From Lactobacillus crispatus (GTDB taxonomy: Bacteria > Bacillota > Bacilli > Lactobacillales > Lactobacillaceae), in assembly GCF_018987235.1 (NCBI RefSeq), contig NZ_CP072197.1, positions 1,488,001-1,552,000 on the forward strand: a DNA stretch of 64,000 nt. The letters are read 5' to 3'. How positions within the stretch are numbered: the first letter of the stretch is position 1; each line of letters opens with the position of its first letter. Below, piece by piece: positions 1 through 64,000 of this stretch. The notes beneath the pieces were generated by a model that did not search any database, was not told the origin of the DNA, and saw only the letters and a list, made by a program, of their open reading frames with translations. The position numbers and the translations under genes are program-made.

Positions 1-1
1 T

Positions 2-376
2 TATCATTTGCGTTGGGGTATTGAGACCTCCTTCAAGAAACTTAAGTATTCTTTAGGCAGCGTGGAGTTTCATTCTAAGCAAGATAAATTTATTGAGATG
101 GAAATTTATGCTCATATGATCATGTTTAACGCAATCAGCCAAATAGATGCTCAAGCCTATATTCCACAAAGGCATTGCAAGCACCAATATGCCATCAACT
201 TTAAGCAATCATGCTTTATTATTCAAAGCATGTATCTTAATTCTTCTTTATCTGAGACTTTTGAAAGAATTTTGATTCAAGTCAGCCATTACACAATTCC
301 GATCAGACCAGGACGAAAAGATAAAAGAAATATTAAACCTAAATCAGCTGTATATTATTTATATCGCGTAGCTTAA
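2..376 (+). CDS. IS4-type DDE transposase, C-terminal part (cut by window edge)
   Basis: The reading frame is open from the first bases of the window, so the gene begins upstream. The visible start reads YHLRWGIETSFKKLKY, which is the Y-(2)-R-(3)-E-(6)-K signature around the last catalytic Glu of IS4/IS231-type DDE transposases. Only the last 124 residues are present, so it is not possible to say whether the element is intact. Downstream to about 535 there is no gene, only the element's tail with a hairpin (CAATGTC/GACATTG near 477-499). Family assignment rests on the motif. Confidence 0.7.
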   Translation, partial: YHLRWGIETSFKKLKYSLGSVEFHSKQDKFIEMEIYAHMIMFNAISQIDAQAYIPQRHCKHQYAINFKQSCFIIQSMYLNSSLSETFERILIQVSHYTIPIRPGRKDKRNIKPKSAVYYLYRVA

Positions 377-546
377 AATATAAAATCTGTTCTAAGCCTT
401 ATTTGTCGTACAAAAAAACACCAATTTAACAAATCAAATGTTAAATCAGTGCTTTAAAAGGTTAGTCTCAGTTGTCAATGTCTTAACTTAATGACATTGT
501 GCTGTTTTCTAACACCTTCTATTTTTTAAGCTTTATTTGTACCATA

Positions 547-578
547 ATGACATCATTTGTATGTTATAATGATGTCAT
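547..578 (+). promoter_or_regulatory. Operator/promoter of the DinJ-YafQ operon
   Basis: A perfect 10-bp inverted repeat, ATGACATCAT at 547-556 and ATGATGTCAT at 569-578, encloses a TATAAT-like -10 (565-570). It ends just before the Shine-Dalgarno AAAGGAG (584-590). Overlap of an inverted repeat with the -10 is the usual layout for autorepression by a RelB/DinJ ribbon-helix-helix antitoxin. Confidence 0.6.
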
Positions 579-598
579 AGCGTAAAGGAGTGATTGTT

Positions 599-886
599 AT
601 GACATCATCAACTACAATCCGTCTTGATGACGATTTAAAGAGAAAAATGCAAAAGAATTTAGATGCTGCAGGCCTTTCAATGAATGCATACTTTGTAATG
701 GCAGCTAAACAACTGGTTTTACAAAAAAAAGTTCCTTTTGAAATCTTGACTGAACCAGAAATTCCTAATAAAACAACCGAAAAAGCAATGCTTCTAGCTG
801 ATGCCAAAGATGAGGGCTTGGTTACAGATGATTCGCCTAGTTTTACTAATGTCAATGATTTAATGAAATCTTTGGATGAGAACTAA
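599..886 (+). CDS. RelB/DinJ-family antitoxin
   Basis: A 95-residue protein. The N-terminus (TTIRLDDDLKRKMQKNLDAAG) is an RHH DNA-binding strand and helix of the RelB/DinJ type, and the C-terminus is the acidic, presumably disordered toxin-wrapping part. It should neutralise the YafQ-like toxin encoded next and repress the operon through the inverted repeat upstream. I chose ATG 599 because AAAGGAG lies 8 bases before it; a GTG at 590 overlaps that site and is unlikely. The stop codon overlaps the toxin start (TAATG), so the two genes are translationally coupled. Confidence 0.85.
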   Translation: MTSSTTIRLDDDLKRKMQKNLDAAGLSMNAYFVMAAKQLVLQKKVPFEILTEPEIPNKTTEKAMLLADAKDEGLVTDDSPSFTNVNDLMKSLDEN

Positions 887-1194
887 TGTACACTATCAAA
901 TACGAGCCACAATTTAAAAAAGACTACAAAAAGTTCAAAAAAGAACATCCAGAGTTAATAAAAGATTTTAAGAATACAGTTATTCAGTTAACCCAAAAAG
1001 GAAAAGTCGGAAAGGACTATGACCTTCATCCGTTAGATAAATGTGGTGGTAATTACAGTGGTCATTTTGATTATCATTTAAGTGAAGGAACGGTCGATGT
1101 TGTAGTGATCTACAAGCCACACAAGACCAATTCAATAATTAGATTTGTGAGAATCGGAAATCATGGAGACCTATTTGAGGGTAAAGAAAAATAA
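886..1194 (+). CDS. YafQ-family mRNA interferase toxin
   Basis: A 102-residue basic protein of the RelE/ParE superfamily, YafQ branch. It keeps the family blocks HPLDKCGGNYSGHFDYHL, VVVIYK and IRFVRIGNHGDLF, including the C-terminal His and Phe positions used for ribosome-dependent mRNA cleavage in YafQ. It starts inside the antitoxin stop codon and is followed by a strong terminator, so the pair is a self-contained addiction module. Function is inferred from the family. Confidence 0.85.
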   Translation: MYTIKYEPQFKKDYKKFKKEHPELIKDFKNTVIQLTQKGKVGKDYDLHPLDKCGGNYSGHFDYHLSEGTVDVVVIYKPHKTNSIIRFVRIGNHGDLFEGKEK

Positions 1195-1201
1195 ACTATA
1201 T

Positions 1202-1243
1202 AAATACGGATATATCAGTATTTTTGATATATCCGTATTTTGA
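1202..1243 (+). terminator. Terminator of the DinJ-YafQ operon
   Basis: A perfect 16-bp stem (AAATACGGATATATCA at 1202-1217 with its complement at 1225-1240) starts 8 bases after the toxin stop. The run of T is short, and the palindrome could act in both directions. Confidence 0.6.
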
Positions 1244-1276
1244 TATACGAATTAGAAATTTAGATTTTATTCTTTT

Positions 1277-1352
1277 TAAAACTCCGCTCACCATGTTGAA
1301 AAATCGATAAAAACAATGCTAAATGTAGAAAAAAGAAAAAATCATAGTAGTA
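1277..1352. repeat. Decayed third copy of the cassette-flanking repeat
   Basis: By eye this stretch aligns with the better-preserved repeats at 4885-5043 and 6981-7250; shared blocks include TGTAGAAAAAA and AAAAAATCAT. Similarity is roughly three quarters and no ORF is conserved. It places a repeat copy on the far side of the restriction-modification genes. Confidence 0.4.
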
Positions 1353-1431
1353 AGACTTTAAAAAGGACGGTAGAACTACTTTAAGTACTACAAATTACAA
1401 CAAAAATTTTATAAACTTCTACTTCATTAAG

Positions 1432-1457
1432 AAAAAATCCTGTAATACAGGGCTTTT
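1432..1457 (-). terminator. Terminator after the specificity-subunit gene
   Basis: On the minus strand a short CCTGT-ATT-ACAGG hairpin followed by six T lies about 18 bases past the stop of the specificity gene. Confidence 0.6.
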
Positions 1458-1475
1458 TAAGCTAAAACGCAACTT

Positions 1476-2609
1476 TTACATTTTATTAATTAGTGATTCA
1501 GTAGTTAAAATTTCTCTATCCTTATACTTTACAGCCTCAGCAATCGTCAGTTTTTCAATTGCTCTAATGTACTTCTCCATGTAATTAAAGTCTAAATTTT
1601 TTGTATTACTTACAACTGGTAATCTTACACTATCACTTCTTATTTTGGCTTTTGAAATGGAGTCATCCCAACTATATTTTTTAGATAAAGCTTTTCTAAC
1701 ACTTCCTACAAAATATTGTTGAATTAGAGGGCTTTTATATCTTGAATCTTTAAAATATAGTGCCAAATTATGACTATCATTCGAACAAAAATCTTTTTCT
1801 TGATAAGTTACTACCATAGTTTTTCCACCAATGAAAACGCAATTGCCCTCATCGATCCATTCTTTAGGACAATTTATGTATTTTAAAACAGCATTATTGC
1901 CTTCTGCTGCTGTCAAGTATGGCACATTGCCATTTTCAAGGTTAGCTACTTGACTCTTCAATATACTATGAGTATTAACTACATTAAATAGATCAACTAT
2001 TTTAAATTCTTGAAATATTGGCTTATATGCTAATATTTTCTTGTCTTCATCAGTTAGTCCATAGTCATTTAATCCTGTAGCTTTTAAATAGGAATCAAGC
2101 TCGGCGAGCCGTTGCTGTTCAAGCTCGGCGAGCCGTTGCTGTTCAAGCTCGGCTATATATTGTTCCATATAATTAAAATCTATTTCATCTGCATCAGTTA
2201 CAGGTAGCCTCACCTTAGAGTCTCTAAACACATTATCCACGTGTCTAACAAGAACAGACAGTAACACCTTAGACAATCTACTAAAAATGGTATTAAAGTA
2301 CAACGCAATTTTAGTATTAAGTTTAAATTTGGGAATAATTTTCCTTACGAACTGTCCTGCATACCAAGAACGTTCTCGATAAAAGAAAGTCATTTGTAAC
2401 AGCCCCAAACTAAACGTATTAGGTTCATTGTAGGGGACATCACATACAAAGTCTGTTGTGCTTTCAATGCCATTATTCAAAGATGTTCGGGTAACATAGT
2501 CATATTCATTTGTACTTATATTAGGATTTACTAATTTAGACTTGTTGATACCTTTTACCTTTTGTATTTCAAATAAATCACCTAATTTAAATTCCTTATA
2601 CTTAACCAT
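1476..2609 (-). CDS. Specificity subunit (HsdS/BcgIB-like) of a restriction-modification system
   Basis: About 377 residues with two target-recognition half-repeats. Each begins with a (K/Q)EFK(L/I)xDLF block (near residues 5 and 205) and ends in DFNYMExYI, the circular-permutation layout of type I and BcgI-type S subunits. Between them is a helical spacer containing RLAELEQQ repeats encoded by 24-bp tandem DNA repeats. It should direct the partner methylase/nuclease to a bipartite DNA site, one TRD per half-site. I prefer ATG 2609 (AGGTGG 8 bases upstream); it overlaps the partner's stop, so translation is coupled. A longer start at 2618 exists. Confidence 0.85.
   Translation of the reverse strand: MVKYKEFKLGDLFEIQKVKGINKSKLVNPNISTNEYDYVTRTSLNNGIESTTDFVCDVPYNEPNTFSLGLLQMTFFYRERSWYAGQFVRKIIPKFKLNTKIALYFNTIFSRLSKVLLSVLVRHVDNVFRDSKVRLPVTDADEIDFNYMEQYIAELEQQRLAELEQQRLAELDSYLKATGLNDYGLTDEDKKILAYKPIFQEFKIVDLFNVVNTHSILKSQVANLENGNVPYLTAAEGNNAVLKYINCPKEWIDEGNCVFIGGKTMVVTYQEKDFCSNDSHNLALYFKDSRYKSPLIQQYFVGSVRKALSKKYSWDDSISKAKIRSDSVRLPVVSNTKNLDFNYMEKYIRAIEKLTIAEAVKYKDREILTTESLINKM
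2097..2153. repeat. 24-bp tandem repeat inside the specificity gene
   Basis: Two exact 24-bp units at 2097-2120 and 2121-2144 are followed by a 9-base partial third. Each adds eight residues (ending RLAELEQQ) to the helix between the two recognition domains. In type I systems such as EcoR124 the number of comparable central repeats sets the spacer length of the recognised sequence. Confidence 0.85.
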
Positions 2610-4668
2610 TCTGACCACCTATAACTTGACTAACCTTCCACGATAGATAATCTGCCACAGTCCTTTTAAAGTCCTCTTCTGCAGGTGTTGTGTCAATTTT
2701 TAAATGCTGGTTATAAGTCCAATCATTGCCTTCTAGAGTGATTGTATCTTTAATTACTTTATGGTTTCGTTCAGTATAGTAATTCGTTTTAGGCTTTTTA
2801 TCACTAACAATTGCAACTACTTCTTCATAACGTTCTTTGGCATGATCTGTATCACGTAAATTAACCTTCTGACCAGATTTTTTACGGTTCATTCTAGTAT
2901 ATCCATCTTCACTAAAATCTAAGAAGGTTACTAAATCATCTTCTTCATGTGGTCTAGCTACTTTAAATACATAAATAGCAGTCTGAACACTAGCTTTTCC
3001 ACCAAATAAATCAGTTGGCATATGAATAGAGGCAACTAAAGTATTATTTTTAAGAATATTTTTTGTGTAAGGCAGCCCGTTGCCACTACCAGCGTTTTCT
3101 TGAATAATAATTGCCGCATAGCCTTTTGTCATTTGTGACAATGCTTCTTGAACAAAAATAAAACCTTTTCCTTCTGCAGAGTATGGAGGATTTAGCAAAA
3201 ACACATTTGCTGGAAACTGTGTGTAATTTTTATACAGCTCATGACTATTACCATTAACCATATTGCTAGATCCATCTCCCATTAGGATCATGTTTAAAAC
3301 GGCTAAAATGTAAATATTGCCCAGTATTTCTACACCCAGTAATTGATTTTCTTTAATATTTTGAATCTTGCACTCTAGTTTCTGTTTATCTTGAATTGTA
3401 TTTTTAGCATCCTTAACCATAATATCCATTGCAGACACTAAAAATCCTGCAGATCCCATTGCCAAATCCCACACAAACGAATCTTTATTTGTATGAGCTA
3501 ACCTAGCCATCATATTCGTTATGTATCTTGGTGTTAAAACCACATCATTTTGACGGTCATTATCAATTGATACCCAATCATTTAGAGAGTTCAAAATTTT
3601 ACCAGTAAAATCTAAATGCAAATTTGATTCAAGCAAAGGAAGTATATCATTATAGACTTGCACATATATCTTATGAATCAAACTTTCACCATTTTTAGGT
3701 TGCCATAAAGCTTGTTTAGTAAAAATAGGTTGTAACAAAGCCATAATCATGTTAATTTTGCTATTTTCCGCTTTTCTTGCATTTAGGAAATCTGCAATAT
3801 GATTTAAGATAATTTGTCCATCATTGTTTCTTTCAGTTATATTTCCTTTTAATTCAGCAGGCTCTAACTGTGATACTCCTTTTGTCTGTAGCCCCGCCAT
3901 GATTAAACCAGTAAAAACATACAATTTTTCATTAGTTGTCAGTAGGTTTTGAATTGACTTATCGTCGTACAAAGCTTGATGAATTGATTTTATCCTTTTT
4001 TCTAATTCATCCTCAGTTTCTAATTTAATTTTTTCGAGTTCACGGTCATTTAGATTTAGTTTGTCTAATATGCCAAAAAGGGTATCTATATTGATTTGCT
4101 TAAACAAATCAAACGATGAATCTAGCTGTCTAATATGTTTTGGAACACCAGCATTAGCCTTAGAAATATAATAAGCTTTCTGCTCAGGATCTTTTAAATT
4201 GCCTTCAGTATCTAAAGTAGTACCATTAATTCCCATTATGATAACTTCATCACAGTCTGAGTTATCTAAGATCGCATTTCCATAATGCAGAGCACCATTA
4301 GTAGCATATGTAGTAATTGCACTATAATTAGGATCACCTTTTTTATGTGGATTTTTTGCGTTCGGCTTAGAATCTGAACCAAATTTAGTCACTTGAACAA
4401 TTTGACCAGCCTTGTCTAATTTTTCTAACTTATTTTTGCCACCTTTAGCTTCAATCATTACTGGTACTCTTCGTGAATGATTATCTTCTAATAATAATTG
4501 AATATCAGGATAATTGTTGCCTGCACCACCAGATTTAGATTCAGCTTGTCGCAAGGCTGATGTAATTTCACTATTTATTTCTCCAGTTTTACCGTAATGC
4601 CTAATTCCTAGACTATCAAGTTCACTCTTAAAGTATTCTTCTACTTTTTCTTCAATTGATCTAACCAT
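2602..4668 (-). CDS. BcgI-like fused restriction nuclease and N6-adenine methylase subunit
   Basis: 688 residues, longer than a plain HsdM. Residues about 1-100 look like a PD-(D/E)xK nuclease: P54-D55, then E73-A-K75 in a strand (VPVMIEAKGG). A helical region follows, then an N6-adenine methylase with motif I (DLAMGSAGFL, about residue 403) and catalytic NPPY (about 493). No separate hsdR gene is visible on either side. A nuclease-methylase polypeptide paired with a two-TRD S subunit is the type IIB (BcgI) architecture, in which both strands are cut on both sides of the site. It could alternatively be a type I methylase with an extra domain. A broken HTH gene overlaps its start. Confidence 0.75.
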   Translation of the reverse strand: MVRSIEEKVEEYFKSELDSLGIRHYGKTGEINSEITSALRQAESKSGGAGNNYPDIQLLLEDNHSRRVPVMIEAKGGKNKLEKLDKAGQIVQVTKFGSDSKPNAKNPHKKGDPNYSAITTYATNGALHYGNAILDNSDCDEVIIMGINGTTLDTEGNLKDPEQKAYYISKANAGVPKHIRQLDSSFDLFKQINIDTLFGILDKLNLNDRELEKIKLETEDELEKRIKSIHQALYDDKSIQNLLTTNEKLYVFTGLIMAGLQTKGVSQLEPAELKGNITERNNDGQIILNHIADFLNARKAENSKINMIMALLQPIFTKQALWQPKNGESLIHKIYVQVYNDILPLLESNLHLDFTGKILNSLNDWVSIDNDRQNDVVLTPRYITNMMARLAHTNKDSFVWDLAMGSAGFLVSAMDIMVKDAKNTIQDKQKLECKIQNIKENQLLGVEILGNIYILAVLNMILMGDGSSNMVNGNSHELYKNYTQFPANVFLLNPPYSAEGKGFIFVQEALSQMTKGYAAIIIQENAGSGNGLPYTKNILKNNTLVASIHMPTDLFGGKASVQTAIYVFKVARPHEEDDLVTFLDFSEDGYTRMNRKKSGQKVNLRDTDHAKERYEEVVAIVSDKKPKTNYYTERNHKVIKDTITLEGNDWTYNQHLKIDTTPAEEDFKRTVADYLSWKVSQVIGGQNG

Positions 4669-4849
4669 TTATCGCACCGCCTTTTGTTGCATGCAGTGCG
4701 TAAATGTTGACAAATGAATTATTTGCCCATAATTGATGTGATGTGATCATTTTATTCTCCTGTTCAATTCTTGCAATGGTTGATTGAATTGTATGTAACT
4801 TTTTAGCTAATTCTGTTCTGCGTTTCTTCAATTAATTTATCTAATACCC
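4661..4849 (-). pseudogene. Frameshifted XRE-type HTH gene before the R-M operon
   Basis: One frame reads VLDKLIEETQ and the next frame continues as RRTELAKKLHTIQSTIARIE, the helix-turn-helix core of XRE/HigA-like proteins. A single frameshift near 4815-4825 separates the pieces. The second piece (TTG 4831, stop at 4661-4663) overlaps the ATG of the R-M subunit. It looks like a decayed antitoxin or controller protein. No matching HigB toxin is visible upstream. Confidence 0.5.
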
Positions 4850-4884
4850 TTTTTTATGGGCAATTCCACTAGCTATATGATTTT

Positions 4885-5043
4885 ACTTTTTTTATTATAT
4901 AGCATGTCAACAATAGTTTGCCATACTAAATGGTTTTTAGGATCTTAGGCATTTGATCTTTATTTAAAACTAAATTTGTGAATCCTATTGAAAAGCCGTC
5001 AGAAACAACACTAAGTGTAGAAAAAATAAAAAATCATGGTAAT
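4885..5043. repeat. Cassette-flanking direct repeat, copy 2, left part
   Basis: This stretch matches 6981-7138 at roughly 90% by eye. It is interrupted at 5043 by the IS982 element and continues at 6009. Confidence 0.8.
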
Positions 5044-6008
5044 ACGCGTGGTGCTAGTTAAATCGTTCTAGACAATAAGCCAAATTATAAGCTAAAATTG
5101 CAATTTCCAACCGGCTTTGAAAGCCTATCAGACTACGTGTTCGATTGTTCTCGGCATTGTAATAGGTCAGAAGCGAAAAGTCGCTTTCAATTGTTCTGCG
5201 AATAGCCATCAATTGATGATCATTGTGCTTTTTAGCTCCTGTCATATTTTTACGATATGGTGTCCAAAGTTCATAACCCATTTGTTTTAGCTGTTGATGC
5301 AGTTCTTTGCCTAAATAGCCTTCGTCGCCAAGAAGATAGTAATTAGATGGATGTGCATTTTCCATCAGTTCAACTGTCTCCTTGGCATCATGAACTGATG
5401 CTTTTGTTACGACATAATCAAGAATGTAACCGTCATCGCTAACAATGGCATGAACTTTGAAACCATAGAAGTAAATTTTCTTGGTGGCCTTATAACCAAT
5501 GTTGGCATAACCACGAAAAATTTTAGCACGATAGTTGCGAATTGGTTGGCAAACAGGTACCGGAAAGCTGTCAATGATCAAGAAATGTCCATTCAGGTCA
5601 ACCTTTTTATTCATTTCTTGCCGTATCTGATAAATCAATTGCAATAGCTGACGTGAACGCCGATTAAAACGTGAGTGTGATAAACAATTGAAACATTCAC
5701 AGAATCTTCTTTGTGATTCAATTCCTGTCTTAGCTTGCCAGATAAGTAAAGCCAAAATCAGACTGTCCGTAGTTTTAATTTGATCAATATTTCGCCGATG
5801 AGTAAACTCAGCCGGTGCATACAAACGATACCAGTGCCGACAAATTATCACTAAATCTTTAAAACTAACTTGTAAATGGTGGCTAAAACGCTTAAGCTTA
5901 AGGCAGTTCAATCAGATCAGACTCTTTTCTATTATTACTATTTACAAGTCGAGTCTAACAAGATTGGACTTTTTTATTAACTAAAACGATTTAACTAGCA
6001 CCACGCGT
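5044..6008. mobile_element. IS982-family insertion sequence, complete, 965 bp
   Basis: The ends are perfect 24-bp inverted repeats (5044-5067 and 5985-6008, outermost bases ACGCGTGGTGCTAG). The element is flanked by the 8-bp duplication ATGGTAAT at 5036-5043 and 6009-6016. The uninterrupted target is preserved in the other repeat copy near 7131-7145, which fixes the boundaries. One transposase ORF on the minus strand fills the element. Both ends and the ORF look intact, so it may be active. Confidence 0.92.
5054..5911 (-). CDS. IS982-family transposase
   Basis: 285 residues, a normal length for the family. The DDE core is visible: FLIIDSFPVPV (first Asp, about residue 110), YLLGDEGYLGK (second Asp, about 195) and RRTIESDFSLL (Glu, about 240). 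The stop codon lies inside the left inverted repeat region, as is common in this family. It catalyses movement of the surrounding 965-bp element. No frameshift or stop interrupts it. Confidence 0.9.
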   Translation of the reverse strand: MNCLKLKRFSHHLQVSFKDLVIICRHWYRLYAPAEFTHRRNIDQIKTTDSLILALLIWQAKTGIESQRRFCECFNCLSHSRFNRRSRQLLQLIYQIRQEMNKKVDLNGHFLIIDSFPVPVCQPIRNYRAKIFRGYANIGYKATKKIYFYGFKVHAIVSDDGYILDYVVTKASVHDAKETVELMENAHPSNYYLLGDEGYLGKELHQQLKQMGYELWTPYRKNMTGAKKHNDHQLMAIRRTIESDFSLLTYYNAENNRTRSLIGFQSRLEIAILAYNLAYCLERFN

Positions 6009-6130
6009 ATGGTAATATATGAAAGTACAAAAGAAGAAACATCTTGCATATGCGAGAAAATTAAGACACACAAAAATCGCTACTCTAAGTCCACAAATGA
6101 GTAACGATTTTTTTGTTTCACCAAAGTTTA
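6009..6130. repeat. Cassette-flanking direct repeat, copy 2, right part
   Basis: This is the continuation of the repeat after the IS982 insertion, nearly identical to 7131-7250. It contains a hairpin AAAATCG-(C/T)TACTC ... GAGTAACGATTTTTT (about 6073-6116) that looks like a terminator on the plus strand. Short ORFs here read through the hairpin and are not convincing genes. From 6131 to 6271 I see only a 22-base block (CAACTTTTACATTTTATTAA and on) shared with the 3' end of the specificity gene at 1471-1492, perhaps a remnant of a second specificity gene. Confidence 0.75.
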
Positions 6131-6271
6131 AAACAAAAAAGCTATATGCATTGGCTAAGGATAGTGACGCTTGTGATGTTTTCTTGAGTTTTGCTTATGG
6201 ATTTTACGCCTATGGCTATTTTGAGCAAAAATTCAACTTTTACATTTTATTAATTCTAATTGCTAATATAC

Positions 6272-6670
6272 TTACTTAATCTTGACGCAATGCACCTTTA
6301 ACCAATCTGCAGCAAAATACATATTCTCTTCTGAATCCTCACTATTAGTGATATATAAAATAAACTTTAATGCATCGTCTTTATCAGCTTTTAAGTGATA
6401 TCCATTTTCTTGTAAAAAAAACGCCGCTGCATAATAGGAAGTCCGTTTATTTCCATCAGCGAAGATATGCTTTTTAGTAATCTTCTGTAAGATAAAAGCC
6501 GCTTTTAACCATAATGTTGGATATAATTCACGTCCAAATAATATTTGTTGTGGCTGTTTAACAACAACGTCTAGCCCCTCTGGATACTGCACACCTACAG
6601 TACCTTTACCAGCTTTTTCAAGCAACCGTTGATTCAAATGGATTAAATCTGTTTTGGTTAAATAGATCAT
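6272..6670 (-). CDS. Doc/Fic-family toxin
   Basis: 132 residues, the usual Doc length. The Fic-fold motif HIFADGNKRT begins at His68, so unlike the larger Fic protein at 14657-15439 it keeps its catalytic His. Doc proteins phosphorylate EF-Tu and block translation. The start overlaps the stop of the AbrB-like antitoxin gene by 4 bases. The pair forms an addiction module set between two direct repeats. Confidence 0.88.
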   Translation of the reverse strand: MIYLTKTDLIHLNQRLLEKAGKGTVGVQYPEGLDVVVKQPQQILFGRELYPTLWLKAAFILQKITKKHIFADGNKRTSYYAAAFFLQENGYHLKADKDDALKFILYITNSEDSEENMYFAADWLKVHCVKIK

Positions 6671-6906
6671 TTATTCTCTAACTCTCGTGTTAATTCTTTA
6701 TTTTCTTCATAAAATTGATCAATAAAGTTGTCCAAATCAGGATTAATTGAATCAACTATTTTAAACGTGATCTTCTTACCATTAGGATCATATTCTTTTT
6801 CAAGAACTGTTCCATCTTCTACATGAAACTTAGTTAAATCTTGCTTGGTTAAACGTACACTCAATGAATTACCAGCTTTAAAAACTTTAGTTGTATCTTG
6901 TAACAT
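6667..6906 (-). CDS. AbrB/MazE-like antitoxin of the Doc module
   Basis: 79 residues. The N-terminal half (TTKVFKAGNSLSVRLTK) is a swapped-hairpin AbrB/SpoVT DNA-binding domain; the acidic C-terminus (NFIDQFYEENKELTRELENK) should bind the toxin. I favour ATG 6906 because GCAGGTG lies 8 bases upstream. An in-frame ATG at 6927 lacks a ribosome site. It likely represses its own promoter through the two GTTATAAC palindromes upstream. Confidence 0.8.
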   Translation of the reverse strand: MLQDTTKVFKAGNSLSVRLTKQDLTKFHVEDGTVLEKEYDPNGKKITFKIVDSINPDLDNFIDQFYEENKELTRELENK

Positions 6907-6933
6907 TTTAATCACCTGCTTTGCCATTTAATT

Positions 6934-6962
6934 GTTATAACGCAATAATATGATGTTATAAC
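6934..6962 (-). promoter_or_regulatory. Operator of the AbrB-like/Doc operon
   Basis: Two identical 8-bp palindromes GTTATAAC, at 6934-6941 and 6955-6962, are 21 bp apart, two helical turns. They sit just upstream of the antitoxin start, overlapping the expected promoter. Such helically phased sites fit cooperative autorepression by the antitoxin. Confidence 0.55.
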
Positions 6963-6980
6963 GTGAATGTCAATATTTTA

Positions 6981-7250
6981 ACTTTTTTTATCATATAGCA
7001 TGTCAACAATAGTTTGCCATACTAAATGGTTTTTAGGATCTTAGGCATTGGGTCTATATTTAAAACTAAATTTGTGAATCCTATTGGAAAGTCGTCAGAA
7101 AGGGCACTAAGTCTAGAAAAAATAAAAAATCATGGTAATATGAAGGTACAAAAGAAGAAACATCTTGCATATGCGAGAAAATTAAGACACACAAAAATCG
7201 CTACTCTAAGTCCACAAATGAGTAACGATTTTTTGTTTCACCAAAGTTTA
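6981..7250. repeat. Cassette-flanking direct repeat, copy 3 (uninterrupted)
   Basis: About 270 bp matching copy 2 (4885-5043 plus 6009-6130) in direct orientation, at roughly 90% by eye. It shows the empty IS982 target. Together the copies bracket the AbrB/Doc module, so recombination between them would delete or exchange it. Confidence 0.8.
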
Positions 7251-7284
7251 GAGCAAATATGCTTAATGCTTTAGCTGTATGTTA

Positions 7285-7450
7285 TCACGAAATCAAGTGG
7301 CTATCATAATATTGTCTAAAGTCCTCGGTACTGAAAGCACCTTCTAATCCTAAGCGAATGAAGCATCCATTTTATATTCTCATCCACCAGCTTATAATGG
7401 CTTTCAATTAAAAGAGCTTTTGCGGCTTTTTCATACTCGTCTTTCTTCAT
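7285..7450 (-). pseudogene. Frameshifted small conserved-type gene
   Basis: Starting at ATG 7450, one frame encodes MKKDEYEKAAKALLIE and on to about DENIK, then the sense continues in another frame as NGCFIRLGLEGAFS ... QYYDSHLIS (stop at 7285-7287). A single-base slip near an A-rich stretch (about 7375) explains this. The intact ORF in the first frame is 44 residues. The function is unknown. It follows the CPBP protease gene in the same direction with an 11-base gap. Confidence 0.45.
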
Positions 7451-7460
7451 ATACTTTCTC

Positions 7461-8141
7461 CTATAAACTGCTTATCAAGAACACGGCTAAATTATTGCCA
7501 AGGTGACTTACGTAAGAGAAGGTCAAATCCTTAGTTTCAAGATAAACTAAAGCTAAGACAGACCCACATAGTGAGTACAAAATGGTATATAAATCAATTT
7601 GTGGTTCATGTAAAAGTCCAAAAATTAATCCATTAATGAGAACAGCAATAAACAATGTTGATTTTTTGCCTGGTTTACTAAAAAACCAATTGAAAAAAAT
7701 ACCTCTAAAAATAATTTCTTCAAAAAGTGGTCCAATTGCAATCAGCATTACATTAATAATTGGATTCAACTGTTGCTGATGTGCAGCTATGTTTGCTTGA
7801 TTAGTGGCTTCCCCTTTAATCAAAAATCCTGCTAAAATTTGCAAAATACAAATTACTAAAAATCCAAGAAAAGCTAAACTCCAATTTTTTAGAGTAAATC
7901 TTGGCATTCTAGTTTTATTGTAACTAGTAAAGTGCCAATCATTCACCTGATTAAGTCTTCTTTGGTAAATTCCGTAGGTCAAGCTCAGTAATGCAACCGT
8001 TAATCCAAATATAAATATAACGGCAACCCAGCTTAATTGTTTGGCTCTAATCATAAATAATCCTTGAACTACCGCATAAATAAGGAAAGTTACTATCATT
8101 TGACCAATACCAATTGATTTATCAAGAATCTTTTTCTTCAT
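7461..8141 (-). CDS. CPBP-family intramembrane protease (Abi/CAAX type)
   Basis: 226 residues with about six or seven hydrophobic segments. It carries the CPBP motifs EEIIFRGIFF (paired Glu and Arg) and, further on, GLLHEP with the metal-binding His. Bacterial members are integral-membrane proteases often linked to bacteriocin self-immunity or surface protein processing. The substrate here is unknown. ATG 8141 is preferred over an upstream start because AAAGGAATTTAAAA precedes it. Confidence 0.85.
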   Translation of the reverse strand: MKKKILDKSIGIGQMIVTFLIYAVVQGLFMIRAKQLSWVAVIFIFGLTVALLSLTYGIYQRRLNQVNDWHFTSYNKTRMPRFTLKNWSLAFLGFLVICILQILAGFLIKGEATNQANIAAHQQQLNPIINVMLIAIGPLFEEIIFRGIFFNWFFSKPGKKSTLFIAVLINGLIFGLLHEPQIDLYTILYSLCGSVLALVYLETKDLTFSYVSHLGNNLAVFLISSL

Positions 8142-8221
8142 TTTTAAATTCCTTTGATCTTTCAATATCTGATTTCAGAGTCCCCATAGCCAAAAATCTT
8201 ATTCATTTTCATAAACTACCT

Positions 8222-10801
8222 CTACTTAACAAATTTCTCATCAAAGCCAAAATATTTAAATTTACCTTTATAATCTTTATTTGGATTAGGCTTAATCTCC
8301 ATTCGATAAGTACCTTTACGACCATTGAAAGCTACAATTTGCTTTTTTCCTGCCGCAATTTTCTTAATCTCTTCAGGGGTCCAACGATGACCTCGGTAAG
8401 TTTTCTTAAAATGATATTCTTTACCGTCTTTATATGTAATCACTACATAGACATTTGTATCTACAGGTTTAGGATTAACTCTAAAGCCCCAGAACCTGAT
8501 TTTACGTCTACCTTCTTTCAATTCTTGTTCTATCAATTTTCCAGTAGCCATAAAGCTTTTTCCTTGCTTATCAGTCGCTTCAAAACTGATTTCTTCACCT
8601 GCCAACAAGCTGGTAATTTCTTCCTCACTAAAAACATGTTGTCCATATTCTTTTTTAAATTTAATCTCTTTAGCTAAAGGCTTATAGATTCCTTTAACGT
8701 GATCAGTATCTTCAGGAAACTCTACTTTCCAACCAACTCTGGTAATCTCTTTACCCGTTTTTTTACTTTTATACGTTTGTTCGGCTAAATAAGCCGTATG
8801 TTGTTCTTCTTTACCAAATTTTTCAATCGAATAGGTGATTTGTTTTCCTTCTAAAGCTTCTTGTTGCTCCACTTCAGTAGTCGTATGTCCATCAAAAATC
8901 GTAACTGGTGGGTTTACTGTTTTATTTGTTTGAGTAAAGACTCCGCTAAATCGTTCAATTGCTTTTAAATCACCAGCTAATTTTTTAACTTGTGTATCTT
9001 GCTTTAATAATGGGGCATTTTCTATCATAACTGCTTTATCATGTTCAATTGTCTTTTCTGCAACTGAGTAGACTATATCTTGCTTTGTGGGATCAGCCTT
9101 AATTTCATTTAAAATATCCTGCAATCGTTTAGTGATTTTCCCTGAAGATAAATACGTTCCTTTAGCTATGCAAGCAATCAATGCTCCAGTTCCTGTTACT
9201 TCAAATACTCCCTTTACAACTTTTAATTGGGGAATAACCTTTTTATTTTCTTTACCAATTGCTTGTAATTTACTGATTGTTTGCATTTTAGTTGCGCCAG
9301 TACCCAAGTTCCATTTATCCAAGTTATTCAAAATGAAAGTTAAAGTAGGTTTAGTTGGGGGCGTATTTGTACCTTGATATACTTCAGGGCTAGCGTTTTG
9401 AGTAAAATGTGTAGCCTTATTTTCTGATTGCTTTTCTTCATTTAAATCATTTTCGTTAAAAATCAGCTTATAGTTTAGTTCCTTAGGAACATTAATCGTA
9501 CTCGTAAAATCAGGATGGTTTGCAATATGGGCTTTAACTTGAGTATATACATAGTCCTCAGCTAACATTGCTAGATATGATTTAGCAACTCGTTCATAAA
9601 TATCTCGACCACATTTACCATATTTGTCTTCAACTTCTTCAAGTGATTGTGGTACTAATTTGGTTGGACGATTGGCTCCGTGATCCTCACTCTTAATTAT
9701 GAATTTTTTGCGTGGGTCTTTATGACTTAAGAGTTTTGAATCAATTCCAACGACTGCTGCAATTTTATCTGCATATGGTAGTAACTCGTTAAAATCATCA
9801 ATCGTAATTGCGTTGTCTTCTGTTCTCGGATAAGAAACAATCTTATCATCATACATTTTTTGATAAGTCTCAGTAATTTGTTCAGTTGTATATTCCTTTT
9901 GGAAAATCTTACCCAAGTCAGCCAAGTTGACTAACTTTGGCGGCTGGGTTCTTTTTTCAGTTGTGCTATCAATAATAATTTGATCTGTTGCATAATTTAC
10001 TAAATCTTGTTCTGCTAAACTTTTATCTGAAAAACGCCAGCTGTCTCCGTCTTGATAGTCACGCTTAAACGTATTGCCATTAGCATCCTTATATCTTATT
10101 TCATAGAAAGGCTTTTTAACGTATGCCCTTCTTGCTCTATTTTGTTCATCAACTAAGCATGTAATATACGTCTGCAAGCGTCCTATTGAAAGCGCCTTAC
10201 CTTTATTACTATAACCCCGTTCTCTTGCCAACTCAGTTGCAATTCTTGATTCTTCTAATCCTGTTAGAAAATCAAATCTCTGTCGTGATTTTCCTTTTAC
10301 TAAAATTCCTTGAGCATCTTGTTCACTAACTGTAACCTTCTCAGGCTTATGTAAGGAATCAATTACATAGTTAGCTGAGTCATCACCTTTAAAACGAATT
10401 CGCCAGACTTCATTTTGCCAGTTTAAATAATCTACTATTTCCCAACCTAATACATCACCTTCACCAGATGGGTCATTATCGCTTGCAATAATAATTACAT
10501 CATGTCCAGGCAAATTACTCTTAATATTATCAATGTATCTTTGCTTGGACTTAATAACTTGCTTTGACCAATTTAAATCGAGAGGATTCCAAGGAAAGTT
10601 ATCTAAATTCTGCCAATCCGCATATTTAGCTGCAAGGTTTGGGTCAACCATTTCATTAGGCGCATTGAGTTGTAATAAATGTCCTGCGGCATAAACAATA
10701 TCATATGGATTTCCTTCAAATTCGCCACTCATTCCACCTAAATAATCCGCAAATTTTTCTGCTTGAGACTTTTTTTCATTTAAAATAAGTAATCTTGTCA
10801 C
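8222..10801 (-). CDS. Type IA DNA topoisomerase (TopB-like) of the conjugative element
   Basis: About 859 residues. It has the Toprim start (LLILNEKKSQAEKFADYL), the acidic motif ASDNDPSGEG (about residue 107), SIGRLQTYIT and the active-site Tyr in VSYPRTEDN (about 324). The C-terminus (from about 560) has repeated Y-K-x-G basic modules, likely DNA-binding. Plasmid-borne topoisomerases III/I relax or decatenate DNA during conjugative transfer. I choose GTG 10801 (GAAAGGAA 7 bases upstream); the ATG at 10849 would read through a terminator hairpin. A promoter/operator shared with ssb lies about 100 bp upstream. Confidence 0.88.
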   Translation of the reverse strand: MTRLLILNEKKSQAEKFADYLGGMSGEFEGNPYDIVYAAGHLLQLNAPNEMVDPNLAAKYADWQNLDNFPWNPLDLNWSKQVIKSKQRYIDNIKSNLPGHDVIIIASDNDPSGEGDVLGWEIVDYLNWQNEVWRIRFKGDDSANYVIDSLHKPEKVTVSEQDAQGILVKGKSRQRFDFLTGLEESRIATELARERGYSNKGKALSIGRLQTYITCLVDEQNRARRAYVKKPFYEIRYKDANGNTFKRDYQDGDSWRFSDKSLAEQDLVNYATDQIIIDSTTEKRTQPPKLVNLADLGKIFQKEYTTEQITETYQKMYDDKIVSYPRTEDNAITIDDFNELLPYADKIAAVVGIDSKLLSHKDPRKKFIIKSEDHGANRPTKLVPQSLEEVEDKYGKCGRDIYERVAKSYLAMLAEDYVYTQVKAHIANHPDFTSTINVPKELNYKLIFNENDLNEEKQSENKATHFTQNASPEVYQGTNTPPTKPTLTFILNNLDKWNLGTGATKMQTISKLQAIGKENKKVIPQLKVVKGVFEVTGTGALIACIAKGTYLSSGKITKRLQDILNEIKADPTKQDIVYSVAEKTIEHDKAVMIENAPLLKQDTQVKKLAGDLKAIERFSGVFTQTNKTVNPPVTIFDGHTTTEVEQQEALEGKQITYSIEKFGKEEQHTAYLAEQTYKSKKTGKEITRVGWKVEFPEDTDHVKGIYKPLAKEIKFKKEYGQHVFSEEEITSLLAGEEISFEATDKQGKSFMATGKLIEQELKEGRRKIRFWGFRVNPKPVDTNVYVVITYKDGKEYHFKKTYRGHRWTPEEIKKIAAGKKQIVAFNGRKGTYRMEIKPNPNKDYKGKFKYFGFDEKFVK

Positions 10802-10819
10802 GTTACTATTCCTTTCTAC

Positions 10820-10846
10820 AAAAAAAGAATACCTCACGGTATTCTT
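10820..10846 (-). terminator. Leader terminator before the topoisomerase gene
   Basis: On the minus strand AGAATACC-GTGA-GGTATTCT is followed by seven T, directly upstream of the ribosome site of the GTG start and downstream of the promoter at 10899. This is an attenuator position, one of several such hairpins in the element. Confidence 0.7.
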
Positions 10847-10898
10847 CACATAGCATACTCATTATCCAAAAATAGATTAATGGAGGTATTTATATTAT

Positions 10899-10916
10899 AT
10901 ATCATTTTCGCGATAT
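10899..10916 (-). promoter_or_regulatory. Shared operator-promoter, site A (topoisomerase)
   Basis: ATATC-ATTTTCGC-GATAT, an 18-bp interrupted palindrome. On the minus strand it runs straight into ATAATATAAATA (a TATAAT -10). The same arrangement occurs at 48324-48341 and 50394-50411, so one regulator probably controls all three. Confidence 0.7.
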
Positions 10917-10924
10917 ATAAAAGA

Positions 10925-11362
10925 CTAGTTAATTTGTTTAATGCTTTCCAGAATGACTTTATTCATTTGACTAATCATCTTTCTAAAGTAGTTGTACAAT
11001 TGTTGATCATTGTTACAATTGAGGTACTTAGAGTAGAAGTAGAAGTCAATTCCCTTGCTCTCTAGCTTTGCTTTTTCTTCCTGATAAATCTTGTCACTAA
11101 TTACATAACCATAATTTTTTAGATAATCTTGGTTAATGTAAGTAATAAAGTCACTAGCTTGATCATGCTTTAGATTTTTAACATCAAAACCATATCTAAT
11201 CAATTTCTTTTTGATCACAATCAAGGTATCTGATTTATTAAGTTGTGCTGGTTGAACGATATCAATTACATAATAGGAATTGGATAAGTCCTTAGCATAA
11301 CCTTTTTTATTAGGTCTAACAACGTTAAACAATATATCTTCTAAGCTTGTAACTTCTTTCAT
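10925..11362 (-). CDS. Hypothetical protein, 145 residues
   Basis: I do not recognise a family. It is a soluble, Lys/Asn/Asp-rich protein with no signal peptide or membrane segment. It lies between the topoisomerase promoter region and the MazF-like module, in the same direction. Its stop is 9 bases from operator site A, so it is a separate transcript from the topoisomerase gene. The start ATG 11362 has AAGGAG about 17 bases upstream, a long spacing. Codon use looks like its neighbours. Confidence 0.6.
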   Translation of the reverse strand: MKEVTSLEDILFNVVRPNKKGYAKDLSNSYYVIDIVQPAQLNKSDTLIVIKKKLIRYGFDVKNLKHDQASDFITYINQDYLKNYGYVISDKIYQEEKAKLESKGIDFYFYSKYLNCNNDQQLYNYFRKMISQMNKVILESIKQIN

Positions 11363-11525
11363 AACTGACTATTATTTCTCCTTATCATAATCCAGACATT
11401 TCATTTATATCATATATTGAATTTGTAGTATACGATATTGCACTAACTAAAAAAATAAAGCGCCAAATTATATATTGTTACTTATATATTAAGCATAGGT
11501 AACATATATGCTAATTATAAACACG

Positions 11526-11578
11526 CAAAAAAACAGCCAGCTCTAAATACAACAACTTTAAAGCTAGCTGTTTTAACA
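11526..11578 (-). terminator. Terminator of the MazF-like toxin operon
   Basis: AAAACAGC(T)AGCT pairs across a loop of about 20 bases and is followed by T7 on the minus strand, just after the toxin stop. Confidence 0.65.
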
Positions 11579-11583
11579 TAAAA

Positions 11584-11913
11584 TTATTTTTTAGCGTTTT
11601 TACGAAGAAACTTAACTAATCTATGTGTGTCTTGATCACTTAATCTACCTATACACTTAACATTAGTATCTTTTTTAGATACCGAATAACGTCTATAAGT
11701 ATCAATCCACGAATGTTTTTTCAAACCTGTAGTTTCATATTCTTTTATTTCGAAATAATACTTTTTAATTTTTTCGGATTTATTCTTAAACTTTGTCGTT
11801 ATGTCAAAGAAAAAGACCTTATCCTCATTTTCCTGTAATATAAATATTGGTCGTCTTTTACCACCTGAAACCTGAACGAAACGAACATATGCTGTAGCAA
11901 TATTTTTACTCAT
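11584..11913 (-). CDS. PemK/MazF-like toxin
   Basis: 109 residues, basic. It begins ATAYVRFVQVSGGKRRPIFIL, the S-G-x-x-RP strand pattern of PemK/MazF-type endoribonucleases in lactic acid bacteria. It overlaps the preceding RelB-like antitoxin gene by 8 bases and is followed by a terminator. Its expected activity is sequence-specific mRNA cleavage. The subfamily is divergent, so the assignment relies partly on the partner gene. Confidence 0.7.
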   Translation of the reverse strand: MSKNIATAYVRFVQVSGGKRRPIFILQENEDKVFFFDITTKFKNKSEKIKKYYFEIKEYETTGLKKHSWIDTYRRYSVSKKDTNVKCIGRLSDQDTHRLVKFLRKNAKK

Positions 11914-12181
11914 CTTTTGACATCCATTCTTGCAGTTTCTCAGGGCTATTCAGGTCTTCTGTTGTCCAATTTTTTGTTAAGTTTTGAATTTCTAATTCAT
12001 CTTTCTCTCTTTCAGTTAAATTGGTTGAGAATGGTAACCCATTCTCAGCAATAAGACGCTTATAGAACATTGTGATAGCAATAGTAGGTGTTAAACCTAA
12101 TTTTTTTAGAACAGCATTACCTTCTTCTACAACACCATCATCAATTTGTACTTGAATTCTCTTTTTAGTAATTGAAGCCAT
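11906..12181 (-). CDS. RelB/DinJ-family antitoxin
   Basis: 91 residues. An RHH-like N-terminus (KKRIQVQIDDGVVEEGNAVL) is followed by the family block LGLTPTIAITMFYKRLIAENGLPF, then an acidic tail ending EWMSKDE. It is preceded by GAGGGG and overlaps the toxin gene. It should repress the operon via the palindrome at 12197-12215. RelB-type antitoxin with a MazF-like toxin is a known mixed pairing. Confidence 0.82.
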   Translation of the reverse strand: MASITKKRIQVQIDDGVVEEGNAVLKKLGLTPTIAITMFYKRLIAENGLPFSTNLTEREKDELEIQNLTKNWTTEDLNSPEKLQEWMSKDE

Positions 12182-12196
12182 AGTAGTGCACCCCTC

Positions 12197-12215
12197 ATAT
12201 CATTTATACTGATAT
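12197..12215 (-). promoter_or_regulatory. Operator of the RelB/MazF-like operon
   Basis: ATATC-ATTTATACT-GATAT lies just upstream of the antitoxin ribosome site and next to a TATAAT. It resembles the shared 18-bp operator but has a 9-base spacer and lacks the conserved centre, so I treat it as the antitoxin's own site. Confidence 0.5.
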
Positions 12216-12344
12216 TATACTACTAAATCAATGGAATCAACCTATATAAGAGTAATATTTAGAAAATTATTTACTCACCACTTGTTCAATAAATTACTAA
12301 CTGCTTTGCAATCCTCATATCAAATTTTGCATTTTTGATATTTT

Positions 12345-13805
12345 TTAACGATCTAATTCCTGTTCACCTTTTTGAATAGCAATTTCTTTTGCTTTTTCAT
12401 TGGTCAGCGAACTGTTTACTGTAGCAACATGTGGCTTGCTAGTTTGCACTTCTTTATCATCAAGCAATTTAGACTTTTCTTGATTTTTTTCAATTTCATT
12501 TTGTAAATTGTCGGTTAACTTGCTATAGTTGCCATCTGCTGTCCAGCACTGCGTTTTATTAAATGCATCATCCAAATTTCTAACTGTATCTATTGTCATA
12601 CTTTTTTCGATTTTTCTTAGTGCCGTCAATTCGGTCTTAAAATTAGTTCCATTAGTCTCATTGTCAGTAACTTCTTGCTCCATTTTTTCTTTTTGCACAT
12701 ACCATTGCGAGTGTTCAGGAGTATCTAAGAAGTTTTCCTTGACAATTTGACCCAATTTTTCTTGTTCTTTTTCGAGTAACTTATCGGTACTATTAGTTAG
12801 TGTCTTAGTAGCTGAACCAACATGCGTCAAAATTTGCCCTTTTACCCCACTTGGTAACTCATTAAACTTTTGTCCGTTGCTTGTCCAATTAGCTATATAA
12901 TCAACTGTCTCTTGCTTAACATCAATTCCATAATGAGAACAATAAAGATAACTTGTAAGCTCCGCTTGCATCTCTTTTAATTCTCTAGGCAGGCCCTTTT
13001 CTTGTTTTTGGCTATTATGTAGCTGTGCATGTCCCAATTCATGAGCAAGCACTGATACATTCTCCGTTGAAGTGTTGTATCCATTTAACACAATTTCGTT
13101 AGTAGCCCTGTTAAAGTATCCCTTAGCATTTTGCGGATCCTTATATTTATCCCGAATATCTGCATTAAATGGGTCATAAGTAATGACTGGCATTTTCATG
13201 TCATTAGCTACACTTCTTAATCCATTCTCTAAGGAGTCAATCTGTCCTGGATTCTTCATATTAAAATCTTGGTGTCTATTAGGGTAAAGTTCTGGGTATT
13301 TTTCCTTTGGCATATTGGTTTGTGGAGCATCGAATACAGTGCCAATCTTATAAAAAGTTTTTTGGTAAGTTTCTATATTACCCGCCTCAATTTTTTGTTT
13401 TTCGTCTTTAGTGGCAGTCTTTAAGTTAGCTAATTCTTTGTTGCCATCCTTATTTTTACGATAGAAAACTGTAGCTTTAGTAGGAACAAATATTTTAATT
13501 CCTTTTTCACCTTTGTTGACCTTATAGCCCATGCTTTTAAACTTTGCAAATGATCCCACCGCAGTCGCACCTGGGCGCTGCATCTGAATCATCATTGCAT
13601 TTCTTGAGGAATAGTTATGAAACTTATCCATAAAATCAAGCATTTCTACAACTTTCTCTGGTGATTGAGTATAATTATCTACTTCTTTAAGTAGTCCATT
13701 TTTTAAATCCTCAACGGTTTGAGTATGTTTCTTTTTCCAAGCTTTACGGTCAAAAGTCTTTCTAGGTCGTCTTTCAGACTTTAAAGCATTTTTATCCATA
13801 TCCAT
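12345..13805 (-). CDS. ArdC-like antirestriction protein with metallopeptidase domain
   Basis: 486 residues. Residues about 15-130 match the ArdC N-terminal ssDNA-binding domain (SSRNAMMIQMQRPGATAVGS, followed by GYKVNKGEKGIKIFVPT). A zinc metallopeptidase domain contains VLAHELGHAQLH (HExxH, about residue 255). The remainder is helical and charged. ArdC of plasmid pSa protects incoming single-stranded DNA from restriction and is carried into the recipient. The C-terminus ends GEQELDR, a tail shared with neighbouring proteins. The frame is open upstream to the stop of the preceding gene, without another ATG. No good Shine-Dalgarno is seen, so coupling to the upstream gene is possible. Confidence 0.82.
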   Translation of the reverse strand: MDMDKNALKSERRPRKTFDRKAWKKKHTQTVEDLKNGLLKEVDNYTQSPEKVVEMLDFMDKFHNYSSRNAMMIQMQRPGATAVGSFAKFKSMGYKVNKGEKGIKIFVPTKATVFYRKNKDGNKELANLKTATKDEKQKIEAGNIETYQKTFYKIGTVFDAPQTNMPKEKYPELYPNRHQDFNMKNPGQIDSLENGLRSVANDMKMPVITYDPFNADIRDKYKDPQNAKGYFNRATNEIVLNGYNTSTENVSVLAHELGHAQLHNSQKQEKGLPRELKEMQAELTSYLYCSHYGIDVKQETVDYIANWTSNGQKFNELPSGVKGQILTHVGSATKTLTNSTDKLLEKEQEKLGQIVKENFLDTPEHSQWYVQKEKMEQEVTDNETNGTNFKTELTALRKIEKSMTIDTVRNLDDAFNKTQCWTADGNYSKLTDNLQNEIEKNQEKSKLLDDKEVQTSKPHVATVNSSLTNEKAKEIAIQKGEQELDR

Positions 13806-13865
13806 TTTATCTTTAACTTGACCTGATACTAATTCTGGTTTTGATTTTTGAAGGCGATCAAGATA

Positions 13866-14420
13866 TTATGACTGAAGTGAAATATCATCATTAAGACTCG
13901 ATATCTCTTTATCAGTTAATGGTGCTGCCCAATCAGAAGTAAAACTAGATTTATTCCAATCTACATCGGCTAAAGTTCCACTTTCTTTTTCACTATCAAT
14001 AACTTTTTGAGTTAGGGGCTTAATACCATTTCGATTAATCGTGTGCCATTGATAATTTCCTTCAGCGCTTGGTGAAAAAAGATAATGATACTCTACATCT
14101 GAATTAAGGTACTTACCGTCATTCTTTGATATATCGTTAATCATCGCAGATAAGTCATGATACTGTTTTCTAACAGGATCATCGATTCTTTGTCCATTAG
14201 AATTATATTCATCCATAAGTTTAGTAGCAGCTGTAGGATTTTCTGGAATATGGTTATCGTTATAGTTCCCTGTTTCAATTAACTTTTTGGCATCGTCTAA
14301 AGTACGATAATTATCTAGTAAATTTTGTCCTGTGAAAGTAAGTCCACCATCCATATGAAAATACTGAGTAGTAACTGAACCATTTGGATTTAAAATTGAT
14401 ACATTTGATCGTGTTGACAT
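13866..14420 (-). CDS. Hypothetical ICE protein, 184 residues (begins STRSNVSI)
   Basis: I do not recognise a characterised family. The N-terminus (STRSNVSILNPNGSVTTQYFHMDGG) is compact and the rest hydrophilic, with no signal or membrane segment. The start is supported by AAAGGAAAAATT. A terminator hairpin lies immediately upstream. The gene is in frame with the ArdC-like ORF: after its TAA stop the frame continues Y-L-D-R and stays open to the next start. It belongs to the cargo-like gene set between relaxase and topoisomerase. Confidence 0.7.
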   Translation of the reverse strand: MSTRSNVSILNPNGSVTTQYFHMDGGLTFTGQNLLDNYRTLDDAKKLIETGNYNDNHIPENPTAATKLMDEYNSNGQRIDDPVRKQYHDLSAMINDISKNDGKYLNSDVEYHYLFSPSAEGNYQWHTINRNGIKPLTQKVIDSEKESGTLADVDWNKSSFTSDWAAPLTDKEISSLNDDISLQS

Positions 14421-14442
14421 AATTTTTCCTTTCTAAGAAAAC

Positions 14443-14469
14443 AAAAAAGACGCTTCATAATGAAGTGTC
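14443..14469 (-). terminator. Leader terminator before the 184-residue gene
   Basis: GACACTTCA-TTA-TGAAGCGTC followed by TTTTTTG on the minus strand ends about 10 bases before the ribosome site of the gene starting at 14420. Confidence 0.7.
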
Positions 14470-14575
14470 CTGACTACATACAAGTTATTTAGTTTTTACT
14501 ACTATCACCTTCTTTCTAGTAATTTTAAATTTACACGTTTCTGCTGAAGATAATTTACTGTCTTAGCTGAGAATA

Positions 14576-14619
14576 AAAAACGCTGAAGTTTTGATAATTC
14601 AATGATTTCAGCGTTTTTT
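14576..14619. terminator. Bidirectional terminator after the Fic gene
   Basis: A stem of AACGCTGAA with TTCAGCGTT is flanked by A6 and T6, so it works in both directions. It lies about 40 bases past the Fic stop. Confidence 0.7.
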
Positions 14620-14656
14620 ATACCATCTATTTAAGCCTTGGTGCGATTCTTTAATG

Positions 14657-15439
14657 TTACCTATCTAATTCTTGATTTTGGTAGAATGATTTAATTCTTT
14701 TAGTTTTTAGGTCATTAATGTCAATATCTTTTTGCGAAATTTCGTTGCTCAAATGATACGCAACTTCGTTCTTGCTAGGTAAAGTTTCTATCATTCGGTC
14801 CAAAGCTTTGTCTTCTTGTTCTCTAGTATCTGCACGATAAAATCTCATGAGGCTAATCATAAATTCAGCGTGGTCTATGTTGTCAAAAGGAAGGGTTAAA
14901 TAATCTCTGGTTTCCCAGGTATCTCGAGCAGAGTTTGCGGCAATTAGCGCTGTTCTTTTATTTCCGTCCTGGAATGGTTGAAGCTTGGATAAGCTTGCAA
15001 ATACTCTCCACGCATCTTTAGTAGTCTGTTTAGACGAGTTGTATTGTTCAATTATTTCATCTAAGTCTTCGGGGTAGACGTTTTCTGGAGCAAAGTATGC
15101 ACCTTTAGCTGTGCCTTTAGGGTCTGTGATAATGACAATTGCGTCGTCTGGATTATAACTTGCATGTCTTAAGCGCCCTGGAATACTTGGGTCTTCTTCT
15201 TCGCTATGGGTAAAGGCTTTATTAATTTCAATAATTCCTTGTCTTGTAAATCCGAATTTCTTTGCTGCAGCTATGCCATCTAAAGCATCTTTTAAGATGG
15301 CACCATCGTGGTGTTGATGTACAAGCTTAGATAGGTCATTAAGATCTAAGGCTCTTTTTGTTTGCAACACAGTACTACTGTAGTCATTCATACTACCAAA
15401 AGAGACTATGAAGTTTGCAAGGTCTAGGTTTTCACTCAT
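14657..15439 (-). CDS. Fic-domain protein lacking the catalytic histidine
   Basis: 260 residues, predicted soluble. The Fic motif is LQPFQDGNKRTALIAAN (residues about 153-169): the normally invariant His of H-P-F-x-D-G-N is Gln154 (codon CAA). The rest of the motif, including Asp, Gly-Asn and Arg, is kept. Fic enzymes transfer AMP or other phosphate-containing groups using that His, so this protein is either inactive, regulatory or altered in chemistry. The C-terminus ends YQNQELDR, shared with the ArdC-like protein. The Fic protein VbhT is a known conjugative T4SS substrate. Terminators on both sides make it a single-gene unit. Confidence 0.85.
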   Translation of the reverse strand: MSENLDLANFIVSFGSMNDYSSTVLQTKRALDLNDLSKLVHQHHDGAILKDALDGIAAAKKFGFTRQGIIEINKAFTHSEEEDPSIPGRLRHASYNPDDAIVIITDPKGTAKGAYFAPENVYPEDLDEIIEQYNSSKQTTKDAWRVFASLSKLQPFQDGNKRTALIAANSARDTWETRDYLTLPFDNIDHAEFMISLMRFYRADTREQEDKALDRMIETLPSKNEVAYHLSNEISQKDIDINDLKTKRIKSFYQNQELDR

Positions 15440-15513
15440 TTGTTCTCACTTACTTTCCATTTAGTTAGATTACTTACAATTTTAGCACTATTTAATTAAT
15501 AATCCTTGTTTTT

Positions 15514-15632
15514 GGAGCGGCACATACGCAAGCGGTATGTGCTTCTTTTTTACATTAAATTAGCAGTTAGTTTTTGATTAGCTGCTCTTTCTTATTATTT
15601 ATCTTTCTAATCTTTGATCTCTTCTTCGCATA
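15514..15632. repeat. Duplicated 3'-end module, copy A
   Basis: It matches 16122-16240: a hairpin CACATACGCAAGCGGTATGTG with a T run, a second hairpin AGCAGTTAG...TAGCTGCT, then the 3' coding end of a protein finishing D-Q-x-L-E-R. Copy B follows the Toprim gene and copy A follows the 31-codon ORF. Confidence 0.75.
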
Positions 15633-15694
15633 ATATGATATCCATGAGGTATATATTTAACCTGCTTATTCAAAGTTTGTTCTAATCTCTTCAC
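15599..15694 (-). CDS. 31-residue ORF ending RRRDQRLER
   Basis: A small ORF with a good ribosome site (AAAGGAG 7 bases before GTG 15694). The sequence begins MKRLEQTLNKQ and ends RRRDQRLER. The last nine residues resemble the end of the Toprim protein (LRRDQGLER), and the 3' DNA downstream is duplicated too. It is either a remnant of a duplicated cargo gene or a very small protein that is essentially a C-terminal tag. Length makes it uncertain. Confidence 0.45.
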   Translation of the reverse strand: MKRLEQTLNKQVKYIPHGYHIMRRRDQRLER

Positions 15695-16208
15695 TTTTTT
15701 TCTCCTTTACACTACAATAAATTTAATTGAAGAAGCAATTTTCAAATTAAGGTTTTGAATTTTCAATTCAGGTGGCTCGCTGCCTTGTCGTATGGCAAAA
15801 GAGAGCGTAGTGCATTGCTTTTCAAAAAGTCCTTCGATGTTTGGAGGGACTTTTCTTTTACACTTTTTCTTATTGAATATGTGTTAAAAAAAGTTTAAGA
15901 ATAGCAGTAGAAATTAAGGATCATTACTTGATCATGTTGCCCACTGCCTTGACGATATGCTAGTCAGAATGTCTATTATTCATTAATTTATCCTTTCATG
16001 TTACAATGTAGGTAAAGATCACAGTGCAAATTAAAGAGTTGTATTTACAACTTGGCTGCCTACTACCTTAGCGATATGCTAGCTTAAAGAAGGCGAGGAA
16101 TAGATCAGTGAGACTCATTAAAGAGCGGCGCATACGGAAAGCGGTATGTGCTTCTTTTTTTGCATTAAATTAGCAGCTAGTCACTGACTAACTGCTTTTT
16201 CTATATGC
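15695..16208. other. Non-coding region with three imperfect 22-bp repeats
   Basis: No convincing gene. Three copies of a GCC-(N)-CT-CCTT-CGATATGC-type sequence occur at 15774-15796, 15939-15960 and 16058-16079; the last two are GCCCACTGCCTTGACGATA... and GCCTACTACCTTAGCGATA.... A terminator lies at 15824-15856. Spacing (about 165 and 119 bp) and position before small ORFs suggest repeated regulatory leaders or protein-binding sites. I cannot say which. Confidence 0.55.
15824..15856. terminator. Intrinsic terminator in the non-coding region
   Basis: AAAAGTCC(C)TCC ... GA(A)GGACTTTTT hairpin with T runs on both strands, between two of the 22-bp repeats and upstream of the 31-codon ORF. Confidence 0.65.
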
Positions 16209-16240
16209 TTATCTTTCTAATCCTTGGTCTCTTCTCAAAT
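16122..16240. repeat. Duplicated 3'-end module, copy B
   Basis: Partner of 15514-15632; it includes the last codons of the Toprim gene and two downstream hairpins. The T run after the first hairpin is on the plus strand, opposite to local transcription. Confidence 0.75.
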
Positions 16241-17297
16241 AAGCCGATCGCTTTTCAAATTCTTGTCCTGGTAATGTTCTGGTTGTATGCTTAGATTTTT
16301 GTTTTCCTTGTTGCATTTTCCGAAAAGCTTTTAAGGTGTCATTCCAATCTTTACCTAATTTTTCACTAGGTTTACAGTATTTAACTTTAGGAAATTTAGA
16401 TTGAATATCTTTAACAAATCTTTTTCCAGCTTCATCATTATCTACACCTAAACCTACACTTTTAAGAATTCGACCTTCTTTTTGTAATTGTGCTGCTGTT
16501 TGTGTTATATACGAGTCAAACACTTCTTTTTTAAGGCCATCCATCGAAACAAACCTAGTATTTTTCATTCCACCCTTTACTTTTACCTTAGACAAGTCAA
16601 AGAAACTAATTGCATCAATTGGTGATTCAAAAAATCTAATATTTTCTGGAGTTTTTCCATTCATACCTGGTGAATCGAATGAAAAACCATATCCCTTGGT
16701 AGAATTTTTTTCAATCATTTTGAGGGTTCCTCTTCTACCATATTTTTGATGATTAATTTTTGTACCTTGTTTTGATACTCCTTTAACTTGTCGTCTATCT
16801 TGAGGATCAAGCCACAAAAAAAGTGCGTTACCCAATTTATCTTGTGCAAGCACTTTGTCTCTATGTAATTGATCTATAGTTTGACTCGAAATTCCACGTT
16901 GATTGTGCAAGTATCCCCATACTCGATTAATTTTATTTTCTGAATCTATTTGATTTTTATCAAACTTGAAGGATTCTTTTTGGACCTGATAAACTTTGCC
17001 ATCACCTACTCCACTAGTTAACACCTTATCCATTGCCTTTAGGAATTTCTCTTTTTCATTTAAATTGCTACCTGACAATTCATACAATGTAGAAAAGCTT
17101 AATGCACCTTTTCCATGAACTTGTCTTGAATTCCAGTAAAAAGAATTTTTGGATGGTGTAATTACCAATGAATCATGTTCTACCCCTTTAAATTCATCGC
17201 TGCCTGTTTGACGTAAATCAATTCCTGCACTCCTTGCATATTCAACAATACTTGCAGAATTTGCTGCTTTAATTTGTTCTTTTGTAAAAGCAAGCAT
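16209..17297 (-). CDS. DUF3991/Toprim primase-like protein
   Basis: 362 residues. The N-terminus (SIVEYARSAGIDL) and the central DUF3991-type region lead to a Toprim fold with GLGVDNDEAGKRF (D-x-D, about residue 285). Such proteins in mobilisation regions are thought to act as primases or DNA-processing enzymes during conjugative transfer; plasmid primases can be exported into the recipient. The C-terminus ends YLRRDQGLER. ATG 17297 is chosen because TAGGAGA precedes it; a terminator hairpin lies just upstream, between it and the relaxase gene. Confidence 0.8.
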   Translation of the reverse strand: MLAFTKEQIKAANSASIVEYARSAGIDLRQTGSDEFKGVEHDSLVITPSKNSFYWNSRQVHGKGALSFSTLYELSGSNLNEKEKFLKAMDKVLTSGVGDGKVYQVQKESFKFDKNQIDSENKINRVWGYLHNQRGISSQTIDQLHRDKVLAQDKLGNALFLWLDPQDRRQVKGVSKQGTKINHQKYGRRGTLKMIEKNSTKGYGFSFDSPGMNGKTPENIRFFESPIDAISFFDLSKVKVKGGMKNTRFVSMDGLKKEVFDSYITQTAAQLQKEGRILKSVGLGVDNDEAGKRFVKDIQSKFPKVKYCKPSEKLGKDWNDTLKAFRKMQQGKQKSKHTTRTLPGQEFEKRSAYLRRDQGLER

Positions 17298-17322
17298 TTC
17301 AATTTCTCCTATCTTTAACAAT

Positions 17323-17350
17323 AAAAAAACAAGTAGTACAAACTACTTGC
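17323..17350 (-). terminator. Terminator between relaxase and Toprim genes
   Basis: CAAGTAGTTTGTACTACTTG followed by T7 on the minus strand, about 15 bases before the Toprim ribosome site. Confidence 0.8.
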
Positions 17351-17402
17351 TAATTTCCCACCTATGCCCGACTAATATTTTTAGCCAATAATTAAGATGA
17401 TC

Positions 17403-19010
17403 TTATTCTAATTCTTGCTCAACTTCATTTTGTAATTTTTCAAACTCACGTAAATTCTTTTTAGTTTCCTTATCTGCATTTATTTTTTCGAATACTTTTT
17501 CTTGATTCGATTTTATTTTTCGGATTTGACTTTGACTAATAAAAGGCTTTTTTAAATAATTGTGTCTTTTGAAAGACTTTTTAGACTTTGCACGCAAATG
17601 TGGTCTATATGAATCATCTAATTTTGACTTTTGTTCTGCTGCATCCTTCCGAATTTCTTTTAATGCAGATTGAATGTAGTCATTTGGATCAACTTTATCT
17701 TTAAAACTGATCCTGTGTCTTTGATTGTGGTTTGCTTCCTTATCGATTTTTCTTAAGTCAGCAAGCAACGCATTACCATTTCTTGCATAAATACCTTCTT
17801 TGCCATACAGTTGGTTGATTGCATAATTTTTATTTTCACGTTTACTTTTACCGTATAAAGCTTGTCGGTCATCCTGCATTTTCCAAACTAAATCTTTATA
17901 TCTTTGAAAGTCGGAATTATCCTTTAACAATTCATCAACCAAATGATCCGACATTTTTTGTTGGCTTTTATCTAATTTGTTGTAAAACCATTCTCTTCTT
18001 GACTCAGGCAATGCTCTAACAAATTGATTTATCTCTGCTTGAAAAGTTGGCTGTTCAACTTGACTAGTCAAATTAACCTGAATTGCTTCTCTAATAGCTT
18101 GACGTCTCTGAGATAATTCTTTAGTCATCTCTGAAGAACCAATCAGTTCATTTGCAAAACCACTTTTCATATGATCAATTATTTTTTGTGGTCGCCTACC
18201 CTTAGGTTGACTAATCCCTTCACGGTTTATAATTTTTCTTCTTGGGTCTTTCTCAACTGTTGCAATGTGAATATGAACATTATCAGTATTTCTATGAATG
18301 GAAGCCACCCAGTACATCTCATTTAATGGTGGATCCATTTCCTTTTGAAAAATACTCTGCATTTTTTTAGTTGCCTTTTGTAGTTCTTCCTCATTTAATA
18401 TTCCAGTTGTACTAGATAAAATCCCCTTCTTTTTTAAAAAACTATTATCAAAACTAACAACATCTTGCCACAAGACAGAATTATTCTCTTGTCCTTCATT
18501 TAATTGCTCACGAATATAATCTAAATCTTTCAACTGAACAATATCTTTGTCAGAGCTAAATACTCCATCTAAAACTTTTTCTTTGGTTGGATGAATTTCA
18601 CTCAGCTTACTTGCAGCTTGCCCTATTCTTTCCAATTCAGTTTGTTCTTTGGTATTTAGTCCCGTTTCGTTCTTTTTCTGATTTAATGCATCAATTCGTA
18701 CCATATACCCAAGATACTTATCAAATTCCTTATCATTCAAATCAAAAAAATTTCTCTTTTCCATTAACTTTTCAGCAGCTGCTTCTCGTTCAGAATGTTC
18801 TTCACTTTTTACTCTAGTAAAGTTGTTTTCCTGATTTAATTTTCTTACTTGTTTTTTAACTCGACTTAATTCATCTTTTTCTTCTGCAGTTAAAAATTCT
18901 TTTTCTTCTAATGCTTCTTTTCTGGCTATATATCCAACGTAACGTCCAAAAGCTTTTCGTGAACTCGGCACAGAAAATTTTGAAGTTAAAATTATAGCTG
19001 GTCGTCCCAA
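17403..19010 (-). CDS. MobP-type relaxase
   Basis: 535 residues. The N-terminus (PAIILTSKFSVPSSRKAFGRYVGYIARKEAL) and the HxH metal motif in NTDNVHIHIATVE (about residue 245) mark a MobP-family relaxase of the kind common in Firmicute elements. A helical, charged C-terminal half follows. It nicks oriT, stays attached to the T-strand and pilots it through the coupling protein. It lies downstream of three small accessory genes and the candidate oriT, a typical order. GGAGG precedes the start. The C-terminus ends EVEQELE, close to the Q-x-L-(D/E)-R tail of its neighbours. Confidence 0.88.
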   Translation of the reverse strand: MGRPAIILTSKFSVPSSRKAFGRYVGYIARKEALEEKEFLTAEEKDELSRVKKQVRKLNQENNFTRVKSEEHSEREAAAEKLMEKRNFFDLNDKEFDKYLGYMVRIDALNQKKNETGLNTKEQTELERIGQAASKLSEIHPTKEKVLDGVFSSDKDIVQLKDLDYIREQLNEGQENNSVLWQDVVSFDNSFLKKKGILSSTTGILNEEELQKATKKMQSIFQKEMDPPLNEMYWVASIHRNTDNVHIHIATVEKDPRRKIINREGISQPKGRRPQKIIDHMKSGFANELIGSSEMTKELSQRRQAIREAIQVNLTSQVEQPTFQAEINQFVRALPESRREWFYNKLDKSQQKMSDHLVDELLKDNSDFQRYKDLVWKMQDDRQALYGKSKRENKNYAINQLYGKEGIYARNGNALLADLRKIDKEANHNQRHRISFKDKVDPNDYIQSALKEIRKDAAEQKSKLDDSYRPHLRAKSKKSFKRHNYLKKPFISQSQIRKIKSNQEKVFEKINADKETKKNLREFEKLQNEVEQELE

Positions 19011-19110
19011 AAATTACCTCCTACAAATAAAAATTCTATGAAGCAAGTTGATTAATTATTTTGCTCTTTCAATTTTAAAAGCCGTAGAATCGCAATCTCA
19101 GCATCAAAAC

Positions 19111-19470
19111 TTACTCAAGTTGTCCGCCATTTTCCTCCATTCTATTATTAATTCTTTCTTTTACTTTTCTCTTTGCAGATTTATAAACTTCTGCATCAAT
19201 TCCATTTCCGACAATTTGCATTCCTTGAGTCATCAAAAACTCACTTACCATTTCTGTTAGAATTGCAACTTGTTCTTTGGTAAATCGCTGTTGTTTTCTA
19301 ATATCACTTAAATCTTTTGTCCACTTAGAATTTTTTTCATTTTCTTCTGCTAACTTCATAAGATGATGAATTACTTCAGCATTATTTTTTAAATCGTGTT
19401 CCTCTTTATAATCTTGAATCCAATCTAAATCTGTATCAGAAATTGTCGCTCTAAAAGTTGTCTTAATCAT
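19111..19470 (-). CDS. Accessory mobilisation protein (MobC/RHH-like), 119 residues
   Basis: Small and highly charged, beginning MIKTTFRATISDTDLDWIQDY. It is directly upstream of the relaxase gene. The pattern of a short strand then helices fits ribbon-helix-helix relaxosome proteins, and the C-terminal half is basic and helical. It probably binds the repeat-rich DNA at 20260-20395 and helps the relaxase. No clear catalytic motif. Confidence 0.6.
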   Translation of the reverse strand: MIKTTFRATISDTDLDWIQDYKEEHDLKNNAEVIHHLMKLAEENEKNSKWTKDLSDIRKQQRFTKEQVAILTEMVSEFLMTQGMQIVGNGIDAEVYKSAKRKVKERINNRMEENGGQLE

Positions 19471-19484
19471 TTTTTCTGGTCCTC

Positions 19485-19712
19485 TTAATCAGCGTAAGTT
19501 TCTTGTCTTTTTTTCAAAGCATTATCAATCTTTTGATTAATTTTTTGTAACTCTTCCAGTTCTTTTTCTTTTTGAACACCTAACATGGCATTGAAGAATA
19601 AGAACTTATAAAGTTGACCATTATTATCAAAGCAATGTTCTTTTCTAATCTGCCTAATTTCTTCCCATTGCTTATCGTTGAGTCGAAATTGCAAAAAGTG
19701 CTGTCGTCCCAT
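19485..19712 (-). CDS. Small mobilisation-region protein, 75 residues
   Basis: Begins MGRQHFLQFRLNDKQWEEIRQI, a strand followed by helix as in RHH proteins of the MobC/CopG kind; the C-terminus is a charged helix. It lies 14 bases from the next gene, in the relaxase operon. It is likely a DNA-binding relaxosome component. The family is not certain. Confidence 0.6.
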   Translation of the reverse strand: MGRQHFLQFRLNDKQWEEIRQIRKEHCFDNNGQLYKFLFFNAMLGVQKEKELEELQKINQKIDNALKKRQETYAD

Positions 19713-19732
19713 TTCTTGCCCTCTTTCTAAAT

Positions 19733-20065
19733 TTAATCATCTTCTTTTGCCGTGTCTTCTGACAAACTATCTAACAAATTTAATGCTCGTTCGGTGTCAT
19801 TAACATCTCCACTAATGAAATACTTTGCAAGAACATTCAGCCCTAATAAATTTTCCTGCAGAAGTTTATTCTGCTTCTGAATCAATAAACTAGTTTGCGA
19901 ATCTTCATTTTGATTTTGAAAATTAATTGGAATTTGTTCAATTTGTTCTCTCAAAAATTGATTTCTGGAAATTTTCTTACTTGAATTTTGATTTAATTGA
20001 TTAACAATCCGATCAATTCTAGCCAAGTTTTGTTCGCTGATTCCACGGATTAAAACTTTTACCAT
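19733..20065 (-). CDS. Small mobilisation-region protein, 110 residues, next to oriT
   Basis: Begins MVKVLIRGISEQNLARIDRIVNQLNQ, a short strand plus helix that fits an RHH fold (compare MobC-like proteins), with a hydrophilic helical remainder. It is the first gene after the candidate oriT. It likely binds the ACGTA-type repeats and may autoregulate the mob operon. Inferred from position and fold pattern only. Confidence 0.6.
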   Translation of the reverse strand: MVKVLIRGISEQNLARIDRIVNQLNQNSSKKISRNQFLREQIEQIPINFQNQNEDSQTSLLIQKQNKLLQENLLGLNVLAKYFISGDVNDTERALNLLDSLSEDTAKEDD

Positions 20066-20154
20066 AATTTTTCTTTCCTCTGATTTCTAGTTTCTAGTTT
20101 TCCTTCTAGTTTCTACTCTGAAATTTGACTAAAATCTGCTTCTTTTAGTTATCT

Positions 20155-20395
20155 CTAGTAAAGAGCATAAGGGAAATCTGACCCCACGCCTTTTATCAAG
20201 GTGTGCTGGGCTTGGTTGTACCAAGCGATTTCGCATTTTTAGAAGTGATATCACTTCTGATTAATTTGACGTCTGTATACTTCTAAATTGTTCGTCTTTT
20301 ACCTGACATTACGTCTTGATACGTAATGTTTTTTAGTGATATCCGAACAGGACGTATTCTTACGTAGCTCATTACGTCCAAGACGTAACATTTTT
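20155..20395. other. Candidate origin of transfer (oriT) with repeat cluster
   Basis: A gene-free 345-bp gap between the T4SS and mobilisation genes. It contains CATAAGGGAAATCTGACCCC (20166-20185), a hairpin GCTTGGT-TGT-ACCAAGC (20210-20226), the perfect 18-bp palindrome 20241-20258 (AGAAGTGAT and its complement), and palindromes 20307-20328 (CATTACGT...ACGTAATG) and 20372-20388 (TTACGTC...GACGTAA). Six ACGTA/TACGT pentamers lie between 20309 and 20388. Two of these hairpins are followed by T6 on the plus strand. Position beside the relaxase operon and the inverted repeats support oriT; the nick site is not identified. Confidence 0.55.
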
Positions 20396-20411
20396 TAGCT
20401 AAATTTTGCAC

Positions 20412-21281
20412 CTAATTATCAAAATCACCGTCCTTAATGTCTCTGATTGTGTCTTCATATTTAGAAATTGCTTGCTGACTTTGTGTGATAGCTGCTTTGT
20501 TTTCTGAAATATCATTTTCCAAACTACTAATTTGTGTTTGGTAATTTTCTTTTTGACTATCACCAACTTTTTCTAACTTTGCCTTTGCAGAATCTAAATT
20601 ATTTTGAGAATTTTGAATCGTAGCTTGAGCATCCTTAATTGTATTTTGTTCTTGACTAATCTTCTTTTTATTCCAATTAATCAGATATTGACGATAATCA
20701 AGGATATAGTTTTGATAGCTCTTAGTTACTTTGCTTGAAGTCAGATCAACCTTATTCTCTTTAATGAAGAACTCAATATAATTATTTTCAGAGAAATCTT
20801 GCATGTTAACTCGCTTATTAACTTTTTGTGGCAGAATATCAATCTTTAAATCTCCAAAGCCATTTTTGATTCCGCTAACCTCAATTACTAAAAAGTGATT
20901 ATTGATTTTCTGTGATTTGATCGCAAGCTCTTCTCCATCTTCTCCGCCACGTGACATGTTTACTACTCTTATAGCATACTTTAAGTTGCTTAAGTCTGAA
21001 TCGTCACTAGTAGATGTTACGTCTGTAGAGTCCCCAAGATAATACTCTAGCAACATCTTTTCGCTTTGCTTATTGTAAATAGAATTTGCTAGGTAAAATG
21101 ATGAATTGCCTGTCACTACATTAACAGTTTGCTCAGTGTCAATTGATTTTCCTGTCCAATAGGGACTAGCAACGATTGCAATAAAAATTGCAGCCACCAC
21201 TCCAATGAATGATAAATAAATTTTGCGATACTTATGTTTTTGGTGTCGCTTCAATTCATTTTTGTTTTTGCTTTGAATCAT
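20412..21281 (-). CDS. T4SS-operon membrane protein with coiled-coil C-terminus
   Basis: 289 residues. A basic N-terminus and one membrane segment (about 23-42, YLSFIGVVAAIFIAIVA) are followed by an extracytoplasmic domain, then a long coiled coil (about 200-285, with QATIQNSQNNL and SSLENDISENKAAI). It is the last gene of the T4SS operon, before oriT. Membrane topology resembles VirB8-like scaffold proteins of Gram-positive T4SS, but I see no decisive motif. Confidence 0.6.
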   Translation of the reverse strand: MIQSKNKNELKRHQKHKYRKIYLSFIGVVAAIFIAIVASPYWTGKSIDTEQTVNVVTGNSSFYLANSIYNKQSEKMLLEYYLGDSTDVTSTSDDSDLSNLKYAIRVVNMSRGGEDGEELAIKSQKINNHFLVIEVSGIKNGFGDLKIDILPQKVNKRVNMQDFSENNYIEFFIKENKVDLTSSKVTKSYQNYILDYRQYLINWNKKKISQEQNTIKDAQATIQNSQNNLDSAKAKLEKVGDSQKENYQTQISSLENDISENKAAITQSQQAISKYEDTIRDIKDGDFDN

Positions 21282-21292
21282 TTTTTGCCTTT

Positions 21293-21541
21293 CTAATTGT
21301 CATCCGAATGTACACGATAGTTTTTGCTATCATTTAATTCCTGTTTTAATTCAGTAATCTGCTCCTGTTGATCTCGAATTTGTCTTTGACTTTCTGAATC
21401 TGGATTATCACGATTAAAGTAAACTGTTGCCATTAGTTGTGCTGCTGATAACAAAAACAAAACTAAGGCAACTAATTTCAAACGATGATTTGATTTTTTT
21501 AGTTTAGTTTTTTCTGATTGATATACAATTCGACTAGACAT
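21293..21541 (-). CDS. Small membrane protein of the T4SS operon, 82 residues
   Basis: One membrane segment (about 22-42) is followed by a coiled coil (SESQRQIRDQQEQITELKQ). It is encoded 11 bases upstream of the next gene and 2 bases from the thioredoxin-like gene, so it is in one transcript. Role unknown; the layout suggests a small partner of the neighbouring single-pass proteins. Confidence 0.6.
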   Translation of the reverse strand: MSSRIVYQSEKTKLKKSNHRLKLVALVLFLLSAAQLMATVYFNRDNPDSESQRQIRDQQEQITELKQELNDSKNYRVHSDDN

Positions 21542-21543
21542 TT

Positions 21544-21945
21544 TTAATCACCTCTTATGACCTGATCTATCTTTTCTATGTTAGTTCCCGTATATTTTTC
21601 TACTTGTTTTCCATACTTTAAATGGATAAAAGTTGGTACCTTAGTTAACTTATACTCCGTAATATAGTGTCGGTTTTGTGGTTGATTAGTATTTACAAAC
21701 TGTATATTCTTTCTAAATAAATCTTTTTTCATTACAGCGTATGAAAAAATAGAACGACAGCTTTTGCAGTCATCTCGATAAAATAAAACTGTTGAGTCAT
21801 CATTAGTTTTGATTTTAACGATGTTTTTTTGATTTAGTTCATGATTAACATGTTGATTAAAACCAATAACTCCTATGAACAACAAAAAAATCATTGCACA
21901 ACTAACTGCAATGATTTTTACCTTAGTTTCTTTTTTCGGTTGCAT
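21544..21945 (-). CDS. Membrane-anchored thioredoxin-like protein
   Basis: 133 residues. An N-terminal anchor (about 10-30) precedes an extracytoplasmic domain with a thioredoxin-type active site (LFYRDDCKSCRSI, CxxC) and the strand with cis-Pro (KVPTFIHLKYG). Thiol-disulfide proteins occur in some Gram-positive conjugation operons and may form or repair disulfides in secreted machine parts. ATG 21945 is chosen because GAGGCAG precedes it and it follows the previous stop by one base; longer starts overlap the upstream gene. Confidence 0.78.
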   Translation of the reverse strand: MQPKKETKVKIIAVSCAMIFLLFIGVIGFNQHVNHELNQKNIVKIKTNDDSTVLFYRDDCKSCRSIFSYAVMKKDLFRKNIQFVNTNQPQNRHYITEYKLTKVPTFIHLKYGKQVEKYTGTNIEKIDQVIRGD

Positions 21946-21946
21946 C

Positions 21947-22588
21947 TTAATCTGCCTCACGATCAATTTGATAGCGACCAAAATACTTAATTGAAGTAAT
22001 TTGATTAGTCGCTGTATCATAAATCAGCTGGTAAGCATCAGTTGGTGTTCCCAAAGTTCTATCATCTTTTGTCATTTCAAAATAAACTTTGGCATATACA
22101 GGCACTTGGTTATTTTCTAAAATACCTGTCTTCAAATCTAGTTCATCAATCTGACCTGTCATATCTGCCCCACTATATTGGAGCTCTAATTGCTTATCAT
22201 TTTTAAACATAGAATTGTTCTTTAAGACTTTTTCACTTACTAAATGTGTATCTTTCACCTTGTCTGGTATTTTTAATTTTTCATCACCACTATCATACGT
22301 GTAAAGCAGTTTTAGCAGTTTACTTACCTGTTTCTTGGCTTTTGTCTGTGCTACATCCTGCTCAGCTAGTTTCTCTTTGCTGCCTCCTTCCTTCATAGCA
22401 ATATGCTTTTGCGAATTTCCAATTTTAGCATCTACATTTTTTAACTCATCTTGCTTTTTAGCCAACTCAGTTCTTGCCTGATCAACATGATAGTCGATAG
22501 CTTTTTGCTTGTTAGTCTCATAATTGATTACGCCTAATTCGAGCATGATTCCGAGGATTGCTCCACCTAAAAGATATTTTTTATTCAT
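21947..22588 (-). CDS. T4SS-operon exported/membrane protein, 213 residues
   Basis: A short hydrophobic N-terminus (YLLGGAILGIMLELGVI) is followed by a coiled-coil stretch (QARTELAKKQDELKNVDAKI) and a C-terminal domain of alternating strands ending in QIDREAD. It is tightly packed between its neighbours. I do not recognise a family. It is probably an extracytoplasmic component anchored by its N-terminus. Confidence 0.6.
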   Translation of the reverse strand: MNKKYLLGGAILGIMLELGVINYETNKQKAIDYHVDQARTELAKKQDELKNVDAKIGNSQKHIAMKEGGSKEKLAEQDVAQTKAKKQVSKLLKLLYTYDSGDEKLKIPDKVKDTHLVSEKVLKNNSMFKNDKQLELQYSGADMTGQIDELDLKTGILENNQVPVYAKVYFEMTKDDRTLGTPTDAYQLIYDTATNQITSIKYFGRYQIDREAD

Positions 22589-22589
22589 C

Positions 22590-23168
22590 TTAGTTCCTCT
22601 CTATGTTGATTTCTTTAAAGCTATTTATTCTTTGGGTCTTAAGATTATAATCAAAGTCCCAACCATAAGTAACTTCTTTTTTATTGGCACTTTCGACTAG
22701 GGTTACTACTGTAATCTTAGTATGACTTACATCTGTTAAGTCACCAAAGTAAACCGTTGTACTCTTGTTTCTTAAATAACCATAAGAATCTCCATTATTT
22801 TTGATGAAGTTTTTGCCCTCTTTACCTGGAAAAATTTTTGTCCAAGCACTAAATTCTTCTTTTTGTTTAGCTGACGAAAATTTTCTTTTAGTATAGATAG
22901 CTGGTATCACTTTTAGAAACTTGTCACGTGCCTCTTCTTCTGCACTCACCACATCAAACTTTTGTTTATATGCAGAATTCTTTGTTTGACTATTTTGCTC
23001 TTGAACTATTTGCTTCTCAACAGTTTTAATTTCTGCCCTAATATCATTCAGTTCATCATTTTTAGGAACTCTGGCAATTGCAAACATTCCCAGAACAGCG
23101 AATAATACTCCAGCTGTCATCATCCATACTTTCAGATTGGACTCTCGCTCCTTTTTCTGCTGCTTCAT
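22590..23168 (-). CDS. T4SS-operon single-pass membrane protein, 192 residues
   Basis: The N-terminal membrane segment (VWMMTAGVLFAVLGMFAIA, about 14-32) precedes a coiled coil (DIRAEIKTVEKQIVQEQN) and a globular extracytoplasmic part. The plan matches the 213-residue neighbour (anchor, coiled coil, domain), so the two may be distant paralogues or partners. It begins 21 bases after the wall hydrolase gene. Confidence 0.6.
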   Translation of the reverse strand: MKQQKKERESNLKVWMMTAGVLFAVLGMFAIARVPKNDELNDIRAEIKTVEKQIVQEQNSQTKNSAYKQKFDVVSAEEEARDKFLKVIPAIYTKRKFSSAKQKEEFSAWTKIFPGKEGKNFIKNNGDSYGYLRNKSTTVYFGDLTDVSHTKITVVTLVESANKKEVTYGWDFDYNLKTQRINSFKEINIERN

Positions 23169-23189
23169 CTTTATCCTTCTTTCTTGGCA

Positions 23190-24650
23190 TTAATACCAGG
23201 TATGTTTCATCCAGAATTTTTGTGCATTACGCCATGAACCATATCTGCCTTTTACATATTTATTTGCTACCCTTGTTTGATTCTTATGACTGTAATCACC
23301 ATTAAGATATTCTCTCTTTAATTGATAACGTCCATAAACACTTGGGTTAGCTGGGTTAACTGCGTCCCATCTACCTCCAGATTCTCTCTGAACAATCCAG
23401 TCACGTGCTTCAGATTCAGTTTTTGATAAGCCATCATCTTCTTCAGATTCTGCATCATTGTTCAAACCATCTTTAATTAATTTAATTGGGTCTTTCCAAG
23501 TACCATCATCTTTGTACGCAGAGAGCTCTGCGGTAGCAAAATCTTTTTTAGTTGCACCAATGTGAACGTGAGTAATACCATGTGCATTACTTGCTAAGTG
23601 ACCTATTTTATCTCCTACTGAAACTTTGTCGCCTACCTCTACCTTGACGTATTTCAAATCTGCTTCATCAAAGCCGAATTCCTGATAAATGACATTCCAA
23701 CCATCGGAGCCTTCTACCCAGACGTACATTCCTAGACTATCTTGAGTATGTCCTTGAAATGCAATTTTCTTAACGGTTCCACCATGAATTGCCAAAATAT
23801 CTTGTCCACCATATGGAACAGTACCAAAGTCAACACCATCATGAAAGCCACCTGTTCTTGTAGATGACTTACCAAATAATTGCTCACCTGAGATTGTATT
23901 ACCTGGTCCTTTTTTAGGAATTGACTTGAATGGCCACCCCCATTTGCCGCTTATTGGCTTACAATCTTCCTCAGCTGAATTATCTGAGCCACTAGACCCA
24001 TCACCTTTAGCTAGTGATTTATTGCCTTTCAAGGCATCATATTTTTTAGCTTGAGCTTCCATACCTGCTCGGTAATCACTTTCAGCTGCGGTATAGTATC
24101 CTGCTTTTTTCATTGCATGAGCATATTGAGCAACTGTAGCATCTTTTCCTAATCCAGCTTTTTTAAAACCATTCTGAACTGTTACAGCCCACTCGGTCGC
24201 AAAATCACTTAAGTTCTTGTAGTGAACGTAATTACCACCTTCACTACCACGGCTTTCACCTTTGGTACCGATAGTGCTTCCTTCTGAATAAGTCATACCA
24301 CCAAAGTTATGATCATGCTTGGCAACGGAACTATCACCATTACCTGTTTCTTGTCCCATTTGAGCAAAAAGCAATCTAGCACTAATCCCTGTTTTTTCAT
24401 GTACAGCATCTGCTATATGCATCATAGCTGTCTGCCCATACTTAGGTGATTCAATGACACTAATTCTTCCTTCTACTACCCCTCCTTGTTCTCCTCCTGT
24501 GTCACATTCATCATCTGTTGCAGCACCCATTGCTGCAATCAAAATTACAATAAAATATACAACTGATAAGACAGCTAAAATTCCTAATAAAAAAGCGGCT
24601 AATCCAGCCCATCTTTTTGTCTGTCTTAACCGCTTAATATTTGTTATCAT
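23190..24650 (-). CDS. VirB1-like three-domain cell-wall hydrolase
   Basis: 486 residues. One membrane anchor (about 14-42) is followed by a glucosaminidase-like domain (about 80-200, FAQMGQETGNGDSS then NFGGMTY), an M23 metallopeptidase domain (about 260-385; HDGVDFG, then HVHIGA) and a C-terminal SLT-like domain (about 405-486; ESGGRWDAVNPANPSVYGRY). It should open peptidoglycan locally for the conjugation channel, like VirB1/PrgK proteins. Two domains are usual; the third, resembling aggregation-promoting/resuscitation-type muralytic domains of lactobacilli, is an addition. It shares one base with the VirB4 stop region. Confidence 0.85.
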   Translation of the reverse strand: MITNIKRLRQTKRWAGLAAFLLGILAVLSVVYFIVILIAAMGAATDDECDTGGEQGGVVEGRISVIESPKYGQTAMMHIADAVHEKTGISARLLFAQMGQETGNGDSSVAKHDHNFGGMTYSEGSTIGTKGESRGSEGGNYVHYKNLSDFATEWAVTVQNGFKKAGLGKDATVAQYAHAMKKAGYYTAAESDYRAGMEAQAKKYDALKGNKSLAKGDGSSGSDNSAEEDCKPISGKWGWPFKSIPKKGPGNTISGEQLFGKSSTRTGGFHDGVDFGTVPYGGQDILAIHGGTVKKIAFQGHTQDSLGMYVWVEGSDGWNVIYQEFGFDEADLKYVKVEVGDKVSVGDKIGHLASNAHGITHVHIGATKKDFATAELSAYKDDGTWKDPIKLIKDGLNNDAESEEDDGLSKTESEARDWIVQRESGGRWDAVNPANPSVYGRYQLKREYLNGDYSHKNQTRVANKYVKGRYGSWRNAQKFWMKHTWY

Positions 24651-26659
24651 TATTGACCACCTGCAAAAATTTCAAGTTGTCGTTCAGATGGTTTCATCTT
24701 GACTTGATATCTTTCTCTTCCTCCCATCGTGACAATTGCTTGTCCTGTCTGCAAGTCAGGAATGTTACTGTAATCTGAACTATTTAACGCTTCGCCTAAT
24801 AGACTTTTAATTTTCTTAAGTTGAGATGGATCCATACTCATTAGCCATTTGTATTGGCAAAGTTCAAATACCACCTTTAAGCTTGATAGTTGAGCTGATT
24901 CTACTGAATCGGGAACCATTTCTTCTGGTGATTGTGTTGCAAATATAATACCTGCATTAAACTTTCTCATTTCTCGTTCAAAGTTTTTAACATAATCAAC
25001 CGCAAAAATATTTTCATAATTTATGATGTTATGACATTCATCCAGGAACACATCAAAATACTGTACATCTTGACGTGTGATTTTTCCTGCCTTTAACAGA
25101 GCATTCTGTTTTCTACCATTTATCAATGCATGACTCCAAATCAAACTTAGAGCCATATACAATTGTGCCTGATAAACATTTTGGTTCATTGTTGAAATGG
25201 CTGAAGAATCAAATAGCAAAAGCTTAGTATCTGTTAAATCTCTCATTGTAGAATAGCCATCAAATAATTGACCGTAATTTTCAATCATTGATTCCAATGC
25301 TACCTTGATTTTCTCATAAGTTCTTATTCTTTCAGCTGTGAATTGATGTTGCTGATAGTACATTGGCGTAGCCAACTTTTTTAGCCAATTTAAAAACTGA
25401 CTAAAAGTTGGATATTTTTTACTATCTAAGTTAGTAATTTTTATATTTTCTTTGTTTTGTTGAAAATTTCTAGGTAATAATCCCATGTCTACATAAAATC
25501 CACGTAACAATGAATCAAATTCTTGCATTTCAATATTTGCAAAGGATCCCTTATTAATCATTTGAAATAAGATATCAACCTTAGAAATATGTTGATAAAA
25601 GCTTGATAGTTCATCAACTTTACCAGTATTTTCATCTACAGTAGTCGCCATTACTTCAAGTGGATTAATCATACCTTCTGACCCATCCAAGCTAACCACG
25701 GTTCCACCATAATGTTTAATCAAGGGAATATATTCCTTAGTTTTGTCGATCCCCCGAAAGTACATATTTCTTGCTATTGAACCTTCAACAAGCATTTTCA
25801 TTAAAGTTGATTTTCCTGCACCCATCTTCCCTAAAATCATCATGTTAAATGATCTTCTAATATTGGTTGATCTAAATTGATCAAAATAAAAGGCTCCTCC
25901 AGTTGAAGTACGACCTAACCAAACACCTCTTGGATCTTTTAAACTTTGAGCAGAAAATGGATTACCAGCACCAACCGTTAAAGCAGGAATTGGTTGTTCT
26001 GGCAATGCTGCCAAATCTTTTTCTTGTTCTGATAGGGGCAATGCCATTGACTTAAACTGCTTATCTTGCATAAACATATAAACTGCAACATTATAACCTT
26101 CACCCCGAAGTTTGCCACGAAGATTAGACACCGATTGATCTAATGCTTCAATGGTTGGAGCATAAACAAAAATTCTAGTTAGCATCAATTTAGGAATTTC
26201 ACCGCCTTGGCTTAATTCCAATGCATACTTTTCTAGTGATTGCATATCCTTTTGTGCATTTAATGCATCAGTAGCTTTTCTCGCATTAACTTGTCTATCA
26301 GCTAATTCTTCAATTGACCTGTTCAGTTGTCGCTTAATTTCATAGCCAGAATCAGTTTTTACATCAATTGTAGTTAACGTTGAATCATTCAATGCCACTT
26401 GAGTCATCCAAAGTAATAATGGATCGTTAGGATAATGAATTACCGATAAACAAGCCGCATATCCATCACTAGCAATTGCATAATTGTCTGCAAAAGTAAT
26501 CCCGCCTTGTGGCTGGACTTCTGCTAAAAATTTGGTATTATAACCATTTTTTTGCAGTTCTCTTTGCTTTTTTAAACTAGTAACCTGTCTTGGATTTAAC
26601 TTTACAGTTACTTTTTTCTTTTTATGTTTCTTTGCTTTCAATAAACTAGAAATTCGCAT
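24650..26659 (-). CDS. VirB4-family T4SS ATPase
   Basis: 669 residues. Walker A is ILGKMGAGKSTLM (about residue 273) and Walker B is VFLDECHN (about 538), with the C-terminal block ATQSPEEM of VirB4/TraC ATPases. It powers assembly and substrate transfer at the membrane. The usual N-terminal VirB4 domain appears to be supplied in part by the separate 207-residue gene just upstream (10-base gap). Confidence 0.92.
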   Translation of the reverse strand: MRISSLLKAKKHKKKKVTVKLNPRQVTSLKKQRELQKNGYNTKFLAEVQPQGGITFADNYAIASDGYAACLSVIHYPNDPLLLWMTQVALNDSTLTTIDVKTDSGYEIKRQLNRSIEELADRQVNARKATDALNAQKDMQSLEKYALELSQGGEIPKLMLTRIFVYAPTIEALDQSVSNLRGKLRGEGYNVAVYMFMQDKQFKSMALPLSEQEKDLAALPEQPIPALTVGAGNPFSAQSLKDPRGVWLGRTSTGGAFYFDQFRSTNIRRSFNMMILGKMGAGKSTLMKMLVEGSIARNMYFRGIDKTKEYIPLIKHYGGTVVSLDGSEGMINPLEVMATTVDENTGKVDELSSFYQHISKVDILFQMINKGSFANIEMQEFDSLLRGFYVDMGLLPRNFQQNKENIKITNLDSKKYPTFSQFLNWLKKLATPMYYQQHQFTAERIRTYEKIKVALESMIENYGQLFDGYSTMRDLTDTKLLLFDSSAISTMNQNVYQAQLYMALSLIWSHALINGRKQNALLKAGKITRQDVQYFDVFLDECHNIINYENIFAVDYVKNFEREMRKFNAGIIFATQSPEEMVPDSVESAQLSSLKVVFELCQYKWLMSMDPSQLKKIKSLLGEALNSSDYSNIPDLQTGQAIVTMGGRERYQVKMKPSERQLEIFAGGQ

Positions 26660-26669
26660 TTTTTCTCCC

Positions 26670-27293
26670 TTACTTACTATTCAAATTATTTTCTCTAAAG
26701 AGTACCTTAACTGTTTCCTTATAGTTCAATGGTCTTAATCCCATTAATCCCTGATCAGCAAATTGAGCGGTTCTAGTGTTAACTCTAATATCGTGCAAAT
26801 CTTCTCCAAAAATCATAATGTAAAACTGCACATCAGAGTAATCTTCTGTATTTCTTGACAGCATTACTGATTGCAACAACATTTCATTAACTAATCGTAA
26901 ACGCATTTTTTCATATCTGGTTTTGGGTGAACGAATCCCATTCTTTAAATGGCGAAAATACTGTTGTTGTTCACTAGTATCAATTCTCGTCGACATGACT
27001 ACAATTTTATAATCGTTGCTATAAATCCGATTAAATGTAGTAAATGAATCTAGGTATTTACTTCTGGTTTCATCATCAAGTGAATATAAATCTGTCGAAT
27101 GTACACGCAAATAGCGTGCTTGGGTGCCATCTACTAAATCAAGTATCCCGTCTTTTGAGCAGTTACTATAGCCCAAGTATTCAACTATTGATTGATCTCT
27201 TGCATCTTGTCTTGATCCTTTATCTAAGCCAAAAGCTCTAAACAAGCTAGGAGCTTTGCTCCTACTGTTTCTACTTTTTCTTTTTGTTCGCAT
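26670..27293 (-). CDS. VirB4 N-terminal-domain-like protein, separate gene
   Basis: 207 residues, soluble, with a basic N-terminus. The block YLRVHSTDLYSLDDETRSKYL, followed by YKIVVMSTRID, resembles the N-terminal region of VirB4/TraE proteins that here precedes the ATPase gene by 10 bases. It overlaps the PrgI-like gene by 23 bases. Gram-positive elements often have such a separate gene between PrgI and VirB4. No catalytic motif. Confidence 0.6.
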   Translation of the reverse strand: MRTKRKSRNSRSKAPSLFRAFGLDKGSRQDARDQSIVEYLGYSNCSKDGILDLVDGTQARYLRVHSTDLYSLDDETRSKYLDSFTTFNRIYSNDYKIVVMSTRIDTSEQQQYFRHLKNGIRSPKTRYEKMRLRLVNEMLLQSVMLSRNTEDYSDVQFYIMIFGEDLHDIRVNTRTAQFADQGLMGLRPLNYKETVKVLFRENNLNSK

Positions 27294-27597
27294 TATTTTC
27301 TCCTTCTAAAAATAATGGATAATATCTGCTTTGGTCTTGTCGCATAATGCTTAACAAAACACGATAATTTCTAATCTTTGGTGCTAATGGGGTTCGCATT
27401 ACTAGCAGAATTCCTACTACAACTCCAAAACCTGTCATTACTAATTGCCAAGTCGGTTGTAAATTAAATAGAAAAGAAATTTGTTGTCCTGCCATACCCC
27501 CAATGAAAAGAGCAAAAACATCAAACATATCTAGGAAAAAGATTTGGATAGATACATTAGTTGACTTAGGAATCATTATTTTTTGATATTTATCCAT
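27271..27597 (-). CDS. PrgI-family membrane protein
   Basis: 108 residues with two close membrane segments (about 24-44 and 52-70) and the conserved opening MDKYQKIMIPKSTN..., as in PrgI/TcpE-like proteins that precede VirB4 in Gram-positive T4SS operons. It is likely part of the inner-membrane channel platform. Confidence 0.75.
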   Translation of the reverse strand: MDKYQKIMIPKSTNVSIQIFFLDMFDVFALFIGGMAGQQISFLFNLQPTWQLVMTGFGVVVGILLVMRTPLAPKIRNYRVLLSIMRQDQSRYYPLFLEGENNANKKKK

Positions 27598-27600
27598 GCA

Positions 27601-30315
27601 CTAATCCTTTCTTCTGCTATCTCCATGACCTAATTTGCCAATGTTGGTAGAACTTGGTGATTTAGTTTCAGCAGAGTTTTCAACTTGCTGATTGATTGTG
27701 GTCTTATCATGCTTAATTTCAGTCACCGTGTTAGTATTGCCTTGAGTTTCAACGGTTCTATTAGTGTTTGAAGGTACGCTGCTCTTCATAGCATCCTTCA
27801 CACTACTCATTCCTTGATTGCCTACATCATGAGTAGATACTTCAGTTCTGCCAGCCTTTCTTTCAATATCTACATGGTTGGTACCAGCAGTTTCAGTTAC
27901 TTTACTATGACTGTCTTGTCCCTTAAAGTCTGAAACATTGCTTAAGTGTCTACCGCCTTCACCAACTGGTTTTGGCGGTGTGGTTTGTTGATTTGAACGG
28001 TGTTGACTTGCTAACTTACTAGTGGATTTTTGAGTATCTCTCAAGCTTGGTAATTCATCGACCGCATTACTACTTGTTGGTGAGCTTGAAGAGCTATTTG
28101 CTTCACCACGCTTTGAACCTGAACCAGTAACTGAAGCACTGTTAGTTCTAGGATCATTTGCTGTTTCTTTTTTACCAGTCTTTGAACCATTCGTTGCTTC
28201 ACCAACTGTGGTATTTGGAATTTTTGCATCATTACCAGTTGTCTTAGCTCCACCTGTTGACTTAATAGAGCCGTCAGTTGAACTTTCCTTAGCAGCATTT
28301 GATTTAGGCTTGCTATCATCGGTCTTAATGCCTTGGTTTTGAATATTATCAGGTTTAACTGATGTATTCTTACCTTGGTCATTTACATTTTTAGCTGAAT
28401 CAACATTGCTTGTTGCAACTGTTTCTTTCTTGCCATCATAGTTTGGATTTCCTACAAATGAAGTATCACGTCCAATACCTGTTGGTTCTGCACTGCCACC
28501 ATTCTTTTCAGCTCTGTTTTGCATGTATGGATTATGATGTAAAGTGTTGTACTGATTATCAGTTAAACCACCATTTCTCATCATTCTAGCGGCTTCATCT
28601 TGTACAGTTTCAGATACAGCGCCAGAATTTACTGCCCTGTTCCAATCAACTGCACTGCCACCATTCTGCTTAAAGTCGCTATGAGCTGAACGAAAGGCTC
28701 TTCTTGCATAACTGCCAGCTTGTTTTGCTTCACTATTGCTTGCTCCATTTTCTTTAGCAATAGCCTTAGTAGAGCTACCAGCTTGCCAAGCTTGAGCTTC
28801 ACCAATCGCTGCCCCTGCTAACTTACCAGAACCTCTGGCAACTCCAACAGCGCCTTCAGCTAAATTTTTACCTTTACCAGCAATATATTCAGTTGCTGCA
28901 ATTCCTCCAGCAACTTTACTCCAACCTTGCTTAAGTCCAGTATCCAAACCAAAGAATTTTTGCACCTTGCTTGAACCTTCCCAAAGTGCCCAAGTTAAAG
29001 CAATCATTCCAACTGCATATAAATAAGGATTATCATGAATCTTTCCTGCATCTGATGAACTCATCCACACGGCTACAATTCTATAGAACGCTAATTCAAA
29101 GCCTTGGAATGCAATTAACAACGCTGAACTAAAAATATCTTGTACCGCAGCTTTAGTACGCTTTCCAGTTTCCAAATCAGTGGAGAAAATAATGATTGAT
29201 AATACTTGCATAATTGCCAATTCCACGAATGCTCTTACTGAAACAAAGCAAACTAGTAAGAAGGCAACTGTCATTGAAAGTAAGGCAACTACAACTGGGA
29301 AAAATTGTACTGAATATCGTTCATATCCACCGTTAAAAATTTTGAAAAAGGCAGTATTGCTTTGACTTACTTGGGTTGCATAATATCCTGAATATGCTTT
29401 TCCCTTTACATTTGATTTCGTACCAACGCCTGTAGGAGCTAATTTATAACGCAAATTGTCAGGATCCCATGCTGGTTTTTCCTTAGACTTATTTGCTTTA
29501 TTACTTAATTTCTCAGCTAAATCAGCTGAAATAGTAGTTGATAAATCGCCTGATGTTGCAGTATCAAAATCAGACTTGTTCATAGCAAATGAACCATAGT
29601 GAACATCTTTTTGTCTCTGGTCTTTAATTTCACCATTTTTATCTTTAGAAACACCTTCCCATTTGGTATTAGTATCCCCATTATTGATTTTGAAGCCACT
29701 AAAATTATTAGCTATGATTGCTAATAGGTCATTAGAATTGGCTTGTACTACCTGATATGGCAAGCTTGACGTCCCTTTATCATTATCAGCCTGTACAAAG
29801 CCTTTATATACACCTGTAGACTGATCAACCACCCAATTTGTAATTGGCTGAATATTTCCGATTAAGAACGCTGAAATTGCTAATTGCCAAACGACATTTT
29901 TTAATTGAGGAGCTTTACTTGAGGTACCAATTTTAATTCCGATCCAAGTTAAGGTTAAAATCATCAACCCTGCAGCAATTCCCATTACCCCATTAATTAA
30001 ATTAGTATTTAATCCTGTGGATTTTAAGATTCCTGAGAAATCCAAACTATCTGTTGCTAGTTCACTTGCCCAATTGGCAAATCCATAAAAGATCTTAACT
30101 ATGCCCCATTTTGTCTGATTCAAAATACGTCCCAAAAAATCATCATAATGTAAATAAGGTGCCGCATTTTGTAGAGCTTCAGTTACTTTTTGTAATTTGG
30201 CTGGATCATAATCACCTGAATTGGTTGATTTTTGCCACCAATCTACCAAACCACTAAAAATATCAAGATACTTAGGATTGATGAAACTAGTTAAATAGAA
30301 TAACCAATTTGTCAT
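27601..30315 (-). CDS. VirB6/TrbL-like polytopic channel protein with Ser/Thr/Asn-rich tail
   Basis: 904 residues. The N-terminal half has several membrane segments (about 113-130, 148-165, 345-370 and 375-440); an extracytoplasmic loop with many Ser/Asn/Lys lies between. From about 500 to the end the protein is hydrophilic and repetitive in composition (S, T, N, G), probably a disordered cytoplasmic or surface tail. Position between PrgI and the coupling protein matches VirB6/PrgH-type proteins. A terminator hairpin lies just before its ribosome site. Confidence 0.8.
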   Translation of the reverse strand: MTNWLFYLTSFINPKYLDIFSGLVDWWQKSTNSGDYDPAKLQKVTEALQNAAPYLHYDDFLGRILNQTKWGIVKIFYGFANWASELATDSLDFSGILKSTGLNTNLINGVMGIAAGLMILTLTWIGIKIGTSSKAPQLKNVVWQLAISAFLIGNIQPITNWVVDQSTGVYKGFVQADNDKGTSSLPYQVVQANSNDLLAIIANNFSGFKINNGDTNTKWEGVSKDKNGEIKDQRQKDVHYGSFAMNKSDFDTATSGDLSTTISADLAEKLSNKANKSKEKPAWDPDNLRYKLAPTGVGTKSNVKGKAYSGYYATQVSQSNTAFFKIFNGGYERYSVQFFPVVVALLSMTVAFLLVCFVSVRAFVELAIMQVLSIIIFSTDLETGKRTKAAVQDIFSSALLIAFQGFELAFYRIVAVWMSSSDAGKIHDNPYLYAVGMIALTWALWEGSSKVQKFFGLDTGLKQGWSKVAGGIAATEYIAGKGKNLAEGAVGVARGSGKLAGAAIGEAQAWQAGSSTKAIAKENGASNSEAKQAGSYARRAFRSAHSDFKQNGGSAVDWNRAVNSGAVSETVQDEAARMMRNGGLTDNQYNTLHHNPYMQNRAEKNGGSAEPTGIGRDTSFVGNPNYDGKKETVATSNVDSAKNVNDQGKNTSVKPDNIQNQGIKTDDSKPKSNAAKESSTDGSIKSTGGAKTTGNDAKIPNTTVGEATNGSKTGKKETANDPRTNSASVTGSGSKRGEANSSSSSPTSSNAVDELPSLRDTQKSTSKLASQHRSNQQTTPPKPVGEGGRHLSNVSDFKGQDSHSKVTETAGTNHVDIERKAGRTEVSTHDVGNQGMSSVKDAMKSSVPSNTNRTVETQGNTNTVTEIKHDKTTINQQVENSAETKSPSSTNIGKLGHGDSRRKD

Positions 30316-30336
30316 TAATTTTTCCTTTCTTTAAAC

Positions 30337-30370
30337 AAAAAGATAAGTAGTCATTATCGCTACTTATCTT
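30337..30370 (-). terminator. Intra-operon terminator between VirD4 and VirB6-like genes
   Basis: AAGATAAGTAG ... CTACTTATCTTTTTG on the minus strand. The 11-bp stem overlaps the end of the coupling-protein gene and ends about 10 bases before the next ribosome site. Confidence 0.8.
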
Positions 30371-33176
30371 GATAATATTCATTAAAGCTTTGGCTAAATT
30401 CCTGTGTTAACTCATTCTTTTCCTTGTTCTTATCTTCTAATTTTTTATCTTTATAGATGATATTAACAAAAGCTATTGAACTTGGTTTTTGTCCTTCAGG
30501 CACATCTTTTAATTTTATAGCCTCGTTCAATATTGCTTGTTTTGTTCCATCACTAATATCACCATCATGTTCCGTTAACCAGTTCGTGATAAATGGTGGA
30601 ATCTGATTTTCTTCTTCCTTTAAAGACTTCTTCATTTCTTGTTCTTCTTTAGCATCTTTAGTAGTTGCTTGAACATTTGCGTCACTTTGATGATATTGGT
30701 TATACGCCTGCAAAGCCAAATTTTCTTCTTCTACTACTGCATTTCCATCTTCATCTTGTTTGGTAACTTGCTCAGTCCAAGTTAACCATTTGCTCCAATC
30801 GATTTCTAATGCTTTTAAATTAATATTGGCGTGTGCATCAATCTTTTCAACTAAATCTGGATTAGTTTTAGGATTAAAGTCATCAGTTAAGAATGTATGT
30901 GCAAACGGCATTAATGTTTTTCCTGTGTTAAAAATAGGATGTGAAACTACCGCCCAGCCCCATTTATTCATTCTTGTTAAAGGTCTCAAAACTAATCTTT
31001 CACCGCCAGCTAAATGTTCTAATCGTTCTGGTAGTATCAACGGTACTTTATCTACGCTAACACTAACATTTTTGGCTAAACCATTTTGATCTTTAGAAAT
31101 ATTGCTTGTCTCAATCGTTTTATTGCCACAAGCTTCTGAAAATTCTTTGTTAGTGGCTGAATCAGTAGACATAATCAAACATTTATTCTGACAATTTTCT
31201 TTAATAACTTGTCCGTCTTCTTTGCCATACTTACTGTAGAGCTGGGCATAAGACTGGATAACTAAAGTAAATAGAATATTACGACCTGCTGAAACTGTCA
31301 TAATCTGATCCATATTCTGCAGCGGAATCATACTACCAAACTCATCAAAAATACATTGTACTCGTCTAATTGTCTTTCCACCTTGAACCAGCCGACACTG
31401 ACGTGATAATTCTGTATATAATTGATTAACAAAAATTGTAGCTAGCAAGTTGTTTGAAGCATCTGAATCTGGAATTTTCATAAAGACTGCAATTGGCTTA
31501 TCACTATAATGCATCTTAAAGTTTTCCATCTTAATTTCAGGTTTTCCTACCTGACTTACTTCAACCTTTTTAACTTTAGGATTAATCTTTAACTTAAAAG
31601 TATTCTTCAAACGCTTATGTCCTGCAATAGCTTCAATTTCAACAAAGCTTCCTGTTTTTAGATTGACATCAAAGTTGTTTTCAACAAATCCTTTTTGACT
31701 AACACGAATCTCATTCGTTTTCAGTTTTTTATTATGATTATCTCTAAAATTGATTTTAATTAACTCACCATATAGTCGTTGATCAAGCAATTGAAACTCC
31801 AAATATTTTGGAAAACCAATTGATTTCATTTCTAGTGTGTTCATACTGGTCATGCGTGAGTTTTTCGGTAAAGTGAAAATATCTAGTTTCTGTACAACAG
31901 TTGAAAAAATTGAGCCTCTTGCCTTATCACCTGAGAAATTTGTGGAACCGAATTCTTTTTTAGCAATAGATCCCTGTTCCAAATGCTTAAAGTATTCACT
32001 TAAAACGTTGTGTTGAGTATATGGATCTGATGGATTAGTATAATCTATCTGTCCTAACTGATTAACTAAATCAGCGATATTTACAAAAGTAATATATTCT
32101 GGATGGGCTTTTTTATCTCTAAAGTTTTTAGGATTCATGCAATACTCAATCAAAGCAATAATCATACCATTAACAGCTGATTGTGCGCCGTCATTAACCC
32201 ACTTGTTTTGACCTGCTTGTTTATCAAAATAAAGCGAGTAGGTAATTGAGTTAACTAATTGCATTGCTCCTTCAACATCGCCCTGCTCCCAGCTTCTAAT
32301 GATTAACTGTAGCGGATTAAATGCGATTCCTTTGTTTGGGTCATCTAAATTTAATTCATAAACATCATAGCCACGCTTCCTCAACGTATTTACAGAAGCA
32401 ACATACAGTTCTCCTTTAGGATCATTCACGACTAGTGACGATTGTTTTTCAGCCCTACTTACTAGGTCGATTTGTTCTAATATAGTAGTTTCACCTTTAC
32501 CAGACCGTGAAGTACCAACAATCAAATTATGAACTGTACTTGTATCAATGAAATAATAGCCATGTTTAGTAATAAATGGAAATTTTTGGGTTAATCCTAA
32601 TCTATTAATGTGAGCAATGGGAAACCCACCAAAACCTTTAAAGCTAGGCTTTTTAGGATCTAACCCTGGTTGACTATGATCAGGCACTTTTACATAGGTG
32701 TCTTCTAATTCCTTAACTGTAGTAAAACGGGCATTTCCCTTTTGCCCATGAGCGACTTTTTGACTTTCAAAGTGAAATTTTTGACTTAACAATCCACCAA
32801 TAATTACGCTAGCAGCAAATACCTCTAAAATTTCCATGGGCTTCAACTGTGTCTTAAAGAAATTCAAGCCAGCTAATCCCACTTTATCTAAATCGAGACC
32901 ATTCGTGAATAAGTTATAGTTTTTACTTTTAGTTTGTAACATGACATTATGGAATGCTCCTAATAACCACATTATTACTAGAAAGATAAAAATTCCTATA
33001 ACCAACGTTGTTATCAGCTTCGTATAATTAAAATTAATATTGCTAGACTGCTTGTTTTCATTTTTGGGACGATGTAATTGTCTTTCAACTTGATACAAGC
33101 CCTTTTTTACAAGATTCTTTTCCTTGTTTCTAGCATTTTTTAGATTTATTCGTGATCTTCTTTTTTTAGTACGCAT
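30360..33176 (-). CDS. VirD4/TraG-type coupling protein
   Basis: 938 residues. Two N-terminal membrane segments (about 53-75 and 110-130), Walker A GTSRSGKGETT (about residue 225) and Walker B CIFDEFGS (about 610). A region of about 100 residues (about 455-555) is inserted between the motifs. The acidic C-terminal tail (about 790-938) may bind substrates. It recruits the relaxase-DNA complex, and potentially other exported proteins, to the channel. It overlaps the upstream gene by 11 bases. Confidence 0.92.
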   Translation of the reverse strand: MRTKKRRSRINLKNARNKEKNLVKKGLYQVERQLHRPKNENKQSSNINFNYTKLITTLVIGIFIFLVIMWLLGAFHNVMLQTKSKNYNLFTNGLDLDKVGLAGLNFFKTQLKPMEILEVFAASVIIGGLLSQKFHFESQKVAHGQKGNARFTTVKELEDTYVKVPDHSQPGLDPKKPSFKGFGGFPIAHINRLGLTQKFPFITKHGYYFIDTSTVHNLIVGTSRSGKGETTILEQIDLVSRAEKQSSLVVNDPKGELYVASVNTLRKRGYDVYELNLDDPNKGIAFNPLQLIIRSWEQGDVEGAMQLVNSITYSLYFDKQAGQNKWVNDGAQSAVNGMIIALIEYCMNPKNFRDKKAHPEYITFVNIADLVNQLGQIDYTNPSDPYTQHNVLSEYFKHLEQGSIAKKEFGSTNFSGDKARGSIFSTVVQKLDIFTLPKNSRMTSMNTLEMKSIGFPKYLEFQLLDQRLYGELIKINFRDNHNKKLKTNEIRVSQKGFVENNFDVNLKTGSFVEIEAIAGHKRLKNTFKLKINPKVKKVEVSQVGKPEIKMENFKMHYSDKPIAVFMKIPDSDASNNLLATIFVNQLYTELSRQCRLVQGGKTIRRVQCIFDEFGSMIPLQNMDQIMTVSAGRNILFTLVIQSYAQLYSKYGKEDGQVIKENCQNKCLIMSTDSATNKEFSEACGNKTIETSNISKDQNGLAKNVSVSVDKVPLILPERLEHLAGGERLVLRPLTRMNKWGWAVVSHPIFNTGKTLMPFAHTFLTDDFNPKTNPDLVEKIDAHANINLKALEIDWSKWLTWTEQVTKQDEDGNAVVEEENLALQAYNQYHQSDANVQATTKDAKEEQEMKKSLKEEENQIPPFITNWLTEHDGDISDGTKQAILNEAIKLKDVPEGQKPSSIAFVNIIYKDKKLEDKNKEKNELTQEFSQSFNEYYQDK

Positions 33177-35490
33177 ATCTAGCTAACCACCCATCTTGCC
33201 AATCAGCAATATCATAGAAAGCCAATGCGACAGCTTTTTTAGCTGAGTTGGAAATTTCTGTTCGCTGATCATCAGTTAAACTTAGCCAAATATCCCTTGT
33301 CTGAGCTTTGTCTTCATTAGCAATGGCACTGTACAAACTAGCAATTGGATTTGAATATATTGTAGCAATCTTCTTTAAATTTCTTGCGTCACCTTGCCCT
33401 AATAAACCATCTAGCATATCTCTCTTTTGTGCCCAAGTCTTAGTTTCACGATATTGTTTTAAAATAGCTTGTGACCTAGTTAAATAAGTTGGAGTAGATT
33501 TAGTCTTTGATTTAGCATTAGTTTTTTGATTTTTAGCAATATCTTTTTTAGCAGATTGCTTACTACTTGATTGCTTGTTTTTCTTGACATGCGAGTTTGA
33601 ACTTGATCGTTCAATTGAAGCTTTTTGTTCATTATTAGAATGGTTATTAGTATAAGCCCATGTACCACCCAAAGTCGCAGCTGCAAGGCAAACTAATGAG
33701 ATAATTTCAGATTTATAGTGATGTTTCTTAGGACTGTTATCCTCGGTTTCTGGCTTTAACTCTGAATCTTCTTCATTTGATTCAGAATCAATTGGTGCAT
33801 CATTTTTCTTAGTATCATCTAAGTCTACTATTTCACCATCAACATGTGGCACAGGCACTAAAGCATTCTTTCCATCATTATTTAAAGTAATTTTTACGTT
33901 AGGATTTTCTAAATTATTTTGAGTAATTGCTGCAGCAATTGCTTTCGCAAATTCCTCAGGCAACTTTGCCATATTTTCTTGTTGCAATTTTGCTAAAGAC
34001 TCATTCTGCTCAATTGCTTTTTGCTTTAAATCAAGTTCACGTTCTTTGCGAGCAGCTTCTGCTTCTCGCTGACGCTTTTCCTCAGCCTTTTCTTGATCAA
34101 GTTGCTTTTGTTGATTTATTTGTTCTTTAGCTAATCGAACTTTTTCTTGAACCTTCTTTAAATTGTCTTCAAATAAATCATTATTCTTGTCATAGTTATT
34201 TCTAACTGCATGATCAAAATCATTACTAATGGTTGTTCTACTATCATCTAACTCAGAATTTCGTTTTTGTACTTCTTCATCACGCGCAACACGTTCTACT
34301 TTAGCTTTATCAGCCTTTAATTGCTCATCAATTTGTTCATTAGCATTACGAGTTTTAAGCTCTTCTTGATCATTAAAATTTTTCAAAGCTATATTGCGTT
34401 TTTCTTCTAATTGCTTCTTATACTCAGCTAATGCGGCTTCATCATTAGTCTTTAGTTCTAGTGCCTTGTTTTCTTTTAATTTACTCAAGTCAGATTGATT
34501 ATTTTGCTTTTGATGAGTTGCTTTAACTACCAGTTGTTGAATCTGTGCCGCTGTTCTGTCTTCAACAATTTTATCTAGTGACTCTTTAGTAACTCTGTTA
34601 TATGCTTCCTTTAATCTATCTACAATTGCAGCCTTTGATTTCGCTAAACCTTCATCATATACACGTTGAATATCTTGCATTGAATAATCTCTTAACGCCT
34701 GATCAATTTTATCATTCAACGCTTGATCATATTGATCTTTAGGATTATCTAAATAGCCTAAATCATGACGAATATTATTTAGAGCAAATTGATTTTTATC
34801 ATATCCTCTTGGCAAACGGTCAAGAATATCATTGGCATCGGTATATTTGCCATAGCTAATTACTTCACTGCGACTAGTTTCTGTTTCAGTTGTTTGACCT
34901 GCTTGAATTGGTAAAGCATCAACCTCTTCAGGTAATTGTGTAGGAACATTATTCAAACTAGGATTGGTTGCGGCATTACTATTTGATTCTTCTGTTGGAC
35001 TGTTATCCTCAGTCTCATCATTTACATCATTTTCAGGAGGTATTTCATCACGCACTTCATCATCTGAATCTAGAATTTGATTATTATTAAACATGAACCC
35101 ATTGTCTTTATTTAAGTCCTCTTCATCATCACTCAAACTAGGTTCAAGTTCATTAAAGATTTGATCCTTTAGTGTTGTTACTGTTTCTTCTTGATCACGA
35201 GTTAAATTTTCATTCTCTAAATCACGATCAATCAAGTTTAAAATACCCCCGTCTTGATCCTCAGGTAAAATTTGTGCTTCAAAGCTGCTCTCTTCACGAT
35301 CCTCATCTTCATCATCAAAGATAGTAAATGTAACATTAGAATCAGCTTCTTCTAAGCTCTTTGCATAGTCCTTAACTGCATCATCTGCAGTTTTAATGTC
35401 TAATTCAGGCGATTTTCTACTTAATTTATGCTTAAATTGAAAATATTTTTTCGCCCCTTTTGGTACCTTATCAAAGGTAACTAATAGCAT
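33166..35490 (-). CDS. Large coiled-coil single-pass protein of the T4SS operon
   Basis: About 774 residues. Very acidic N-terminal third, a long charged coiled coil (about 230-540, rich in K/E/Q/A), one membrane segment near residue 625 (LVCLAAATLGGTWAY), a Ser/Lys linker and a C-terminal helical domain ending WLARYAY. Unlike most neighbours the anchor is near the C-terminus, so the long coiled coil is predicted to be cytoplasmic. No family recognised. ATG 35490 has AAGGAGA upstream. Confidence 0.65.
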   Translation of the reverse strand: MLLVTFDKVPKGAKKYFQFKHKLSRKSPELDIKTADDAVKDYAKSLEEADSNVTFTIFDDEDEDREESSFEAQILPEDQDGGILNLIDRDLENENLTRDQEETVTTLKDQIFNELEPSLSDDEEDLNKDNGFMFNNNQILDSDDEVRDEIPPENDVNDETEDNSPTEESNSNAATNPSLNNVPTQLPEEVDALPIQAGQTTETETSRSEVISYGKYTDANDILDRLPRGYDKNQFALNNIRHDLGYLDNPKDQYDQALNDKIDQALRDYSMQDIQRVYDEGLAKSKAAIVDRLKEAYNRVTKESLDKIVEDRTAAQIQQLVVKATHQKQNNQSDLSKLKENKALELKTNDEAALAEYKKQLEEKRNIALKNFNDQEELKTRNANEQIDEQLKADKAKVERVARDEEVQKRNSELDDSRTTISNDFDHAVRNNYDKNNDLFEDNLKKVQEKVRLAKEQINQQKQLDQEKAEEKRQREAEAARKERELDLKQKAIEQNESLAKLQQENMAKLPEEFAKAIAAAITQNNLENPNVKITLNNDGKNALVPVPHVDGEIVDLDDTKKNDAPIDSESNEEDSELKPETEDNSPKKHHYKSEIISLVCLAAATLGGTWAYTNNHSNNEQKASIERSSSNSHVKKNKQSSSKQSAKKDIAKNQKTNAKSKTKSTPTYLTRSQAILKQYRETKTWAQKRDMLDGLLGQGDARNLKKIATIYSNPIASLYSAIANEDKAQTRDIWLSLTDDQRTEISNSAKKAVALAFYDIADWQDGWLARYAY

Positions 35491-35563
35491 AATCTTCTCT
35501 CCTTCTTCAACGCCCACCATCAACCCAGTAAGTCTTACTTACTTCACCTTACTTATAAATTAA

Positions 35564-35896
35564 CTATCTAGCATTCCAACCAAACATATTTGCGAATGAT
35601 GGTACTAAACTTGCAGCTAAAGCAACAATGGCAACACCTACCAGCGCATACATCAATAATTGCTTTGCATTTTGCGACATTCTGTTACCAAAAGCAAAAA
35701 GAATACCAGCCAAGATAATAACGACAATGAACAGACCTTTGGCGATATTCTTCAGGTTCTTTTCGGTACTACCAGTAGCCTTATTAATATTTCTCCAAAC
35801 ATCAAGTAAAACTGGATGTTCGTTTAAAAAAGCCTGGGTACCGATTAAGCCGCTCCAAAATAAGTAGGTCAATTTGGTATAAACAGCTAAAAACAT
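35564..35896 (-). CDS. VirB2/TrbC-like small membrane protein
   Basis: 110 residues with a hydrophobic N-terminal stretch and two strong membrane segments (about 51-70 and 80-102) separated by a short basic loop, the plan of VirB2/TrbC pilin-like subunits and of their Gram-positive counterparts. It is at the start of the transfer gene cluster, next to a small cytoplasmic gene. A terminator hairpin directly precedes its ribosome site. Confidence 0.6.
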   Translation of the reverse strand: MFLAVYTKLTYLFWSGLIGTQAFLNEHPVLLDVWRNINKATGSTEKNLKNIAKGLFIVVIILAGILFAFGNRMSQNAKQLLMYALVGVAIVALAASLVPSFANMFGWNAR

Positions 35897-35913
35897 TGTT
35901 AATCCTCCTTGTA

Positions 35914-35949
35914 TAAAAAAAGCATTTAGTTAGCTAAACTAAATACTTT
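35914..35949 (-). terminator. Intra-operon terminator before the VirB2-like gene
   Basis: AGTATTTAGTT-TAGC-(T)AACTAAATGC followed by T7 on the minus strand, overlapping the end of the preceding gene and about 10 bases before the ribosome site. Confidence 0.8.
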
Positions 35950-36235
35950 TACTTGTCCCATTAAAATCACTTGTAAGCTTATTATCATCTTTTGATGACG
36001 TAACCTTATCATTTAAAGTCTTATCAGGTTCAGCAATCTGTAGTTTCTCCAGCTGCTCAGATAATTCTTTTTTACCTGCCACTTCTAAAACTGCATCTTT
36101 ATATTCACTTTTATTACCTGAAATCAAATCTTTTACAAACTCAATCATAACTTTTTCTTCCCAAGCCTTTTGTGTTAAGCCTTGGGAATTATGTAGCTTG
36201 CGCAAAATGGACTTGTCTTGTTTACTAAGAGCCAT
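35939..36235 (-). CDS. Small cytoplasmic protein of the T4SS operon, 98 residues
   Basis: Begins MALSKQDKSILRKLHNSQGL; hydrophilic, helical, with an Asp/Ser/Lys-rich C-terminal 35 residues. ATG 36235 has a strong AAGGAGG upstream; a longer in-frame start lacks one. Function unknown. It lies between the surface adhesin genes and the channel genes. Confidence 0.65.
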   Translation of the reverse strand: MALSKQDKSILRKLHNSQGLTQKAWEEKVMIEFVKDLISGNKSEYKDAVLEVAGKKELSEQLEKLQIAEPDKTLNDKVTSSKDDNKLTSDFNGTSKSI

Positions 36236-36281
36236 TTGATCCTCCTTAACTATTGCCCACCGTCTCACCCGAAAGAAACAG

Positions 36282-36318
36282 AAGGATTAGACTTTCACAC
36301 CATTTTATCTAATCCTTT
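36282..36318 (-). terminator. Hairpin after the second adhesin gene
   Basis: AAGGATTAGA ... TCTAATCCTT, a 10-bp stem with a 17-base loop. The T tract after it is interrupted, so termination is likely but not certain. Confidence 0.5.
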
Positions 36319-36323
36319 ATATG

Positions 36324-38525
36324 CTATTCATCTTTGTCATTAGGTAATGTTTCAGTTTCACGTTTATTATCTTTATCAGTGTTTTTGTTCTTGTTCCCAT
36401 CTCCTGTTGGGTCAATATCATCACTGGTATAATCGCCTGAAACCTCAATCTTCTTATCTGCAGAAGCCTTTGGCGTATTTGGCGTTACGTGAGTAATATT
36501 ACTTGGAATGTCTTCTTTATTGAACAAGAAATGAGATTCGTTTGGAACTTCAATCATATTGTTGTCCTTGTTCAAATAATCCAAAAGCTTTGGTGTGTTA
36601 ATTAAAGTAGTATCAATAAACATCTTTAAATGTTTACCATGCCAATTTGCTGGATTATTGGCAGTCCATGACACTTTTCCTGTCTTATTATCGATTTCAA
36701 GTTTACCTTGATCAGTAATTTCTTTTGCGTTTCCTGCAGCATTCTTGTCATCATAGTCATAAACTTTAACGCCCTTGATATTTTGAACTTCTGGTTCAAT
36801 AGTATCTTTAAGAGCTAAGTAATCAATGTCTACATTATCTGGAACCGTAGCTTCAACACGATAAGTATATTTCTTACCAAAATCTACATCCTTAAGAGAC
36901 TTAGTATCTCCTAAACCGTCGTATGATACAAATTTTTCGTCTTTTTCATTAGTGAACGGGATATTCGTGGTAACAATATTTGAATCAGCTGAACCATTAT
37001 CAGTAATTACCTTTGACTGGTTATCAATTACGGCTTGATTTTTATGCTTAGGATCAGCGTGATCCTTTAGACTCTTACCTGGTTTAACTGTAGCATCAAA
37101 GCTGATCTTATAAGTTTCACGGTAGAAATCATTAAGAGCCAATGTATCACCATTAGCAATTACTGATAGATTATTGCCACTGGATAGAGTTACAGTGAAC
37201 ATGTGGGTAACATCTTGATTTTCACGATTATAAACACGGATTGAACCAGTATCAATGTTCAAAATATTATCTAAATTATCAGTAATTCTATATTCACTAT
37301 ATTTAAATCTATCACGTACATCTGGTACAGAATGAACAATTTGATAGTGATATTGTTCATAACGATTTTCTAGCATATCGTGAGTTACAGATTTAATACC
37401 ACCAATTTCACTAGGAACATTAGTACCTTCATCCTTATCTGACACAAACTTTTTAGGATCAAGCGGTTTATCTGGAAGTATAGCCCTGCCACCAAAAGCT
37501 AAATATGCATGGTTAAAATTACCATTCCAAATTGATGAAGCAATTGTTCCAATTTTATTTTTTTGTGCATCAGCGTCATAATTAGAATCATTTAATTGCC
37601 AATATCCATTATTTGCTAACAATTCATTTTGTGATTCGACAGCATGTTTACCTGTATTAGTACCATAAACCCAGGTAATATTCATATGGTCTGTATTGGA
37701 TAAACTAGTTGTAAATCCACCATATAGGTTAGAAGATTTTACAGTACCTGACCCATCAGGTAAGGCTTCATGGTGAAGGTTGGCATCAGAATAAATATAT
37801 TTTTTACCCATTTTATCCATATATGATAACCAATTTTTACCCTCTTGATCGCCATAGTAAACATTATCAATATGACTATAAGTCGAGGAGTCAAAACCTA
37901 CCCACTGATTACCGTCAATGTCGAGAAATGTCATTTGAGTATTTAATTTTAGTGGTTTTCCTGTATCATGATCAATAAAATCAACACGATAAGCCAAGGC
38001 ACCATCACCAGGAGTAAAAACTTCAAAATCATCAACACCAAATGCAGCATATGGATTTTCTAAAGCTACCTTTTTGGCATGATCAGTTGAATGATCCCAT
38101 TTATAAGCATTAATCTTCCAATCATTTAAAGTTATTTTCATATCAAGTGTTTTGCCAGAAACTGGATCTGAGCCAACATTTGAATAATAAACACCGATTT
38201 TACCCTTTAAATTTTCATTACCTTTAAGCCTAAAAGCGTCCCAAGAGTGTGATTTACCTTCTGTATTTGTAGATGAAGTTGCCCAATCTGCAGAAGTACC
38301 ACCAAAAGGACTTACCTTAGTAATTCCTTTCATAATTTTAGGTCTAAAACCATACTGTCCTGGAATTTTAGCACCTTCAGCTTTGACTCCCTTAGGTAAA
38401 TCTTGCATTTGTGCATTATCAGCCTTAACAGTCGTACTTGTAGCAAATCCTAATGAAACGATTGCTAGAGCCGCTCCTGCTAAGCCGATTACCTTAGTAT
38501 TTTTTAATTTTGTAGCGTCTAACAC
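36324..38525 (-). CDS. Secreted adhesin with isopeptide-type domains, no sortase motif
   Basis: 733 residues. The signal peptide ends near VKADN (about 36). An N-terminal domain of about 330 residues (YGFRPKIMKGITKVSPFGG, SWDAFRL) resembles the adhesin domains of aggregation-type surface proteins; two SspB/fimbrial isopeptide-type domains follow (about 370-510 and 525-690). The C-terminus is a short charged tail (ending TLPNDKDE) with no LPxTG, membrane segment or basic anchor. It follows the LPRTG adhesin by 13 bases. It probably promotes mating-cell contact; how it is retained is unclear, and the missing anchor may reflect truncation. Confidence 0.75.
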   Translation of the reverse strand: MLDATKLKNTKVIGLAGAALAIVSLGFATSTTVKADNAQMQDLPKGVKAEGAKIPGQYGFRPKIMKGITKVSPFGGTSADWATSSTNTEGKSHSWDAFRLKGNENLKGKIGVYYSNVGSDPVSGKTLDMKITLNDWKINAYKWDHSTDHAKKVALENPYAAFGVDDFEVFTPGDGALAYRVDFIDHDTGKPLKLNTQMTFLDIDGNQWVGFDSSTYSHIDNVYYGDQEGKNWLSYMDKMGKKYIYSDANLHHEALPDGSGTVKSSNLYGGFTTSLSNTDHMNITWVYGTNTGKHAVESQNELLANNGYWQLNDSNYDADAQKNKIGTIASSIWNGNFNHAYLAFGGRAILPDKPLDPKKFVSDKDEGTNVPSEIGGIKSVTHDMLENRYEQYHYQIVHSVPDVRDRFKYSEYRITDNLDNILNIDTGSIRVYNRENQDVTHMFTVTLSSGNNLSVIANGDTLALNDFYRETYKISFDATVKPGKSLKDHADPKHKNQAVIDNQSKVITDNGSADSNIVTTNIPFTNEKDEKFVSYDGLGDTKSLKDVDFGKKYTYRVEATVPDNVDIDYLALKDTIEPEVQNIKGVKVYDYDDKNAAGNAKEITDQGKLEIDNKTGKVSWTANNPANWHGKHLKMFIDTTLINTPKLLDYLNKDNNMIEVPNESHFLFNKEDIPSNITHVTPNTPKASADKKIEVSGDYTSDDIDPTGDGNKNKNTDKDNKRETETLPNDKDE

Positions 38526-38538
38526 TTGGATCTCTCCT

Positions 38539-41500
38539 TTACTTCTTAATCAATTTATTCTTGATTCCAGTGATCTTTTCTTTGAAATCATCATTTGTCT
38601 TGTAAAGATAACTACCAATTCCACCTGCAATGGCAACTAATGCGGCAATAAACCATCCCGCATGTTGCATCATAAAGTGACCAGTTCTAGGTAAGAATCC
38701 ATTTTTACCTGTAATAGGGTTATTTGATCCTGGATTGTTTGACCCTGGGTTATTAGGGTTGTTAGGATTCTCTGAGCTATTTGTAGGGTTCTTAGGATTA
38801 TTGACATTACTTGGTGATTTCTTATCCGCTTGTGGTGGAATTACATTAACAGTATTTGACTTAACGTCTCTATCATTAACTTTCATGTTTGCAACGTTTG
38901 GAATTTCACCATTTACCTTTGAGTTCTTCTTCAACTTAGCTGTAATGTTAGCAGTGTACTTTTTGCCACCCATCTTGCCTACTAAATCAGCCTTAGGCTT
39001 CCATGAGAACTTTTCAGTATTCTTATCAAGCGTAAGTTCACCTTGGCTAGTTATATCATTCCCATCAGCATCAGTAATGGTTACCTTTTCAAGATCAAGG
39101 ACATCTTCTAAGTCGTCCGCAAATTCAACAGATTTAACATCTTGTTTATCACCGACAGTATATTCAACCTTGTAGTCAAAGTCTTTGCCTTCTTGAACCT
39201 TATCTGATTCACCCCATTGACCTGATTCAGCCTTAACTTGCTTATTTACCAAGTTTCCATATGGGTCTGGGGTCTTACCATCTGGTTTAGAAGGATCGTT
39301 AGGCTTATCCTTCTTAGGATCTTCAGGGTTTTTTGGATCACCATTAAGCGTAGTATGAACAACATTAGTTGGAATATCTTGACCGTTAATTTGCATATGA
39401 CCTGTATTAGGAATACCGCTATTGTCATAGCTTGATACATCTGCATTTGGTTTAATGTTAGAAGCAATTGCAACATATAGTTTCTTACGTGAGAATTTAG
39501 CTGGATCATTAGCAGTCCAAGTAAAGCTTTCATCTTCATCTGAAGTAACTAGCTTACCTTCATTAGTTACATTATTGCCATCACTATCAATGATGACAAC
39601 ATTCTTTAAGTCAAGCACATTTTCCAAATCATCACTTAATACAAGTGACTTCATATTTTGAGAATTACCAATATCAAACGTCAACAGATAATCTACAGCA
39701 TCACCACGTGAAGCCTGATTGCTATCTACTGTTGAAGAATTAATAATTTCTTTCAAATCTTCCTTAGAAGTTGGAGATTTAGTAGTAACTTCACTAGCGT
39801 TTTGTGATGAAGACTTAACAGGATTCTTGTACGGCGTTTGAAGAATTTTTACAGCTTCTTCATATTGCTTGTCTGTTACCTTATCGTTTGCCTTGCTCCA
39901 TACACCAGTATTAGGGTCAACCTTAACGTATTCCTGCGCCTTTTGATAATCCTTTGGCAATGCACCATCACCATCAGAGTCTTGCCCTGAGGAAGTTTCA
40001 GACTTGTTGCCAAAGAATTTTGCCCAATCTGAAGGATTCTTAACAATTCCTTTATGCGTCTTAGGTTCCTCTACCTTTGGGGTCACAACTGGAGTATTTG
40101 ATGGTGTGTCTTTACCATTCGCCTTAAAGTGAGCCGTATTTGGAATTTCGATGGTATTGTTTTTAATATACTTTTGTAAATCTGCATTGTCTTTGACTTT
40201 AGCAGTAACTTCAACTGTATATTTCTTGCCAGGCATAATCTTAACCAAGTCAGCATTTGGTTGCCAGTTAAAGCTTTCATTCTTTTCATCAAGCTTAAGT
40301 GTACCTTGTTCAGTGGTAATATCTTTACCATCGGCATTCTTAACAACTACCTTTTCAAGGTCAAGGACATCTTCTAACTTATCGGTAAACTCAACATCGG
40401 TTAAATGTTGCCCTTCACCTGCAGTATAGTCAATCTTATAAGTATAGTCCTTGCCAACCTCAACATTGTCTTTATCTTCATGATAGGAACCTGATAGTCC
40501 CTGAACACTCTTAACTACCTTATTTTCGGCTGGAGGTGGAGTTTCAACCTTAACAGGATTTGAAGGAATATCTTTATTGTTGTACTTCATATGAGCAACA
40601 TTAGGAATTTCGTAATTCTTTGTTGCTTTATTCAAGTAACCACTTAAATCTGCATCGGTCTTCAGCTTGACAGTAATATCTGCAGTGTAGATATGCTTTG
40701 GCATTTGAGTTAGATATTCTTTAGAAGGTTGCCAAGTAAAACTTTCTTTATCTTTATCAAGTTTTAAATCCCCTTCTTTAGTAACTTCATTTCCCTTGTC
40801 ATCGGTGATCTTAACGTCTTCAAGATCAAGAACCTTTTCCAAATCGTCATAGAAAACAACATTACTAATGTCTTTACCATTTTCAGGAATTGAATATTGA
40901 ACTCGATAATGGAATTCATCACCAGCGTCATGCTTGGCTTTTTCACCATATTGACCGTTCTTATCCTCTACTTGCTTAATTGCAGTAGGTTCTTCATCAT
41001 TCGGTGTATGAACATAAACAGGTGGGGTCTTGATCTTTTCATCGTTATAGATCATTTGACCAACATTAGGAATGTTGTATTGATTCGTATTCTTATCCAA
41101 ATACCTGTCTAAGTTAGCATTCTTTTGTAGCGTGGTCTCAATTCTCATGCTTAACTTTTTACCAACCCAATCTTGAGGCTTTTTAGCTGTCATATTGGTA
41201 GTATTCGTACCTTTATCAAAATCAGCTGTAAATTGATCAGTAACATCGGTATTACCATCAAAAACTCTGGTTTTATTATGAGTAAACACTGGCTCCAATT
41301 TATCGAAAAGAACCAATTTCTTTAGATCTACATTGTATGGAACTTGGTAGTAAATATCAAAAGCAATATCTGATCCCTTTTTAAAAGTAGCATCACTCAC
41401 ATATTTCACATCAGCTGCTGCATCAGCTTTAACAATATTAGGGTTTGCATTATGATTAGCGACAGCTACACCAACGCCAACACTACCTAGAGTAGTTACT

Positions 41501-41553
41501 ACACCTAATGCAGAGAGTAATTCTCTAGTTTGCTTTTTTGATAGCTTTTTCAA
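38539..41553 (-). CDS. Sortase-anchored adhesin with repeated isopeptide domains (LPRTG)
   Basis: 1004 residues. An N-terminal signal (cleavage near VKADA) is followed by five related domains of about 140-150 residues (starts about 48, 190, 350, 615, 765). Each has a D-(D/K)-LE block, an FxW block and a NIPN(V/T)(A/G)-x-M block typical of fimbrial isopeptide-forming domains. A Pro/Asn/Ser spacer, LPRTG (about 960), a membrane segment and a basic tail complete a wall anchor. A class A sortase is encoded two genes upstream. Likely function is cell contact during conjugation. The repeats make the gene prone to length changes. Confidence 0.85.
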   Translation of the reverse strand: MKKLSKKQTRELLSALGVVTTLGSVGVGVAVANHNANPNIVKADAAADVKYVSDATFKKGSDIAFDIYYQVPYNVDLKKLVLFDKLEPVFTHNKTRVFDGNTDVTDQFTADFDKGTNTTNMTAKKPQDWVGKKLSMRIETTLQKNANLDRYLDKNTNQYNIPNVGQMIYNDEKIKTPPVYVHTPNDEEPTAIKQVEDKNGQYGEKAKHDAGDEFHYRVQYSIPENGKDISNVVFYDDLEKVLDLEDVKITDDKGNEVTKEGDLKLDKDKESFTWQPSKEYLTQMPKHIYTADITVKLKTDADLSGYLNKATKNYEIPNVAHMKYNNKDIPSNPVKVETPPPAENKVVKSVQGLSGSYHEDKDNVEVGKDYTYKIDYTAGEGQHLTDVEFTDKLEDVLDLEKVVVKNADGKDITTEQGTLKLDEKNESFNWQPNADLVKIMPGKKYTVEVTAKVKDNADLQKYIKNNTIEIPNTAHFKANGKDTPSNTPVVTPKVEEPKTHKGIVKNPSDWAKFFGNKSETSSGQDSDGDGALPKDYQKAQEYVKVDPNTGVWSKANDKVTDKQYEEAVKILQTPYKNPVKSSSQNASEVTTKSPTSKEDLKEIINSSTVDSNQASRGDAVDYLLTFDIGNSQNMKSLVLSDDLENVLDLKNVVIIDSDGNNVTNEGKLVTSDEDESFTWTANDPAKFSRKKLYVAIASNIKPNADVSSYDNSGIPNTGHMQINGQDIPTNVVHTTLNGDPKNPEDPKKDKPNDPSKPDGKTPDPYGNLVNKQVKAESGQWGESDKVQEGKDFDYKVEYTVGDKQDVKSVEFADDLEDVLDLEKVTITDADGNDITSQGELTLDKNTEKFSWKPKADLVGKMGGKKYTANITAKLKKNSKVNGEIPNVANMKVNDRDVKSNTVNVIPPQADKKSPSNVNNPKNPTNSSENPNNPNNPGSNNPGSNNPITGKNGFLPRTGHFMMQHAGWFIAALVAIAGGIGSYLYKTNDDFKEKITGIKNKLIKK

Positions 41554-41573
41554 GGCTATTCCTCCTTAATTTA

Positions 41574-41640
41574 ACAAAAAAACACCTGCATTTTTGTCAA
41601 TGTCACAAATCAAAACATTGATTCATATGTAGGTGTTTTC
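41574..41640 (-). terminator. Terminator before the LPRTG adhesin gene
   Basis: AAAACACCTACA pairs with TGCAGGTGTTTTTTT across a long loop that has its own AATCAATG/CATTGA stem. It ends about 10 bases before the GGAGG of the adhesin gene. Confidence 0.75.
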
Positions 41641-41663
41641 TAATAATATATAATTATTGGCAA

Positions 41664-42200
41664 TTACTTGTCTTTTGATAATTGCTTGATTTTGATAGAA
41701 AATGGTTTATTTGTACCATCTTCTAACCATGCATAATCAAGTTGTGCATTTTCACTATCAGCGAGATCATTAGCTTTTTCTGTATCATAGTGTAATTCAA
41801 TATTATTGTCATACAGCTCTCTTAAGCAAGCATAACCAAGAATTGCCAAGAAATAATTCTTATCCTTAGTCTTATCTTCAAAGACATCTGGATACAAACG
41901 ACTCATTCTTTCCATTGCATCAATATATTCACTTTCCAACATTACGGTTTGAAAAGCATAAGGTCTATCTACCGCTGTATAAGGAGTATATGCTACATAT
42001 GGAAAACGTCCATCATACTTGCTAGCCAAACCTTCCGAATACTTAAGGAATAACCAGCCAGCCCACAGAATTCGAACTGAGGCTACTCGGTTATCTTTTC
42101 TATCTACTAGCCATGCAGGAAACTTCTCTTTAATAATTTTATTTGTATCAGCAAGCATAGCTTCTGGTAATTCGAAATCTACAAAAACTTGTTTTGCCAT
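41664..42200 (-). CDS. Hypothetical protein between sortase and adhesin, 178 residues
   Basis: Begins MAKQVFVDFELPEAMLADTNK. Soluble, mixed helix/strand, with no signal or anchor. I do not recognise a family. GAAAGGAAAATGTT supports ATG 42200; the longer ORF would run into a terminator and the sortase gene. It is flanked by terminators on both sides yet in the same direction as the adhesin and channel genes. Confidence 0.65.
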   Translation of the reverse strand: MAKQVFVDFELPEAMLADTNKIIKEKFPAWLVDRKDNRVASVRILWAGWLFLKYSEGLASKYDGRFPYVAYTPYTAVDRPYAFQTVMLESEYIDAMERMSRLYPDVFEDKTKDKNYFLAILGYACLRELYDNNIELHYDTEKANDLADSENAQLDYAWLEDGTNKPFSIKIKQLSKDK

Positions 42201-42213
42201 AACATTTTCCTTT

Positions 42214-42966
42214 CTAAAAATTAAAGGAGCCTCTAACATACTTAGAAGCTCCCTTATAATCTTGTGAACCAGTGTATTTACCACGAATAAAAAGTCTGCC
42301 TTGACCTGTCCAGTCACAAGTAAACAATGATATCACTGGTTTTTTCTTAAACTCTTTATTATTCCAAGCTAATCTTAAATTATAAACTGAAATAAATTGT
42401 GAAGATGTGATCTTGTAATAATAAACTTTCTTATAATCTGTTAGTAAGATTGTTGTTCCATTAGGTAAATTTCCTCTGACCTTTGCAGTATATAATGGGC
42501 TAAAGAACGAACGCCCATCATCCATATTATGACCTGCTAAAGCGTAGTTTCCTTCACCCATCTTTTGATATTGGTTCATTGTTCCTGCACCTAAGTTCAG
42601 TTCCACATTACCAACTCCACGATAGATATTTAATAGAACATTATGATCTCTTATTGCTATCTGTCCTACAGCTCGATAATCTCTTCTATGCTGATATGCA
42701 TTGGCAAGAGATTGAGGTGATACAGGTTGGACAGCCTTCATATTAAAACTTGGCTTTTTCTTCTGTTTGTTTTTTCTTTGACTCGACAAATGATTAGTTG
42801 CCACATAGTTAGCAGCTTGTCCTTGAATATGGTCAAAATTAGCAATGCAGTAAATCGCAACCCCAATTAAAATTAACGCAATAATAGCTATTACTGTACC
42901 AATTTTTTTCTTTTTATCACTTTTTCGCTGTTGATTAATAGCTAATCTACTTTTTTTTATTTTCAT
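42214..42966 (-). CDS. Class A-type sortase of the conjugative element
   Basis: 250 residues. N-terminal membrane anchor (about 24-42), then the sortase barrel with catalytic His in ALAGHNMDDG (about 145) and Cys-Arg in LFTCDWTGQGRLFIRG (about 216-225). It should attach the LPRTG adhesin to the wall. ATG 42966 is the natural start. An IS30 element begins 8 bp upstream of this ATG, so only the duplicated bases precede it and the original leader has been displaced. Confidence 0.9.
   Translation of the reverse strand: MKIKKSRLAINQQRKSDKKKKIGTVIAIIALILIGVAIYCIANFDHIQGQAANYVATNHLSSQRKNKQKKKPSFNMKAVQPVSPQSLANAYQHRRDYRAVGQIAIRDHNVLLNIYRGVGNVELNLGAGTMNQYQKMGEGNYALAGHNMDDGRSFFSPLYTAKVRGNLPNGTTILLTDYKKVYYYKITSSQFISVYNLRLAWNNKEFKKKPVISLFTCDWTGQGRLFIRGKYTGSQDYKGASKYVRGSFNF
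42226..42252 (-). terminator. Terminator overlapping the sortase 3' end
   Basis: GGAGCTTCTAAG-TATG-TTAGAGGCTCC then TTTAATTTTT on the minus strand, about 15 bases before the ribosome site of the next gene. Confidence 0.7.
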
Positions 42967-42973
42967 TTTAGGA

Positions 42974-44137
42974 CCCGGATTTAAAATTGAAGTGCAACAC
43001 CAAGTGTTAAACAAAAAGGCCATGAAGACCTAAACTTGAAGTGACGAAAAATCAAGAAAGGAAGATCTTCATGACCAATTCAAATTCTAGCATTTCTAAG
43101 CACTATCATCAATTAACCAGCGTACAACGTGGACAAATTCAAGCAATGCTGGATTCCGGCATAACTTCCCGTACTGTTATCGCTCAAGAAGTCGGCTGCC
43201 ATAAGTCGACAATCAGTCGCGAAATCAAACGCGGAAGCGTCCTGCAAAGAGACAGCAGCTATTTATTGTATGAGCACTATTACGCTGATACTGCACAGCT
43301 TTATTATGAGAAGCGTCGCAAAAACTGCTATCAGCGCAATCCATTGAAGCATTATGCTGTCTTTTTGAGAATGCTCTCCAGACGCTTCAAAGCTAAATTT
43401 GATGCCACCAGCATCGATGAATTCGTTGGTGAATTCAAAAGGACTATGCCAGGCTACCCTTGTCCCAGCACACCAACTGTCTATCGCTATATTGATCAGG
43501 GCTTGCTGGACATAAGCAATATTGATCTGCCTATGAAGCTCAAAAGACGCAGGAACAAGCGTCATCACGGCCAGAGCGGTCATGCTTTGCACAAGAAGAA
43601 TCTTGGCAATTCCATTGAACAGCGTCCTAAAGAGATTGAAGACAGAAAAACGCCGCTGCACTGGGAAGGAGATCTGGTTAAAGGCGTCAGACGCAAGAAT
43701 CAGCCTGCTTTAATGACTTTGACCGAAAGAACCACACGCTTTGAAGTAGTTATCAAGATTCCTGACTATCGGGCAAGCACATGCCAAAGGCTGCTTCAAA
43801 ATGAGATTGACAGACATCCTGCCTGGTTTAAATCGATCACGTTTGACAATGGCTCTGAGTTTGCGGATATGACCAAGATCAAAGGCTGCCAGATCTACTT
43901 CGCCCACCCATATTCTCCATGGGAAAGAGGCACCAATGAGAACTGCAATGGACTTCTGCGTCAATTCTTCCCTAAAGGCAAAAGCATGAAAGATAAGTCA
44001 GCTGCTTATGTTCAACAGGCAACTGATGCCATTAACCGCAAACATCGTCGAATCCTTCAATATCACACAGCAGAAGAACTCTTCAAGCAATATATTTCCT
44101 CATAGCCTAACTGTTGCACTTAATTTGACAATTCAGG
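42974..44137. mobile_element. IS30-family insertion sequence, complete, about 1164 bp
   Basis: Imperfect terminal inverted repeats of 26 bp (18 matches; inner half AAGTGCAACA identical) bound the element. The 13-bp sequence TTTCATTTTAGGA is duplicated at 42961-42973 and 44138-44150. The element's base composition is richer in G+C than the flanks. It lies between the SLAP gene terminator and the sortase ATG, which is inside the duplicated bases. Confidence 0.85.
43071..44105 (+). CDS. IS30-family transposase
   Basis: 344 residues. N-terminal HTH (QLTSVQRGQIQAMLDSG, VGCHKSTISREIKRGS) and a DDE domain: HWEGDLVKG (first Asp, about residue 205), SITFDNGSEFAD (second Asp, about 260) and the last Glu in PWERGTNENCNGLLRQF (about 295). 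It appears uninterrupted. ATG 43071 follows AAAGGA; a GTG 30 bases earlier is less likely. It mobilises the surrounding element. Confidence 0.93.
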   Translation: MTNSNSSISKHYHQLTSVQRGQIQAMLDSGITSRTVIAQEVGCHKSTISREIKRGSVLQRDSSYLLYEHYYADTAQLYYEKRRKNCYQRNPLKHYAVFLRMLSRRFKAKFDATSIDEFVGEFKRTMPGYPCPSTPTVYRYIDQGLLDISNIDLPMKLKRRRNKRHHGQSGHALHKKNLGNSIEQRPKEIEDRKTPLHWEGDLVKGVRRKNQPALMTLTERTTRFEVVIKIPDYRASTCQRLLQNEIDRHPAWFKSITFDNGSEFADMTKIKGCQIYFAHPYSPWERGTNENCNGLLRQFFPKGKSMKDKSAAYVQQATDAINRKHRRILQYHTAEELFKQYISS

Positions 44138-44152
44138 TTTCATTTTAGGAAC

Positions 44153-44187
44153 AAAAAAAGGCAATTAGCATAACTAATTAACCTTTA
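44153..44187 (-). terminator. Terminator after the SLAP-domain gene
   Basis: AAAGGTTAATTAG-TTATG-CTAATT-GCCTTTTTTT on the minus strand. Before the IS30 insertion it sat about 15 bases from the sortase ATG. Confidence 0.75.
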
Positions 44188-44197
44188 TTTCTAATTT

Positions 44198-45412
44198 CTA
44201 CTTAGCAGCTTCCCAAGCCTTAATCCATTCTGGCGAATAACTTCCCACAACGGTAAAGTTTAATTCCAAACCGTGATCGATATAATCTCCCTCATTATTG
44301 AATCTAACTTTTAAAGCAGCATAAGCATATTTATCTTTATGTCCTTCAAGTGTTCTCAAGTCTATGTTGTCTTCTTCTCTTGTATAAGCATTAAAGATTT
44401 CATCTGCGACTTTCTTGGGATCTCTTTCTTTTAGATTAATGAAGTGCTGTTTCACATTATTATATCTGAAGGCATCTAAATCATTAAGACTTCTCGCACT
44501 ATCCATTCCTAACGCCTTTAATTTAGGTAAAAATTTAGCTAAGGTATCAGTATTTTGAAATGTACCAATACCATCACCTAAAGCGTTATATTCAGGAGTA
44601 CCTTTTTGCATAATTCGATTTACAAAGTTATTCAACTCTGGATTTGTCTTGTAGGCAGGATAACCTTTACTTTGGCGATAAGCATTGATTTTTTGCCATA
44701 AATAATTTTGAATTTGGGATACTTGGTCATCAGTAAAGTAGATATAACCTTTTTCTTTGATCCATTCTTGTTTTTTAGATTGAGAATTTGAGCTATTATA
44801 ATTATTAGTCTTTTTTTCTGCTGTTGCAGAATTGCCAGTAGTATTACCTACTGCAGTATCCGTAGCATTATTGTTTACTTGGTTATTAGCACCTTCAGCC
44901 GAAGTTGATTGTGCATTTGCAGCCTTGACGTATTGACCATTGCCTAAGAATAAGTAATTCTCACCATTAATAGTCTTGGTGCCAACTACTGTAAAAATAT
45001 GACTCTTCTTTAAAGTGTCAGCGCCTTTAATTCTCTTGCCTTCTGCATTATAAACATAAGCATTATGAGTTAAATAGTATTGTCCACCAACTGCATTAGC
45101 TTTACTGGTCTTCTTAGCAAAATTAGCAACCTTAACGTATTGATTCTTACCAATGCGGTAGTATTTCTTACCATAAATCTTCTTTGTACCGAGAATCTTA
45201 ACTGTTTTGCCCTTCTTCAATACTTTCTTGCCATAACGATTGCCATTACTCTTATAAATATAGGCATTATGAGTAAGCTTGCCATTTTTTACTGCTGCTT
45301 GTACAACATTTGTATTATTAGCAACACCATTTATTTCATTAACACCTACTGCTCCAACTGATAACAATGTTGCAACAGATAAACTTACTAATACATTCTT
45401 TTTCATAAACAT
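44198..45412 (-). CDS. Secreted SLAP-domain surface protein, possible surface-exclusion protein
   Basis: 404 residues. Signal peptide to about residue 40 (VVQA|A). Two SLAP modules follow (about 41-98 and 108-166: TKKIYGKKYYRIGKNQYVKV and a second copy), then a Ser/Asn linker and a C-terminal domain (about 210-404) with INAYRQSKGYPAYKTNPELN, a CAP/SCP-like helix pattern as also seen in PgrA/Sec10-type surface proteins. SLAP modules bind the cell wall non-covalently and are usually C-terminal; here they are N-terminal. A role in surface exclusion is inferred from location and layout. Confidence 0.78.
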   Translation of the reverse strand: MFMKKNVLVSLSVATLLSVGAVGVNEINGVANNTNVVQAAVKNGKLTHNAYIYKSNGNRYGKKVLKKGKTVKILGTKKIYGKKYYRIGKNQYVKVANFAKKTSKANAVGGQYYLTHNAYVYNAEGKRIKGADTLKKSHIFTVVGTKTINGENYLFLGNGQYVKAANAQSTSAEGANNQVNNNATDTAVGNTTGNSATAEKKTNNYNSSNSQSKKQEWIKEKGYIYFTDDQVSQIQNYLWQKINAYRQSKGYPAYKTNPELNNFVNRIMQKGTPEYNALGDGIGTFQNTDTLAKFLPKLKALGMDSARSLNDLDAFRYNNVKQHFINLKERDPKKVADEIFNAYTREEDNIDLRTLEGHKDKYAYAALKVRFNNEGDYIDHGLELNFTVVGSYSPEWIKAWEAAK

Positions 45413-45535
45413 AATTTGCTCCTCTTTCCTTCAAATAATTCAGCTTAAATTACTCGCTAACTTTTCCCCGCTCTCACCTGCTTTCATTATACTACATACG
45501 CAACATTATAGCAGCGGGATATCCGTTAATTTTTA

Positions 45536-45787
45536 TTATTTTAAAATATACTCTTGCGTACATCTTCCAAAACGATCATATGTAAAAGATAACTTCACTT
45601 GATCATTCTTTCGGGAAAGTAATGCACGTAATGCTAATGTTTCTTTTTGCCTTAAAGGCGTAAAATCTTTAGGGTATTCCCTCGCTAATTGATTGCGATA
45701 ACGGACATACTCATCCGCCGTTAATCTTGTAACATCTAATTTTTTCATTACATTAACCAATCGATCAACGTAATCAAAATTATTCAT
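45536..45787 (-). CDS. Small protein at the head of the transfer operon, 83 residues
   Basis: Begins MNNFDYVDRLVNVMKKLDVTRL; soluble, Arg/Tyr/Asp-rich, with KLSFTYDRFGRCTQEYILK at the end. I do not recognise it. It is the first gene after the long non-coding region and precedes the surface-protein and channel genes, all in one direction. That position would suit a regulator of the long operon, such as the protein part of an antitermination system, but this is conjecture. Confidence 0.55.
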   Translation of the reverse strand: MNNFDYVDRLVNVMKKLDVTRLTADEYVRYRNQLAREYPKDFTPLRQKETLALRALLSRKNDQVKLSFTYDRFGRCTQEYILK

Positions 45788-45814
45788 AACTTTTCATCTT
45801 AATTTCCCTATTAT

Positions 45815-46495
45815 TATAGTTTGTGATCTCTTTTTAATTACCAACGGTTTTACGCTATGACCGATAACGATGATGGTTTCTTAGTTAGCCATCAAACTGT
45901 AAGTTTTTGTACAGTACGTAGCAGATAGCTTCACCTATCTCTAACCTCTCGCTTCACGCATTCCGCAAGCTATCCTCTTATCAATCCTAATCAAAGACTC
46001 TTTCTTGCCCTTCAGTTACTACAACACTTAAATAATTAAGTTTATTGACTCACTTACTGTTCTTGATCACACTCCGACTTTTTATTTACTCTTGAGTTTT
46101 TCATCAAGGTATTCACATGTTAAAACAGCCAAAAAGAATGTATGCTTATCTTTTAGTAGCCTATTACAGCTATTACTATTACTTTAAATTTTAAATTTCG
46201 TTCAAACTAAGACTTATCATCAAGCCAAAAATAATAGTAATCTTTATTGATGGACGGCTATCTCCATCTCGGCAGGTGTGATTCTTTCTTCTTCCACCCG
46301 TTGTGCCTTCAATTCTCTGTCTTACAAATCCTATTGAGTCGGCTCAATAGTCATGCACACGTCCTACACCCGTTGCAGAGCATAGTTGACGCTTATTCTG
46401 TTTTCAATGTACTAGTGGACTGTCTACCAGTCCTAAAAGAAATAGCTGAGTTGAACAGCTAAATTATTGATCAAAAATCAATAATTGTACCGACT
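45815..46495 (-). ncRNA. Candidate large structured non-coding RNA at the head of the transfer operon
   Basis: About 680 bases without a credible gene, rich in hairpins with good stems: CTATTGAG-(N4)-CTCAATAG (46331-46350), GGACT-(N7)-AGTCC (46417-46433), GATGG...CCATC (about 46247-46267), AGATAG-(N6)-CTATCT (45922-45939), AGCTG...CAGCT (46444-46460), ATTATTGAT...ATCAATAAT (46462-46484) and GATGG...CCATC (about 45871-45892). On the minus strand single-stranded parts are purine-rich, as in folded RNAs. It is the leader of the operon that begins with the 83-residue gene. Candidates are a large ornate RNA of the ROOL/GOLLD kind or an antitermination leader. Not proven. Confidence 0.45.
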
Positions 46496-46505
46496 TTCTT
46501 AATGA

Positions 46506-46625
46506 TTAACATTCTAAGGATTTTGCCTCTTTTACTTGATTTGTCACGACTACTGCCACAATAATTGCTCCTGTCACAGCTAACGCAGTTAAAGCAAACT
46601 TGCTAAACTTTTTCACGTTTATCAT
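46506..46625 (-). CDS. 39-residue single-pass membrane peptide
   Basis: A short gene beginning MINVKKFSKFALTALAV, then GAIIVAVVV, ending SLEC. One hydrophobic segment with a basic N-terminus predicts a membrane peptide. Its ATG overlaps the stop of the preceding gene (ATGA), and AGAGGAGATGAT precedes it, so it is likely translated by coupling. Function unknown. It is the last gene of the ssb-linked chain of small genes. Confidence 0.6.
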   Translation of the reverse strand: MINVKKFSKFALTALAVTGAIIVAVVVTNQVKEAKSLEC

Positions 46626-47005
46626 CTCCTCTGATTTTCGTTTACCCATTTCTTCAATGCTGCTTTATCAATTTTTCCTTCTTGATAGCTTCTCAATAAT
46701 TTCAAATAATTGCTTCTAGCAACTTCTTTTTGTGTAATTCGTTGCAGTAGCTTTTCTTGTTGCTTCTTGGCTTTCTTAAGCCCCCTATTAACGGAAAAAC
46801 TTGGTGGGAAGCCCTGATTTCTTGCGATTGTTTCATTAACTTCTGTTAACTGTTTTCGCAAATCATTAATTTGACTGTCATACCTAATAAGGAGTTCTTT
46901 AGGATTATCATCCATATTTTTCTTCAAATTTTTCATGTTTGAATACGCTCGCCAGACGTAATAAACAATATAAATACCTACTGCGACTGTTATTAACTTA
47001 TACAT
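46622..47005 (-). CDS. Membrane-anchored coiled-coil protein, about 127 residues
   Basis: N-terminal hydrophobic segment (LITVAVGIYIVYYVWRAY) followed by a helical, basic body with coiled-coil character (SQINDLRKQLTEVNETI; KKAKKQQEKLLQRITQ). ATG 47005 follows GTGAGG by a normal distance. Function unknown. It overlaps the 39-residue gene by four bases. Confidence 0.6.
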   Translation of the reverse strand: MYKLITVAVGIYIVYYVWRAYSNMKNLKKNMDDNPKELLIRYDSQINDLRKQLTEVNETIARNQGFPPSFSVNRGLKKAKKQQEKLLQRITQKEVARSNYLKLLRSYQEGKIDKAALKKWVNENQRR

Positions 47006-47022
47006 ATTTTTCCTCACTAGAT

Positions 47023-47046
47023 TAGAGCGGAAAGATTCGAACTTTC
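47023..47046 (-). other. tRNA T-arm-like sequence
   Basis: On the minus strand GAAAG-TTCGAAT-CTTTC forms a 5-bp stem with a canonical TTCGAAT T-loop, followed by CGCTCTA, an acceptor-like 7-mer. No matching 5' half (TAGAGCG) or CCA is seen. It looks like a tRNA 3'-half remnant or a chance mimic. Confidence 0.35.
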
Positions 47047-47189
47047 ATTGCAAGTATTAAGTATTGAGTATTAAAGTATTAAAAATAGGGATATATATGA
47101 ATATCAACTTTTTGATTCAAAAGAGGAGCAATTCCTTTAACAAATATTCATTCCAACTTGCATTTTACCTATTAAATTACGCCCTAGTT

Positions 47190-47426
47190 TTACATTAAAT
47201 AGCTCCAGTAATATCCGATAAATAAAATCATGATCCATAGAATAATTCCAAGAATCGATAGCAGAACTGTCACTAATTCATCCAATTTTTCAAAAAAGTT
47301 AGCAAACCTTGTGCCTGCTAAACTTGGCAAAGATGATATTGCCATAAGAATAATTATGAATAAATTCCCCGCTCCAAATGCGATCACTATGTATCGAAAA
47401 TGTTCTAATATAAATGAACTGATCAT
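47190..47426 (-). CDS. Small membrane protein with two to three segments, 78 residues
   Basis: Hydrophobic stretches at about 10-32 (YIVIAFGAGNLFIIILMAI) and 50-76 (VTVLLSILGIILWIMILFIG). No recognised family. It lies 6 bases from the upstream 47433 gene, so it is co-transcribed. The plan resembles small integral components of Gram-positive conjugation loci, but nothing more can be said. Confidence 0.6.
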   Translation of the reverse strand: MISSFILEHFRYIVIAFGAGNLFIIILMAISSLPSLAGTRFANFFEKLDELVTVLLSILGIILWIMILFIGYYWSYLM

Positions 47427-47432
47427 AATATC

Positions 47433-47765
47433 TTACTTGCTAACATCAATTAGCGGCTTTTTCCTATGATGAGATTCAGGATATTTTCTTTTACACAATA
47501 ACCTGCGATGTCCTAATTTAGGATTTACTTCAAATCCAAAGCCTAAATAAATTTGATCATAAATCTCACTTACTCGATAAAAAGTTACTTTTTTATATCC
47601 AGTATTGTATTTATAAGACTTTAGAGACAAAAAATTTTTTGGATTTTTTATAAATAACCCGTCAATATTCCAGTAATGGTACCCATCTATCGTCAGAATT
47701 TCATAAACTTCTTTTTCCACTCTGAATACGCTAAAGCGTCTATTTTTTACTGATTTTTTTGTCAT
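47433..47765 (-). CDS. Hypothetical protein downstream of ssb, about 110 residues
   Basis: Begins MTKKSVKNRRFSVFRVEKE (ATG 47765, preceded by GGTGAG). A longer frame opens at 47813 inside the ssb 3' end but has no ribosome site. Basic, Tyr/Lys-rich, predicted mostly beta with YKKVTFYRVSEIYDQIYLGF. No family recognised. Confidence 0.55.
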   Translation of the reverse strand: MTKKSVKNRRFSVFRVEKEVYEILTIDGYHYWNIDGLFIKNPKNFLSLKSYKYNTGYKKVTFYRVSEIYDQIYLGFGFEVNPKLGHRRLLCKRKYPESHHRKKPLIDVSK

Positions 47766-47793
47766 CCAATACTCACCAATCGCATTATCTTTA

Positions 47794-48276
47794 TTAAAAT
47801 GGTAAATCAGCATCTGTTAGTTGTACTTCTTTCTGACTTCCAAAAGGTTCTTCTGCCAATTTATCTTTTTTGTTTGCTTCCACAATGGTACGGTCAGCTT
47901 CTGGCTCTTCATCATTTGCTTGATTTGAATTCTGAGGAATAGCTTTTGTAGACACTTCATTTTGACTTGTTAAAACATCAAATGAGTTAACCCAGATATA
48001 TTCATATGCAACCTTATTACCATTTTTATCAATAAAGCTTCTAGTCCTTTGTTCACCAGCTAGAATAACTTTTAAGCCTTTATGTACTTTAGCAACGAGA
48101 TCTTCAGCTACTTTATTCCATGCAACTGCATGATGCCATTCACCAACATAACATTTTTGAATCTTACTATAACGATTTTGACAAATGGTAAAAGACACAT
48201 ATTTCTTTAAGGATTGTGTCGTTTTTAACTCTAAATCTTTTCCAATATAGCCATCCATTACGATCTGATTAATCAC
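47794..48276 (-). CDS. ssb: Single-stranded DNA-binding protein
   Basis: 160 residues. An OB-fold of the bacterial SSB type (IVMDGYIGKDLELK; WHHAVAWNKVAEDL; KGLKVILAGEQRTRSF) and the acidic C-terminal tip DADLPF that recruits partner proteins. ICE-encoded SSBs coat transferred DNA in the recipient and limit the SOS response. Its promoter carries operator site B (48324-48341), shared with the topoisomerase and the double-HTH regulator, which suggests coordinated expression on transfer. Confidence 0.9.
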   Translation of the reverse strand: MINQIVMDGYIGKDLELKTTQSLKKYVSFTICQNRYSKIQKCYVGEWHHAVAWNKVAEDLVAKVHKGLKVILAGEQRTRSFIDKNGNKVAYEYIWVNSFDVLTSQNEVSTKAIPQNSNQANDEEPEADRTIVEANKKDKLAEEPFGSQKEVQLTDADLPF

Positions 48277-48323
48277 TCTCTTACTCCCCCCTATTTTTAA
48301 ATGTTTTCTGATATTTATATTAT

Positions 48324-48341
48324 ATATCGTTTTTACGATAT
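48324..48341 (-). promoter_or_regulatory. Shared operator-promoter, site B (ssb)
   Basis: ATATC-GTTTTTAC-GATAT. On the minus strand it overlaps a promoter TTGAAA-(16)-TATAAT and is followed by ATAATATAAATA, the same bases that follow site A. Confidence 0.72.
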
Positions 48342-48435
48342 TTCAAGACAAAAAAGAATATACATAATTTTTATATTAAGCACAATACTAAAAACAATCC
48401 ACAATAATACTAATAAGATATTCATTTTATTCTTC

Positions 48436-48741
48436 CTAATTATGAACTGTGTATTTTTGCAGTTCTCTATTTACTTTCTTCTGAAGCTCCTTTTCCTGAT
48501 GCTTTTTCAGCCATTGTTGATTGATAACGGGCTTCCCATTTTTATCAATTCGAGGTGTGATTCCTCCATCATTTTCAATCAAGACATACTCAACGCCTGT
48601 TTTTTCGTCAACCATGATCCTTTCAACACCTTGATCAATTTCTTCACCAGCTTTACCCTCCACTTTTAAATCAAATGCTCTAACACCAAAAACAGAAGTA
48701 TTATTGAAAAGAAAACTATAACTAAAGGTATTAACACACAT
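48436..48741 (-). CDS. DUF6440-like small protein
   Basis: Up to 101 residues; the block GVEYVLIENDGGITPRIDKNGKP is typical of the DUF6440 family of Firmicute mobile elements (function unknown). The open frame starts at 48741 inside the preceding 68-residue gene. A start nearer 48670, at GTG within AAGTGGAGGG, or a TTG would avoid the overlap; I cannot decide. Confidence 0.55.
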   Translation of the reverse strand: MCVNTFSYSFLFNNTSVFGVRAFDLKVEGKAGEEIDQGVERIMVDEKTGVEYVLIENDGGITPRIDKNGKPVINQQWLKKHQEKELQKKVNRELQKYTVHN

Positions 48742-48872
48742 AGCGCCTTCACATACTTACGTTCAAAAGTTAAACCTGGTTGCTTTAAAATCCAAAAGCA
48801 TACCAACATAAATAAAACTAAGATAGGAATTGCTACTATACAGGTAATTGCTAACGATTTTGCTTCCGCCAT
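48666..48872 (-). CDS. Small two-segment membrane protein, 68 residues
   Basis: Hydrophobic segments at about 5-28 (LAITCIVAIPILVLFMLVCF) and 44-66 (LCVLIPLVIVFFSIILLFLV). Two bases separate it from the upstream gene. No family recognised. It belongs to the chain of small genes 50332 to 46506. Confidence 0.6.
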   Translation of the reverse strand: MAEAKSLAITCIVAIPILVLFMLVCFWILKQPGLTFERKYVKALCVLIPLVIVFFSIILLFLVLEHLI

Positions 48873-48874
48873 TT

Positions 48875-49123
48875 CTACTTCACTCTTTTCAAAAACTCAC
48901 TTAGCTTACGTCTACCTAGCACTCTTTTAAACTCATCACTCATTGCTTGGCTAATATAAGCTGCCTGTTTTTCTTTAAAATCTTTTTCAGTACCACCTTG
49001 AGCTAAATATTCATGATACATAGACATTAAAATTTGATCATCAATTTCGAGATCCATTTCATTCATTCCTAAAATTGGTAACTGCTCCGAACCATATGGA
49101 TGAAGCCTAATTATCTTAGTCAT
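48875..49123 (-). CDS. Hypothetical protein, 82 residues
   Basis: Begins MTKIIRLHPYGSEQLPILGM; soluble, acidic in the middle and basic at the end (RRKLSEFLKRVK). It overlaps its upstream neighbour by four bases (ATGA type). No family recognised. Confidence 0.6.
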   Translation of the reverse strand: MTKIIRLHPYGSEQLPILGMNEMDLEIDDQILMSMYHEYLAQGGTEKDFKEKQAAYISQAMSDEFKRVLGRRKLSEFLKRVK

Positions 49124-49389
49124 GCTTTTACCTTCTTTGTTTCCTTGTTCTGCTTTATTTTCCGCTTAATCCAAGCAATCCCCATAGATAAACCCTTAAT
49201 TCCTAGAAAAATCACACCAATTACCAGCGCAATTCTCCATACACCATCCATCAGTGTTAACAGAGCTGGAAAAATCAGATAGATTCCGAAAGCAAGCCAA
49301 ACCAATTTCCAGAGATGGAATGCTGAAGCAAGAATAAAGACCCAAACCATAATCCAAAACCAATCTGTTTGTGAAAGTACTAAAAACAT
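49120..49389 (-). CDS. Small polytopic membrane protein, 89 residues
   Basis: About three hydrophobic segments (10-28, 28-44 and 48-66: WRIALVIGVIFLGIKGLS) and a basic C-terminus (RKIKQNKETKKVKA). It overlaps the downstream gene by four bases. No recognised family. Membrane proteins of this size are frequent in the accessory part of Gram-positive ICEs. Confidence 0.6.
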   Translation of the reverse strand: MFLVLSQTDWFWIMVWVFILASAFHLWKLVWLAFGIYLIFPALLTLMDGVWRIALVIGVIFLGIKGLSMGIAWIKRKIKQNKETKKVKA

Positions 49390-49405
49390 AGCGTTCTCCT
49401 TAGCA

Positions 49406-49792
49406 TTAATAAACTCTTATTACCTTTGTCTGAACTTGAGGAATATTACCTCTAGTATTGATAACTACTTGCAAATCGGCTTCAATTTGCCTTGCTTGCT
49501 TAGCTTTAAAAACTTTTATTTGATTTTTAGGTACGATTGCCTTAATCACTATAGGGGTATCGTCCTCAAAAGAATGATGATCATTTGATAATAATTCAAG
49601 CATCGAACATCCTTGATTCATATCAACATTCATTACTTTAAGCGAGACAGACTTATAATTCACAGTTTGTTTGTCTCTTTTGGTAACTCTATTAACATAC
49701 TTTTCTTCTGCGTCTGTCTTGTTAAAGACTACTGCTATCCAAATCAAACTCGTAAGAAAGTAAGCCAAATATATGCTTAAAAATAATTTCAT
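49406..49792 (-). CDS. Single-pass membrane-anchored protein, 128 residues
   Basis: An N-terminal hydrophobic segment (FLSIYLAYFLTSLIWIAVVF) precedes a soluble, beta-rich extracytoplasmic domain (VNYKSVSLKVMNVDM; TPIVIKAIVPKNQIKVF). No cleavage motif or lipobox. Function unknown. Two bases separate it from the preceding gene. Confidence 0.6.
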   Translation of the reverse strand: MKLFLSIYLAYFLTSLIWIAVVFNKTDAEEKYVNRVTKRDKQTVNYKSVSLKVMNVDMNQGCSMLELLSNDHHSFEDDTPIVIKAIVPKNQIKVFKAKQARQIEADLQVVINTRGNIPQVQTKVIRVY

Positions 49793-49794
49793 AG

Positions 49795-50025
49795 CTAGCT
49801 CTTTTCAACTACTACGAGCCATTTTCCTTCACCAACATACTTAATCTTTTGATTAGCCTTAATGCTGATAAAATGACCATTAAGCTGCTTAACGCGAACA
49901 TAAAAGCTATTACTATCCAACGGTTGAATTCCAAGCACCTCACTTCTAAAGCGCCAAGTAAAAACTTTAGCTAATTCTGCAGGTGTAGCTAGCATTCCAG
50001 GATATAAATCATATTTATTCATCAT
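49795..50025 (-). CDS. Hypothetical protein, 76 residues
   Basis: Begins MMNKYDLYPGMLATPAELAK; small soluble, probably beta-rich (FYVRVKQLNGHFISIKANQ). It overlaps the upstream gene by 11 bases. No recognised family. Confidence 0.6.
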   Translation of the reverse strand: MMNKYDLYPGMLATPAELAKVFTWRFRSEVLGIQPLDSNSFYVRVKQLNGHFISIKANQKIKYVGEGKWLVVVEKS

Positions 50026-50332
50026 GAACCCCCGACATATTCATATAATCTACAAAAGCTTTCTCAATCAATTTACCCATTTTTGCTAGATAGTCTGGGT
50101 TATAAATTCTATTGTTTAATACTTCTGGACTGTTTCCCATTAAGCCCAATGCTTCCCCTGCTAAATAGCTGTTTAACTCTAGCTTCCGCTTACTACTAAG
50201 TCGTTGCCCATCTAGTTCAAGATCATCTGCCATGCTAAGAAACGCAATGGAAAACAGTCTATCTTCAATTTCTTGAATATCAACTTTTCCATCAAGCAAG
50301 TCTTGTGCAACTTTTTTATTTTTAGGATTCAT
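50015..50332 (-). CDS. Hypothetical protein, 105 residues, first of the small-gene chain
   Basis: Helical, soluble (KNKKVAQDLLDGKVDIQEIE; LNSYLAGEALGLMGNSPEVL). It starts 60 bases from operator site C and is divergent from the double-HTH regulator gene, so that regulator may control it. No recognised family. Confidence 0.6.
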   Translation of the reverse strand: MNPKNKKVAQDLLDGKVDIQEIEDRLFSIAFLSMADDLELDGQRLSSKRKLELNSYLAGEALGLMGNSPEVLNNRIYNPDYLAKMGKLIEKAFVDYMNMSGVHDE

Positions 50333-50393
50333 TCTTACAACCTCATATCCGTCTAATTATCTATTTATCAATATCTTACGATCTTATACAAAA

Positions 50394-50411
50394 GTATCGC
50401 AAAAATGATAT
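50394..50411 (+). promoter_or_regulatory. Shared operator-promoter, site C (double-HTH regulator)
   Basis: GTATC-GCAAAAAT-GATAT, the reverse complement of ATATC-ATTTTTGC-GATAC. It is followed on the plus strand by ATATTAATAAT, the same operator-to--10 arrangement as sites A and B. It lies in the divergent gap before the regulator gene, so autoregulation is likely. A half-site ATATC is also present at 50371-50375. Confidence 0.7.
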
Positions 50412-50460
50412 ATTAATAATGATTTACTACATAGAATTTAAATTTTTAAAGGGGCATATT

Positions 50461-51060
50461 ATGAAAGATAAACTTAAGCAATCCATCATCGCAATTACTA
50501 GTGCCAATCTCAAAAGAATTTTGTACAATCAAAAACTAACTCAAAGAGACTTAGCAGCACTAACAGGAATCTCGATCCCATCAATTAATCGCTATTATTT
50601 AGGAAATGGCGCCATACCACAAAATAACTTGGTAAAGATCGCTAAAGCCTTGCATGTTTCACCTAATGAACTTGATCCTTCATATCAGCCCACTAAAGAC
50701 TTTTTATCTCAACTAGCTGAAAAAACTGATGACCCAGATTTAAAATTTAGAACTGATTATCTTAAACAGTTAATTCAGACCAGCAATTTATCTGTTCAGG
50801 AAATTGCCAGTAGGCTCAATATAAAGCCTATTACAGTCTATAAGTGGCTGGCAGGGGTAAATACCCCTAGCAAGGAAAATACAGCCAAATTAGCCGATTT
50901 ATTTAGCGTCAGCGTTAATTCCTTAGCAGATGCCTCTAAAGAAATTCGATTAACTCCTCAACAGAGCAAAATATTAAACGCTCTGCCATCAGATTTAACC
51001 AATCAGCAAACAGATCTAATCATTTCTCTGATCAAATCCGTTTTAGAAAATGCTAATTAG
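50461..51060 (+). CDS. Regulator with two XRE-type HTH domains
   Basis: 199 residues. Two helix-turn-helix domains, residues about 15-65 (LTQRDLAALTGISIPSINRY) and 100-150 (LSVQEIASRLNIKPITVYKW), then a short helical tail. AAAGGGG precedes ATG 50461. It is divergent from the small-gene chain and has operator site C in its promoter. The same palindrome before ssb and the topoisomerase gene makes this protein the best candidate for their regulator; whether it activates or represses is not visible. Confidence 0.82.
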   Translation: MKDKLKQSIIAITSANLKRILYNQKLTQRDLAALTGISIPSINRYYLGNGAIPQNNLVKIAKALHVSPNELDPSYQPTKDFLSQLAEKTDDPDLKFRTDYLKQLIQTSNLSVQEIASRLNIKPITVYKWLAGVNTPSKENTAKLADLFSVSVNSLADASKEIRLTPQQSKILNALPSDLTNQQTDLIISLIKSVLENAN

Positions 51061-51452
51061 TCTTTTGGGCATTCATACATGCTTGAAATTCCACTAATTA
51101 GTGCTAGCTGGCAGTTAATTCTCCATTGCCACCAGTTAAGTATGTATTCGACTTGATCATTTGAATCTAGCATGGTTACTGAGCTAGTTGATACTTGTAA
51201 TTCCATATCTTGAATGGTTGTCTTAATCTGAATTGCAACATTATCAGATGTCGTTACAGTTTCTTGCTTAATCTTAAGTCGCTTATTACCTAACATCTCA
51301 TTTAATAATCTAGCAGAGTCGGTTAAACTCAATGGCCAGTTGATAGGCAGTGAATCATTAATGGCATAACCAAGTTCATCTACTTTAACCAAAAATTTAT
51401 CAAAATTTTCTTTTTTACCTGTTAATTTTAAATTCATTTGTTTTTTCTCCAC
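51057..51452 (-). CDS. Hypothetical protein, 131 residues
   Basis: Begins MEKKQMNLKLTGKKENFDKF. Soluble, beta-strand rich, with VTTSDNVAIQIKTTIQDMEL and a C-terminal WWQWRINCQL. It converges on the double-HTH gene with overlapping stop codons (4 bases). No recognised family. Confidence 0.6.
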   Translation of the reverse strand: MEKKQMNLKLTGKKENFDKFLVKVDELGYAINDSLPINWPLSLTDSARLLNEMLGNKRLKIKQETVTTSDNVAIQIKTTIQDMELQVSTSSVTMLDSNDQVEYILNWWQWRINCQLALISGISSMYECPKD

Positions 51453-51469
51453 TTTGCTATATTATTACG

Positions 51470-51496
51470 CTCTGCTATTCTGTAGAGCGTTTTTTG
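51470..51496 (+). terminator. Hairpin with T6 on the plus strand
   Basis: CGCTCT-(N10)-AGAGCG followed by TTTTTT. It could end transcripts leaving the double-HTH gene, or act as a leader hairpin for the 51452 gene on the other strand. Confidence 0.5.
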
Positions 51497-51544
51497 ATAC
51501 TAATTTGATAATCCGATGTCTTTAATATCTTCCACTAAATATTC

Positions 51545-51634
51545 TTAATTAAAATATTCAAACTCAATAAACATTGTTGCATTTCTGGTTCCAGAATATA
51601 ATTCCCAGAATTCATCTGAGTTTTCTTTAATCAT
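51545..51634 (-). CDS. 29-residue ORF with good ribosome site
   Basis: Begins MIKENSDEFWELYSGTRN and ends FEYFN. GGAGGG lies 7 bases before ATG 51634, and it follows the 114-residue gene by 12 bases in the same direction. Short length makes it uncertain. The rest of the 51453-51646 gap holds only the hairpin above. Confidence 0.4.
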   Translation of the reverse strand: MIKENSDEFWELYSGTRNATMFIEFEYFN

Positions 51635-51646
51635 TACTTAGCCCTC

Positions 51647-51991
51647 CTAACTAGTAATTTTGGCGTTCCAATCAATTTCATGTTGATGCTTCTGCATCCA
51701 TTCACAGGCTTCTTTAGCAAAAATAATTGTTGTTTTGCCTTCAGAAGTCTTTCTAGGATTTACTACAAAACCACCATTTTTGTAATTAACTTCTGGAAAC
51801 TCATCGAAGATAAAAGTTCTCACCCAGTTATCACCCTTACCTCGACAACAAGTCTCCCTAAATTGCTTAATATTCCAAGTTTTGCCAGTTAAATCTTTTT
51901 TATCCTCTTCGACAGCTTCTTTGACAATACTTTTTACAAAGTTTGTAAGACTTGGAATGTTGATTAAAGCTTTAGTCATGTCTTCTTGCAT
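51647..51991 (-). CDS. DUF771-like phage/ICE protein, 114 residues
   Basis: The central block KTWNIKQFRETCCRGKGDNW and the C-terminal FAKEACEWMQKHQHEIDW resemble DUF771, a family found beside early genes of phages and ICEs of lactic acid bacteria, with an excisionase-like helical layout. It starts 2 bases from the HTH gene upstream. It may be a DNA-binding accessory, possibly for excision. Confidence 0.6.
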   Translation of the reverse strand: MQEDMTKALINIPSLTNFVKSIVKEAVEEDKKDLTGKTWNIKQFRETCCRGKGDNWVRTFIFDEFPEVNYKNGGFVVNPRKTSEGKTTIIFAKEACEWMQKHQHEIDWNAKITS

Positions 51992-51993
51992 CT

Positions 51994-52725
51994 TTATCCC
52001 CAGCTTTCATAATTTTGGTCATTTGCCAATCCATCTCTTAATAGCTTTAACAAATATGCAAATGGCTTGCCGACCATATCCCACTCCATTCGCTCTTTGA
52101 ATTTATCTTTTGTAACTTGCAAAGTACTAACATCACATTCATATAGCAACTTTCTCATTTGCTTAATTTCATCAAGAGATGGTCTAGTTGTTTGATTTTT
52201 ACGGTTATCGTTCATTCTTGCAATAAAGAAAAAATCTTTGTAGATTTTTTCTCTTTCTGGATCTTCTTCTTTCTTCGCAGAAGAAGATTTATTAACTGTT
52301 CTATTAGATGATCTATTAATACTGCTATATTTATGTGACGCTGGTGACACTAGGGGCATGTCATCAATGTCATTACCCTCATGACACTCAGTTCCCCACC
52401 CTAGTGACATATGTGTCATGAGGGCTGATCCAGCATGAATTTTTCTTCCTAAGACTGCACCATTTTTATCACTAACAACTTTTTCACGCTCAATTAATTT
52501 TTTCTTTTCAAGCAAGTCTAAATATCTATTCACTTGGCGAATAGATACTCTTAAATGCTCTGCTATTTTTCTGTTACTCATGAAAAACTCTCCAGTAACA
52601 TTAAGCATTGAGATAATCTCACCCATTAAAAGTATTGATTTAGGGTTTTTTAGTAAATCCTCATCTCGTGAAATTGATGGTGGAATCATTAAAAAAGCTC
52701 TAACACCTTTAAATTCATTTTCCAT
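51994..52725 (-). CDS. Replication-initiator-like HTH protein, 243 residues
   Basis: An N-terminal winged-helix domain (RKIAEHLRVSIRQVNRYLDLL; EKKKLIEREKVVSDKNG), a Ser/Arg linker and a C-terminal helical domain (DEIKQMRKLLYECDVSTL, MVGKPFAYLLKLL). The plan is that of Rep/DnaD-type proteins in ICEs and phages. It may start autonomous replication of the excised element; a purely regulatory role is possible. Confidence 0.6.
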   Translation of the reverse strand: MENEFKGVRAFLMIPPSISRDEDLLKNPKSILLMGEIISMLNVTGEFFMSNRKIAEHLRVSIRQVNRYLDLLEKKKLIEREKVVSDKNGAVLGRKIHAGSALMTHMSLGWGTECHEGNDIDDMPLVSPASHKYSSINRSSNRTVNKSSSAKKEEDPEREKIYKDFFFIARMNDNRKNQTTRPSLDEIKQMRKLLYECDVSTLQVTKDKFKERMEWDMVGKPFAYLLKLLRDGLANDQNYESWG

Positions 52726-52782
52726 TCAGTTTCCTCTTAACCATTTTAATTAGTTATATGATTCAATTCATTTAGTATTTTA

Positions 52783-52989
52783 CTATTTTAAATAGTTAAA
52801 AGCGCTAAAAAAAATATCGTCTTTGCTAACTCCAAAATAATCAGCAATTTTCTGCATCATAGGCGGTCTTGGAGTAGATCTGCCTGTTTCCCATGCTGAT
52901 ACTGTCACTTGTGTTGTACCTAAAGCTTGTGCAAGATCCGATTGACTCATACCTTTTTTTACTCTTAAAATTTTTAGTTTAGTTAACAT
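52783..52989 (-). CDS. XRE-family HTH regulator (Cro/Xre-like), 68 residues
   Basis: A single HTH_3 domain (KKGMSQSDLAQALGTTQVTV, then TGRSTPRPPMMQKIADYFGV). It is divergent from the larger XRE protein at 53145. This Cro/CI-like arrangement controls the leftward early genes. CTCC/GGAGG-like ribosome site precedes it. Confidence 0.8.
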   Translation of the reverse strand: MLTKLKILRVKKGMSQSDLAQALGTTQVTVSAWETGRSTPRPPMMQKIADYFGVSKDDIFFSAFNYLK

Positions 52990-53023
52990 TTGCTACCTCC
53001 CTTTAACTACATTTATATATTAT

Positions 53024-53129
53024 ACTAATCTAATTAGTAAATCAAGGCAATAGCCAAATTATGACTATTTTTATTAGTATTTAACTAATTTTATTAGTAT
53101 TAGTAGTAATATAAATATAAATTATTAGT
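53024..53129. promoter_or_regulatory. Divergent switch region with ATTAGT repeats
   Basis: The gap between the two XRE genes carries ACTAAT-CTA-ATTAGT (53024-53038), ATTAGT-ATTTA-ACTAAT (53073-53089), tandem ATTAGTATTAGT (53093-53104) and another ATTAGT (53124-53129). These seven half-sites are probable operators for the ImmR-like and Cro-like proteins. Confidence 0.65.
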
Positions 53130-53144
53130 TAAGGAGTCTAGGAA

Positions 53145-53492
53145 ATGAAAGATTATGATAGAGCAATATTAGCAAATAACATCAAAACACTCAGAAAACA
53201 AAAAAATTTAAATCAAGCAGAATTAGGTAAAATTTTACATGTTTCTCAACAAACCATTGGGTCTTGGGAAACAGGTAGAGCAATTCCTGGATCTGATACA
53301 CTAAACATATTAGCTGACTACTTTCAAGTAAGCACTGATGAATTACTCGGAAGAAAAACATCTGATTCTGTAAATGACTCGGACTTAAGCAAAATGATTG
53401 AAAATGCTAGATTCTTTGATGGTAAACCTATTGATGATCATGATAAAGACCTAGTTCGAGGCATCTTAAAAAGAATTTATAATGAGAAATAG
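53145..53492 (+). CDS. ImmR-like XRE repressor
   Basis: 115 residues: an N-terminal HTH_3 domain (KNLNQAELGKILHVSQQTIG then WETGRAIPGSDTLNILADYF) and a short C-terminal extension. It is followed at once by an ImmA-type peptidase gene. In ICEBs1 and related elements this pair keeps the element silent until the peptidase cleaves the repressor after DNA damage. AAGGAG precedes the start. Confidence 0.82.
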   Translation: MKDYDRAILANNIKTLRKQKNLNQAELGKILHVSQQTIGSWETGRAIPGSDTLNILADYFQVSTDELLGRKTSDSVNDSDLSKMIENARFFDGKPIDDHDKDLVRGILKRIYNEK

Positions 53493-53507
53493 AAAAAGGT
53501 GTGCATT

Positions 53508-53912
53508 ATGGACACTGAACTAAAAAAATTGCTCAAAGAATCAAACATAAGATTGGAGTTTGCTCCCTTACATTGCCCAGGACTACTTGTACATGGAAAA
53601 AACAGCAAGCCTGACGTAATGATAATTAATTCAAGCTATGATGATGAACAAGCTAAAAATGTAATCTTGCATGAACTAGGACATATGATATATGACAAAG
53701 ATGTTCAAGGAGATTACCAAACTAATGATTGTGCTCATACTTACAGTGAACATGGAGCAAATTCTTTTTTAATACGTGAGAGAGTCAAACAATATATTGC
53801 CTTAGGCAATGATCTTCAAACTACTAACTGGTTAGACTTTGCTAAAAGCATCGGCACACAAGACTACTTTCAAGTGCAAGAAGAACTAAATAAATATAAA
53901 TTTGAAGAGTGA
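53508..53912 (+). CDS. ImmA/IrrE-family metallopeptidase
   Basis: 134 residues with the zinc motif HELGH (VILHELGHMIYDKD, about residue 65) and a conserved helical surround. It lies 15 bases after the XRE repressor gene. It probably cleaves that repressor to induce excision and transfer. ATG 53508 is chosen because AAAGGTG precedes it; a start 9 bases earlier is less likely. Confidence 0.85.
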   Translation: MDTELKKLLKESNIRLEFAPLHCPGLLVHGKNSKPDVMIINSSYDDEQAKNVILHELGHMIYDKDVQGDYQTNDCAHTYSEHGANSFLIRERVKQYIALGNDLQTTNWLDFAKSIGTQDYFQVQEELNKYKFEE

Positions 53913-53946
53913 ACATATGCTTATAACAATTTCAAATTATTTAAAA

Positions 53947-53976
53947 CACCCACCTACTCAAACAAGTAGGTGGGTG
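53947..53976. terminator. Strong hairpin between immA-like and integrase genes
   Basis: CACCCACCTACT-CAAAC-AAGTAGGTGGGTG (12-bp GC-rich stem). A T-run follows only on the minus strand, so it could stop antisense transcripts; it may also insulate the integrase promoter. Direct repeats ATATAAGTAA lie beyond it (53994-54003 and 54025-54034), possible integrase or Xis sites. Confidence 0.5.
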
Positions 53977-54059
53977 AATTCATATTAAAGCACATATAAG
54001 TAATTTATACGTAACACTTAAATAATATATAAGTAACGTAAGTGTATGAGGTAATGAAT

Positions 54060-55172
54060 ATGGCACATTTTGAAAAAAGAGGTACTAAGTGGCGCGCACA
54101 AGTATCTTGGTATAACCCTCAAGGTAAACGTCAATTTAAAACTAAACAAGGCTTTTTAACTAAATCAGCAGCTAGAAAATGGGCTAATGAAATGGAAGTT
54201 GCAAAAGACGATAATCAAATATCTAATCAAGACCCTATTTTTGCTGAGTATTTTAAAGACTGGTACGAAACCTATAAAATTCCAGGTAAATCAAATAATA
54301 CTCAAAATAGATATAAGCACATTTATGTACTACTACAACAGAATTTTGGTAAAACCAGAATTTCAAAAATCACTCGACGTTCTTACCAGAATTTTATGAA
54401 TTCGTATGGAAAAAAGCATGTTAAAGATACAGTCTATAAGACTAATGGAACAATACGGACTTGTGTAAAAGACGCAATGAGTGAAGGATTAGTTAAAATT
54501 AATTTTACTGAGCGAATAAATCTTACATGGAATGAAGAACGTTCAAGAAAGATTGAATATTTAAGCTTTAAAGAAGTCCAAAAACTTAAAAAATCACTTT
54601 TGAAAGATATTACTCCCTCCTACATAAGCCGCTACATGTTACTAACAATAATTTATACAGGAATGCGTCCAGGTGAAATTATGGTGCTAACATGGCATGA
54701 CATTGACTTTAAGAATCACACTATTAATATCTCTAAATCGTGGGACTATGATAATAATAAAATAATCAACTATGATTCTGATGAAATAAATAAAGAAACT
54801 AAAAATAGGTCATCTACTAGGATCATCAAGGTAGACCAAAATTTATTGAATATTTTAGATCAACTAAAGGTTAATCATCATGAACGACTATTCATTGGAA
54901 AGGATGGAACTATACCTTCATCAAATGCCGTAAACAAAGTTCTTAGAAAACAACTGGTAAAAAATAAGATTAAAAAAGATGGTTTTCATTTTCACAGTTT
55001 AAGACATACTCATGTAGCAATGTTACTATTTAAGGGAGTTGACTTATATTCAATAAGTAAACGACTAGGTCACTCAAATATGAGTATTACAGCTAACACC
55101 TACGCTTACATGCTAGACGAATTAAAACAACAATCTGATCAACAAATAGTAAATATTTTAGATCAAATTTAA
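54060..55172 (+). CDS. int: Tyrosine-type integrase of the ICE
   Basis: 370 residues. N-terminal AP2-like domain (MAHFEKRGTKWRAQVSW), core-binding domain, catalytic domain with Arg in GMRPGE (about 202), HSLRHTH (about 312), GHS and Tyr in NTYAYM (about 347). It integrates the element into the 3' end of ssrA, which begins 74 bp downstream. ATG 54060 has GAGGT upstream; a start at 54042 is possible. Two ATACCTTTG repeats just after the stop may be arm sites. Confidence 0.93.
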   Translation: MAHFEKRGTKWRAQVSWYNPQGKRQFKTKQGFLTKSAARKWANEMEVAKDDNQISNQDPIFAEYFKDWYETYKIPGKSNNTQNRYKHIYVLLQQNFGKTRISKITRRSYQNFMNSYGKKHVKDTVYKTNGTIRTCVKDAMSEGLVKINFTERINLTWNEERSRKIEYLSFKEVQKLKKSLLKDITPSYISRYMLLTIIYTGMRPGEIMVLTWHDIDFKNHTINISKSWDYDNNKIINYDSDEINKETKNRSSTRIIKVDQNLLNILDQLKVNHHERLFIGKDGTIPSSNAVNKVLRKQLVKNKIKKDGFHFHSLRHTHVAMLLFKGVDLYSISKRLGHSNMSITANTYAYMLDELKQQSDQQIVNILDQI

Positions 55173-55206
55173 TTAAATAGATACCTTTGGGATACCTTTG
55201 CAAAAC

Positions 55207-55240
55207 AAAAACCGCTCTAGAATAGCATCTAGAACGGTTT
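55207..55240 (-). terminator. ssrA terminator on the ICE side
   Basis: ACCGTTCTAGA-TGCTAT-TCTAGAGCGGT then T5 on the minus strand, starting 5 bases after the tmRNA 3' end. As integration is at the 3' end of ssrA, this terminator is supplied by the element. Confidence 0.8.
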
Positions 55241-55245
55241 ATCTA

Positions 55246-55611
55246 TGGAGATGAGGGGAATTGAACCCCTGTCCAAACGCATCTCGTCACTGACCTCTAC
55301 GATCATAGTTATATTACTTGAACTTCACTAGCTCAAAACGCCATATAACAGGGCTAGGATGGGCTAGCTAACCTGTTAAGACTCTTTTTAACTATTCAGG
55401 TGAGGTAGTTAAACGTAACTCGCTAAAGTTGATACTCGGTGTCAGCCACGAGTAAACCGACAAGGAGCAACACATGCGCTTAAATTAAGCAGCTAATGCG
55501 TAAGAATTTTTGTTATTTGCAGTTATATTTAACTGTAACGTTTTTACGTAGTCGTAACCTACGAACCGCAGTCAATGCGGGTCTACGCCTGTCGAATCCC
55601 AAAACATCCCC
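55246..55611 (-). other. ssrA: Transfer-messenger RNA (ssrA) and attachment site
   Basis: 366 nt on the minus strand: 5' GGGGATGTTTTGGGATTCGA, an internal ORF GCAAATAACAAAAATTCT... encoding the tag ANNKNSYALAA, and a 3' end with T-arm GGACAGGGGTTCAATTCCCC and encoded CCA (55246-55248). It rescues stalled ribosomes by trans-translation. The ICE integrase gene abuts its 3' end, so the last bases of the gene are the likely attachment core. Confidence 0.95.
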
Positions 55612-55664
55612 TTGAGATACTTATTCATTATAGCATAGACACACATTACATGCGATAAAAATGC

Positions 55665-56849
55665 TTAATCAATATTAGTCAAACGTACCACATCACGTTC
55701 AATCATCAATTCTTCATTAGTTGGGATAACCATTCCTGCAACTTTGGAATCTGTTTTTGTGATTAGTCCTTCACTAACACTTTCATTAGCTTCATTATCT
55801 ACAACAACACCCATATATGCGAAAGCGTCAAGAACCGCTTTTCTCACACCAGTATCATGTTCACCAATACCAGCAGTAAAGATAATTGCATCAACGCCGC
55901 CCATTTCGGCAATATAAGCACCAACGTAGCGAATAATACGATTAATGAAAATTTTTCTTGCTAACTTAGCCCGTTCGCTATCACTTTCACGCACATCGCG
56001 CATATCTGGTGAAATTCCTGACAAGCCCAACAAACCAGACTTATTATTCATGATATAAATCATTTCATCCATCGACTTATGCTCTACCTTCATTAGATGT
56101 TGCACGAGTGAAGGATCGATATCACCGGTTCTAGTAGCCATTGTAATTCCGGCAATTGGACTAAAGCCCATTGAGGTATCGTAAGACTTGCCATCCTTAA
56201 CTGCAGTAATTGATGCGCCTGATCCCAAGTGACAGATGACTAACTTTAAGTCTTTTAAATCTTTACCTAGTAATTTAGCAGCACGCGGTGCTGTATAGCG
56301 AATTGAAGTACCATGAGCACCATATTTACGTACACCATATTTTTCATAATATTCATAAGGAAGTGAATACAAATAATGTACTGGATCAAGATTACGGTGA
56401 TAAGTAGTATCATAAACCGCAACTTCTGGCACATTTGGTAAAACATTCATAAAAGCTTCAATTCCGCGAGCCTCAGCAGGATTGTGAAGCGGAGCATAAT
56501 CTGACAATTCGTAGATCTTAGGCAGATTTTCCTTAGTAATAATAGTAGAATCCTTAAAGTACTCTCCACCATTAACAACACGATGTCCTACACCGACAAT
56601 TTCAGTTAGTTCTTCAACAACATGGTATCCTTTTAAAAACTTGATCAATAAGCTAACTGCAGCTTCTTGATCTGGGATTTCAGTTTTTTCAACGTGCTTA
56701 GTACCATCAGCTAACTTAATCTCAAATGATGAATTTTCAAGACCTACACGATCAGCCATTCCTTTGGCAAGAACCTTTTCATCTGGTAATGAGAATAATT
56801 TGTACTTAAAAGATGAACTACCAGAGTTAATTGCCAAAACTTTTTTCAT
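55665..56849 (-). CDS. ackA: Acetate kinase
   Basis: 394 residues, normal for AckA. It begins KKVLAINSGSSSFKYKLF (adenosine/phosphate-binding loop) and carries HRVVNGGEYF, DTTYHR, CHLGSGASITAV and FTAGIGEHD. It makes ATP and acetate from acetyl phosphate. ATG 56849 is preceded by AGAGGA; a longer frame to 56873 is not likely. It follows a methyltransferase gene by 44 bases and precedes ssrA. Confidence 0.96.
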   Translation of the reverse strand: MKKVLAINSGSSSFKYKLFSLPDEKVLAKGMADRVGLENSSFEIKLADGTKHVEKTEIPDQEAAVSLLIKFLKGYHVVEELTEIVGVGHRVVNGGEYFKDSTIITKENLPKIYELSDYAPLHNPAEARGIEAFMNVLPNVPEVAVYDTTYHRNLDPVHYLYSLPYEYYEKYGVRKYGAHGTSIRYTAPRAAKLLGKDLKDLKLVICHLGSGASITAVKDGKSYDTSMGFSPIAGITMATRTGDIDPSLVQHLMKVEHKSMDEMIYIMNNKSGLLGLSGISPDMRDVRESDSERAKLARKIFINRIIRYVGAYIAEMGGVDAIIFTAGIGEHDTGVRKAVLDAFAYMGVVVDNEANESVSEGLITKTDSKVAGMVIPTNEELMIERDVVRLTNID

Positions 56850-56893
56850 AAAAATTAATTCCTCTTCTTTCAAAAAAATAAGTGCTTTATCAA

Positions 56894-57895
56894 TTAATGG
56901 TTAATCTTTGCATACCACTCGTTAAGTTTAACATTAAATTGAATTAAAGCCTCTTCTTTTTTCAAGGAACCGAGTTTGGTAAGTAAAACTTCGCTTGCTT
57001 TAGCCTCATCACCGTGATTTTGGAAAACTAAAACCGATTTTTGATTAAACTTGTTCTTAAACATATCATCTGGCAATTCTACAATTGCCTTCAAGTAAAT
57101 TTTCTTAGTTAACCATGGCATAAAATCAGCGCCAATCTTGCCTGACAAAATAGACTTAGGAACTACCAAAAAGGCATAGCCATTAGGCTTTAAATTATTA
57201 ATAATTTGTTCGATTAACAACAAATGAGCAAAAGAATGACCTTTCTTAGCCTGATTTTCAAAATTCTTGGCATTCTCATCAACTGGATAATAGCCTACAG
57301 GTAAATCACTTACAATTGCATCAGCGTTAGGACACATCCAAGGCATTAAAGCGTCTTGATGATATAACTCAATGTCAATATTATTCAGATGCGCAGCCAC
57401 ATCTGTCAAACTTAACATATCTTCATCGTTATCAATCCCTACCAATTGATAATTATCCTTAGAATGATTGAGTGCCTTAAGTTGAGAAATAATTGAAAAC
57501 AACAAATTCCCTGTACCCACAGCAGGATCAACGATTTCCATCTTTTGATCTTTTAATAATTTATGCATCAACATTGCTACTACTGTAGCAATTGCAGGTG
57601 GAGTAGGCATTTGGTTAACATCAAAGCCATCATCATTAACTGCCTTTAAAGTTAGAAAAGTAAAGACTTGAGCCTTTTCTTTTTGGCTAATTTCGTCATA
57701 ATCTATTGCTTGATACTTTTGACTTAATTCAGCCACTGTTTTTTCATCCGGTGCACCATTTTCAACCTTAATCTTGCCACTTTCTAAGTTATCAAAAGTC
57801 TCTACTAAGGCTTCTGTAAATGAAACATTTAATGCCGTTTGCAAAGTTTGCACACAGTCTAAAAACTGATTAAAAAGTTTTTCAAAATTTTCCAT
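56894..57895 (-). CDS. YtxK-type class I methyltransferase downstream of comG
   Basis: 333 residues. N-terminal helical part, then a SAM-binding motif DPAVGTGNLL (about 125) and DLPVGYYP (about 195), an NPPY-like motif IV. Related proteins lie at the end of the comG operon in lactobacilli and before ackA; the substrate is not known, and it resembles N6-adenine methylases without a recognition domain. Confidence 0.82.
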   Translation of the reverse strand: MENFEKLFNQFLDCVQTLQTALNVSFTEALVETFDNLESGKIKVENGAPDEKTVAELSQKYQAIDYDEISQKEKAQVFTFLTLKAVNDDGFDVNQMPTPPAIATVVAMLMHKLLKDQKMEIVDPAVGTGNLLFSIISQLKALNHSKDNYQLVGIDNDEDMLSLTDVAAHLNNIDIELYHQDALMPWMCPNADAIVSDLPVGYYPVDENAKNFENQAKKGHSFAHLLLIEQIINNLKPNGYAFLVVPKSILSGKIGADFMPWLTKKIYLKAIVELPDDMFKNKFNQKSVLVFQNHGDEAKASEVLLTKLGSLKKEEALIQFNVKLNEWYAKINH

Positions 57896-57953
57896 AGCGG
57901 TCCCTCCATACCTTAATTATTTTATAGAAAGGGATAAAGAGGTGCAAGGAAAG

Positions 57954-58118
57954 TCAATCATCCGTTAAGCATTCGATAATTAGGCGATTGTTCTCCATGC
58001 TAGCATGATAAATATCTTGATACATTTTGATAAACAAAAGCGTGGTCATTAAAACTAATACACTACTTAGTAAGGCACTGCCTTTTACGTTATGCGTCTT
58101 TTTCTTTGGTTTTAGCAT
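57954..58118 (-). CDS. ComGG-like minor pseudopilin, short
   Basis: 54 residues (or 62 from 58142). A basic N-terminus then one hydrophobic segment (GSALLSSVLVLMTTLLFIKMY), which fits a pseudopilin N-terminal helix. It overlaps comGF by 29 bases. It is at the place of comGG in the operon and is shorter than ComGG elsewhere. Identity inferred from position. Confidence 0.6.
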   Translation of the reverse strand: MLKPKKKTHNVKGSALLSSVLVLMTTLLFIKMYQDIYHASMENNRLIIECLTDD

Positions 58119-58617
58119 TTTTCTTTTCCTGTTCCTCATCAAGCTGAAAAACTAAATCTGATGCACCCTTATTTTTCTCTGTTACCCTAATAATGATGCT
58201 ATCTTTAGTGGTTTTAAAAGCAGCCTTTTCAACGTTAAATAATAACGGCATATAGCCTTTCCCTGCACCAGATACTTTAAGTACGTTCTTTTTATAGTAT
58301 TCAATTCGGTAAGTAGTTGCATCGCCTTTTTGATCGATGCACTTAAAGGAAGCACTATTACTTATAGCTAATTTAGTTACTGGATACACTGCCTTAATTT
58401 TGTCAGCCCGCATAAAATTTTCTAGCTGTACATAAGCATAGGCTACTTCATTGACATGCTGATTTTGATTCAAGTTTGCTTTTTTAACACTCAACAATAA
58501 ATTTTGTAAAATTAGCAGCACCATCATAGTAATAAAAAGCGAAAACATTGCTTCAGCTAACATAAAACCTTTACTCTTTGACCGCAAAAGTTTGTTTAGT
58601 CGTTGCATCCCAAACAT
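58090..58617 (-). CDS. comGF: ComGF-like competence pseudopilin
   Basis: 175 residues. The segment GFMLAEAMFSLFITMMVLLILQNLLL (prepilin-type hydrophobic helix after a basic N-terminus) is followed by an extracytoplasmic domain with conserved ComGF-like strands. It belongs to the DNA-uptake pseudopilus. The start could be the ATG at 58608. It overlaps comGE by 47 bases. Confidence 0.75.
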   Translation of the reverse strand: MFGMQRLNKLLRSKSKGFMLAEAMFSLFITMMVLLILQNLLLSVKKANLNQNQHVNEVAYAYVQLENFMRADKIKAVYPVTKLAISNSASFKCIDQKGDATTYRIEYYKKNVLKVSGAGKGYMPLLFNVEKAAFKTTKDSIIIRVTEKNKGASDLVFQLDEEQEKKNAKTKEKDA

Positions 58618-58840
58618 GATTACGTCCTGCCTTTTGATAAATTCGATCGTGAACTGTTACTTGCTCCAGGTCAGTTTTAGTCAGTATATGGTAAGCATAA
58701 GCACGATCTGTTTTTAATTCCATCTCACGACCATTTTTCTGATTTTCAGCTACAGTTATATAAAAGCAACTAACAGCAATCACAGCAATTATAATTGCTA
58801 TAAAGCTCTCAATTACTAGAAATCCTTTAACTTTTATCAT
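58571..58840 (-). CDS. ComGE-like competence pseudopilin
   Basis: 89 residues. Begins MIKVKGFLVIESFIAII, a type IV prepilin N-terminus, with a short soluble part. ATG 58840 overlaps the comGD stop (ATGA). It is the usual fifth gene of comG operons. Confidence 0.7.
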   Translation of the reverse strand: MIKVKGFLVIESFIAIIIAVIAVSCFYITVAENQKNGREMELKTDRAYAYHILTKTDLEQVTVHDRIYQKAGRNHVWDATTKQTFAVKE

Positions 58841-59262
58841 TCCGCTACTCTCCCCCACAGCATTTGATATTTCAGGCTTTTTTCCATTCCGTAGCCACTA
58901 AAAGTCACCGTACCTGGTTTAGAATAACCAGTCAGGTTGAATTTAAAATGATCCAAGCCAGTAATTTTGATATTTTGATCAACTGGAATACTTTTGTGAT
59001 ATTTTCCGCCAGAGAATAAAATTTGATTGGATCTAGCTAGATATGATACGCCAATAGTAACCTCCTTGATCGTACTGTACCTCGAAGTTTGATCAAGTGC
59101 CGTCGTAACTCTTTTAACAGTATTATCAAAAATCAGTTTTTCTTGATATCTTTTTAACTGCAAACTACCAATCAACAAAATGCCACAGCAAACACCAAGT
59201 GTAATTATTACTTCTAGTAGGGAAAAGCCGGCTAATTTATTTCTTTTCAACGACTTCGCCAC
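58837..59262 (-). CDS. comGD: ComGD-like competence pseudopilin
   Basis: 141 residues. A prepilin motif KLAGFSLLEVIITLGVC (cleavage after Gly) and the hydrophobic helix, then a soluble domain ending LWGRVAE. Part of the DNA-uptake pseudopilus. It overlaps comGC by 26 bases. Confidence 0.85.
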   Translation of the reverse strand: MAKSLKRNKLAGFSLLEVIITLGVCCGILLIGSLQLKRYQEKLIFDNTVKRVTTALDQTSRYSTIKEVTIGVSYLARSNQILFSGGKYHKSIPVDQNIKITGLDHFKFNLTGYSKPGTVTFSGYGMEKSLKYQMLWGRVAE

Positions 59263-59578
59263 TGTCTAACGTGAAATTCTTTTTAGCTTTAGTAATTTGA
59301 TCACCAGTTAAGTAATCGTCCTTTTTTAGATCTTCAAAATCTTTAGGTTCACCATATTTATCCTTATATAATTCAACTTGCGTTTGCACAGTAGTCCTAA
59401 ATGCATCCGCAGTTTTAGTTTCAGCATTCTTCTTTTGATTAATCAAATTAGGCACAATTAGCAAAATCAAAATCACGATAATGGCAATTACCACAACCAT
59501 TTCAATCAAAGTAAAACCCTCTTGCTTGCGGCGCTTAGCCATAATGTTTGCTAAATACTTCTTCATCTTCTCTTTCAT
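59237..59578 (-). CDS. comGC: ComGC major competence pseudopilin
   Basis: 113 residues from ATG 59578 (other in-frame starts at 59566 and 59602). The classic prepilin cleavage and helix QEGFTLIEMVVVIAIIVIL is followed by NQKKNAETKTADAF. It is the main subunit of the competence pseudopilus that pulls DNA through the wall. Confidence 0.92.
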   Translation of the reverse strand: MKEKMKKYLANIMAKRRKQEGFTLIEMVVVIAIIVILILLIVPNLINQKKNAETKTADAFRTTVQTQVELYKDKYGEPKDFEDLKKDDYLTGDQITKAKKNFTLDSGEVVEKK

Positions 59579-59638
59579 TTTTAACTTAATCCTCTTCTTC
59601 ACTCTATTTTTTTACTTTTATCTTTAACGTCACTTTTT

Positions 59639-60640
59639 CTATAGTCCTTGCATCATTGAATACATTGGTAATAACAGCTTCAAATACATTCCAATAATGC
59701 ATAAGCCAATTAAAATAAAACAAGCTGGTTGAACATTGACGACTAATTTCTCAATTTTTTCAGTTAAATCCAAAAATAGGCTACGTCCTAATAACAAACA
59801 GCGCTTACTCAAGCTCTTTCGCTCAGAGCCAGTCTGCAATAAAACTAATAAACTATTAGGCAAAAAATCCTCTGCATTAATAATTTCTTCTAAATTTTTT
59901 CCTTCAGCTAAATCGTGCCCTATCTTTTGTCCCAGTGCTTGCTGCAATGAACCTTTCTCTTGATCTGCCGCATATTCGCACATTCGCTGCAATGAAAAGC
60001 CACTAGCTAGCAGCAGTCCAATGTCATAAACCAACAAATAATGAATATACAGCATAACTACCTGCCCAATTAACGGATATTTACTCAGTTTTTTCATTGA
60101 TGAATAATCCTGTTTATTGAGCAAAGTAACGATCTTAGCAAAAAAATATAAGCCCAGCAATACAATAATGATCAGACCAATCATGACCATATCTCCTGAA
60201 TGATCACTGCTATCGCTGAATTGTGTCGAAATAAACGATTGCATAAAGACCAGTAAAATCACCATCATTATCGCTAAAACCAACGGATAAGATAATTCAG
60301 CCCGCAGTTTTTTCATCTGCTCCTGTTTTAGTCGATTCAACGTTGCTAAATGCTGCAAACATTCAACTAGGTTTCCTTGCTGTAAAGCCAAATTAACCTG
60401 AGTTACTGTCGTTTTAGAAAAGCCTAGTTTAAGCAGTTCAGTACTAAAACTTGCTCCTTCTTTCATGCGACTAGCCATTCTTTCCATCAACTGACGCCTT
60501 TTTGGCCACAATGCCGGCATTAATTCAATTGAATTGAGCAAAGAAAAACCATTATCTAAACTATGTTTTAAATAATCCAAAAAGGCCAATTGTTCTTCGC
60601 CATTTAACTTATCCTTTTTGGAATTGCCAATATACTTCAT
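59639..60640 (-). CDS. comGB: ComGB pseudopilus membrane protein
   Basis: 333 residues, type II secretion/pilus F-domain family. It has three membrane regions (about 110-130, 150-170 and 300-325) and the motif LLQTGSERKSL before the second F domain. It works with the ComGA ATPase as the assembly platform. It overlaps comGA by 32 bases. Confidence 0.9.
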   Translation of the reverse strand: MKYIGNSKKDKLNGEEQLAFLDYLKHSLDNGFSLLNSIELMPALWPKRRQLMERMASRMKEGASFSTELLKLGFSKTTVTQVNLALQQGNLVECLQHLATLNRLKQEQMKKLRAELSYPLVLAIMMVILLVFMQSFISTQFSDSSDHSGDMVMIGLIIIVLLGLYFFAKIVTLLNKQDYSSMKKLSKYPLIGQVVMLYIHYLLVYDIGLLLASGFSLQRMCEYAADQEKGSLQQALGQKIGHDLAEGKNLEEIINAEDFLPNSLLVLLQTGSERKSLSKRCLLLGRSLFLDLTEKIEKLVVNVQPACFILIGLCIIGMYLKLLLPMYSMMQGL

Positions 60641-61583
60641 GATTAATTTCTCCTCCTTTCCACAAACGCTCTAGATTTTCCTGCCAATTAACGAATTCAC
60701 CACGAACCGATTTGCCTAGCTCTTTTTTTAGCAAAGAATCTGCCGCAATATCCATCAAGCACTTTAATTTTCCTTGACTGACTAATAATCGCTGATACGA
60801 CACTGCAGTTAGACAATTTGTCAGTTCGTCAAACCTAATACCTAATCCCTCTAGTCGAGAAATAGTTTGCAAAGTACTTTTAGCATGAACTGTCGCAAAA
60901 ACCAGGTGTCCACTTAAAGCTGCATCAACTGCTAAACGTGCTGTTCCTTGATCACGAATTTCTCCAATAATTAAAATATCTGGACGATGCCGTAATGCCG
61001 CCTTTAACAGGTTTTGGTAATCAATTCCCGCTTCGTTATTGACTTGTGCTTGCAAAAAAGAAGACTCATGAATTTCAACAGGATCCTCGATTGTCATCAC
61101 TACTTTGTTTTGGCTCATTTTCTTAGCAATTTCATACATTGTCGTTGTCTTGCCCGAGCCAGTTGGACCACTAGTAATAATCAATCCGCGACTCTTAGCC
61201 AGCTTTTCAATTGTTCCAAGCTGCTCTGGAATAAAATATTGACTATGGTCAATCCCATAGATGACTCGAATAACCAGTGACTCTTGATCGGAAAAATCTC
61301 CTAAGCTAGATAAACGCAAGAAATATTCATGTCCTTCATTCTCATATGTCATTGCGCCAACCTGCGGGCGACGATGTTCTGCAATATCCATCTGAGCACT
61401 GTACTTAAAAAAATTGATAATTTCCTTTCCCGTCTCCAAAGTAAAACCTGCATATTCAATTAGACCCTTACCGGTCCGAAATTTAACCATCAAGTTTTCT
61501 TTTTTCGGGAAAAAGAAAATATCACTTGCTTTAACTTTAATTGCCTCAATCAATAATTCACTGACAATTTCTTTGATCTTCAT
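60609..61583 (-). CDS. comGA: ComGA traffic ATPase
   Basis: 324 residues. Walker A SGPTGSGKTTTMYEIA, Asp box ATVHAKSTLQTI and Walker B DILIIGEIRD of type II/IV secretion ATPases. It powers pseudopilus assembly for DNA uptake. ATG 61583 is preceded by a perfect AAAGGAGG. It is first in the comG operon; upstream I see no clear ComK or SigX box in the 61584-61736 gap. Confidence 0.92.
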   Translation of the reverse strand: MKIKEIVSELLIEAIKVKASDIFFFPKKENLMVKFRTGKGLIEYAGFTLETGKEIINFFKYSAQMDIAEHRRPQVGAMTYENEGHEYFLRLSSLGDFSDQESLVIRVIYGIDHSQYFIPEQLGTIEKLAKSRGLIITSGPTGSGKTTTMYEIAKKMSQNKVVMTIEDPVEIHESSFLQAQVNNEAGIDYQNLLKAALRHRPDILIIGEIRDQGTARLAVDAALSGHLVFATVHAKSTLQTISRLEGLGIRFDELTNCLTAVSYQRLLVSQGKLKCLMDIAADSLLKKELGKSVRGEFVNWQENLERLWKGGEINHEVYWQFQKG

Positions 61584-61738
61584 AAAAATCCTCCTTTTTT
61601 GCCTCACATTATTTATTACGCAAAAAAAGTCGATTTTTTTGTGAGAAATTGAAAAAAACACAAAAAATTTTCTCAACTCTAAAAAACGTTGATCTAACAG
61701 CATTTCAAGATTAAAAAGTAATTAAAAAAGTACACAAA

Positions 61739-61771
61739 AAAATAGCTTAGCCATTGGCTAAGCTATTTCAT
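61739..61771 (-). terminator. yebC terminator
   Basis: AAATAGCTTAGCC-AAT-GGCTAAGCTATTTTTTT on the minus strand, 11 bases after the yebC stop. Confidence 0.9.
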
Positions 61772-61781
61772 CATTAACTAA

Positions 61782-62510
61782 TTAATCTTCATCAGCCGCT
61801 GCAGTATAAACATTTTGAACATCGTCACTATCTTCAAGAGCATCAACTAAATGTTCAAATTGTTCCTTCTTATCTGCTGGAACTGGAGTGGTGTTTTGTG
61901 GAATCATAGTTAATTCAGCATCTGCTAGTTTGTAACCATCCTTAATTAAGGCGTCACGTACACCTGCAAATTGCTTTGGATCAGTGTAGATTTCGTATGC
62001 ATCATCACTAGTTTGAAGATCGTCACCACCAGCATCCATAACATCAAGTAATACTTGATCTTCATCAGCATCAGTAGTTGAACGATCAATTACAATGTAG
62101 CCTTTACGGTCAAACATGTAAGCAACTGAACCAGTAGCACCAAGTGAACCACCGTTACGAGTGAAAGCAACACGAACGTCTGAAGCTGTACGGTTCTTGT
62201 TATCAGTCAAAGCTTCAACAAAGACTGCAACACCACCTGGAGCGTAACCTTCGTAAGTAATTTCGTCGTAGTGTTCTTCTGAACCACCTTCGGCCTTCTT
62301 GATGGCACGCTTGATGTTATCCTTAGGCATGTTGTTTGAACGTGCCTTATCAATTACCATACGTAATGTAGGATTCCCATCAGGATCAGGACCACCACTC
62401 TTTGCAGCCATATAAATTTCACGAGATAACTTTTGGAAAATTTTACCTCTCTTTGCGTCTTGCGCATTCTTGCGGCCTTGAATATTGTGCCATTTTGAAT
62501 GTCCTGACAT
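61782..62510 (-). CDS. yebC: YebC/PmpR-family translation or transcription factor
   Basis: 242 residues, standard for the family. Begins [20 protein letters not shown] with the conserved [20 protein letters not shown]. Members bind DNA and/or ease ribosome stalling at proline runs. AGAAGGATCC precedes the start. Isolated gene with its own terminator, before comG. Confidence 0.95.
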
Positions 62511-62594
62511 AAGGATCCTTCTTTCTTTTTTCTAATATTAATTAACGTTATTATCTTAACTCACAGTACTTTAAAATTCAATGGTGTCAACCAT

Positions 62595-63116
62595 TTAAAC
62601 TTGTTTTTTCTGGTCAAAAAATCTGTGTTTAATAAACAATACTAGCATTATCAGCAAAATTGCCGTTAAAGCCCCTGCTCCATCAAGCATTACATCGTGC
62701 ACGCTCGGTGTTCTATCACCTGTTAAAAATTGATGATATTCATCAAACGCAGCAAATGCAATTGCCATAAACCAAGTTAAAACTGGTGCTACCCATTTGA
62801 TTTTGAAAATTCTTCTTAATCCTAAATAGCCAAAACCACCTAGTAAAAAATAAGAACCAAAGTGAGCCATTTTACGTAAAACAAATTGGGCCAGCCCTGC
62901 TCGACCATCAACTTGCACATTGTGAATACGACCACCGTAAGTAAAATCCCAGCCAGCAACGATATTCTCTAACCAGCCAAAATAACGGTTAATTTTATTG
63001 TCATGAATTTCCTGCTGTTGATAAGTCATTGAACTAGAAATGAACAATGCAACTAGCACCAATAAAGCAAGCAGTAAAAAGATTTTTTCTCGTTTAGTAA
63101 AATGAAATTTATCCAT
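62595..63116 (-). CDS. VanZ-like membrane protein
   Basis: 173 residues, four to five membrane segments. The VanZ-family blocks KMAHFGSYFLLGGFGYLG, DEYHQFLTGDRTPSVHDVML and DGAGALTAIL are present. Members are membrane proteins tied to cell-envelope stress; the mechanism is unknown. Confidence 0.88.
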   Translation of the reverse strand: MDKFHFTKREKIFLLLALLVLVALFISSSMTYQQQEIHDNKINRYFGWLENIVAGWDFTYGGRIHNVQVDGRAGLAQFVLRKMAHFGSYFLLGGFGYLGLRRIFKIKWVAPVLTWFMAIAFAAFDEYHQFLTGDRTPSVHDVMLDGAGALTAILLIMLVLFIKHRFFDQKKQV

Positions 63117-63152
63117 TGCTATTTCTTCTCTCTTTTTTACTTCTTACTTTAA

Positions 63153-63183
63153 CAAAAAAACGGGTTAAACTTGACCCGTTTTA
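63153..63183 (-). terminator. Terminator after the NAD(P)-binding gene
   Basis: AAAACGGGTCAAGTTTAACCCGTTTTTTTG hairpin, 5 bases past the stop at 63188. Confidence 0.85.
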
Positions 63184-63187
63184 TAAA

Positions 63188-63832
63188 TTATTTAACTTTG
63201 CTTAATGCTTCATCAATTGGTGTGTCCCCATCATGCATAATAATTACTTGATGAATCGTATTATCATACTTTAGGCTATCAACCAATACCTGAGCAACAT
63301 CATCAATCGAATTTTCTCCACCTTCTGGAGTAAATGATGTCTTACCCGTTGCTGGCTTCTCCATTAAGTTACCTGGTTGAATGATCGTATAATCCAAATT
63401 AGTATTATGAATTAACCATTCATCGGAAAAGTACTTAGCAATATCATAATCAATAATGCTTGCAAGAGAAGGAATTTCTGCCCACTTGTCTTGGTCAAGC
63501 GCAAAGGCGGAGCTTAGTTGAACGTAACGCTTAACGCCATTAGCTTCAGCAGCCTTCATCAGCTTAACTGCGCCATTTAAGTCAGTTTGCAATAAGTCCT
63601 TTCCACGAGAACCTGCTACAAAAATCACTGCATCTGGGTGACCAATTTCATCCTCAATCTTTGCCAATGAATCATGAAAATCTAAATGTTGAACAGTCAC
63701 ATGTTCTGGATCGACGACTTCTACAGCATTTTCACGTCTAGCTGCAGCAATTACATCGTATCCTTCATCAACTAATCTTTTAATGACAGCCTTACCAACA
63801 CGACCTGTTGCACCTGCTACAAGTACTTGCAT
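63188..63832 (-). CDS. NAD(P)-dependent epimerase/dehydratase-like protein
   Basis: 214 residues. A Rossmann start MQVLVAGATGRVGKAVIKRL (GxxGxxG) and the short-chain NmrA/YwnB-like layout (AGSRGKD; YVQLSSAFAL). It may act as an oxidoreductase or redox sensor. AGGAGA supports ATG 63832. It is located 28 bases after the rpsN-like gene, possibly co-transcribed. Confidence 0.85.
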   Translation of the reverse strand: MQVLVAGATGRVGKAVIKRLVDEGYDVIAAARRENAVEVVDPEHVTVQHLDFHDSLAKIEDEIGHPDAVIFVAGSRGKDLLQTDLNGAVKLMKAAEANGVKRYVQLSSAFALDQDKWAEIPSLASIIDYDIAKYFSDEWLIHNTNLDYTIIQPGNLMEKPATGKTSFTPEGGENSIDDVAQVLVDSLKYDNTIHQVIIMHDGDTPIDEALSKVK

Positions 63833-63860
63833 AATCAATTTCTCCTATTCATTGTGAAGT

Positions 63861-64000
63861 TTACCAACTAGCCTTCTTAACACCTGGAAGTTGACCTTGA
63901 TGAGCCAATTCTCTCATGCATTCTCTGCATAAACCAAACTTCCGATAAACTGAATGTGGTCGCCCGCAGCGTTCACAACGGGTGTACTCTCTAGTTGAAT
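63861..64000 (-). CDS. rpsN: Ribosomal protein S14, zinc type, 3' part (cut by window edge)
   Basis: The visible C-terminal 45 residues read [34 protein letters not shown], ending KASW: the type-Z (zinc, CxxC...CxxC) S14. In the spc operon rpsN is followed by rpsH; here an NAD(P)-binding gene follows, so this seems to be a copy outside that operon. Confidence 0.92.

Follow-up and report, generated by a model that had tools for sequence, protein, structure and literature searches.

Among Gram-negative T4SS, the C-terminal signals of the Agrobacterium Vir effectors and of Legionella RalF are short and can be moved to reporter proteins, and the relaxase MobA carries its signal in the C-terminal 48 residues (PMC10025392). 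Positive charge is important in the Agrobacterium signal, according to the title of Vergunst 2005, cited in PMC10025392. In the Bartonella Beps, a BID domain plus tail provides the same export signal on effectors and relaxases (PMC10025392), and the XVIPCD domain of X-T4SS effectors is a recruitment signal for the T4SS coupling protein (PMC12624023). A December 2025 review describes the Gram-positive side as much less known than the Gram-negative one and presents one protein-exporting system as apparently the first Gram-positive effector translocator (PMC12857230); the relevant portions of that review and of a further 2025 review (PMC12624023) mention no C-terminal signal of this sort in Gram-positive bacteria. 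Additionally, Iyer et al. 2017 (PMC5512222) proposed that polyvalent-protein families transfer together with DNA, and the relevant parts of that paper describe no C-terminal or secretion signal.

The tail considered here belongs to an element of Lactobacillus crispatus, located in a window of 64,000 nucleotides (the whole stretch of DNA that was analysed). Like the Agrobacterium and RalF signals, it is short and C-terminal, and, as with MobA, some relaxases may carry it too. Unlike the Agrobacterium signal, it occurs in Gram-positive hosts, varies from element to element and is fixed to the final residue, with a tip that combines an acidic residue and a following Arg; QELDR and GLELE, for example, have an overall acidic and not a net positive charge. 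The BID system, too, puts one signal on effectors and relaxases, whereas the tailed proteins have a linker and tip only, and no BID domain (Pfam, E ≤ 0.001) was detected in the 5 ORFs of the L. crispatus locus or in 30 tail or candidate proteins. XVIPCD, in turn, is a structured domain, whereas the tail is a short tip. The Pfam families at tailed loci (ArdC-N, MPTase, Toprim/DUF3991, PBECR4, LPD domains and DarA_C) are the same as those of the polyvalent proteins of Iyer et al. 2017, likewise on conjugative elements.

Tailed proteins of the L. crispatus element

All five C-termini reported in an initial annotation of this DNA were found in the sequence as described, on the minus strand (Table 1). 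The tailed proteins had also been regarded as unrelated. In the Toprim protein and the 31-aa ORF, the last codons and the downstream DNA are an 84% duplicate. Because of these duplicated 3' ends the two tails are not independent; the 31-aa ORF is a remnant, and its first 21 residues match the PBECR4 N-terminus of an L. gasseri plasmid. The exact motif is carried by 3 independent full-length proteins, and the relaxase has a truncated form of it.

The closest Toprim homologues have 362 aa, which fits an internal ATG of the 370-aa listed ORF. The 184-aa ORF and the ArdC ORF lie in the same frame, separated by a stop codon, and a single ORF in L. xujianguonis covers the counterpart of the 184-aa ORF together with ArdC. 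Residues 250-260 of the Fic protein have pLDDT < 50 in a structure prediction made for this one protein; VbhT, which belongs with the BID-type effectors, is likewise a Fic protein. The pLS20-type T4SS genes, with VirD4, and the MobP2 relaxase of the same element provide supporting context. PADLOC was run on 10 proteins; for the 3 that come from the L. crispatus stretch it returned only two weak PDC-S04 matches, for Fic. An Rfam scan of 12000-20500 gave no match at E ≤ 1, and an RNA alignment of the repeat predicted only 2 pairs, none changed on both sides.

Table 1. Coordinates of the tailed proteins and accompanying genes in the L. crispatus window.
Feature	Coordinates	Strand	Remarks
ArdC-like protein (ArdcN + zincin metallopeptidase), 486 aa	12345..13805	-	ends GEQELDR
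QELDR tail codons, ArdC-like protein	12348..12362	-	
184-aa ORF without tail	13866..14420	-	matches the beginning of the 614-aa ArdC polypeptide in locus L031
Fic-fold protein, 260 aa	14657..15439	-	ends NQELDR
QELDR tail codons, Fic protein	14660..14674	-	
31-aa ORF, PBECR4 nuclease gene remnant	15599..15694	-	ends RDQRLER
DUF3991/Toprim protein, 370 aa as listed	16209..17321	-	ends RDQGLER
QGLER tail codons, Toprim protein	16212..16226	-	
MobL/MobP2 relaxase, 535 aa	17403..19010	-	ends EVEQELE, the motif minus final R
VirB4-like ATPase	24650..26659	-	AAA_10 match; best model under its own cut-off
pLS20_p028-family conjugation membrane protein	27601..30315	-	NF045890, 197 bits (cut-off 150)
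VirD4-like coupling protein, CD1115 family	30360..33176	-	NF045973, 289 bits (cut-off 250); proposed tail reader
Tyrosine integrase, presumed to be the element's own	54042..55172	+	models below their cut-offs

Distribution of the exact motif

The DNA pattern for Q-x-L-[D/E]-R followed by a stop, CARNNNYTRGANMGNTAR, which omitted the Leu codons CTY and the stop TGA, occurs 4 times in the 2.24-Mb genome, always inside the same 4 kb at this locus, which is more than chance; its reversed control has 2 matches in the same genome. A looser pattern allowing Phe matched 7 times; the 3 matches beyond the locus do not encode a Q-x-L-[DE]-R end. Across the genus, 68 of 75 genomes contain the pattern in at least one frame, and the reversed control often matches too, so the DNA pattern alone is non-diagnostic genus-wide.

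The initial annotation had called for a test of whether Q-x-L-[DE]-R is enriched at protein ends near MobP relaxases in other Lactobacillales ICEs, and had named homologues without the tail in many elements as speaking against its proposal. The motif ends 4 of 369 genes downstream of relaxases, in 2 elements and with 3 of the 4 belonging to the L. crispatus stretch itself, and 1 of 376 genes in loci added later. Most homologues are without it: of 169 Fic and Toprim homologues, only 8 end this way (Fic 3/114, Toprim 5/55), and a conserved, fixed Q-x-L-[DE]-R signature is thereby ruled out. The tail is also missing from Fic homologues as close as 71-78% identity, a point that we count against a role in export. 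Q-x-L-[DE]-R is only the L. crispatus element's version of the tail.

Tail variants on other elements

The recurring feature is an element-specific tail variant on the unrelated proteins of one element, not the exact motif. For instance, unrelated proteins share GLER in one L. xujianguonis element, GLELE or GPELE on a Lactobacillus plasmid, ELER or EMER in a Priestia element, and NER, IER, FER or MER in a Bacilli element, there with the relaxase included. Similarly, the relaxases of L264 and L280 end in GMER, and those of L281 (TNER), L278 (EQER) and L263 (QMEL) each resemble the tails of neighbouring proteins, as GMER does; the likeness is clear in these five loci and partial in the L. crispatus stretch. 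Relaxases end in [LMIVFKA][DE]R in 4 of 54 elements and in [DE]R in 8 of 54, in some cases within E/R-rich ends. Several E-R-ending relaxases have C-termini rich in these residues, and composition could account for their ending.

Other tail carriers include Fic, zeta-toxin, AbiEii and PemK-like proteins. The ArdC proteins of the L. crispatus stretch and of L031 are 69% identical in their core and both end in L-[E/D]-R, and BLASTP of their C-terminal linkers gave no alignment. The tails of L033 are long and similar to each other. VirD4 is annotated in L122, L125, L126, L213 and L214.

Enrichment and end-anchoring

Enrichment was assessed in 54 non-redundant elements, with [LMIVFKA][DE]R at the protein end as the class motif. 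Genome-contig loci were chosen by organism title (Bacilli; 29 of 80 used), and plasmid loci were hand-picked for rank and variety (20 of 120 listed rows); loci L001-L030 and L127-L156 were left out of the counts, and 8 viral-contig loci lie outside the analysed set. The later-added set consists of 20 loci picked from two further match lists.

Downstream of the relaxase, 18 of 369 genes end in the class motif, in 12 elements and with 3 of the 18 from the L. crispatus stretch, versus 3/411 on the secretion-gene side and 1/706 among chromosomal genes (p = 2.5e-8). The initial annotation had named an equal frequency of the tail in unrelated chromosomal proteins as speaking against its proposal; the class motif is rarer there. 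In 42 of the 54 elements no downstream gene has the class motif, which counts against an export signal. The motif is anchored to the end: among 423 genes it occupies the final residues 22 times, versus 1.7 times on average at offsets further in, and 1074 chromosomal genes show no end peak (3 versus 3.2). The later-added loci gave 19/376 versus 2/368 (p = 1e-4) or, counted by protein family, 7/240 versus 2/340 (p = 0.03); the family-level p value is modest, and several of these loci are mutually related.

Tails are also shared within elements. A first shuffle of C-termini among loci showed no excess (15 last-three matches versus 6-18 in 12 shuffles) and was uninformative because homologous tails land together; it was replaced by a comparison with non-homologous between-element pairs. 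Three of the last four residues are identical in 14 of 1978 non-homologous pairs within elements, compared with 337 of 122608 between elements, and 0 of 300 permutations reach the within-element value; the inner-window control was negative. A permutation anchored on Toprim in 49 elements gave 13.65 for the own element versus 11.9 (p = 0.0019), with most single elements showing nothing. Many of the 49 Toprims had no detected partner whose tail matched, and the filter for Toprim homologues probably dropped true partners, since the ArdC proteins of L173 (614 aa) and L171 (640 aa) vanished.

Alternative explanations

E, Q and R abound at protein ends near relaxases, and charged ends are frequent in plasmid proteins; an origin by chance or composition is nevertheless extremely unlikely, given that the same genes concentrate the motif at the end rather than inside and that the inner-window control is negative. 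Likeness arising from copied 3' gene ends, or from constraint on the DNA itself (an overlapping ribosome-binding site, for instance), holds for the Toprim/31-aa pair, and the long, similar tails of L033 point the same way. However, shared tail residues use the same codon in 85 of 157 cases versus 82 expected from codon usage; this sharing is not above chance, and the tail is therefore a protein-level signal. In the L. crispatus stretch, at least 160 bases separate each full-length tailed putative cargo gene from the next gene start, and by eye the sequences that follow the stop codons show no likeness except in that one pair. With codon identity at expectation and downstream DNA apparently unrelated, duplicated 3' ends and ribosome-site overlap were ruled out as a general cause, and we regard this origin as very unlikely.

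Short C-terminal peptides commonly control protein stability, and the tail could be a degron or anti-degron; this is quite unlikely for a tail with element-specific versions, at times shared by the relaxase, that is concentrated in relaxase-adjacent genes. A docking tag for a non-channel hub (relaxosome, SSB or replication machinery) in the donor or recipient, by which proteins would gather on the transferred strand, is a doubtful but more substantial alternative. Relaxases, Toprim and ArdC proteins are among the carriers, and a disordered, end-anchored peptide, as in the one protein modelled, would look alike. However, for the Fic, zeta-toxin, AbiEii and PemK-like carriers it is hard to see why they should be bound to DNA, and the annotated topoisomerases inspected in L120-L126, L213, L261, L263 and L264 are without a tail.

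A putative export signal

We consider it probable (roughly 0.6) that the tail is a C-terminal recruitment or export signal for the element's own VirD4/T4SS. A protein-level, end-anchored tail common to non-homologous proteins and some relaxases matches what is predicted for a common T4SS recruitment signal. Further support comes from several carriers being members of the families for which Iyer et al. 2017 proposed joint transfer with DNA. The initial annotation had proposed such a signal, and these properties, together with the link to relaxases, agree with it, whereas the fixed Q-x-L-[DE]-R spelling does not stand.

As an export signal, the tail would consist of a disordered linker leading to a short end-anchored motif, often hydrophobic-acidic-Arg, which the element's VirD4-type coupling protein would presumably recognise. 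One channel would take up both the relaxase-DNA complex and the helpers, among them ArdC, Toprim primase, Fic, PBECR4 and zeta-toxin, and the helpers may reach the recipient together with the DNA. Tail and reader would co-evolve, which may be why each element has its own version.

Implications for Gram-positive conjugation

The tails shared in several related elements of Gram-positive bacteria suggest a short address label that may send helper proteins along with the DNA. The odds are evenly balanced that conjugative elements across Bacilli mark a whole set of helpers, in many cases together with the relaxase, by an end-anchored signal that differs between elements and is recognised by each element's own coupling protein, and that this tag predicts cargo from sequence alone. 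The finding bears on which proteins accompany DNA in Gram-positive conjugation and on how they are chosen. A short tag would open this question to direct testing and turn hypothetical proteins adjacent to relaxases into predicted cargo, including anti-restriction, primase, Fic and nuclease proteins, and its element-specific spelling would predict which coupling proteins carry which cargo.

The relaxase neighbourhood

The window appears to carry an integrated conjugative element, with genes for a tyrosine integrase, a VirD4-like coupling protein (CD1115 family), a pLS20_p028-type membrane protein, a VirB4-like ATPase and a MobP2/MobL relaxase; 3' of the relaxase lie genes for DUF3991/Toprim, Fic, an ArdC-like protein and a topoisomerase. 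The five C-termini reported in the initial annotation are present as described (see table). The DNA pattern for Q-x-L-[DE]-R followed by TAA or TAG has four matches in the 2.24-Mb genome, all at this locus, and two in a reversed control.

As a general tail of these protein families the exact motif does not hold, since it ends only 3 of 114 Fic and 5 of 55 Toprim homologues. Some of the other C-termini resemble variants of it (in Fic GLDR, GLDK, GLER and HDLER; in Toprim RGLER, HELER, QSLSR, QDMSL, GLEL and MMSR), and many bear no likeness to the motif. Across 39 aligned Fic sequences (the window protein and 38 of the homologues) conservation covers the core but not the last ~20 residues; the predicted Fic structure has a confident core, with pLDDT below 50 for residues 250-260. 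All 39 share an invariant Gln (KLQPFQDGNKRTAL) at the place where the canonical Fic motif would have its catalytic His.

Features of the window and of compared loci, with C-terminal ends where relevant
Locus	Feature	Position	Ends
Window	285-aa ORF, probably transposase (by look)	5054-5911	
Window	ArdC-like ORF, minus strand	12345-13805	GEQELDR
Window	184-aa ORF plus ArdC ORF	12345-14420	
Window	Fic, minus strand	14657-15439	NQELDR
Window	31-aa ORF, minus strand	15599-15694	RDQRLER
Window	AAGGCAGYGRGCNACC core starts, minus strand	15786, 15950, 16069	
Window	Toprim, minus strand	16209-17321	RDQGLER
Window	Relaxase, minus strand	17403-19010	EVEQELE
Window	Tyrosine integrase	54042-55172	
L. xujianguonis L031	Toprim; ArdC		KDRGLER; KDRGLER
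L031	AAGGCAGYGRGCNACC copy	11199	
Lactobacillus sp. L033	Toprim, three Fic, one zeta-toxin protein; Gln-rich linkers		GLELG, GLELE, GPELE, GPELE, GLEL
L. gasseri L119	682 aa; 828 aa; 145 aa		KKLER; RNLER; RGLER
L119	AAGGCAGYGRGCNACC copy	5623	
L. johnsonii L123	Four proteins		ELDL; DLDM; GLDL; ALSM
L123	AAGGCAGYGRGCNACC copy	25743	
L178	AAGGCAGYGRGCNACC copy	9615	
L181	AAGGCAGYGRGCNACC copy	10888	
L185	Four proteins		KAKER (two); QTKER; KAKEH
B. subtilis plasmid (pLS20-type) L214	352-aa protein	6989-8047	KVKGLER
Priestia L216	ArdC; second protein; Toprim		EQELER; PQEMER; EQELSMNG
Macrococcoides L263	Relaxase; Fic; ArdC/MPTase; Toprim		EKDQMEL; EKDLEME; MEMEIE; YEMDM
B. pumilus L264	Relaxase; LPD25 protein		GMER; EVER
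L280	MobL relaxase		GMER
Bacilli locus L281	Relaxase; ArdC; two others; Toprim		TNER; SIER; ENER, AFER; EMER

Enrichment and end anchoring

Genes were called as simple ORFs of 80 aa or more, and 106 loci yielded 86 with a relaxase and 54 elements once those with three genes shared at 80% identity were dropped. The exact motif of the initial annotation ends 4/369 downstream genes in this set (two elements; three genes are the window's) versus 0/1117 on the T4SS side and in the chromosome together (p = 0.004); in later loci the counts were 1/376 versus 0/368 (not significant). A broader class, [LMIVFKA][DE]R, which was chosen after inspecting part of these loci, ends 4/54 relaxases and 18/369 genes downstream to 10 kb (12 elements; three genes are the window's), versus 3/411 on the T4SS side and 1/706 in the chromosome (Fisher p = 2.5e-8 for downstream genes against these two combined); opposite-strand and far genes gave 1/187 and 1/117. 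The figures were 11/369 versus 2/1117 for [LM][DE]R (p = 9e-6), and 22/369 versus 16/1117 when up to two further residues were allowed (p = 1e-5).

Given this post hoc choice, the class was then tested without modification on 20 loci retrieved later, several of them mutual relatives, where it ended 19/376 genes versus 2/368 Bacilli chromosomal genes (p = 1e-4), or 7/240 versus 2/340 by protein family (p = 0.03). The simpler [DE]R, introduced once these loci had been inspected, gave 31/376 versus 3/368. The class closes 22 of 423 downstream and relaxase genes, versus a mean of 1.7 occurrences per inner offset (3 to 59); in 1074 chromosomal genes the corresponding figures are 3 and 3.2.

Six of ten chromosomal matches of the loosest motif come from ORFs of the 285-aa type. 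The C-terminal 18 residues of the window's copy recur in 6 of 20 sampled chromosomal stretches of the same genome (L220, L221, L224, L226, L230, L235).

Tails shared within elements

Apart from the window, L178, L181 and L214, the tabulated elements were picked for showing tail sharing; L124, a relative of L033, shows the pattern listed for L033. Among pairs of non-homologous proteins drawn from 507 genes of 63 elements, the last three residues are identical in 7/1978 pairs within elements versus 109/122608 between them (4.0-fold, p = 0.003), and three of the last four in 14/1978 versus 337/122608 (p = 0.002; at most 12 in 300 permutations). C-terminal alignment scores of at least 22 occur in 16/1978 versus 135/60000 sampled pairs (p = 3e-5), and of at least 28 in 3/1978 versus 28/60000 (p = 0.08); 30 residues further in, the control gave 1/1978 versus 58/60000 at 22 or more. 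A less strict test on all genes of 62 loci points the same way (15/16889 last-three matches versus 7.0 expected, p = 0.006).

In 13 elements selected for shared tails, 157 residues within the final eight are identical at matched positions, and 85 of these have identical codons, close to the 82.0 predicted from codon usage alone. The sharing lies in the protein rather than in recently copied DNA.

The 352-aa protein of L214 is encoded directly upstream of VirD4, matched no Pfam family and is a candidate cargo in a species used as a laboratory model. More distant Bacilli loci (L267, L268, L269, L271, L272, L277, L279) have Toprim, relaxase, small toxin-like or very large proteins ending in CLER, CFER, KERGM, NMER, RER or ELER. 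In these loci the relaxase either matches MobL distantly or was not found, a hint that the tag may extend past MobP2 systems.

Gene remnant, split gene and a repeated element

The 31-aa ORF is what is left of a PBECR4 nuclease gene: both its start, which still matches, and an end with a tail have been retained. Its first 21 residues align with the N-terminus of PBECR4 from L. gasseri plasmid p1 (76%, E = 5e-7), the upstream DNA also aligns, and its end together with the DNA beyond duplicates the Toprim gene end at 84%. The 184-aa ORF, which lacks the tail, and the ArdC ORF are in frame, separated by a stop codon, and match a single 614-aa L. xujianguonis protein, to which their aligned portions are 46% and 69% identical.

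An RNA-like repeat, AAGGCAGYGRGCNACC, is followed by a hairpin whose arms differ between copies yet stay complementary; a script detected it in 7 of 8 copies, and the eighth (L119, GATCA/TGATC) was recognized by eye. In L119, L123 and the window, a PBECR4 gene or what remains of one begins ~90 bases after one of the copies, and those of L178 and L181 sit within a long ORF. Rfam gave no match across window positions 12000-20500, and the consensus fold of a MAFFT alignment gave the repeat no support.

Possible mechanism

Full-text literature searches, with most subscription papers and all bioRxiv preprints outside them and most hits represented by title or abstract start, returned no earlier description of the tail; passages of PMC5512222, PMC12624023, PMC5313138, PMC12857230 and PMC10025392 hold no account of it.

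The tail combines a linker, predicted to be disordered in the one protein modelled, with an end-anchored tip that differs between elements and that in some of them is also on the relaxase. This architecture fits a signal for recruitment by the element's cognate VirD4 protein, which would read the tip; the tailed proteins would then be exported. Both of these steps are inferred. As precedent, passages of PMC10025392 describe T4SS substrates of Gram-negative bacteria with short signals at the C-terminus, and passages of PMC5512222 propose that ArdC, Toprim and related polyvalent proteins accompany the DNA.
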